A stretch of DNA of 24,216 bases from a virus. Position numbers and translations under genes: made by a program. Positions within the stretch are counted from its first letter, which is position 1. Every line of letters begins with the position of its first letter. Positions 1-24,216 of the stretch are shown here, in pieces. The notes beneath the pieces were generated by a model, which was not told the origin of the DNA, made no database searches, and saw only the letters and a list, made by a program, of their open reading frames with translations. Location of the stretch: IMG/VR virus record IMGVR_UViG_3300028767_000092, positions 1 through 24,216 of that record; one strand, written 5' to 3'.

Positions 1-23
1 GAACCAAGAATAAAGATAATTAT

Positions 24-1403
24 ATGGCAAAGAAATCATTTGAAGATATAAAACCGTGGGATGGTACGAATGGTACCGGTGCTCAGGCACGCGCTATATT
101 AAAAGCGAATTTCGCTAAGGTGAATGATGCACTTGATGAGATTGCTGCTGATATAAAAACAAAAGTAGGATCCGGAATACAAAAGGGGATGTCTATGTTT
201 TGGGATCTGAATTTAGGACCCATCCCGGATGGTTTTGTTCTGGCCGATGGTAATGGTGGAGTTAAGGTTAATGGAGTTACTATCCTTGATCTGCGTGATC
301 GGTTTATACTCGGATATAATTCGGCCAAAGAGCCTATGCCTTACGAAGCGGAACCAGGAGTCGAAAATTATGGAAAGGTTGGCAATGTAGGCGGGTCAAA
401 TTCTCTTACTTTGACTCAAGATCAATTACCTCCTACCTACTTTTACATCTTTGCGAATAGTAATGATCCTGAATCACCTTTAGTTGATAATGAAAATAGA
501 CCTCCAGTTTGGTCTACAAATCATAAAAAAGGTAATCAAGATTATGATATTTACGGAAAGTCATTAGTTGAAGCATCTCTTGGAAAAACTAATACAATTG
601 GTAAGGGAGATTCTATTGATATCAGGCCGCTTTATGTGGTTGTATGTGTAATTACAAAGGTAACTGATGATGCTGCCGGTGGTGGTAATGGATTATCAGC
701 CTATGAAATTGCAGTGGCTAATGGTTTCGTTGGCACCGAGGCTGAGTGGTTAGCTTCGTTGCATGGTCCTAGCGGTGATGACGGACTTTCAGCCTATGAG
801 ATTGCAGTGGCTAATGGTTTTATTGGTACTGAGGCTCAGTGGTTGGCTTCGTTGTATGGTTCGGATGGAGAGGATGGACTTTCAGCTTATGAAATAGCGA
901 TGGCTAATGGTTTTGTTGGGACCGAGGCTCAGTGGTTAGCTTCGTTGTATGGTTCGGATGGACTCTCAGCTTATCAAATAGCGCTTGCTAATGGGTTTGT
1001 TGGTACCGAGGCTCAGTGGTTAGCTTCGTTGCATGGAAGTTCAACCGAAACGGCTCAGTATGTTCTTTCCGGATTAGATGCAAAAATAGAATTGGGCGTG
1101 AAAGCAAGTCATACAATTTTAGAAGCTCATAATTTTACTACTGATAAAATTTACCTTGAAGCTACTACTGCGCCAACTGATTATGATATTATAGTTGACG
1201 TGAAAAAAAACGGAACGTCTATATTTTCAACTAAACCAAAAATTTCCGTAGGAAACTTACACAAAACTATTAATCCAGTTTTAGTGACAAGCCCAACTGT
1301 TTTTAGTGCAGGTGATATCAGAACTATTACTGTTGATCAAGTCGGCGGCACAGAAACCGGTAAAAACTTAGTGTTATCAATTTTGATGAATAAAACAATT
1401 TAA
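24..1403 (+). CDS. Phage tail fibre with collar-like domain and four tandem repeats
   Basis: A 459-residue protein, probably a tail fibre or receptor-binding protein at the virion tip. Residues about 55-215 resemble the phage tail-collar fold: a GFVLADG-type stretch, then DLRDRFILGYN, a GNVGGSNSLTLTQDQLPP segment, and a closing IRPLYVVVCVITKV strand. Residues 223-338 hold four near-identical 26-residue units of the GLSAYEIAVANGF..TEA.WLASL type, joined by short Gly/Ser/Asp linkers. Such units are common in Bacteroidota and some Firmicutes phage fibres. The C-terminal about 120 residues are beta-rich and unassigned. It heads a same-strand run of tail-tip genes that leads into the lysis genes. 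The fibre role is inferred from the domain pattern and position. The receptor cannot be read from sequence. Confidence 0.8.
   Translation: MAKKSFEDIKPWDGTNGTGAQARAILKANFAKVNDALDEIAADIKTKVGSGIQKGMSMFWDLNLGPIPDGFVLADGNGGVKVNGVTILDLRDRFILGYNSAKEPMPYEAEPGVENYGKVGNVGGSNSLTLTQDQLPPTYFYIFANSNDPESPLVDNENRPPVWSTNHKKGNQDYDIYGKSLVEASLGKTNTIGKGDSIDIRPLYVVVCVITKVTDDAAGGGNGLSAYEIAVANGFVGTEAEWLASLHGPSGDDGLSAYEIAVANGFIGTEAQWLASLYGSDGEDGLSAYEIAMANGFVGTEAQWLASLYGSDGLSAYQIALANGFVGTEAQWLASLHGSSTETAQYVLSGLDAKIELGVKASHTILEAHNFTTDKIYLEATTAPTDYDIIVDVKKNGTSIFSTKPKISVGNLHKTINPVLVTSPTVFSAGDIRTITVDQVGGTETGKNLVLSILMNKTI
690..1037 (+). repeat. Four in-frame tandem repeats in the tail-fibre gene
   Basis: Four copies of a 78-nt coding unit start at 690, 783, 876 and 960, so the periods are 93, 93 and 84 nt. 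Each encodes about 26 residues ending in WLASL(H/Y)G. The copies are highly similar at DNA level, especially over the segment encoding GF.GTEAQWLASL, which suggests recent duplication or ongoing homogenisation. The last linker is three codons shorter than the others. Confidence 0.9.
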
Positions 1404-1413
1404 ATAAAGTATT

Positions 1414-2055
1414 ATGCAAGCAATTAAAATTCTTTGGAAAGTAACCCCACGTAATTATGAAAACCCTATTGGTGGAGTTGATTATCAAATATTAGCATCT
1501 AATCTTTCAATGCCATCTGCTGACCCTCAGTTTGACCCTACTTTGGCAAATCCGGAAGAAGAATTATTGATTATGGCTACCATAAATAATAACTCAACGC
1601 CTGATATGCGTGTTTACCGAACAGTACAAAATATTGCTCCGACGAATAATAAAAATAGTTTTTTTGTGAAAGTAAATGAATTTCAAACTACTACAAACTA
1701 TGTATTCAAATCGTTGGATGAATTGATTTCATCGATTAATCAACGCGAAATTGAAGCAAATACAAAGGTTCGACTAGAATCGAATTTTGATAAGCTTTCA
1801 ATGGTGAACGCCCCTATCATGGCGAAATTTGGAACGGTAACTTTGACGGATGTTGAGCAAAAGATTTATGACCGTACGATGGAAGTGCAGGCTAGAACTA
1901 TAGCCAACGACGAAAATGCCCGTCGATTAATCGAAGTTGCAAAATATAACGATACTGCTTCCGAAGGTAGCCATCAAGCCTTTGATATCAATTCAGGTTG
2001 GCAAGAAGATGGTATAACACTCCTTGACATCCCTTTTAATGAATTATTTGCATAA
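1414..2055 (+). CDS. Hypothetical phage tail-tip protein
   Basis: A 213-residue protein I do not recognise as a named family. It starts 11 nt after the fibre gene stop, on the same strand, and ends 3 nt before the next start, so it belongs to the tail-tip operon. The N-terminal half is predicted beta-rich (IKILWKVTPRNYENPIGGVDYQIL). The middle, about residues 100-160, looks helical. There is no signal peptide or membrane segment. It may be a fibre-associated, chaperone-like or baseplate-proximal structural protein. That role rests only on position. Confidence 0.6.
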   Translation: MQAIKILWKVTPRNYENPIGGVDYQILASNLSMPSADPQFDPTLANPEEELLIMATINNNSTPDMRVYRTVQNIAPTNNKNSFFVKVNEFQTTTNYVFKSLDELISSINQREIEANTKVRLESNFDKLSMVNAPIMAKFGTVTLTDVEQKIYDRTMEVQARTIANDENARRLIEVAKYNDTASEGSHQAFDINSGWQEDGITLLDIPFNELFA

Positions 2056-2058
2056 TGT

Positions 2059-2778
2059 ATGCGGTTTTCACTATTACAAAAAGAAGCTGGTTCTATGTAT
2101 AGATATAATGCTTTCAATAATGCTCTACCAGTTGCTCCAAGATTGCCTATTTTAGACGATGGGAATACAGCTTGTTGGTATACATTCTGCGATCCATCTA
2201 CATTAAATCTTAATGGAGATGGAAAGGTGGTTAGTGTTAACGATATAAGCGGAAATAACAGAGGCCTAACAAGCATATCATTATACGGATCTCATCTTCC
2301 AGTTCCAACGGTCAATGGATTATCAATGACCGGAACTATTTTGAAAACAGCTCCTTTTACATTAAATCAACCAGAAATGGTGTATGTTGTTTTCAAACAT
2401 GGAGAAACATTTAATTCTCAACGGCAATTGTTTGGTGGTAACAATTTTGATGACATGTCTTTGTATATTAATTACGCTAATACACTACACAATACATTGG
2501 CTTACGGTGGCAATGTGTTACAGTTTGTTTCTTCCTATGATCCACAAAAATTTATTTTGAATAAAGTCCTATTCAATGGTAATGGCTCATTTTTAGACGT
2601 TAACGGAGTTCGACAAAGTGGAAATTTAGGAACTGCTGCCGGTGGTGGTTTAACGATTGGAGGACTGAATTTCGATTTTTTTGGCATAGTATCAGAGTTT
2701 ATAGTTAGAAAAATTGCAGACACAACAATAAATGAAGGTATTATTACTGATTACCTTAAGTCAAAATATAGTTTATAG
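2059..2778 (+). CDS. Phage protein with concanavalin/LamG-like fold, likely adhesin
   Basis: A 239-residue, Gly- and Asn-rich, beta-rich protein. The pattern from about residue 30 to the end (ACWYTFCDPSTLNLNGDGKVVSVNDISGNN..., alternating strands, and a final DYLKSKY) resembles concanavalin-A-like jelly-roll domains found in phage tail spikes and adhesins. Carbohydrate binding at the cell surface is therefore plausible but not shown. The first ATG (2059) lies 3 nt after the preceding stop. A second in-frame ATG at 2095 would remove 12 residues and is a real alternative. It ends in TAG. It is the last of the three tail-tip genes before the lysis genes. Confidence 0.6.
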   Translation: MRFSLLQKEAGSMYRYNAFNNALPVAPRLPILDDGNTACWYTFCDPSTLNLNGDGKVVSVNDISGNNRGLTSISLYGSHLPVPTVNGLSMTGTILKTAPFTLNQPEMVYVVFKHGETFNSQRQLFGGNNFDDMSLYINYANTLHNTLAYGGNVLQFVSSYDPQKFILNKVLFNGNGSFLDVNGVRQSGNLGTAAGGGLTIGGLNFDFFGIVSEFIVRKIADTTINEGIITDYLKSKYSL

Positions 2779-2815
2779 AACGCACCGAAATATATAACTC
2801 ATAAAATAATTTTAG

Positions 2816-3316
2816 ATGAACACAAAAATTGATTTTCTACAGGCATTTCTAATTACAGCTACAAGTGCTATCGCAGCATATTTGGACAGCACAATTACTT
2901 TTCTAGCAGCGCTAAGTATTGCTTTTGCATTCAATATCTTAGCCGGTTTCCGCGCAGATGAAGTAAAACTTACTATCCAGCGTATTTTTCCGCCTATTTT
3001 CCTGAAAAATTTTCAGGGGAATAAATTCAAAGATAGTTTGATGGAGTTACTACTAATAACATTTGTAACTTATCTTCTGAAAATCATCGCTGATCTGATG
3101 AAATATCAGAGTCAAAGTGCCTATGTTGTTCAATTCCTTACTGCTATTGCAATCTACTATTATTTCCGTAACGGACTGAAAAATCTGAAAACGGTTTATC
3201 CAAAAAACAGATTTATATCCGTAGTTTATCATTTAATTTCGTTCAAATTCCGTCAATTGGTAGGTGCTGATGTGGCTGATATTGTAGATGCTGAAGAAAA
3301 GGAGGTTGCAAAATGA
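2816..3316 (+). CDS. Putative holin, multi-span membrane protein
   Basis: A 166-residue membrane protein with about four hydrophobic segments: roughly residues 8-25, 27-45, 76-97 and 103-118. The C-terminal tail is charged (about residues 120-166, ending DAEEKEVAK). Holins permeabilise the inner membrane and release or activate the endolysin. The assignment rests on topology and on its position directly upstream of an M15 endolysin, whose ATG overlaps this stop by 4 nt (ATGA), which implies translational coupling. It is longer than many holins but fits the larger ones seen in Bacteroidota phages. A general membrane protein cannot be excluded. Confidence 0.65.
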   Translation: MNTKIDFLQAFLITATSAIAAYLDSTITFLAALSIAFAFNILAGFRADEVKLTIQRIFPPIFLKNFQGNKFKDSLMELLLITFVTYLLKIIADLMKYQSQSAYVVQFLTAIAIYYYFRNGLKNLKTVYPKNRFISVVYHLISFKFRQLVGADVADIVDAEEKEVAK

Positions 3317-3768
3317 GCAAAATAGATACACTTCACCCACTGATCCGCGAAGAAGTTCGACAATTAGTTGATAAGATAAACACGCAAATTTTGACTGGGA
3401 GTGTCAAAATGATCGTTACTCAGGGACTAAGAACTTTTGCTGAGCAAGATGCTCTATATGGTCAACGACCGAAAGTAACAAACGCAAAGGGTGGTCAATC
3501 TATCCACAATTATGGCCTTGCTTTTGACTTTTGTCTGGCCGATGGTGGAAAAACTATTTGGGACACGGTAAAAGACTTTGACAACGATAAAACCCCGGAT
3601 TGGATGGAAGCAGTGAAAGCTTTCAAGTTGGCCGGTTATGCTTGGGGTGGTGACTTTCGATCAATAGTGGATAAACCTCACTTTGAAAAGACGTTCGGCC
3701 ATACCTGGCAACAATTACTAGCAATCAAACAATCAGGCAAAAGCGAAAACGGTTATGTCATAATATAA
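3313..3768 (+). CDS. Endolysin, M15-family zinc peptidase
   Basis: A 151-residue peptidoglycan peptidase of the M15 (VanY/Ply-like) type, expected to cut peptide cross-links such as L-Ala-D-Glu or D-Ala-D-Ala bonds. Visible signature: GLRTFAEQDALYGQ near residues 38-51, then the zinc-binding H65-x6-D72 within SIHNYGLAFDF, then a GGDF...D120-x-P-H123 motif, where H123 would be the third zinc ligand and D120 the catalytic acid. There is no signal peptide, so release would depend on the upstream holin, with which it overlaps by 4 nt. The length matches single-domain M15 endolysins. Catalytic class is secure. The exact bond cut is not. Confidence 0.9.
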   Translation: MSKIDTLHPLIREEVRQLVDKINTQILTGSVKMIVTQGLRTFAEQDALYGQRPKVTNAKGGQSIHNYGLAFDFCLADGGKTIWDTVKDFDNDKTPDWMEAVKAFKLAGYAWGGDFRSIVDKPHFEKTFGHTWQQLLAIKQSGKSENGYVII

Positions 3769-3775
3769 ATCAGTC

Positions 3776-4417
3776 ATGAAAAAACTAGTATTAAAATTAA
3801 AAATCGGATATGCGATTTACATTGCATTATTGTTGGCTCTTTCCCTTACGGGCTGTGCTAGTACTAAAAAAGTAGAAAAATCGGATATTACTCAAAAGCA
3901 ACAAACGAATACTGAAGTGAAAAATGAAAATTCAACAACGGAGAATGGTGAATTGAAAAAAAACAGCACTTTGGCTATTGACTCAAGTAATATAAAAGCA
4001 ATGCAATTGTTTGAAAATTGGAAAAGAAACTATCAGACAAATACAAAAATTTATGATACTACAAAACCAATAGTTCCTGGAACGAATCGTCCACCATTGG
4101 CATCGGAAACAACGATTACAAATATTGAATCGAATGATAAGAACTTGCAAGAAAATAGCAAGACAAATCTCAGCAAGTCAGAAATTCAGCAACTTGAAGC
4201 TAATTTCAAAAAGAAGTATGATTCAAAGCTTGATAGCCTTACTAAAATCAATACTTCACTCAAAAGTGAAGTATCAACGAAAACAGAACAGACTAGTAAC
4301 TGGTGGAAATGGTTTCTTATCGGTTTGGTACTTGGATATGGGATCACGATTCTAATTTACCAGGTGAAATGGTATGTGCCTATTTGGAATTTGATAAAGA
4401 GAATATTTAGGAGGTAA
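3776..4417 (+). CDS. Probable unimolecular spanin (lipoprotein with C-terminal TM anchor)
   Basis: A 213-residue protein starting 8 nt after the endolysin. It begins with a lipoprotein signal: basic MKKLVLKLK, a hydrophobic core, and lipobox LTGC with C27 as the lipidated residue, followed by Ala-Ser. A long hydrophilic, Lys/Asn/Thr-rich, partly coiled-coil stretch (about 30-172) follows. It ends with a Trp-flanked transmembrane segment (about 176-197) and a basic tail. A lipid-anchored N-terminus plus an inner-membrane C-terminus spanning the periplasm is the known architecture of u-spanins (phage T1 gp11), which fuse inner and outer membranes at lysis. Placement after holin and endolysin supports this. 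No sequence similarity to T1 gp11 is claimed. Confidence 0.7.
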   Translation: MKKLVLKLKIGYAIYIALLLALSLTGCASTKKVEKSDITQKQQTNTEVKNENSTTENGELKKNSTLAIDSSNIKAMQLFENWKRNYQTNTKIYDTTKPIVPGTNRPPLASETTITNIESNDKNLQENSKTNLSKSEIQQLEANFKKKYDSKLDSLTKINTSLKSEVSTKTEQTSNWWKWFLIGLVLGYGITILIYQVKWYVPIWNLIKRIFRR

Positions 4418-4440
4418 GGAAAATAACATGTAGCAATAAA

Positions 4441-4475
4441 TAATAAAGGCATCCTATAATAGGATGCCTTTATTA
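4441..4475. terminator. Bidirectional terminator between lysis genes and integrase
   Basis: A perfect 17-bp inverted repeat (TAATAAAGGCATCCTAT and its complement around one central base). In practice this forms a stem of about 14 bp with A-rich 5' and T-rich 3' flanks. It lies between convergent genes: the spanin ends at 4417 on plus, and the integrase ends at 4477 on minus. It can serve both. Confidence 0.85.
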
Positions 4476-4476
4476 T

Positions 4477-5655
4477 TTAAAAATTTCCGTCATGATTTTT
4501 TATCAAGTCATTGGCTTGCTGTAGATCGTGCGGTGTATAAGTGTCTGTCATTAAAATATCAGCGTGACGTGCCTGATCGCGTACCGTTATAGAGTCATAT
4601 TTTCGTAGCATATTTGTTATTCCTGTATCTTTTAATGAATAAAATTTATATGTTGATGCGAATTTCAACGGCCTCCGAACGTACTTGGACCAATAGTCAC
4701 GAAATTGTTTTTCGCTGTGGTATTCTTTTCCAGGTTTGAATTTAGTTGAAAACAGATACCAACTACCCGGATTATCGAATATTTTCAATTCTACCATTAA
4801 ATGAATCACTTTAGCCGGAAGCGTAACCGTTCCATTTTTTTTGTTTTTTGAAACATCTTCGCCTATAAATACTGTTTGATTTACCAGTGAAAAGTTTTCA
4901 AGCTTGAGTAAACTCATTTCTTTGGGTCGAATAAAGCAATAATGCAATATATAGCAGGCTAACAAATAGTATCTATTTGTGTTTCCGACATGTTCTTTTA
5001 GCTTATCCATATCTTTTTCGGATATAATGGTCCGTTGCTTTTTGATTTTATTCTTACAAATCATCATAAATCCGTCGGATGCTTTTTCTTTCGCATACCG
5101 GTGTTGAACTAGCCAACTGCAAAACATGCGTATGAATCGAAGGTAGTTATTACGAGTTTGCATGGAGTTATCTCGCTCAATGTGGATGTGCTCAATGAAA
5201 TCCTCAATAAATTCAGCATTGAACTGATAAATGTAGGTTATTTTGTTTTTCCGTGAAGCGTTCCAACGTTCAACATTAACTATATACGAGTTGTAAGATA
5301 TGTAAGTCTCTTCCCGGTATTCATTATCTGCCAACATTTTAGATATAAAACGTTTATAGTGAGTGCAAACGTCCGTAAATGTATGATAGGCTTTACCGTT
5401 TTCAGTCTCAATCCATGGGTTCCATCCACGTTCCAATTTCGAATTCAGACGAATAATAAGCCCGTCAGCATATTTACGCCTATCTCCTATCCTTTCGATA
5501 AAATTTACCTTGATTTTTTTTCTACGCATGTCGTTAATGGATGGATCAAAAGCTTTGAATCCAACGTACCATTCTTTACCAGTGTAGAGTTTTGGAGGAG
5601 TATATGATTTTATTTCCTTGAGCGAGCTGCTCTGATTTTTGAAACTTGTAGGCAT
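4477..5655 (-). CDS. int: Phage integrase, tyrosine recombinase
   Basis: A 392-residue site-specific recombinase expected to integrate the phage at the neighbouring attP. An N-terminal arm-binding region (about 25-80) is followed by a SAM-like core-binding domain (about 90-195) and the catalytic domain. Catalytic residues read as R243 (FIRPKEMSLL), a Lys near 270-273 (SKNKKNG), a degenerate box YSLKDTG where the usual H-x-x-R is Y339-x-x-K342, then R363-H364 and nucleophile Y373 (TDTYTPH). I believe the substituted box recurs among Bacteroidota phage integrases, so it need not mean inactivity. The start at 5655 opens after a poly-A leader. The gene converges on the lysis operon and reads away from attP. 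Confidence 0.9.
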   Translation of the reverse strand: MPTSFKNQSSSLKEIKSYTPPKLYTGKEWYVGFKAFDPSINDMRRKKIKVNFIERIGDRRKYADGLIIRLNSKLERGWNPWIETENGKAYHTFTDVCTHYKRFISKMLADNEYREETYISYNSYIVNVERWNASRKNKITYIYQFNAEFIEDFIEHIHIERDNSMQTRNNYLRFIRMFCSWLVQHRYAKEKASDGFMMICKNKIKKQRTIISEKDMDKLKEHVGNTNRYYLLACYILHYCFIRPKEMSLLKLENFSLVNQTVFIGEDVSKNKKNGTVTLPAKVIHLMVELKIFDNPGSWYLFSTKFKPGKEYHSEKQFRDYWSKYVRRPLKFASTYKFYSLKDTGITNMLRKYDSITVRDQARHADILMTDTYTPHDLQQANDLIKNHDGNF

Positions 5656-5757
5656 TTTTTTTTACGCTTAAGGTCTGAAAACCAAAAGTGTAAAAAGTTT
5701 CTAACTGTAATTTTACATAAGTGTCCCGTTTTTGTCCCGGGTGGTTTAAACAACTAC

Positions 5758-5790
5758 AGCGAAAAACCTTTATAGTAAAGGATTTTCGCT
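5758..5790 (-). terminator. Hairpin following the tRNA-like end in attP
   Basis: Inverted repeat AGCGAAAAACCTTTA / TAAAGGATTTTCGCT with a 3-nt loop and one mismatch. Read on the minus strand it follows the tRNA 3' end in attP by about 6 nt. It could act as the terminator of the tRNA gene after integration, or as a structure used in recombination. No clear U-run follows, so the terminator role is weak. Confidence 0.4.
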
Positions 5791-5796
5791 GTTTTC

Positions 5797-5815
5797 TGTC
5801 GGGGTAGCGGGATTC
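5797..5815 (-). other. attP: Candidate attP core: 3' end of a tRNA gene, probably tRNA-Pro
   Basis: On the minus strand this reads GAATCCCGCTACCCCGACA. It fits the 3' part of a tRNA: T-loop end GAAT, T-stem CCCGC, acceptor strand TACCCCG, discriminator A, then CA. The C1-G72 pair and A73 implied by this end are typical of tRNA-Pro. The rest of the tRNA is absent: bases before GAAT do not continue the T-arm. It sits 142 bp upstream of the integrase start, and temperate phages commonly carry a tRNA 3' end in attP so that integration restores the host gene. The host attB is not in the window, so the exact crossover length is unknown. Confidence 0.65.
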
Positions 5816-5925
5816 CATTACTCACTTTTTGATTATCTAATTGTTTGATTATTAGTATTTGTGTTTTCTATTTTTTGTCGTTTATGTCCCGTTTTAGTAC
5901 CGGTACAAGTCAAAAAAATAGATTA

Positions 5926-6114
5926 TTACTTAATCTCTTTCAAGTGTTTAAACCGGAGTAGATCTATAATACACTTATCTACTTGAGGTTTTATTCTATC
6001 CATATCTACTTCGCGTATGTCATTACTTTCATTAAAGAGTAATGATGTTAGCTTACTGTGTTCTACATTAAAATTATCATTTATTCTTTCTATTTCAGTT
6101 CCTGATATTTCCAT
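5926..6114 (-). CDS. Small protein cotranscribed with the repressor
   Basis: A 62-residue, mostly helical, charged protein of unknown family. Its ATG overlaps the last base of the repressor stop (TAATG), so the two are probably translationally coupled and made together in the lysogen. It has no HTH motif, membrane segment or signal. Possible roles are repressor partner, antirepressor regulator or superinfection factor. None is supported beyond location. Confidence 0.5.
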   Translation of the reverse strand: MEISGTEIERINDNFNVEHSKLTSLLFNESNDIREVDMDRIKPQVDKCIIDLLRFKHLKEIK

Positions 6115-6470
6115 TAGTTCTGTTTTTTAGTGGTTAGTTTATTTATCGATTCAATTATATCTTCAAGTTCTTTTATCCTTTGTTGTTTTTCATTACAATT
6201 TTTACATTTGCTATATAATTCTTTCGATTCAGATACTACTGAGTTATATTTTATCATTTTTGATATATCCTGATCTTCGTTTTCTAACCATTCAGTATTC
6301 GCATTGAATTTTAATTCAAGAATTATTTTGACACTTTTAGAAATTTTTTTTGTTTTTCCACTCTCTAAATGACCGTATCCGGCTTGTTCTAAGCCTAATT
6401 CATTACCAAAATCAGTCTGATTATAACCCAACGATTTGCGTAAAAGTCTTATTTTTTCAGGTAAATTCAT
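6114..6470 (-). CDS. Lysogeny repressor, XRE/cI-type HTH protein
   Basis: A 118-residue DNA-binding protein. Residues about 4-62 form an XRE-type helix-turn-helix (IRLLRKSLGYNQTDFGNELGLEQAGYGHLESGKT), typical of cI-like repressors. Residues about 82-112 form a charged helical or coiled-coil tail with C89-x2-C92, probably for dimerisation or metal or redox sensing. It lacks a LexA/cI S24 peptidase domain, so RecA-stimulated self-cleavage is not expected and induction must work another way. It is transcribed away from the Cro-like gene at 6647 across a 176-bp control region with palindromes. Regulator identity is secure. The maintenance role is inferred from this classic divergent layout. Confidence 0.8.
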   Translation of the reverse strand: MNLPEKIRLLRKSLGYNQTDFGNELGLEQAGYGHLESGKTKKISKSVKIILELKFNANTEWLENEDQDISKMIKYNSVVSESKELYSKCKNCNEKQQRIKELEDIIESINKLTTKKQN

Positions 6471-6480
6471 GACTTTTATG

Positions 6481-6556
6481 TTTAGAATGATTCTAAATTA
6501 ATACTTTGTAGTAAAATATATGCTATTTTACTTGTGCATAAAACTACTATATAGTA
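6481..6556. promoter_or_regulatory. Candidate operators in the lysis-lysogeny switch
   Basis: Three palindromes lie in the repressor/Cro-like intergenic region. One is TTTAGAATGATTCTAAA at 6481-6497. The second is GTAAAATA (6511-6518) paired with TATTTTAC (6524-6531) across 5 nt. The third is TACTATATAGTA at 6545-6556, nested in a looser inverted repeat with outer arms GTGCA (6534-6538) and TGCAC (6561-6565). The third overlaps the rightward promoter. The three half-site sequences differ, so more than one regulator may bind. Confidence 0.55.
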
Positions 6557-6562
6557 TTTTTG
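6532..6562 (+). promoter_or_regulatory. Rightward early promoter (Bacteroidota type)
   Basis: TTG at 6532-6534, 20 nt, then TATTTTTG at 6555-6562, matching the -33/-7 pattern TTG-N19-21-TAnnTTTG. It would start transcription near 6569 toward the Cro-like gene at 6647. The palindrome TACTATATAGTA overlaps the start of the -7 box, which suggests direct repression. Confidence 0.55.
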
Positions 6563-6583
6563 CACATGTTCAATTATAAAGTA

Positions 6584-6614
6584 CAAACGTACAAAATTAT
6601 TTGACTTATAACAA
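6584..6614 (-). promoter_or_regulatory. Leftward promoter for the repressor operon
   Basis: On the minus strand, TTG at 6612-6614, 20 nt, then TACGTTTG at 6584-6591. It would start near 6577, giving the repressor mRNA a leader of about 107 nt that runs through all three palindromes. It faces the rightward promoter, so the two start sites nearly coincide and the promoters should interfere with each other. Confidence 0.5.
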
Positions 6615-6646
6615 TAGCAAAAATATACTACTCAATTAAATAACAA

Positions 6647-6859
6647 ATGAAAAGGTACGCATTTAAAAAAGGATTTTTACAGGTTCAGGTTGGTGATGCT
6701 GAAGAAGTAAAGAGCAAGCTGATAGCTGAATTAGGGTTAAACTCCCGAACCAGTTGGTATAACAGGCTGAATGGTGATGTAGAGCCAAAAGCTTCCGAAG
6801 TAAAAATAATAGAACAAATTTTTGCAGAAAAAGGAATTATTGATATTTGGGGAGACTAG
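6647..6859 (+). CDS. Cro-like small DNA-binding protein
   Basis: A 70-residue basic protein, first gene of the rightward early operon and divergent from the repressor, which is the position of Cro. The stretch VKSKLIAELGLNSRTSWYNRLNGDVEPKASEVKIIEQIF (about 21-60) reads as a helix-turn-helix with a recognition helix around SRTSWYNRLNG. Related short proteins occur at this place in Bacteroidota prophages. It ends in TAG 2 nt before the next ATG. DNA binding is likely. Antagonism of the repressor is inferred from position. Confidence 0.65.
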   Translation: MKRYAFKKGFLQVQVGDAEEVKSKLIAELGLNSRTSWYNRLNGDVEPKASEVKIIEQIFAEKGIIDIWGD

Positions 6860-6861
6860 CT

Positions 6862-7227
6862 ATGAATATAAATGCAAAACTAGCTCCGAAGCAATTACAA
6901 ATAGCTGAATTAATAGCTTGGGGTGCAACTGCTAAAGATTGTTCCAATATTTTGAAAAAATCATTGAATACTATTACTAACACTATTCGAAGAATTTTCG
7001 AAATAACTGAGGTTACAAAATCAAATGAATTATCTGCCTGGTTTTTTTGCACTCACTTTAATATTTCAATGGATTTATCTCCACTTGCGCGTAAAAAAGT
7101 CGCTTCGATATTACTACTATTTGTGATTTTACAATTATTCAATCCTAACGAGTTCAATATGAGGACACGAAGAGCTAAAAGAGCTCGTAAATCAGAAACT
7201 GAATATGTAGACTATATAAACAATTAA
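6862..7227 (+). CDS. LuxR-type HTH protein with hydrophobic and basic tail
   Basis: A 121-residue protein from ATG 6862. An upstream in-frame TTG at 6847 overlaps the previous gene and is less likely. Residues about 7-62 match a LuxR/GerE helix-turn-helix (LAPKQLQIAELIAWGATAKDCSNILKKSLNTITNTIRRI). There is no receiver domain. A hydrophobic stretch at 79-93 (KVASILLLFVILQLF) could be a membrane segment or buried helix, followed by a very basic tail RTRRAKRARK. It may be an early-gene activator, perhaps membrane-associated. The combination recurs in Bacteroidota prophages, but I know no assigned function. Confidence 0.65.
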   Translation: MNINAKLAPKQLQIAELIAWGATAKDCSNILKKSLNTITNTIRRIFEITEVTKSNELSAWFFCTHFNISMDLSPLARKKVASILLLFVILQLFNPNEFNMRTRRAKRARKSETEYVDYINN

Positions 7228-7232
7228 ATTTT

Positions 7233-7640
7233 ATGACACACTCAATTGAAGCCTTCGAATCTGCTCTACTAAAAATGAAAGTAGACATATTAAATATCAA
7301 TTCTCCTACTGGCCGAGTTTCAGCAGCATTGGGATATATGCCAGATGGTAAATTATACCTATGGGATGAAAATGGCAAATGCTACAGAGAAAAAAAATCA
7401 TATCCTGAGTATGATATAGTATTTATCAATGATTATACTATATCTACAGATCAGAAGCTTGTAGCTCATTTTTCTGAAATGCATAAGTTCAAACGTCCAT
7501 TCTTCTCATTTAATGTGAACTGTTCAAAATGCTCACTACTAAAACCTTGTATTTCTATTAATACCGATGAATTTCCTTTCCCATGCATGTCATGGAATAG
7601 AAAAGATCAAAAGAACGGTCACTTCCTTTTAAAACGATAA
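7233..7640 (+). CDS. Hypothetical early protein with C-terminal Cys cluster
   Basis: A 135-residue protein of unknown family, 5 nt after the LuxR-type gene and 4 nt before the next one, so part of the early operon. The C-terminal half has C97-x2-C100-x5-C106-x11-C118 (NCSKCSLLKPC...FPFPCMSW), which could bind zinc or an iron-sulfur cluster. The N-terminal half is mixed alpha/beta without a motif I recognise. Small Cys-cluster proteins in early phage regions are often host-takeover or DNA-binding factors. That is only a guess here. Confidence 0.55.
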   Translation: MTHSIEAFESALLKMKVDILNINSPTGRVSAALGYMPDGKLYLWDENGKCYREKKSYPEYDIVFINDYTISTDQKLVAHFSEMHKFKRPFFSFNVNCSKCSLLKPCISINTDEFPFPCMSWNRKDQKNGHFLLKR

Positions 7641-7644
7641 TTAT

Positions 7645-7914
7645 ATGATAGAAATTAAACTTGTTTTTTCAAATGAGGATGCTATTTCTATATTTAGAAA
7701 TGCGGGACTACTGGTAGAAATGCATGATTTTCCGATTTATTTTGGTCGCTATCATGGAGATAAAGAGGACTTAATTCCTATGTTGGCCGTAAAAAATCCA
7801 CACAATGATAAGATGGAAAAGCTTGAACCTATTTTTAGAAAATATATGGAAGCAAAAAAGAAAGAATTGTTTCTAACTCCTGAAAAATTAGATATTTACA
7901 ATTTATTTAAATAG
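7645..7914 (+). CDS. Hypothetical small early protein
   Basis: An 89-residue soluble protein, 4 nt after its upstream neighbour and ending in TAG 1 nt before the next ATG. It begins with a beta strand (MIEIKLVFSNEDA) and ends in a long charged helix (KMEKLEPIFRKYMEAKKKEL...). No catalytic motif, membrane segment or signal is visible. Tight packing in the early operon is the only clue to its role. Confidence 0.55.
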   Translation: MIEIKLVFSNEDAISIFRNAGLLVEMHDFPIYFGRYHGDKEDLIPMLAVKNPHNDKMEKLEPIFRKYMEAKKKELFLTPEKLDIYNLFK

Positions 7915-7915
7915 T

Positions 7916-8002
7916 ATGAACATGAATAAAGCTAATAAAATATGTGCAGCTATATTGTTGATTTATTTTTCAGCATTAATTATAACAGTCATTCTGACAT
8001 GA
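7916..8002 (+). CDS. 28-residue membrane peptide
   Basis: A short ORF beginning MNMNKANK followed by one hydrophobic helix (about residues 9-27, ICAAILLIYFSALIITVIL) and stop. It opens 1 nt after the preceding stop. Its TGA overlaps the next ATG (ATGA at 7999-8002), so it is probably translated and coupled to the downstream membrane protein. It may be a small superinfection or accessory lysis peptide. The coding call rests on spacing and composition. Confidence 0.5.
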   Translation: MNMNKANKICAAILLIYFSALIITVILT

Positions 8003-8208
8003 AAAAGAACAAAACTAAACTACAGCTCCAACGTGAGTACGATTGTAGAAACGATATTCTTTTTAAAGCGATAATAATGTCAATCATAGGTTTTGCGATA
8101 GTTTGTTTGATAATATCTAAAATTCAAAATTATAATACCCGACAAGGTGCCCACTCTGAAAGCGTTCAGGTGGTGGTAGAGAAAGACTGCCAACAGATAA
8201 AAAGGTGA
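7999..8208 (+). CDS. Small single-span membrane protein
   Basis: A 69-residue protein from ATG 7999, chosen because it overlaps the stop of the 28-codon gene by 4 nt. A longer in-frame start at 7942 would lie inside that gene. The N-terminus is basic and hydrophilic (MKKNKTKLQLQREYDCRND), one transmembrane helix spans about residues 24-40, and the tail is short and polar with one Cys. With the preceding membrane peptide it forms a small two-gene membrane unit at the end of the early operon. Its last codons lie in the left arm of a long inverted repeat. Function unknown. Confidence 0.5.
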   Translation: MKKNKTKLQLQREYDCRNDILFKAIIMSIIGFAIVCLIISKIQNYNTRQGAHSESVQVVVEKDCQQIKR

Positions 8209-8294
8209 GTGAAACGGGACAATAAAAAAATATAGATGTGAACAATCTTTTAATGGAGCCCAAAGTCTCGGGGCACAACACTCACCTTTTTTTT
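8200..8294 (+). terminator. Long-loop inverted repeat with U-tract
   Basis: AAAAGGTGAGTG (8200-8211) and its exact complement CACTCACCTTTT (8279-8290) enclose 67 nt and are followed directly by more T residues (to 8294). The loop holds a further possible stem (GCCC/GGGC around 8258-8274). The left arm contains the stop of the preceding gene. It probably ends the early operon. The large structured loop leaves room for a regulatory RNA. Confidence 0.5.
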
Positions 8295-8420
8295 ATAACG
8301 ATAGAGCTAATAGCACTGGCGAGTGCGGGCGATGAACTGTCGGGGTAAGGAAAAACAAAAGCGGGCTATAATACTTCTAAAAGCATATAACCCGCCAGTG
8401 ATTTTAGCTGAGTGTTATCA
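8293..8420 (+). other. attC: attC-like site 1
   Basis: R''-like TTATAAC (8293-8299), 5-nt spacer, L'' AGCTAATAGCACTGGCG (8305-8321), L' CGCCAGTGATTTTAGCT (8393-8409), 4-nt spacer, R' GTTATCA (8414-8420). L'' and L' pair at 14 of 17 positions. It is the left end of the array. No partner R' for its R'' was found upstream, so it may mark a lost cassette or the array boundary. Confidence 0.75.
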
Positions 8421-8579
8421 TTCGTTTTTTCTTTCTTCGTCCCATTTTTGAATTGCTTCAAGTAACTTTTGAACTGTTTGCTCATGTTTTTGTGGCATAC
8501 GATTTTTAGTTACAACGGAACGAGAGCCAGCCAGTAACCGGCTAAGCTCTCCCCAATTGATTAATTCAGCAGGATTCAT
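8418..8579 (-). CDS. Cassette 1, gene b: 53-residue phage-type protein
   Basis: A 53-residue protein (begins MNPAELINWGELSRLLAG, ends KWDEERKNE). Its ATG overlaps the stop of the upstream gene by 4 nt (ATGA), and its TGA lies inside the R' core of attC site 1. The gene therefore fills the cassette to its very edge. The central SRSVVTKNRMP and the helical C-terminus are reminiscent of small proteins common in Bacteroidota phages, possibly DNA-binding. I cannot assign a function. It is opposite in orientation to the other cassette genes. Confidence 0.65.
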   Translation of the reverse strand: MNPAELINWGELSRLLAGSRSVVTKNRMPQKHEQTVQKLLEAIQKWDEERKNE

Positions 8580-8788
8580 AAAACTTCTGTTTCAAATACT
8601 ACTTCTTCTGTTTCATTACATACGATTGATACTGAACCGCCTTTGTAATCAGAAAAGTAAGAATGATTACTACTATTGTGCATTTCAATATAATCCTTGC
8701 AATACTCAAGAGAAGATTTGAAACCTAAGTTATTAGAATTAGAATCATCATTAAAGAAAATGTCGAATGTGCTGTTAGTTGAGTTCAT
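8576..8788 (-). CDS. Cassette 1, gene a: 70-residue phage-type protein
   Basis: A 70-residue acidic protein starting at ATG 8788. The frame stays open upstream, but a strong promoter -7 box at 8834-8841 lies inside that extension, so 8788 is the sensible start. The segment SLEYCKDYIEMHNSSNHSYFSDYKGGSVSIVCN (about 30-62) resembles small conserved proteins of Bacteroidota phages and mobile elements. No enzymatic motif is seen. It forms a two-gene operon with the 53-residue gene and carries its own promoter, as expected for a reversed cassette that cannot use an upstream array promoter. Confidence 0.65.
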   Translation of the reverse strand: MNSTNSTFDIFFNDDSNSNNLGFKSSLEYCKDYIEMHNSSNHSYFSDYKGGSVSIVCNETEEVVFETEVL

Positions 8789-8833
8789 AATGTTTAATTT
8801 TTTAATTGTATGTATTACTTGTTGTTTGTGATA

Positions 8834-8866
8834 CAAAGATACAACGATTGTTGCATACAATCCAAA
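8834..8866 (-). promoter_or_regulatory. Promoter inside cassette 1
   Basis: On the minus strand, TTTG (8863-8866), 21 nt, then TATCTTTG (8834-8841). This is a full match to the Bacteroidota -33/-7 consensus TTTG-N19-21-TAnnTTTG and the clearest promoter in the window. It drives the two minus-strand cassette genes, with a leader of about 40 nt. Confidence 0.75.
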
Positions 8867-8943
8867 TAATTAATGTTAAAGTTGCAACAAATGTTGTTTA
8901 TTTAACTTTGAGCTTCGAAAACGCACGGATTTCTTTCTAAAAT

Positions 8944-9083
8944 GAATGATAACGGACAACTGCTATGATTATAAGCCCAATTACGGGTGCATAGCTTTCA
9001 AACGTTAGACAAAATTTCAAGCGAGTAAATAACTTTCAATAACCGAAAAAGCGGGCTTATAAACATAGCAATTGTTATCGGTA
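8944..9083 (+). other. attC: attC-like site 2
   Basis: R'' TGATAAC (8947-8953, extending the end of cassette 1 to 8944), 7-nt spacer, L'' TGCTATGATTATAAGCCC (8961-8978), L' GGGCTTATAAACATAGCA (9053-9070), 3-nt spacer, R' GTTATCG (9074-9080, extending into cassette 2 to 9083). L'' and L' pair at 17 of 18 positions, the best stem of the four. Spacer lengths are asymmetric, as in classical attC sites. Confidence 0.82.
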
Positions 9084-9106
9084 GCTTATTCTTAATCTTT
9101 AAAACA

Positions 9107-9508
9107 ATGCCAGAAATAAGATTTCACTTAAACGAAAAGATAATGTATAATGATACTTCATCAAATTACATTAAATGTCGAATATTAGATATTCAGTCGT
9201 GTCCATATTACGAAAATTATGGCAAAGGTCCAGTTTTCGCATATAATATATACACATACAAACTAAAGTTTGAAAATGGTAAAATAGCCGATACTGTTGA
9301 ATCAGGTAGATTTAGAAAAATGCTTGAATTTTCAAATTTTAAAGTAGGTGATATAGTTCCGTACAAAAATACAAGAGGAAATATTAGAGAAACAAAAATT
9401 ACCGAGTTTAAAGAGCTTTCAGACGGTAATGTTTGGTATTATGGAAATGATACTGTAACAGATGCTATTACTTATTACCCGGTGCATCTTTCTTTAAGTT
9501 ACCGATAA
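9107..9508 (+). CDS. Cassette 2 gene: hypothetical protein with two SH3-like halves
   Basis: A 133-residue soluble protein of unknown family. It starts 33 nt after the R' core of site 2. Its TAA is embedded in the R'' core of site 3 (CGATAAC), so it spans almost the whole cassette, the usual compact cassette layout. Two similar openings, FHLNEKIMYNDTSSNYIKCRILDI (about 5-28) and FKVGDIVPYKNTRGNIRETKITEF (about 77-100), suggest a duplicated small beta-barrel (SH3/Tudor-like). That structural reading is an inference. No promoter is evident, so expression would come from upstream. Confidence 0.7.
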   Translation: MPEIRFHLNEKIMYNDTSSNYIKCRILDIQSCPYYENYGKGPVFAYNIYTYKLKFENGKIADTVESGRFRKMLEFSNFKVGDIVPYKNTRGNIRETKITEFKELSDGNVWYYGNDTVTDAITYYPVHLSLSYR

Positions 9509-9636
9509 CGACCGAGGCTATGAGTGCAGCCGATTACTGGCTACTTCGCTGCACTAAAACCGATGAAGCACATGCGAGATATAAACCTGAATAACCGATG
9601 CAGTAGGCTGCAACTGATAGCCGTGTGTTATCGTTT
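9500..9636 (+). other. attC: attC-like site 3
   Basis: R'' CGATAAC (9503-9509), 6-nt spacer, L'' GGCTATGAGTGCAGCC (9516-9531), L' GGCTGCAACTGATAGCC (9606-9622), 4-nt spacer, R' GTTATCG (9627-9633). L'' and L' pair throughout except for one mismatch and one unpaired base in L'. The resulting stem with an extra-helical base is the hallmark used by integron integrases to choose the strand. Confidence 0.82.
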
Positions 9637-9679
9637 CGGTTTTTCTTTCTTTCGATTTAAACAATTTAATATCAACTAT

Positions 9680-10174
9680 ATGAAAACTTATGTATTAACA
9701 GTTAGTGTAAAATTCCCAAAAACACACAAAAAATCGGGACAAGCAACTTATTTTACTGAACAGATATTGGGTAAATTTCCTTATGATTTACCGGATAATA
9801 GTCCGAGTAAAATACACACAATTAGAGCTAATTATCCCTTGTGGGCAAAACGTATTTCAGAAATTCAAAACGGTAAAGCAATTCTTTCTATTCGTTACTG
9901 GAGTGATAAGCCTTATAATTCAAAACAGGTCGAAATTTGCCAACTTGACAAAAATTCAGGTATTGGGATTCAATTATTAAACCTTTCTGATACTATGATA
10001 AGTGGAGCTTTGAAAAATCATGATGTAGCATTAACCAGTTTGAATGGCGGATTATCATTATCCACTATTGCAAAAAATGACGGTTTATCGCTCGAAGATT
10101 TCAAAGAATGGTTTAAAGGTTACGATTTATCACAATCAATGGCTATTATTCACTTCACTTCGTTTCGCTACTAA
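9680..10174 (+). CDS. Cassette 3 gene: conserved phage-type hypothetical protein
   Basis: A 164-residue protein from ATG 9680. The frame is open back to 9524, but that part covers attC site 3 and is rejected. The core PSKIHTIRANYPLWAKRISEIQNGKAILSIRYWSDKPYNSKQVEI (about 34-80) is typical of a protein family seen in Bacteroidota phages and may be an ASCH-like beta-barrel. This is a fold guess only. The C-terminal GLSLEDFKEWFKGYDLSQSMAIIHFTSFRY is equally characteristic. It begins 53 nt after the upstream R' and ends 18 nt before its own R'', as a cassette gene should. Function unknown. Confidence 0.75.
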   Translation: MKTYVLTVSVKFPKTHKKSGQATYFTEQILGKFPYDLPDNSPSKIHTIRANYPLWAKRISEIQNGKAILSIRYWSDKPYNSKQVEICQLDKNSGIGIQLLNLSDTMISGALKNHDVALTSLNGGLSLSTIAKNDGLSLEDFKEWFKGYDLSQSMAIIHFTSFRY

Positions 10175-10189
10175 TCTTTTTTTAAACTG

Positions 10190-10287
10190 AACGATAACGA
10201 TTAGGCTATGAAACGTATCCACTGTACAAAACTGTCAAACCGCTAAACCGCTTATGTGGCTATGTTTAATAGGCGTATGTTAGGCAG
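10190..10287 (+). other. attC: attC-like site 4
   Basis: R'' CGATAAC (10192-10198), 5-nt spacer, L'' GGCTATGAAAC (10204-10214), L' GTTTAATAGGC (10264-10274), 4-nt spacer, R' GTTAGGC (10279-10285). The L arms pair at 9 of 11 positions. R'' and R' here share only the AAC/GTT core, because R' belongs to cassette 4 and R'' to cassette 3. GTTAGGC fits the classical GTTRRRY consensus exactly, unlike the GTTATC type of the other sites. Confidence 0.75.
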
Positions 10288-10344
10288 TCGTTTATCTCTT
10301 TTCTTGTTACAAATAAAATTATTAAACACTTAAAATAAATTATT

Positions 10345-10614
10345 ATGTCTGAACAAAAAATTATCGCAACGGTAGAAATAGATTTTAAAGAAGGTAGAAA
10401 ATCAATCGAAATGGAATTAAAAAAAGGCTTTGAAATCGAAGATTGTGACGAAAACAAAGTAGTCGTTTTAAATTTGAAAAATGGTGAAACATATACTGGT
10501 ATTTTTAAAGGAATGGACGGAGACGAAGATTTAATGTTTGGTTCATTGTCTAGTGGAAGTCGAATTGGTTTAAAAGTTCATTGGGTTCGTGATTACTTGG
10601 AGGCTCTTTCTTAA
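10345..10614 (+). CDS. Cassette 4 gene: small protein with Sm/SH3-like segment
   Basis: An 89-residue acidic protein. It starts 66 nt after the upstream R' and stops 3 nt before CTGCCTAAC, the end of its cassette. The N-terminal half alternates charged strands (IIATVEIDFKEGRKSIEMELKKGFEIE). The C-terminal half, VVVLNLKNGETYTGIFKGMDGDEDLMFGSLSSGSRIGLKVHWV (about 40-81), has the look of a small Sm/Hfq-like or SH3 beta-barrel (LKNGETYTG.F). RNA or nucleic-acid binding is conceivable but untested. A-rich leader, no clear promoter of its own. Confidence 0.7.
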   Translation: MSEQKIIATVEIDFKEGRKSIEMELKKGFEIEDCDENKVVVLNLKNGETYTGIFKGMDGDEDLMFGSLSSGSRIGLKVHWVRDYLEALS

Positions 10615-10617
10615 ATG

Positions 10618-10626
10618 CTGCCTAAC
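10618..10626 (+). other. Truncated attC-like site 5 (R'' half only)
   Basis: CTGCCTAAC, the exact complement of the start of cassette 4, contains the consensus R'' GCCTAAC. No L' or GTT core follows before the recombinase start at 10678. The last site is therefore incomplete, as if the right end of the array was deleted or joined to the recombinase gene. Confidence 0.7.
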
Positions 10627-10677
10627 TACTATCTATCAAAAACGTCTATAAACTTCTAATTTTAAACTAAATATATT

Positions 10678-11517
10678 ATGAATATCGGAAACTACACACG
10701 TCAACTTTCCGAAAGTATTCGGTATAAAAGATATTCTGAAAATACGGTGAATAGCTATGTGGCTTGTATCACTAAGTTTTTACAGCATTTCGAAAAGGAA
10801 GGTTTTACAAAGCCTTCCGAGATATCGGCTGATCGGATTAAAAAGTTTTTAGGTGCGATGACTAATCCGGGAACGCATAAGGCTTATTTGTGTGCGATTA
10901 AGTATTTCTACTCAGAAGTTGGCCGTCAGCCACGGAAGTTGGATAATGTGCAGTACCCGCATAAAAGTAGAAAGTTACCTATAGTGCTTAGTCAGGAAGA
11001 AATACAGCGCATGTTTACTGCCTGTACTAATACGAAGCATAAGGTTATTCTTTCGTTGCTTTACTCTACCGGTTTGCGAGTTTCGGAATTATTGAATTTG
11101 AAGTAGTGCAATATTGACAGATCGAGAATGGTGATTAATATCATCGAAGGTAAAGGAAAAAAGGATCGTCAGGTAATGTTGCCGGAAAACATTATCCCAT
11201 TGCTCGAAAAATACTACAAGGAGTATAAACCGAAGGAATATGTTCTTAATGGTCAGTTTTCGATTCAGTATTCGCAAACAAGTGTATTGTCAGTTGTAAA
11301 GGAATTGGCAAAGAAAGCAAAGATTGACAATAAGCGTGTATATACTCACCTGATCCGTCACTGTAGTTTTACGCACATGGTCGAAAATGGTGTTGACATA
11401 AATTTAATTCAGCGATTAGCCGGTCATAATTCTGTAAAAACAACGGCTATTTATACCCATATTTCGCATAATATAGTTTCACGTATACAATCCCCGATAG
11501 CAAATATTCGATTATGA
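10678..11517 (+). pseudogene. Xer/IntI-like tyrosine recombinase interrupted by an amber codon
   Basis: A 279-codon tyrosine recombinase with an in-frame TAG at codon 143 (11104-11106), between LLNLK and CNID. A SAM-like N-terminal domain (about 5-90) precedes a complete catalytic set: R134 (GLRVSELL), K159 (EGKGKKDR), H224-x-x-R227 (THLIRH), H250 (AGHNS) and Y259 (IYTHIS). Family members usually have an aromatic residue at the interrupted place, so a TAT/TAC to TAG change explains it. No IntI-specific insert is obvious, so Xer-like is the safer family name. It starts 52 nt after the cassette array and overlaps the next ATG by 4 nt. It is the obvious candidate recombinase for the array but probably inactive in this copy, unless TAG is suppressed. 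Confidence 0.8.
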
Positions 11518-11876
11518 GCCTACAACATCTACAACTAAAATCACTATCAGATCCGACATGGATTGATAAGTACATTCATGAAATGGGAGAACGATCATTC
11601 TGGGGTTATCACCGATGGGTGTATGATACTCTTGATAACTTGAAATTTGGCGAATGGATAGCTGTAGAAAAATGGGCGAATGCTGAAAAGATTGATTTAT
11701 TTGTAAAATTGTGTTGCTGCTACATATCCGAAACAAACTACGATTACGAATTTAATGCCGACGGAACAATACTGAAGCACAAATTTGATAGAAACTATTA
11801 CCAACCATTACTTGACAGACTAAAAGCAAAGAAATATGAAACCATAGTCCACAGCACAGAAGAGATATGTGTATAA
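11514..11876 (+). CDS. Hypothetical protein, head of the replication block
   Basis: A 120-residue protein of unknown family whose ATG overlaps the recombinase stop by 4 nt (ATGA), so the reading order recombinase then this gene is old and coupled. It is rich in Trp, Tyr and Lys (for example GERSFWGYHRWVYDTLDNLKFGEWIAVEKWANAEKIDLF), mostly helical, without a membrane segment. It lies directly upstream of an HTH-like gene and the primase-helicase, which suggests a DNA-replication or regulatory role. No motif confirms this. Confidence 0.55.
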   Translation: MSLQHLQLKSLSDPTWIDKYIHEMGERSFWGYHRWVYDTLDNLKFGEWIAVEKWANAEKIDLFVKLCCCYISETNYDYEFNADGTILKHKFDRNYYQPLLDRLKAKKYETIVHSTEEICV

Positions 11877-12225
11877 GCATATCCACGATAAACCACTTCC
11901 GCAAATTTCGAAAGATATTGGACGAAGCGAACGAGCTTTGAATTTATTCCTTCACCGAAACCGCCATGATCCACGGTTATGCGTAACGCACCGAAATTTA
12001 TTGTACCAGTTGCTGAAAAAGAAGTTTAAAGATGTGGATTGCTTCACTCCTACCCGCACATTCTTCGACGCTGTACAGATGGGGCAAAAAAGATATTGGT
12101 CTATTTTCAAAGGGTTAGAAGTTATTAAAGAAGATGAATTAAAAAGAATCGCAAACTATTTAGAAGTTACGTTGGAGGATATTTACGAAGTCCGCCAAAC
12201 TGAACTTTTCGAAAATCATAAATAA
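11869..12225 (+). CDS. Probable HTH protein upstream of the primase-helicase
   Basis: A 118-residue basic protein starting with GTG at 11869, which overlaps the preceding gene by 8 nt. The only nearby ATG (11867) is in another frame. Residues about 10-30 (LPQISKDIGRSERALNLFLHR) read as a helix-turn-helix. A second Cro/XRE-like helical part lies near the C-terminus (YWSIFKGLEVIKEDELKRIANYLEVTLEDIYEV). It ends 3 nt before the primase-helicase gene, so the two are likely co-translated. It could be a replication initiator accessory or a regulator of this operon. DNA binding is inferred from the helical pattern only. Confidence 0.6.
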   Translation: MYKHIHDKPLPQISKDIGRSERALNLFLHRNRHDPRLCVTHRNLLYQLLKKKFKDVDCFTPTRTFFDAVQMGQKRYWSIFKGLEVIKEDELKRIANYLEVTLEDIYEVRQTELFENHK

Positions 12226-12228
12226 TCT

Positions 12229-15200
12229 ATGAACTATTTTACTCCTGAGATACTCCAAAAAGTTCGTGACCGCATGGTTATCGAAGAAATTGTTTCAAAG
12301 TCAATAAAACTTACCAAAAAAGGAAAAAATCATGTTGGGATCTGCCCATTTCACTCCGACAATGCACCGTCGCTAGTTGTTTCACCGGCAAAAGGAATAT
12401 ACAGTTGCTTTGCATGTGGTGCCAGTGGTGACGCTATCAAATTTGTACAGGAGCATGACCGGGTTACGTTTGTGGAAGCTGTCAAATCGATTGCTAACGT
12501 GTATCATATCGAACTACCGGAAGCAAAGCAAACACCCGAAGAAATAGCCAAAGAACGCCAACGTGAATCGGTTTACAATGTGTTGGAAGAAACGCAAGCG
12601 CAATTCTCCGAAAATCTGAAATCATTTGCACCGGCTATCGAATACGTGAAGAATGTTCGTCAGCTAAGCGATGAAACGATTGATCTGTACCGTATCGGTT
12701 ATGCCAATGCCGACAATCAGATAGCACGTGAATTAGTGAAACGTGGCTATAATATGGATCTGCTGTTGGCAGCTGATGTAAGTCGTATTTCCGACGAAAG
12801 TAAAACTACTTACGATACTTTCCGTAAACGCATTATATTCCCCTATTTGAATCTTTATGGCAAGCCGATAGGATTTACAGGACGGATAACCGATAACACG
12901 GCTAAGGCTGCAAAGTACCTCAATACAGGCGATACCGTATTATTCAACAAAGGAAATGTATTGTTCGGATTGTTCCAGGCAAAAGAAGCTATTGCGAACG
13001 CAAATAAAGCTTATCTGTTGGAAGGGCAGTTTGATGTAGCTTCGTTTGCTCAGCATGGAGTTCGTAATGCAGTAGCCGGTTCGGGAACAGCACTCACCGA
13101 CGCACAAGCGCGCTTGTTGAAACGATTTACCAATACGGTGGTACAAATATACGATACCGACAATGCAGGGCTTAAAGCCAGTATTTCGAATGCTAAAACA
13201 TTACTCGCTCATGGGTTCGATGTAAAGGCTATTTTATTGCCTGATGGGCAAGACCCGGACGATTACGCGAAAGCTTCGGGCGATGAAGATTTAGCAGTAC
13301 TGATTGGAAATCGTGAAATGTCGTTTATCGAATACTTTTTCGAAGCTAAAAAAGTAGCTAAAGCGAGTGACTATGATAGTGCAAAGTTATTGGATCAGCT
13401 TTGCGAATGTATTGCAGCCGTGCCGGATAAATACCTTAGAGAGAAATATTTAAAAACTGTAGCAAATACATTTAATGTTTCGTTAAATGTACTGAAAGAT
13501 AAGGCAAAACCGAGTAAGGAACTGAAAACCGAAAAGTGGAAACATGGTTTTTATGGTGTGGAAGATGCTGTGGAACTGATGGAAGCTACGGATGAGGACG
13601 AATGCACATTGGTGTTCAAACAATCCGATTTTATTGACGAATACAGCGAAACTCCTACGCTATTGGCCGTTGGTAATCCATCAATGGTAGATATTCAATC
13701 GTTACGGTCGAAAATAAGTAAGTTGAATGTAGTTTCATTCTCTGAACTTCAACCAACCGATGATAAAGGCGACGGAAAAGAATTGCTGCTATTGAAAAAT
13801 ATGCACAAAAATGGATTTGATTTCTCCATTGAAATTGATGGAGAAAAAAAGAGTTTTTGTGACTACTACCTGTATTGCTATTCTGCTATTTTGGTAACCA
13901 CTACCGACGGAAGTAAGAAGTCGGAAATAGTAGGCCGGTGCGCTGAAGTAATATCGGATATTGACGCTACGGTGCGGGTAGTAATGAATAGTGAATATGC
14001 TAAAAAGATAGGCCTAACACAAGGATCGCTCGAAAAAGTGCTTAAACCTTTTCTTGCAAAAAAGAAAGATAAAACGCTTATTGATAACCAACGACTAGGC
14101 GAACTAAACGATACGCTAAACATTGATGCTGAAATAATACCTACCTATGTTCAGGACGATAAGGCATTGAGCGATGTGTATATGCGTTGGGGGTTTTATC
14201 CACTGGCTGACAAGAAAGGGCGCTTTTGTGCCTATATGTTCAAGAACCAAAACGGAAGTAGTCACTTCCCTATTACCGACTTCTATATTAAACCACTACT
14301 TCACGTTTACGACAACGAAAACGACGATGCGAATAATAAACGTGTTATTCAACTTTGCCACTTAGATCCGAAATTAGACAGGTATGTAGAATGGAAATCG
14401 ACTGTTTTTTCGGCTTTGCCAAAAGTGCACGAAAAATTGGTAAACGAAGGTCCTTACAATTTCTTTGGCGACAAAAACCAATTCCAAAAAATATGGATGA
14501 ATATGTCCTACGGTTTTCGCTATTGCCGGGCGATTAAAGTATTCGGACAACACCCGAAAGGGTTCTTTGCCTTTGGTAATGCTATTTTCCACAAGGTAGA
14601 AGGCGAATACAAAGTGGATGAAGTGGACGAACTCGGTTTAGTATCGCACGAAAACGACAATTTTTACAGCCCTGTATTTTCAAAAATCCGTATTTCGGAA
14701 GATGGAGACAATAGTTCATTCAACCAGGCACGTAATTTAGTTTATAGGGATATACCGGACGAAAAACAACTGAGTTTTGACGATTGGGCGATGCTGATGG
14801 ACAGTGTTTACTCGGTAAACGATAACGGTAAATGGGCGACACTTTTTGCCATAACATGCGCTTTCCGCGATTATATTTTCGAAATGCGTCGATATTTTAC
14901 AGCACTGTTTTTTATTGGTCCTACCAGTTCCGGTAAGAGTCAGATAGCTGAAAGTATTCGTAACCTATACATGGCCGATACTACACCGGCATTCAACCTG
15001 AATACCGGATCGGATGCGGGTATGTTTATGATCCTTGAATCTATCCGCAATGTGCCGGTGGTAATGGAAGAATACAACGACCGCGATATCAGCAAAGCAA
15101 AATTTCAAGGATTGAAAGCTGCTACACTGGATGGCGAAGGTAAAATAAAAGTAAAGGATGTAAACTCCAAACAGCTTGATAGTTCCGCTATCTATGCAAG

Positions 15201-16179
15201 CATTGTATTGCTCGGGCAGGAAGCTGCACAACAGGACGACGGTGCATTGAGTAACCGCTGTATTATGTGCGATGTACCTTACAGAAAAGGTGGAGATTTT
15301 ACGCAGGAAGAAACAGAAATTTTCGAACGATTGAAAGCTGCCGAAAAGACCGGTCTTTCTAACATTCTACTTCAAATATTAGAACTAAGGAGCTTATACG
15401 AAAAAAAATACCTAAGCATTCTGACCGAAGAAACAAAAAAACTGAAAGAATCGATACGGGTGACGGTGACTAATACCGAAGGTATGACACGTATAATCAA
15501 CGCATGTGCTCTAATGACAGCAACATGCAGACTATTAGAGGAAAATGCACAGCATTTAAAGTTGCCATTTAGTTACGCTGAATTCTTTCCTGTAGCCCGC
15601 GAAAAAGTACTAAGCCAGTTGGAACGCATATCAAGTACCAATAAGCTTACCACTTACTTCCAAACCATCAGTACGCTGATCACCCATGATAAAATAAAGA
15701 TCGGACGTGAAATAAAGATTGCTTCAGCATCGAAAGTAACACGGTTACTGAGTAGCAAAAAAACTGAAGAATTTGAATTGCCATTGGATACTAAAGTGCT
15801 GTATATCGATTTCGAAGCTGTATATGCACTTTACTCCTTCTCTATAGGTAAAGAAGAAGCTTTATCGCGCCAATCATTACGTGCTTACTTTGAATCGAAC
15901 CAGTCGTTTATCGGACTTACCAATAGTACCCGGTTTAAATGGGAAGTAGCCGAACAAACTGCCGGTGGTACTGATGCAACTATTACTGCTGATGGTGAAA
16001 ACGTAAATATCAACAATTATGCACGTATGCGAATGGTTACAAAGCAAAAAGTGACATCGGCTTATATGTTCAACTACAATATTCTTAAAACACAGATAGA
16101 CATTGACTTTGAACGAAACGTAGAAGTAAACACTTCAGGAGAAAAAACACCGGAAGGTAATACTGATTTACCATTTTAA
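12229..16179 (+). CDS. Phage replication primase-helicase fusion
   Basis: A 1316-residue replication protein. The N-terminal zinc-binding primase domain has C39-x2-H42-x17-C60-x2-C63 (CPFHSDNAPS...YSCFACGASG). The TOPRIM domain (about 258-345) shows E265-G266 and D309-x-D311 (QIYDTDNAG), followed by LLPDGQDPDDYAK, as in DnaG. About 500 residues of less conserved sequence come next. A P-loop NTPase then has Walker A G897-S904 (GPTSSGKS) and Walker B-like VPVVMEEYND (942-951), resembling helicase or DUF927-type ATPases of phage primase-helicases. It should lay down primers and unwind phage DNA at the fork. The protein ends TDLPF, an SSB-like tip also seen in the SSB-like protein at 17359. Primase identity is secure. 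The helicase class is inferred. Confidence 0.9.
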   Translation: MNYFTPEILQKVRDRMVIEEIVSKSIKLTKKGKNHVGICPFHSDNAPSLVVSPAKGIYSCFACGASGDAIKFVQEHDRVTFVEAVKSIANVYHIELPEAKQTPEEIAKERQRESVYNVLEETQAQFSENLKSFAPAIEYVKNVRQLSDETIDLYRIGYANADNQIARELVKRGYNMDLLLAADVSRISDESKTTYDTFRKRIIFPYLNLYGKPIGFTGRITDNTAKAAKYLNTGDTVLFNKGNVLFGLFQAKEAIANANKAYLLEGQFDVASFAQHGVRNAVAGSGTALTDAQARLLKRFTNTVVQIYDTDNAGLKASISNAKTLLAHGFDVKAILLPDGQDPDDYAKASGDEDLAVLIGNREMSFIEYFFEAKKVAKASDYDSAKLLDQLCECIAAVPDKYLREKYLKTVANTFNVSLNVLKDKAKPSKELKTEKWKHGFYGVEDAVELMEATDEDECTLVFKQSDFIDEYSETPTLLAVGNPSMVDIQSLRSKISKLNVVSFSELQPTDDKGDGKELLLLKNMHKNGFDFSIEIDGEKKSFCDYYLYCYSAILVTTTDGSKKSEIVGRCAEVISDIDATVRVVMNSEYAKKIGLTQGSLEKVLKPFLAKKKDKTLIDNQRLGELNDTLNIDAEIIPTYVQDDKALSDVYMRWGFYPLADKKGRFCAYMFKNQNGSSHFPITDFYIKPLLHVYDNENDDANNKRVIQLCHLDPKLDRYVEWKSTVFSALPKVHEKLVNEGPYNFFGDKNQFQKIWMNMSYGFRYCRAIKVFGQHPKGFFAFGNAIFHKVEGEYKVDEVDELGLVSHENDNFYSPVFSKIRISEDGDNSSFNQARNLVYRDIPDEKQLSFDDWAMLMDSVYSVNDNGKWATLFAITCAFRDYIFEMRRYFTALFFIGPTSSGKSQIAESIRNLYMADTTPAFNLNTGSDAGMFMILESIRNVPVVMEEYNDRDISKAKFQGLKAATLDGEGKIKVKDVNSKQLDSSAIYASIVLLGQEAAQQDDGALSNRCIMCDVPYRKGGDFTQEETEIFERLKAAEKTGLSNILLQILELRSLYEKKYLSILTEETKKLKESIRVTVTNTEGMTRIINACALMTATCRLLEENAQHLKLPFSYAEFFPVAREKVLSQLERISSTNKLTTYFQTISTLITHDKIKIGREIKIASASKVTRLLSSKKTEEFELPLDTKVLYIDFEAVYALYSFSIGKEEALSRQSLRAYFESNQSFIGLTNSTRFKWEVAEQTAGGTDATITADGENVNINNYARMRMVTKQKVTSAYMFNYNILKTQIDIDFERNVEVNTSGEKTPEGNTDLPF

Positions 16180-16210
16180 AAATAAAAATCAACAACTAAA
16201 AACAAAAAAA

Positions 16211-16894
16211 ATGACAGAAATTAAAGCAGAAAGTTACCGATTAGAAACAACTGATGGTAATTGGTTAGGACAGGTAGTAATTACTTCAGACGGCTTTTTC
16301 GGTTCTGTAACCGATTATGGAAACTTTTCATTTAAATGGAGTAGCATTGGCAAACAATCATTCAAAGAGTTTATTCTTTCTTTAAATGAAGATTATTTTG
16401 CAAAAAAAATGGCTCAGGGTGTTTCTTATACTGCTCACAATAAACAAATAGATAAATCATGTGAGCGGTTTGCTCAGGAAATACTTCCAGTGCTAAAGAA
16501 AAAGATACAGGAAGAAATTGATGCTGAAAAACAAGAAACTGAAAAGCCAAAATATTTGACAGTTGAAACTATTCCTGAAGATTTGGATTTTTCAAATATT
16601 CAACTTTATTTGAATGAAAATATATTTCTTCATTATATGGATTTAAATAATTGGGAAACTGATAATGATGGAAATGAAATAAATCGAATAATTGATTTTA
16701 GCTTTTCATTTTACGATTGTAATTATAATGTATATGTGATAGAAACAAAATTAGATAGAGATTTTGGATCTATTGAAATGAATGGAGATTCAGCATTATT
16801 TGATTCTTTCAATGAAGCCATGGAGGATGATTACTGGGAATTACTTGTCTCGTTATCTAAAAAGTATATTAAACATCTTAAAGAGGAGGAATAA
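16211..16894 (+). CDS. Conserved phage hypothetical protein
   Basis: A 227-residue acidic protein. Its first about 95 residues (ETTDGNWLGQVVITSDGFFGSVTDYGNFSFKWSSIG....FKEFILSLNEDYFAKKM) follow a pattern found in conserved proteins of unknown function from many phages. A coiled, charged linker (about 98-115) leads to an acidic C-terminal half rich in Asn, Asp and aromatic residues. It lies between the primase-helicase and an ASCH-domain gene, 3 nt before the latter, so probably in the replication operon. No catalytic motif is seen. Function unknown. Confidence 0.6.
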   Translation: MTEIKAESYRLETTDGNWLGQVVITSDGFFGSVTDYGNFSFKWSSIGKQSFKEFILSLNEDYFAKKMAQGVSYTAHNKQIDKSCERFAQEILPVLKKKIQEEIDAEKQETEKPKYLTVETIPEDLDFSNIQLYLNENIFLHYMDLNNWETDNDGNEINRIIDFSFSFYDCNYNVYVIETKLDRDFGSIEMNGDSALFDSFNEAMEDDYWELLVSLSKKYIKHLKEEE

Positions 16895-16897
16895 ACC

Positions 16898-17347
16898 ATG
16901 AAAACACTCTCAGTAAAACAACCATGGGTATATCTAATTTTTGCAAATATAAAACCTATCGAAAATAGAACATGGCCGTGTCCAAAAAAATATATAGGAG
17001 AAAGAATCCTTATTCATGCAAGTGCAAAACCTGATGATAGACACCGTGACATGTCTTTACTATTTACAAAGAATCAATGGGAAAAGATAACTATTGAAAA
17101 ACTTGAATCTTACATGTCACATGGATTGTGGATTTATTCTGCTATAATAGGTTCAGTAGAAATAGTAGATTGTGTTCTGAATCATACAAGTATTTGGGCT
17201 GAAAAAACAAATTTCATGCTTACCGGATCCGGTAAGCAAATAAGCATGAAATCACTGGTAACTATTCACGGAGTACAGTTTGTAGAATGCTACGAAAACG
17301 ATCAGCGCTATTCGGCAACAGAATTACAGGAAATAATTAATCAATAA
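16898..17347 (+). CDS. ASCH-domain protein
   Basis: A 149-residue protein with the N-terminal ASCH signature: LSVKQPWVYLIFANIKPIENRTWPCP (about 4-29), then GERILIHASAKP (about 34-45) and the SVEIVDCV strand (about 87-94). ASCH folds are PUA-like barrels that bind RNA or modified nucleobases, and some members hydrolyse N4-acetylcytidine. Phages carry them often, with unclear purpose. The gene has an unusually strong Shine-Dalgarno (GAGGAGGA at 16883-16890) that overlaps the end of the upstream gene, rare in this window. It also contains a 22-bp perfect palindrome (17217-17238). Domain call is firm, activity unknown. Confidence 0.8.
   Translation: MKTLSVKQPWVYLIFANIKPIENRTWPCPKKYIGERILIHASAKPDDRHRDMSLLFTKNQWEKITIEKLESYMSHGLWIYSAIIGSVEIVDCVLNHTSIWAEKTNFMLTGSGKQISMKSLVTIHGVQFVECYENDQRYSATELQEIINQ
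17217..17238. repeat. 22-bp perfect palindrome inside the ASCH gene
   Basis: Half-sites TGCTTACCGGA and TCCGGTAAGCA abut without a spacer. An overlapping second inverted repeat, TTTCATGCTTA (17212-17222) with TAAGCATGAAA (17241-17251), can form an alternative hairpin. It lies entirely within coding sequence, encoding FMLTGSGKQISMK. It could be a protein-binding site, a folding-back mRNA element or a recombination scar. Confidence 0.7.
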
Positions 17348-17358
17348 AAACAATCATT

Positions 17359-17733
17359 ATGAGTAACAATTTAGCAATCAAGTTGAATCTGACAAAGATT
17401 CCAGGTGCAGCATTAGTCGATTTAAAAGGAAATAATTCCACAAAAAAATGTATCATTATACCGGTAGAAGATTCCGGGTTATTTGTAGGTGAAAAAGGCG
17501 TGTATCTGAACTTAACCGGAATTGGGTACCGGGAGCCAAAGTATGAAGATACGCACTTCATAAAACAAAGCATAGATAAAGAAGCATTCACGGCCATGAG
17601 CGAAGCAGATCGCAATGCGCTGCCCATATTGGGCGGTATTCGCCCGATAGTAGTACAAACGACTCCGATGCAATCAAGTGGCGAAATGACCATAGAACCG
17701 GGTGCCGGTGATGGTAGCGATTTACCTTTCTAA
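17359..17733 (+). CDS. Candidate phage single-stranded DNA-binding protein
   Basis: A 124-residue protein with a beta-rich body (MSNNLAIKLNLTKIPGAALVDL...KKCIIIPVED...GVYLNLTGIGYREP) and a flexible Gly/acidic tail ending GDGSDLPF. Acidic tips ending in PF are the partner-docking element of bacterial SSBs (DDDIPF in E. coli). Length, tail and location in the replication block suggest an SSB-like OB-fold protein. The OB fold itself is not proven by motif. The primase-helicase ends TDLPF, so both proteins may dock on the same host or phage factor. Last gene before the 576-nt non-coding origin-like region. Confidence 0.6.
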   Translation: MSNNLAIKLNLTKIPGAALVDLKGNNSTKKCIIIPVEDSGLFVGEKGVYLNLTGIGYREPKYEDTHFIKQSIDKEAFTAMSEADRNALPILGGIRPIVVQTTPMQSSGEMTIEPGAGDGSDLPF

Positions 17734-17736
17734 TTT

Positions 17737-17848
17737 CAGAGACGAAAGTATTATTTTTCAGATCTAACTTCAGAGACGATGGTAATTCAACGGTCGGGCG
17801 CAAGTCCGGCCGTTCTTGTTTTCCAATACTCTCAAAGACGAAAGTATT
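17737..17848 (+). repeat. Three CAGAGACGAAAGTATT-type direct repeats
   Basis: CAGAGACGAAAGTATT at 17737-17752, CAGAGACGATGGTAATT at 17771-17787 and CAAAGACGAAAGTATT at 17833-17848. They surround the terminator hairpin right after the SSB-like gene. They differ from the GTAGGACG iterons further on and may be a second protein-binding array or duplication relics. Confidence 0.55.
17789..17820 (+). terminator. Terminator of the replication operon
   Basis: Stem AACGGTCGGGC (17789-17799) and GTCCGGCCGTT (17804-17814), 11 bp with two G-U pairs, closed by a GCAA tetraloop and followed by CTTGTTTT. A GNRA loop and U-rich tail are typical of intrinsic terminators. Confidence 0.75.
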
Positions 17849-17950
17849 TCAGTCGTTTGCTGATCCATGATCATTGATAAAATCCCCCTGACCCCCTATT
17901 TTTAAAAGAATCAACATTAAATAATACTTGAAAAATATTTGAACATAACC

Positions 17951-18262
17951 CGTCCTACAGACCTACAGACCTACACTATTATTATTTTTCAATAAAATTA
18001 TTATATATATATGTATAAATCATCAGTTTATGTATATTTTATGTTGTATGTCGCTGTAGGACGGTAGGCAATTATTGTATGACGCTGTAGGACGGTGTAT
18101 TTTGGTGTTGTAGGTCGGTTTATAGTTAAATATGTGCTTTGTAGGACGAAAAACACGTTTGTAGGACGCATTTTTAATACAAATAATTTGCGTATATTGT
18201 TTATTATTAGTAACTTGTACCACAAAAACCTCTTTTTGTAGGTCTGTAGGACGGTAGGACGG
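17951..18262. other. Candidate replication origin: GTAGGACG iterons
   Basis: Within a 576-nt non-coding region there are at least 11 copies of an 8-9-mer GTAGG(A/T)C(G/T). Plus-strand copies start at 18056, 18087, 18110, 18141, 18161, 18238, 18246 and 18254. Three minus-strand copies lie at 17951-17974. The outer copies form head-to-tail triplets with an 8-bp period, and the left triplet is the inverted form of the right one. Inside, GTATG(T/A)CGCTGTAGGACGG occurs twice, 31 bp apart. An AT-rich stretch (about 17975-18045) lies between the left triplet and the inner copies. Iterons plus an AT-rich unwinding segment beside replication genes suggest an origin. Confidence 0.6.
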
Positions 18263-18309
18263 AAAAAAAGCCAATACTTGAATGAAAAAATATTTTTAAA
18301 AACAACGAT

Positions 18310-18828
18310 ATGGAATCAAAAAATGAAAATTTGCCAATTATCACTATCGATTTGAAACCAGATCTCCATGATTTTCTTATTCATGAATTTGGCGAAGATG
18401 AACACGGATGTATAAAGCTGCATAAGCGAAACGAATTGGGAAAGTATATTGACAGCATGTGGTGCGTAAGCGAATTTCCTGTAAAACGAAAATTTGAGAA
18501 GTACAATAATCCGGTAAAACTGATACTTCCTATTTGCGCGGATAGTGCGTATATTGTGAAGTACAATTTTCTATATTTTTCAAGTTGCCGGGAACAACAG
18601 ATCAATGATCACATTGAATCAATATGGAAGCTTGTAGTACGTGAATACTTCGTTACCGGGTACGAAAAGAAATTCAAACAGTCGGTCATCATAGAGGGTA
18701 TTTTAAAAGCGTTCAATATCAAGAAAAATGTGATTTCTTTCGACCGAATTAAGAAAATGGACTACCGAATACGTGAAAATAACCTGAATTCTGTAATCCG
18801 TGAAATTCAAAGTGCTATAGTTCAATAA
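18310..18828 (+). CDS. Hypothetical protein next to the origin-like region
   Basis: A 172-residue mixed alpha/beta protein of unknown family, first gene after the iteron cluster. The N-terminal part opens with an acidic strand (LPIITIDLKPDLHDFLIHEFGEDEHG). A central aromatic stretch contains several Cys. The C-terminal third is basic and helical (KKFKQSVIIEGILKAFNIKKNVISFDRIKKMDYRIRENN), compatible with DNA binding. The basic tail and place beside the iterons make a replication or packaging role thinkable, but nothing identifies it. Confidence 0.6.
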   Translation: MESKNENLPIITIDLKPDLHDFLIHEFGEDEHGCIKLHKRNELGKYIDSMWCVSEFPVKRKFEKYNNPVKLILPICADSAYIVKYNFLYFSSCREQQINDHIESIWKLVVREYFVTGYEKKFKQSVIIEGILKAFNIKKNVISFDRIKKMDYRIRENNLNSVIREIQSAIVQ

Positions 18829-18915
18829 ATTAAAAAACATTTCAGACAAAACGCCTGTTTTTTGTCGTTTTTCTCTGATAATTTCAGACTTAAAACTCTG
18901 GTAATCATTATACTT

Positions 18916-19335
18916 ATGGAATTTTCAAACAATAAAGATAAGCGTAACTTCATTCAAGAAATTCGTTACGCAGAACTCACTGAGGTGAGCATGACGGATT
19001 ATCCGGGAAATTATACCAAATGCATAGGATCATTCGAAATAATTCGCTATTCAGCAGCTGAATTTGTGGAAACTAATCCTGAAAACGGATCCTCAATTGA
19101 ACAGGATCTACAGATAACACTTCGCGGTCAAAACGAAGAAATAGACATTGCCGTTACAAATATTACCGGGAAATATCTGATAATTATGCTTAAATACGGT
19201 AACGGGTCCATTAAAATTGTTGGAACAAACGATAATCCGGTCGTATTAAACTCCGAAAATTCAGGTTTACCCATCATTACAAAGCTAATTTCAAAGCGAA
19301 CTTCGGCCGAACAGGCAAAATATCTACTCGTTTAA
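18916..19335 (+). CDS. Hypothetical phage protein upstream of the prohead protease
   Basis: A 139-residue protein. I take ATG 18916 rather than the in-frame ATG 18862, because the extra 18 residues are hydrophobic and atypical and the region before 18916 contains a weak hairpin. The body is beta-rich with repeated ITNITGKYLII..KYGNGSIKIVG-like strands, and the C-terminus has KRTSAEQAKYLLV. It precedes the capsid protease and may be a head-associated or regulatory protein. There is no recognisable domain. Confidence 0.55.
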   Translation: MEFSNNKDKRNFIQEIRYAELTEVSMTDYPGNYTKCIGSFEIIRYSAAEFVETNPENGSSIEQDLQITLRGQNEEIDIAVTNITGKYLIIMLKYGNGSIKIVGTNDNPVVLNSENSGLPIITKLISKRTSAEQAKYLLV

Positions 19336-19367
19336 AAGTCCTTTATTTAGCATGTGTTTCTAACTAA

Positions 19368-19390
19368 AATTGTACTATCAACAATTGTAC
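19368..19390 (+). promoter_or_regulatory. AATTGTAC direct repeats before the protease gene
   Basis: AATTGTAC at 19368-19375 and again at 19383-19390, 15 bp apart, ending 9 nt before the protease ATG. They could be an operator for late-gene control. No clear -7 box accompanies them. Confidence 0.25.
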
Positions 19391-19399
19391 ATTTTAATT

Positions 19400-20341
19400 A
19401 TGAAATATAGCACTCTCCTAAGCGCGGTTATGACAGGGAAATGGTTTATCCTTCCCCAATTCGCTAACTCGCAACGCAGCATAGTTGAAAAGTTACTTAG
19501 TCGTGACTATTCAGATCCTAAATTCAACACCATATTATCGGAAGATAAACCCATGATGGTAACATTGGCCGGGTCTATAGCTAAAGTTTCCGCACAATCT
19601 CAAAATCAATCATCCCCTTACGATAATTGTCCGGAAGATACAATTGTCGTATTCAATATCTCTGGTACTATGCTTAAATATGGTACCTGGTGTAGTTACG
19701 GTGCTGTAGAAATTGCTCAAGCAATGTGCGAAGCTGCCTGTCATCCGAATATATCCGGATGTATTTTGGATATTGATTGTGGTGGTGGATCAGTCGATGC
19801 TATTCCTCCGTATCTGGAAGCAATAAAATGTTTTCAAGATAACGGTAAACCGATAGTGGCTTGTGTGGATCTATGCGCTTCGGCTGCTTACTATGTAGCT
19901 TGTAATTGTAATGAAATTATTGCCGGGAATAACCTATCTGCTCAGATTGGAAGTATTGGCGTGATGATGTCGTTCATGGATTACTCCAAATACTACGCAG
20001 AAAATGGAATTGAGCAACATACCGTATATTCTAATCTATCAGATTGGAAAAATTTACCCTACATGAATGCCATTAATGCACAGCCTGACGAAGCCACTAA
20101 GTACGACTTGTTGAAATCGGAAGAGTTGGATCCATTGGCCAAACAATTTCAGGATACAGTACTTAAATGCCGGCCAAAAGTAGACCAATCAATTGATGGT
20201 GTGATTTCCGGCCGTATGTTCTTTGCCGAAAAAGCAAAAGAATGCGGTTTGATTGATAATGTCGGAGATATGGCCATGGCTGTAGATCGCTGTAAAGCAC
20301 TTATTCAAAAGAATATGATACATAATTACACAATAAATTAA
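19400..20341 (+). CDS. S49-family prohead protease
   Basis: A 313-residue ClpP/SppA-fold serine peptidase expected to process capsid or scaffold proteins during head maturation. The first strands (VVFNISGTMLKYG) lead to GCILDIDCGGGSVDAI, the oxyanion-type Gly motif. Nucleophile S161 lies in CASAAYYVA, then AQIGSIGVMMS, and a likely general-base K217 (SDWKN) sits 56 residues on, the usual S49 spacing. ATG 19400 is preferred over 19370, which lies upstream across the direct repeats. It is directly followed by the capsid gene, the normal order in HK97-like phages. Cleavage site unknown. Confidence 0.85.
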   Translation: MKYSTLLSAVMTGKWFILPQFANSQRSIVEKLLSRDYSDPKFNTILSEDKPMMVTLAGSIAKVSAQSQNQSSPYDNCPEDTIVVFNISGTMLKYGTWCSYGAVEIAQAMCEAACHPNISGCILDIDCGGGSVDAIPPYLEAIKCFQDNGKPIVACVDLCASAAYYVACNCNEIIAGNNLSAQIGSIGVMMSFMDYSKYYAENGIEQHTVYSNLSDWKNLPYMNAINAQPDEATKYDLLKSEELDPLAKQFQDTVLKCRPKVDQSIDGVISGRMFFAEKAKECGLIDNVGDMAMAVDRCKALIQKNMIHNYTIN

Positions 20342-20351
20342 AATTTGACTT

Positions 20352-21812
20352 ATGGACTTTAAAAAGATTCTCGCTGTGGTTCTCGGTGTTCTTGGTGTAA
20401 AAGCTATTGACAAAAATGCAGAAGGCAAATCTGCATTGACTACCGAAATGGAAACCAAATTAAAAGAAGAATTCGGAGAAAAATTTCTTGAAAAATTCAA
20501 GAAAGAACTTGTTCTCGAAGATGCGAAAGGGACTGAAATGTCGCTGGATGACACTGAAGTGAATGCAAATGCTCAGGCAGTTGCAAACATGCAAAAGAAA
20601 TTGGATGCTGCACTGTCAGTTATCAAGAAAAAAGATGCAGCCATTGCATTATTGGAAAAGGATCCGGAACCAGATAACGCTGAACAAATCGACATGAACG
20701 CAGGAGCAGGAAAAGTAGTGGCATTTAAGCCAAATATGGCTTTTACGCACAATAAGGTAGTAGCTGATTATTTCCGTACAGGAACTATGCAGTATAGTGG
20801 TGATAACACCATTAATACTTCTGAGCTAGAAACTGAGTTTGGTAAGTATATTACAGGTCAAAAACTGGATGTATTCCGTCAGTTGAACCTTGGTTTGACA
20901 ATTACGAACTTCATGACTACAATTCTGACTGACAAGACAGAATGGCGTGCTACGGAAGCAATTCAAACAAGTGTTTTGCAGCAATTTACTCCAAAATGGA
21001 CTCCTAAAGGAAGTGCAAAATTCACTCCTATAACTATCAAGAACTTCAAATTGAAAGTGAATGTGGCCATTACCCCGGCAGATATTGTTGATCAATACAT
21101 CGCTTATTTGTACGACGAAAACATGACACCGGATCAAATGCCGATTGTTCCATTTATTACTAACACCTTGGTATTGCCAAAATTGTTGGAAGATTTGGAA
21201 ATTGCTATGGCTACCGGTAAGTTTGTTGAGCGCACACAGACTCAGGATGGTGTTGCCGGCTCTGATGCTGAAGAATCAATGGACGGTGTATTGACTATTC
21301 TTTCTCAGTTGAAAGCTAAAGTTGGTAACAGAGTAACCTGGTTGCTCTCAGGTGTAGTATTGACAGAAGCCAATATTTTAGCCAAAATGGCTGAAGTGGT
21401 TGATTCAATTCCTTACAAATATCAACGTAAGGCTATTACCATTCATGCTGACCCTGATTTGATTCGTATGTACGGACGTGCTTACCAAAAGGCATTTCCT
21501 AATACCAAAAATCAGGATGGTGAAATGATGCGTTTGGATTTCTCCAAATTGACATTTGCCCCTGTTGATGGTTTTATCGGAACTGAAGCGTTTGTTATCA
21601 CTCCAAAAGAAAATTTCATCCATCTTCAAAGTCGTGATGTAGCCGGTGCAAAAATATTCATGCAAGTTCAGAACTATGATGTGAAAATCTTCATGGAGTT
21701 TTGGAAAGGTTGTGGATTCGCAATGGAAGAAGCCGTATTTGCTTATCTCCCTGCTTCATTTGTTCCTGGTGAATCTGATCTTGAACCGGGATCTGTTGGC
21801 GGTGGTATTTAA
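20352..21812 (+). CDS. Major capsid protein with N-terminal scaffold-like region
   Basis: A 486-residue protein, 10 nt after the protease gene. Residues about 1-125 are charged and helical, with a coiled-coil stretch (ANMQKKLDAALSVIKKKDAAIALLEK), like the delta/scaffold segment that prohead proteases remove. The remainder has the makeup of an HK97-fold capsid subunit: long alpha/beta body, VNVAITPADIVDQY, IHADPDLIRMYGRAYQKAFP, MQVQNYDVKIFMEFWKG near the end. It ends PGSVGGGI, matched by the next protein (PGSTGGGI). The MCP call rests on order, size and architecture rather than a signature motif. Confidence 0.75.
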   Translation: MDFKKILAVVLGVLGVKAIDKNAEGKSALTTEMETKLKEEFGEKFLEKFKKELVLEDAKGTEMSLDDTEVNANAQAVANMQKKLDAALSVIKKKDAAIALLEKDPEPDNAEQIDMNAGAGKVVAFKPNMAFTHNKVVADYFRTGTMQYSGDNTINTSELETEFGKYITGQKLDVFRQLNLGLTITNFMTTILTDKTEWRATEAIQTSVLQQFTPKWTPKGSAKFTPITIKNFKLKVNVAITPADIVDQYIAYLYDENMTPDQMPIVPFITNTLVLPKLLEDLEIAMATGKFVERTQTQDGVAGSDAEESMDGVLTILSQLKAKVGNRVTWLLSGVVLTEANILAKMAEVVDSIPYKYQRKAITIHADPDLIRMYGRAYQKAFPNTKNQDGEMMRLDFSKLTFAPVDGFIGTEAFVITPKENFIHLQSRDVAGAKIFMQVQNYDVKIFMEFWKGCGFAMEEAVFAYLPASFVPGESDLEPGSVGGGI

Positions 21813-21837
21813 TCACTGAAATTTGAATCAAAATAAG

Positions 21838-21859
21838 GCTTCCCGGTAATACGGGAAGC
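21838..21859 (+). terminator. Hairpin after the capsid gene
   Basis: GCTTCCCG / CGGGAAGC stem with a 6-nt loop, followed by GTATTTC. The short U-tract suggests a partial terminator or mRNA-stabilising hairpin that sets capsid level relative to downstream genes. Confidence 0.55.
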
Positions 21860-21897
21860 GTATTTCAAACCGTTTAATCATTAAAATTTATAATATT

Positions 21898-22491
21898 ATG
21901 CCAACTGATGATTTATATTCTCCAGTTTCCGTACCAAAGAAAACAGACAATGCCGGCAGACCAAAAGGTAAAGCTGCATATCTTGTCGTTTTTGATTGGG
22001 ACGATGTAACTTCGTATATACGCAATAAAAAAGGCGTACAGGTAGTTACTTTTGCTTTTGTTCTCGGTAAAAAGCCTATTGCTATTTATCACACGCAAAG
22101 TACCCGCAATGTTTATCATACCTCGACCGGTGATGATGATGCTCGTGGATTCATCCATAATGCGGATTTTGATATTCCGGGCAGTGACTTGGAAGTTTCG
22201 GAATTTTTCGAAAACAATATCAACAAGCGTCTAGGGGTAATTTCAATTCCTATAGATGGTACCGATTGTAAAATTGCCGGAACTCCTGGTAGTCCATTGT
22301 TCATTACTAAGGATGATACCGAAGATTCTGCAAAAAAGAACGGACATTCTGTTCAAATGAAATCGAGTATCCCTGCAGGCGTATTGGGTCATATTGAAAA
22401 AGCATTGATCCCTGCTACAGATAGTGCTACTATCAATGCAATTTTAGGTTTAACTGTTGTTGCTCCAGGTTCAACCGGTGGTGGAATTTAA
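21898..22491 (+). CDS. Phage structural protein sharing its C-terminal tail with the capsid
   Basis: A 197-residue protein between two hairpins. It has a mixed beta body (AAYLVVFDWDDVTSYI, VVTFAFVLGKKPIAIYHTQSTRNVYHTSTGDDDA, FFENNINKRLGVISIPIDGTD). The C-terminus PGSTGGGI is nearly identical to that of the capsid protein. Being monocistronic between hairpins directly after the MCP suggests high-level synthesis of a structural component such as a decoration, head-completion or tail protein. Which one cannot be said. Confidence 0.6.
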   Translation: MPTDDLYSPVSVPKKTDNAGRPKGKAAYLVVFDWDDVTSYIRNKKGVQVVTFAFVLGKKPIAIYHTQSTRNVYHTSTGDDDARGFIHNADFDIPGSDLEVSEFFENNINKRLGVISIPIDGTDCKIAGTPGSPLFITKDDTEDSAKKNGHSVQMKSSIPAGVLGHIEKALIPATDSATINAILGLTVVAPGSTGGGI

Positions 22492-22512
22492 TTGATGTTT
22501 TCGTAAATGTAT

Positions 22513-22545
22513 AAAAGCCCTGACATTTGGTTGTCAGGGCTTTTT
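22513..22545 (+). terminator. Strong intrinsic terminator
   Basis: AAAAGCCCTGACA (22513-22525) and TGTCAGGGCTTTT (22532-22544), a perfect 13-bp stem with a 6-nt loop, followed by a further T. This is a textbook terminator closing the capsid-decoration transcription unit. Confidence 0.92.
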
Positions 22546-22606
22546 GTCCTTTATTAATTGCTTTTGCAATTGCAAATTTGTATCATAAATAATAAAATCC
22601 ACTATC

Positions 22607-22714
22607 ATGGAAAAGAAGAAACAAATTGATGCTGTGAATTTGCGAGATTCTGCAAATTTATCGCAAAATAAAGACATTTTGAAAACTAATTATCAACCAC
22701 AAAAAACAATGTAA
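22607..22714 (+). CDS. 35-residue small protein before the Stealth-like gene
   Basis: A short ORF, MEKKKQIDAVNLRDSANLSQ... ending YQPQKTM, polar and Lys/Asn/Gln rich. It stops 2 nt before the next ATG. It has a normal A-rich leader and starts after a strong terminator, so it is likely the first gene of a new unit. It may be a leader peptide or a small structural protein. Confidence 0.4.
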   Translation: MEKKKQIDAVNLRDSANLSQNKDILKTNYQPQKTM

Positions 22715-22716
22715 AA

Positions 22717-23559
22717 ATGAAAAAAGAGCAAAAACAATTAGAAAATTACGGATCCGGAAGTATGGGTTCTGGTCTGGGTGATCAGAAAATCGCAATTATT
22801 GAATCCTGCAAACATCCTTTGACAGTTGTATTTCCTTATTTAAAAGAAATGGCACAGGGTAAAGAATTACTTTATGCTATTCGCAGCCTTGAAAAGAATT
22901 TCAGGCAAGATTTTAAAGTCGTAGTGATCGGTGACGCTGAAGATTGGTTTAACGATGAAGTAATTCATATTGCTGCTGATCGCGTTTCTGAAAATCCTCA
23001 GGTAGATACTCTTCATAAGTTGAAACTGGCTATTGCAGACGAACGTGTATCGGATGGATTCGTTTGGATGAACGATGATATTTACACCGTTTCTCCGACA
23101 TTATTGGCCGACATTCAGATTTTGACTGCTCAAGGAAAATTGGCTTATATACCTGATTCTACAAAGGTATATGAAGTTAATCGTAATAAAACAATTGATA
23201 GTTTGAAGTCTTTAGCTTCCAATATTCCAACTCACAATTACGATACACACACACCTTTCTTTTTCGAAAAGGAAAAGTTGGTCTTATTATTTGAAGAAAT
23301 TCCCAAATTAAGCTCAGAAGGACTTCTTATTCCATCCATCTATTTCAATATGTATTTTTTCGAACATATTCCTTCTCAAATCGATGGAGTAACAGGCAAC
23401 TATATGCTTCGGTTAGTATCTAAAAATACTGATCCGGTAGCATTCTCGAAGTATATTGTCGGGAAAAAATTCCTGAATAACTCAGAACTGGGTTACAATG
23501 ACTTATTGGTTAAGTTTCTTGAGTCAAATTTTTCAGAAAAAAGCCGTTTCGAAAAGTAA
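22717..23559 (+). CDS. Stealth-like glycosyl/sugar-phosphate transferase homologue
   Basis: A 280-residue protein. After a Gly/Ser-rich N-terminus (about 11-21), the sequence KELLYAIRSLEKNF...FKVVVIGD and then FVWMNDDIYTVS (N119-D120-D121), and later H173/H178 in PTHNYDTHTPFFF, match the order of conserved regions in Stealth proteins (hexose-1-phosphate transferases of capsule synthesis). In a phage structural region it may modify a virion protein or the host surface. Its stop overlaps the next ATG by 1 nt (TAATG). Fold assignment is moderately firm. Substrate and activity are inference. Confidence 0.6.
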   Translation: MKKEQKQLENYGSGSMGSGLGDQKIAIIESCKHPLTVVFPYLKEMAQGKELLYAIRSLEKNFRQDFKVVVIGDAEDWFNDEVIHIAADRVSENPQVDTLHKLKLAIADERVSDGFVWMNDDIYTVSPTLLADIQILTAQGKLAYIPDSTKVYEVNRNKTIDSLKSLASNIPTHNYDTHTPFFFEKEKLVLLFEEIPKLSSEGLLIPSIYFNMYFFEHIPSQIDGVTGNYMLRLVSKNTDPVAFSKYIVGKKFLNNSELGYNDLLVKFLESNFSEKSRFEK

Positions 23560-24216
23560 TGCAAAAAGAAGTTCTAAGTTGGTTGCAATCGGGTTGTGAT
23601 CCATTGAAAGGGATTGAGTTGCTCGAAAAGTTTTCAGAAAACACATTTTTGATCCGGTTAGTGAAAGCTAACCCGATTAAAAATGTAGAGTTATTGAAAA
23701 GTTCCTTGTGTCAATTAGCGGGTATTGATTTGTCAAAAGTTGTCAAACAACCATATCGTGAAGTTACACGCATTAGTTTTCGTGATGAATTTCCATTTCT
23801 TGATTCACCAGATTGCCCCTACGAACTTAAAGCATTAGTTACAGATAAATTCTCTAGTTACTACAGATACAAAGATTTACACAGAAAATTATCAGATTGT
23901 ACATCAATTGAAGAATGTACTAGTACAGCCAGTGAACTATTAGCTAGCTATCGCGATAATCGTGCTATTTATAGTGAACTTGACTACTATAAGCAGCATA
24001 AAACTATTCTTGGAAAACACCCGGTATTCAAACACTATCACCGATTACAAGAACTGAAAACGCTTAGCATAAAAGAACTTGTTAAGCTTCAAACAAAATT
24101 GAATCACAATATCTGGCGTATTGAAAGCGAAATGGCTAAAGGAGATAAGCCAAATTTGAATGAGGACCGTAAACAACGGTTGATCCTAAAAAGAAACCAA
24201 TTATCTGAAGTTGACA
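23559..24216 (+). CDS. Hypothetical phage protein, truncated at the window end
   Basis: An open frame from ATG 23559 (overlapping the previous TAA by one base) to the end of the window, at least 219 codons with no stop. It begins MQKEVLSWLQSGCDPLKGIELLEKF. It is helical and charged, with long Lys/Glu/Leu-rich stretches toward the cut end (IKELVKLQTKLNHNIW...KQRLILKRNQLSEVD). Coupled to the Stealth-like gene. No motif recognised. The C-terminus lies outside the window. Confidence 0.7.
   Translation, partial: MQKEVLSWLQSGCDPLKGIELLEKFSENTFLIRLVKANPIKNVELLKSSLCQLAGIDLSKVVKQPYREVTRISFRDEFPFLDSPDCPYELKALVTDKFSSYYRYKDLHRKLSDCTSIEECTSTASELLASYRDNRAIYSELDYYKQHKTILGKHPVFKHYHRLQELKTLSIKELVKLQTKLNHNIWRIESEMAKGDKPNLNEDRKQRLILKRNQLSEVD

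Follow-up and report, generated by a model that had tools for sequence, protein, structure and literature searches.

The row of cassettes beside a Xer-type recombinase gene in a virus of Bacteroidota (IMG/VR virus record IMGVR_UViG_3300028767_000092, positions 1-24,216, without end repeats; this whole stretch of 24,216 nucleotides is hereafter called the window) is integron-like. It probably represents a cassette platform served by a XerA-like recombinase that lacks the insertion characteristic of IntI integrases and that would act on strand-specific folded sites. The cassettes have matched ends, their sites covary and are asymmetric between strands, an attI-like arm precedes the integrase gene, arrays of close relatives are reordered, the IntI insertion is missing from the enzyme, and the same sites are present on Bacteroidota chromosomes.

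Four cassettes make up the window array (Table 1). All the cores named in the original prediction, which concerned positions 8944-9636, are present, and the inner stems are as strong as it had described. The sites in that interval are real, but the array is longer: attC0 had been overlooked, and the row extends to the integrase gene. The left core of attC0 has no partner upstream, which fits the far end of an array. Each R' core has its partner in the next R'' core, namely GTTATCA in TGATAAC (8414/8947), GTTATCG in CGATAAC (9074/9503 and 9627/10192) and GTTAGGC in GCCTAAC (10279/10620). For the pairs 8414 to 8953 and 9074 to 9509, R' is the reverse complement of the next R'' at 11/11 tested positions, the first pair being counted with G/A at position 11. 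With the cassette ends joined, the four window sites fold well below shuffled DNA (z = -5.1, -5.8, -4.7 and -3.5).

Table 1. Coordinates of the cassette array, its cores and the adjoining integrase gene in the window.
Feature	Position	Strand	Description
attC0	8293-8420	+	TTATAAC...GTTATCA; left-most attC-like site
Cassette 0 body	8414-8953	+	matched ends GTTATCATTCGTTTT / TGATAAC
Cassette 0 ORF	8576-8860	-	94 aa; among the few cassettes breaking the orientation rule
attC1	8947-9080	+	TGATAAC...GTTATCG; 17-pair inner stem score
Cassette A body	9074-9509	+	ends matched 11/11
Cassette A ORF	9107-9508	+	133 aa; no Pfam match
attC2	9503-9633	+	CGATAAC...GTTATCG
Cassette B body	9627-10198	+	ends matched 14/15, one bulged base
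Cassette B ORF	9680-10174	+	164 aa; no Pfam match
attC3	10192-10285	+	CGATAAC...GTTAGGC; two unlike cores
Cassette C body	10279-10626	+	ends matched with one bulged base
Cassette C ORF	10345-10614	+	89 aa; weak LSM/SM-ATX similarity, below cut-off
attI-like half site	10620-10641	+	cassette core GCCTAAC, then fixed arm TACTATCTATC...
XerA-like tyrosine recombinase (cassette integrase)	10678-11517	+	279 codons; starts 51 nt past GCCTAAC
R'' cores	8947-8953; 9503-9509; 10192-10198; 10620-10626		TGATAAC; CGATAAC; CGATAAC; GCCTAAC
R' cores	8414-8420; 9074-9080; 9627-9633; 10279-10285		GTTATCA; GTTATCG; GTTATCG; GTTAGGC

A reading based on the cores alone was rejected, the hexamers GTTATC and GATAAC occurring 10 and 15 times in the window where base composition predicts about 7 and 9, which says little; the pairing of the core ends, unlike hexamer abundance, is not due to chance. 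In the window alone, a loose 8-nt test found 4 linked pairs against a mean of 1.4 in 20 shuffles, which is weak evidence, and the strong statistics for matched ends come from relatives of the window rather than from the window itself.

Relatives were collected by searching viral_contigs with the window integrase (34 loci). Alignment A1 comprised 17 integrases with a mean column identity of 71% and the catalytic residues among the invariant columns; its search of viral_contigs returned 80 loci; identity was at least 48% in 72 and then dropped to 34% and below. Only three contigs in genome_contigs were close (52-60%), the next being at 39%, giving a clade of 72 IMG/VR loci and 3 contigs from metagenome-assembled genomes (MAGs). 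Contig L036 comes from a Flavobacteriaceae MAG, genome G001, whose phylum is hence taken as Bacteroidota; among 296 genomes of that phylum, G001 scored 477 bits and the next genome 286, no other reaching as high. The integrase clade is mainly viral, since 72 viral loci stand against three close genome contigs and G001 alone scores that high. Across 50,697 phage records, even the best-matching places remained below 60% identity, with about 33% at most among the matches listed (the best 30).

The matched ends were assessed in 73 loci. Counts over this set (hairpin scanner, attI-like pattern and strict end test) include near-duplicates such as L123/L124 and L133/L134; in those termed distinct, identical cassettes or sites were collapsed. 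A linkage-blind scanner detected 213 hairpins in 340 kb upstream of the integrase and 26 in 498 kb downstream. At positions 4-7, R' and the next R'' agreed in 95 of 119 distinct phage pairs, whereas 200 shuffles averaged 6.8 and never exceeded 14. The agreement reached position 15 (0.65 there), with background from position 16 on. Position 11 agreed in only 7% of cases. R' there mostly carries G although the opposite end would require A, which gives G.T pairing on the + strand but an A.C mismatch on the minus strand; when pairs were picked on positions 4-10 only, 93/150 had G/A at position 11. A strict test over 15 nt identified 152 pairs for the + strand but a single one for the minus strand (shuffles, 0-1), located upstream (149) or downstream (3) of the integrase. 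Where more than 2 kb of upstream sequence was available, at least one strict cassette was present at 41/49 loci; the remaining 8/49 phage loci, L116 and L036 included, had none. The integron hallmark of a cassette array with complementary, cassette-specific R' and R'' is present, and all four window cassettes conform to it.

These data change the interpretation of the cores. GTTATC/GATAAC does fail the classical GTTRRRY/RYYYAAC and GTTAGGC/GCCTAAC does fit it, as originally noted, and the two types had been taken to indicate a recombinase with a relaxed or different core preference. The agreement between the two ends of a cassette (95/119) lends this no support: the phage core is cassette-specific, with only GTT(A) constant, and GTTATC/GATAAC is one such core, not a second core type. 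Because both ends of a cassette bear the core particular to it, a linear site mixes the core of the cassette on its left with that of the next one, and attC3 shows two cores because it joins the R'' of cassette B to the R' of cassette C. Nor does GTTATC distinguish the system, as GTTATAC, GTTATGC and GTTATGT are common next to true IntI genes in this phylum; phage sites do not follow the classical consensus, but GTTAT cores occur in IntI cassettes of the phylum as well. The broader proposal that these are attC-like sites between exchangeable genes, to be abandoned if no other genome carried them, is borne out by the relatives, and sites with covarying ends were found in many other genomes.

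The 42 sites aligned for covariation exclude the window lineage. Each of the nine pairs of the inner stem changes on both sides in some sequences, with 129 double-change cells against 45 in shuffled data and 88.6% paired cells against 64%. RNAalifold alone recovered only these nine inner pairs, missing the outer core pairs because they hardly vary. When circularised, the + strand was the more stable in 112/114 distinct phage sites, 62/65 chromosomal XerA-like sites and 19/23 IntI sites (same orientation). As in attC, an imperfect stem is kept by compensatory changes and one strand is favoured; the sites are unlike classical attC in their 15-nt matched ends, preferred G.T at position 11 and covarying inner stem.

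The same integrase might instead act on double-stranded DNA. Either end of the hairpin, an R core with its L arm, would then be a plain Xer-like core site, and the hairpin itself a by-product of two inverted copies. An enzyme without the IntI insertion would suit this, XerA relatives work on double-stranded dif, and the R and L arms have a similar consensus and could be two inverted binding sites. Such a mechanism, however, gives no reason why R' should be complementary, over 15 nt, to the opposite end of its own cassette, and explains neither the covariation of the inner arms nor the constant placement of G.T on one strand; it is considered unlikely.

Under the preferred reading of strand-specific folded sites, a cassette in + coordinates would comprise an imperfect hairpin site, a gene, and a core complementary to the right end of that site. 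In the circular cassette, the two ends and the inner arms of the + strand would pair into a single long stem. The recombinase of the clade would bind this folded single strand, with an R arm of 15 bp and an L arm of similar make-up, cut the core at AA|C, and link the cassette to the attI-like site directly ahead of the integrase gene; substrate, cleavage point and catalysis are here inferred from sequence. Insertion at the attI-like site, together with excision between sites, would reorder the array, and the G.T pairs at position 11 would favour folding of the + strand over the minus strand, thereby fixing cassette orientation.

The attI-like element consists of NNNTAAC followed by TACTATATGTA or a near variant, and a simple expression located it upstream of the integrase in 51/73 loci. 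Its position and pattern are conserved ahead of the integrases of relatives while the core varies, so that a putative attI lies beside the integrase gene. The extent of the cassette was addressed through homology boundaries of cassettes common to different arrays at 88% identity or above. No right end of homology lay at R'; those at a site coincided with the next site's left core, 9 of them in both loci and 8 in a single locus. Left ends coincided with the left core in 11 cases and with R' in 2 cases (counting both loci) or 4 (counting one), while 53 shared-cassette alignments ended elsewhere than at sites. These boundaries suggest that the cassette unit usually consists of hairpin, gene and closing core. 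The classical direction, with a gene followed by its own site, was rejected on the right-hand boundaries and on the attI-like half site. Starting at the attI-like site, the polarity of the array is classical but the genes are reversed: the longest ORF points towards the integrase in 104/122 phage cassettes and away from it in 8, 10 cassettes having no ORF of 50 aa, so that phage genes do not run away from attI as in the classical arrangement.

Natural cassette shuffling is observed between L023 and L025, whose integrase regions are 98.75% identical and in which four cassette blocks (287-340 nt, 98.8-100% identical) differ in order and place. Similarly, L019, L020, L021 and L022 have a common integrase region but different first cassettes, identity stopping at TAAC. 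For the window cassettes themselves, relatives of the cassette B gene occur in 15 viral contigs apart from the two near-identical ones; 9 are bounded by matched ends and 6/15 (L282, L286, L288, L293, L294 and L296) lack matched cassette ends. Cassettes A and C had no relatives besides the two near-identical contigs. In L289 (1340-1854) and L290 (2478-2992), the cassette body is 94% identical with unrelated hairpins on both sides, from which it follows that hairpins can be exchanged separately from the gene; shared blocks that omit the hairpin, in L289/L290 and in L142/L153, are not predicted by the simple model.

The window integrase matches Pfam Phage_integrase at 121.9 bits and falls below the curated cut-offs of both TIGR02249, the IntI family (174.5 bits against 265), and NCBIfam XerA (193.7 against 220). 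Among solved relatives, archaeal XerA scored 165.8 bits, a XerC-like protein 156.7 and IntI4 149.8, the last matching in two pieces separated by 20 profile residues against 63 of IntI4. The distance from the R motif to HxxR was 86-94 in 61/70 phage proteins (9 could not be measured with the expression used) and 91-93 in 50/51 chromosomal relatives, compared with 133-135 in 15/16 IntI proteins. The IntI insertion of about 43 residues, with helix I2, is absent from both the phage and the chromosomal XerA-like groups. The recombinase is not a standard IntI, as shown by the two-piece IntI4 match, the score below the TIGR02249 cut-off and the short motif spacing. The enzyme has the Xer fold and catalytic residues with no extra domains, and its AlphaFold model (pTM 0.58) shows little beyond that fold. 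In a quick tree, the 45 phage-clade rows lay on one side of a branch with SH-aLRT 100. The chromosomal XerA-like group as sister (tree support 86) was not upheld as the sole option, since AU tests reject neither it nor a grouping with IntI (p = 0.63 and 0.66).

The window gene itself has an in-frame TAG at codon 143 (11104-11106), shared with the two near-identical contigs L002 and L003; relatives have a sense codon at this place, and those inspected have intact integrase copies. A role of TAG as sense codon was rejected, as another window gene (7645-7914) ends in TAG and relatives of the integrase have a sense codon in place of codon 143. The window array may be frozen with an inactive integrase, or served in trans.

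Other recombinases also occur in these viruses. A second recombinase-like gene on the minus strand of the window (4477-5655, 392 aa) has a weak SAM-like integrase domain and is perhaps the lysogeny integrase; a 21-nt perfect palindrome (4437-4479) lies beside it. In L156, a phage cassette (4561-5541) encodes a second tyrosine recombinase of 326 aa. Elsewhere in the window, positions 670-1037 encode a tail-fibre-like protein in which a unit of about 30 residues (GLSAYEIAVANGFVGTEAEWLASL...) is present in four near-identical copies, and the intergenic region 17731-18262, containing short direct and inverted repeats of which several are built on CTGTAGGACGGT, is perhaps an origin or regulatory region.

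The same type of array extends to the bacterial chromosome. XerA-like matches at 1e-60 were found in 80/296 sampled Bacteroidota genomes, and 51 of the matching loci were taken with their flanks. Strict cassettes were present at 31/51 of these loci (82 in total, up to nine in L269; two shuffles gave 0) and absent from 20/51, indicating a gene-exchange platform on Bacteroidota chromosomes. Several of the contigs span millions of bases, and the arrays on these are therefore chromosomal. The cassettes lay beyond the integrase stop codon in 66 cases, upstream as in phages in 15 and elsewhere in 1, and their genes pointed away from the attI-like end in 73/82 and towards it in 6. Covariance model R1, derived from phage sites excluding the window lineage, was scanned over 86 sources at E 0.1 and gave 95 matches, 94 in the 51 XerA-like loci and 1 in the window; 84 of the 94, in 35 loci, persisted at E 0.01. 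It detected 1/4 window sites, attC1 scoring 42.8 bits (E 9.8e-05), and had 0 matches at 16 IntI loci and 0 at 18 archaeal XerA-like loci. No cassette was common to the phages and the fetched chromosomal loci by blastn at 1e-5. A few matched ends were also seen in loci with more distant enzymes (L048, L062).

True IntI loci of the phylum served as control and bear on a further alternative, namely that the sites are classical attC clusters without a local IntI (CALINs), moved in trans by a host IntI, the adjoining integrase having another purpose. True IntI genes above the curated cut-off are common in the phylum (57/198 genomes), and phage CALINs with classical attC are described in the available text of PMC9892861. 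The window-type sites nevertheless adjoin the clade integrase and stop at its attI-like element, R1 matches none of the 16 IntI loci, and IntI cassette ends match to position 10-11 only, without the G/A rule; this explanation is accordingly held to be very improbable. In the 16 control loci, handled in the same way, 34/39 cassettes pointed away, a set that includes a few chance pairs. The true IntI loci L209-L224 have ends matched to position 10-11 and GTTAT cores. The frequency of IntI in 57/198 genomes contrasts with surveys reporting few complete integrons in Bacteroidota, the accessible portion of a 2022 survey listing a complete integron in one Bacteroidetes species only (PMC9024848).

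The phage sites may also contribute to translation. Among long phage sites (110-132 nt), 57/99 contain an ATG from which an open frame extends across R' over 30 codons or more, compared with 6/99 on the other strand and 4/53 among short sites. In the window, an ATG within attC2 is in open frame with the gene of cassette B, and L289 and L290 share a cassette gene that is joined in each to a different leader encoded by the site. Phage genes may thus have been turned because the site supplies a translation start. The ATG frames would also suit hairpins that are RNA elements (terminators or translation leaders), in which case the mosaic would arise by homologous recombination at conserved repeats. 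Yet the matched ends flank a whole gene (median phage cassette length, 403 nt), which no local RNA hairpin explains; different sites, at 54% mean column identity, offer little common sequence for homologous exchange; and a recombinase gene stands at the end of the array. As a full account this is extremely improbable, although the sites may act in translation as well as in recombination.

With respect to cargo, ten long phage proteins (one per locus, of 48 of at least 120 aa) included three DNA methylases and two TET-associated glycosyltransferases, and ten chromosomal proteins (of 62 of at least 150 aa) included two GmrSD-type restriction enzymes and one further protein with an AIPR domain. 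The cargo loci noted were L232, L234, L231, L171, L152 and L137 (GmrSD-type and AIPR; methylases and TET-associated glycosyltransferases). This small and length-biased sample, which is not a statistic, hints at an arms race over DNA modification.

The array works like an integron but fails the test for IntI, the defining domain being absent. In the available text of PMC9668308, the IntI-specific domain is called a defining characteristic of integrons; as this insertion was tested for and is missing, the platform is not an IntI-type integron. Acquisition of helix I2, stated to be present in no other protein, is held to have enabled recombination of folded single strands, with direct proof of its role missing because deletion of I2 kills IntI1 (PMC7790495, in the portion available). 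A viral origin of integrons has also been proposed (PMC4792948, likewise in part). A natural cassette system without I2, with polarity marked otherwise, makes the I2 question testable. In the openly licensed literature searched, no account of XerA-type cassette arrays was found. It is conceivable, and proposed here only tentatively, that a second class of integron based on Xer-type recombinases without I2 is widespread in Bacteroidota chromosomes and phages, with folded strands marked by G.T, being either a survivor of a pre-I2 stage or an independent invention, and that both sides use it to stock restriction and DNA-modifying enzymes against each other.

Strand orientation in classical attC sites is set by extrahelical bases read by helix I2. 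IntI integrons (class 1, Vibrio, chromosomal) share with the present system a recombinase beside an attI-like site, an array of cassettes with a cassette-specific core at both ends, the GTT core, a folded site with one better-folding strand, and shuffling. They differ in that here the IntI insertion is lacking, the R arms match across 15 nt and carry G.T at position 11, phage genes face the integrase with a start codon often within the site, and on many chromosomes the XerA-like array lies past the integrase stop codon.

Chromosome dimer resolution at double-stranded dif is the known role of XerA/XerC-like recombinases. These are the closest solved relatives by sequence and fold (PDB 5hxy, 4a8e), with the same catalytic-motif spacing as the clade; the 18 archaeal XerA-like loci scanned differ in having no such sites. 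In other bacteria, genes can also reside between Xer-recombinase sites, as in the pdif modules of Acinetobacter. These modules differ in their short double-stranded dif-like sites and are not known to have cassette-specific matched ends or an array-linked integrase.

Among viruses, the phage integrons and CALINs of PMC9892861 are similar in combining attC-like sites and cassettes in phages, some with Bacteroidota hosts (Polaribacter phage P12002L). In the text available, their attC are classical and recognised by IntI1, the CALINs are without integrase, and no Xer-type cassette integrase is described. A further parallel lies in the integration of CTXphi by host XerCD, in which a folded phage strand is recombined by Xer enzymes without helix I2 (PMC4792948, PMC7790495, as far as their available portions go); according to these, CTXphi has neither a recombinase of its own nor cassettes, whereas here the phage encodes both the enzyme and the array.

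Follow-up and report, generated by a model that had tools for sequence, protein, structure and literature searches.

The I2 helix of the integron recombinase IntI docks extrahelical bases of attC, and is held to enable the recombination of cassettes as single strands (PMC7790495). Phage-borne integrons and CALINs have been described with IntegronFinder and HattCI, which is to say as IntI and canonical attC sites, the CALINs being without a recombinase (PMC9892861), and integron software reports almost no complete integrons in Bacteroidota (PMC9024848). In a search of the published literature outside preprints, bioRxiv and most subscription journals, no phage cassette recombinase other than IntI came to light.

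The phage system described here, that of the window and its relatives, resembles the integrons with IntI in several respects: the recombinase gene lies beside an attI-like site, single-gene cassettes lie on the 5' side of that gene and are reordered among relatives, and the hairpin-forming sites have AAC/GTT cores. Unlike those integrons, however, it has an enzyme without the I2 insert and outside the IntI clade, sites that depart from RYYYAAC/GTTRRRY, and cassette genes that face the recombinase, with the site 5' of the gene. It shares attC-like cassettes in a phage genome and methyltransferase cargo with the phage-borne integrons that Qi et al. described in 2023 (PMC9892861), but here the array is accompanied by a dedicated, non-IntI recombinase. 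XerA and the archaeal and Bacteroidota Xer-like recombinases (NF040815) are the best family and structural match, with the same domain layout and a similar length, whereas the attI-like site in the leader and the many hairpin sites set the phage system apart. XerA acts on a dif-type site.

The stretch of DNA analysed in its entirety (the window) is a virus record 24,216 bases long. Genes for tail fibre, endolysin, integrase, repressor, primase and head protease indicate that it probably comes from a tailed, temperate phage. Its integrase gene (PHROG 1; 4477-5655, minus strand), which adjoins the repressor, likely encodes the lysogeny integrase. Two repeat regions were also observed: TGTAGGACGGT and CCGTCCTACA motifs recur in direct and inverted copies at 17950-18262, possibly as iterons of a replication origin, and four tandem repeats of 84-93 nt (LSAYEIAVANGFVGTEAEWLASLHG) lie at 670-1037 within the tail-fibre gene. 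The gene of interest, at 10678-11517 on the plus strand, is a separate tyrosine recombinase interrupted by one in-frame stop. We consider it quite probable, on comparison with its relatives, that this gene encodes the enzyme that recombines the cassettes of an integron-like system in Bacteroidota phages, and that it was very recently inactivated in the window phage.

Hairpin sites and cassettes

Our family set comprises 59 loci obtained from scans of viral and genome contigs, with near-duplicates removed. Their hairpin sites follow a common plan of TAACG, a spacer of about 5 nt, a long stem, 1-2 nt and GTTA; across 144 non-redundant sites the two spacers are consistently unequal (about 5 nt vs 1-2 nt), and TAAC is followed by G in 138. 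A simple stem search returned 196 sites upstream of the recombinase genes vs 7 downstream (all loci, including some near-duplicates). Site density is 0.476 per kb upstream, 0.011 downstream and 0.0016 in shuffled sequences, in which about 1.7 sites would be expected in all. At least one site lies within 4 kb upstream in 41 of the 46 loci whose upstream sequence extends for 1 kb or more, the other five having no hairpin site above threshold, and in only 3 of 58 downstream flanks. These counts are descriptive, as the scorer was shaped on loci L022, L024, L018 and the window and then applied to them; the downstream contrast and the shuffles are its fair controls. The earlier note on this DNA, made from its letters, had named the widespread occurrence of intact homologues away from any cassette-like site as grounds for abandoning its reading; intact homologues are found instead beside similar arrays.

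In the window itself, hairpin sites lie on the plus strand at 8296-8417 (score 22.5, fold z -1.3), 8950-9077 (fold z -3.5), 9506-9630 (fold z -3.7) and, more weakly, 10195-10282 (score 18, fold z about -0.5), so that the recombinase gene does directly follow a cassette array, as the earlier note had seen. The sites at 8950 and 9506 have z below -3 on both strands, and those at 8296 and 10195 are unremarkable as folds. Across the family most hairpins fold better than shuffles, which is compatible with their recombination as folded single strands. The first cassette holds a pair of small ORFs on the opposite strand (8418-8791, minus), one of 53 aa and one of about 71 aa, and those that follow hold plus-strand ORFs of 133 aa (9107-9508) and 164 aa (9680-10174), neither with a family, and of 89 aa (10345-10614), with a weak LSM/SM-like match. 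No informative family was found for the cargo of the window's own cassettes.

The array ends on its right at a fixed junction (10615-10645, plus strand; GCTGCCTAAC joined to TACTATCTATCAAAA) with its TAAC at 10623-10626, and this is the point at which identity among relatives breaks off. Throughout the family loci a constant element, TAAC joined to TATTATATGTA or variants of it, stands 45-70 nt before the recombinase start codon. To the left of this TAAC the sequence is unrelated between phages even where identity in the recombinase and the right flank is 98-100%. Recombinases that are almost the same are preceded by four different left sequences, the change falling precisely at TAAC. By position and constancy, the element would be the counterpart of the attI site that integrons have next to the 5' end of their recombinase gene.

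The family arrays comprise 149 cassettes of median length 562 nt, each with one gene and one hairpin site. Integron genes read away from the integrase, by way of the promoter Pc; here the main ORF lies on the recombinase strand, and so faces the recombinase, in 146 of the 149. The hairpin stands at the 5' end of the cassette gene, and in 53 of 135 cassettes the ORF starts inside it (for example at L022 9735 and 8827), so that site and coding sequence overlap. From the stop codon of a cassette to the next TAAC the median distance is 11 nt. The reverse complement of a phage array presents attI, cassette and site in the order of an integron, with the genes inverted. Because the cassette genes point towards the recombinase, they would presumably be read by the phage operon and not from a promoter at attI.

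Evidence that cassettes are gained, lost and reordered as units comes from L022 and L024, which have a common phage backbone. Of the 12 cassettes in L022, numbers 4, 7, 8 and 9 (counted from 0) correspond to numbers 4, 6, 3 and 2 in L024, a permuted order. These four are 100% identical over their whole length (285, 330, 310 and 338 nt) and lie among unshared cassettes, and the ends of the common blocks fall on TAAC at both sides. Such permutation was seen in one group of related phages, which does not include the window. Likewise, L018 and L028 have one 821-nt cassette in common at 100% identity, although identity in much of the flanks is no more than 77-82%. These patterns are those expected of site-specific excision and reinsertion, whereas ordinary homologous recombination should not permute adjacent cassettes and leave their ends clean. 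We infer from the constant position of the gene that the neighbouring recombinase moves the cassettes. The upstream sites of relatives, the fixed junction and the permutation together lend strong support to the suggestion in the earlier note that this gene is the candidate cassette recombinase.

Among 101 cargo ORFs, methyltransferases are represented by C5-methylase (8), N6_N4_Mtase (7), Dam (2), MT-A70 (1), D12 (1) and EcoRI methylase (1) matches, beside PAPS reductase (5), TET-associated glycosyltransferase (2) and RNA-repair-like domains. A stock of anti-restriction genes is the natural guess for such cargo.

Chromosomal and cultured relatives

Arrays are likewise headed by less closely related recombinases of Bacteroidota genomes. 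L153 (G051:C44) has 13 sites in 16 kb upstream and L154 (G043:C33) has 12, with none downstream in either, and hairpin-site arrays upstream of Xer-like, non-IntI recombinases were observed at the chromosomal loci L153, L154, L155, L157 and L160. Most genes in the chromosomal arrays read away from the recombinase, the usual direction in integrons and the opposite of that in the phage arrays. A match to IntI is present in G043, G097 and G105, and there is none in G051. In L154 and L160 a nearly identical 124-nt element without an ORF (beginning TAACGTGGCTGGGCTAAGTACAGT) occurs in several copies within one array and is found in both of these genomes, alternating with gene cassettes.

Among the best matches to the recombinase, no named phage or plasmid exceeds about 38% identity. 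The cultured Polaribacter phage Leef_1 (MT732473; L129) has a recombinase that is 32% related and sits on a tree end branch of 2.0. This distant relative resembles the window phage in having a related recombinase preceded by hairpin sites that separate small ORFs (2228-5960 of the circular genome, before the gene annotated "integrase"), and would be a tractable model. Its authors describe the recombinase simply as an integrase and take it as a sign of a temperate lifestyle (PMC8776804).

The best-surviving rival to a cassette recombinase is that the gene encodes a phage integrase or Xer-type resolvase serving the phage genome, with the hairpin sites being moved by IntI or XerC/D of the host. 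A structure model (pLDDT 82, pTM 0.60, with a poor C-terminal tail), which is only fair and adds little to the sequence, matches XerA first and IntI4 second. The nearest solved structures are XerA and archaeal Xer proteins, which speaks for this rival; the presence of IntI in some array-bearing Bacteroidota genomes also suits it. It does not account, however, for an array whose position, in a divergent family, follows the recombinase gene in 41 of 46 loci, for an attI-like junction that is part of the recombinase leader, or for the 13-site array of G051, which stands beside a related recombinase in a genome without an IntI match. We therefore judge it improbable. A role for the gene as a cassette recombinase is further supported because the phage has a separate integrase.

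Family of the recombinase

Several features of the enzyme separate it from IntI. The intact relative L004 scores 178 bits on NCBIfam TIGR02249, under the curated cut-off of 265, and true IntIs of the same phylum reach up to 497 bits. The spacing from the catalytic Lys to HxxR is about 58 residues in the phage family vs 99-101 in IntI, and the IntI insert of about 40 residues (which holds the I2 helix) is a gap in every aligned family member, also when compared with 2a3v; it is absent from the chromosomal relatives as well. In a recombinase tree built by a quick search and with SH-aLRT support only, IntI forms a clade with 99% support, and the phage family forms its own (99%) within a Bacteroidota Xer-like group (97%). 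The integron consensus RYYYAAC fits 3 of 144 junction boxes, fewer than by chance, and GTTRRRY fits 7 of 144 distal boxes. Membership in IntI was rejected on these grounds of score, tree, insert and boxes. NF040815 (XerA/Xer) scores L004 at 204.6 bits, just under its cut-off of 220, yet is the best of all families. In the earlier description of the gene as Xer/IntI-like, the first half thus stands and the second does not; nor does the gene group with ordinary phage integrases, an outcome that would have counted against a cassette function, the lysogeny-type integrase of this phage being a different gene.

Capture by the phage of an ordinary integron, with IntI and attC sites as in Qi et al. 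2023, would explain the common plan of an attI at the recombinase 5' end, hairpin sites, single-gene cassettes and shuffling, as well as the fact that TIGR02249 is matched at all. We nevertheless find it very hard to sustain against the shortfall in score, the missing insert, a position outside a well-supported IntI clade, the scarcity of RYYYAAC at the junctions and cassette genes that face the other way. As an observation apart from this family, the recombinase at 3940-4875 of the viral contig L078 groups with true IntI, and integrons of the IntI type occur in phages too.

The amber codon

The recombinase frame comprises 279 codons and a terminal TGA, and its sole internal stop is the TAG at codon 143 (11104-11106, plus strand); the frame is otherwise as perfect as the earlier note had claimed, and R134, K159, H224, R227, H250 and Y259 are all present at the positions it gave. 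Pfam places Phage_int_SAM_4, the SAM-like N-terminal domain, N-terminal of the stop, and Phage_integrase, the catalytic domain, on both sides of it. The expectation of an aromatic residue at codon 143 is borne out in relatives, which have Trp in 49 and Ile in 2 of 51 aligned sequences; an automated count by motif gives TGG for this codon in 57 of 58 intact loci. Of the 59 family loci, the remaining 58 are free of premature in-frame stops, the relatives L004-L077 being intact.

The TAG is a real and recent nonsense mutation that arose by substitution. The earlier note had spoken of a recent single-base loss; recency is upheld, the loss of a base is not. Because the window protein deviates at none of 48 columns that are otherwise invariant in the family, decay of the gene has not begun, and an old pseudogene was rejected for want of private changes at such sites. 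The stop cuts the first catalytic Arg off from the rest of the active site, an interruption expected to abolish activity. A split enzyme restarting at the ATG at 11128 was also considered and is unlikely, with Arg134 on one piece and the other catalytic residues on the second.

Two IMG/VR contigs from other IMG samples, L002 and L003, are identical to the window across the whole gene, TAG included. L002 has no differences from the window over 4510-19440, and L003 has 4 in 17.3 kb. At about 4.3-4.5 kb the sequence of L002 changes to that of another phage arm, and identity further left is 81%. Judged from these alignments, the window, L002 and L003 are one lineage and not independent, and the TAG haplotype is one that took part in phage recombination. 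The mosaic breakpoint (L002/window 4297-4510) sits where a perfect inverted repeat (4437-4479) separates convergent genes.

If the TAG were translated, through a suppressor tRNA or recoding, the enzyme would be functional in the window phage. The undecayed remainder of the gene, and the survival of the haplotype through recombination with the phage that contributed the left arm of L002, both count in favour of this. On the other hand, the suppressor tRNA that the earlier note proposed to look for was not found in the window, L002 or L003, which yielded no tRNA gene at all, although these contigs are incomplete and a suppressor could lie in another part of the phage genome or be supplied by the host; relatives use TGG (Trp) at this codon; and no further window gene showed a TAG within its frame. 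As the earlier note had argued, TAG otherwise serves as an ordinary terminal stop, only at 2778, 6859 and 7914, where readthrough would add 17, 1 and 4 residues. Global recoding is unlikely because TAG ends these three genes with such short extensions and no tRNA was found, and we give translation of the TAG by any route a small chance. A sequencing or assembly error, which the earlier note had allowed for and which has nothing in its favour beyond the TAG being a single base, is next to incredible, since the TAG is not a slip of a single data set because L002 and L003 have it too.

With the TAG taken as a nonsense mutation, an array "frozen" in the window phage, as proposed in the earlier note, is plausible; the arrays of the window, L002 and L003 are identical, so their comparison has no power on this point.

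Discussion

Taken together, these observations place the recombinase family beside a row of swappable cassettes in Bacteroidota phages, which it very probably shuffles. The intact enzyme would recombine the hairpin sites (5'-TAACG, stem, GTTA), which stand at the start of each cassette, with the attI-like element of TAAC and TATTATATGTA, and single-gene cassettes would thereby be excised, inserted and reordered next to the recombinase gene. In the window phage the TAG at codon 143 would deprive the array of the recombinase that belongs to it, unless the codon is suppressed, and host amber suppression is possible. We infer from sequence the catalysis by enzymes of the window family, the single-strand folding of their sites and the loss of function. 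By the same evidence, the system appears to work like an integron, yet it is not one by its defining parts.

The chromosomal arrays lead us to lean slightly towards a broader proposal: a second, IntI-independent class of integron, without I2, in the chromosomes and phages of Bacteroidota, in which the phages carry and reorder anti-restriction genes and have inverted the cassette genes to suit their operons.

The finding may thus be larger than one broken gene, since it points to an integron-like system without I2 in Bacteroidota phages and chromosomes. A family that heads hairpin arrays with reordered cassettes and lacks I2 opens the I2-helix explanation of single-strand recombination to a direct test: the task would fall to some other region of the protein, or else the sites would be recombined as double strands. 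With its amber copy, the window phage provides a natural comparison, since its array would only just have lost the enzyme. For the phages themselves, the system shows how methyltransferases and other likely anti-defence genes could be kept and swapped.
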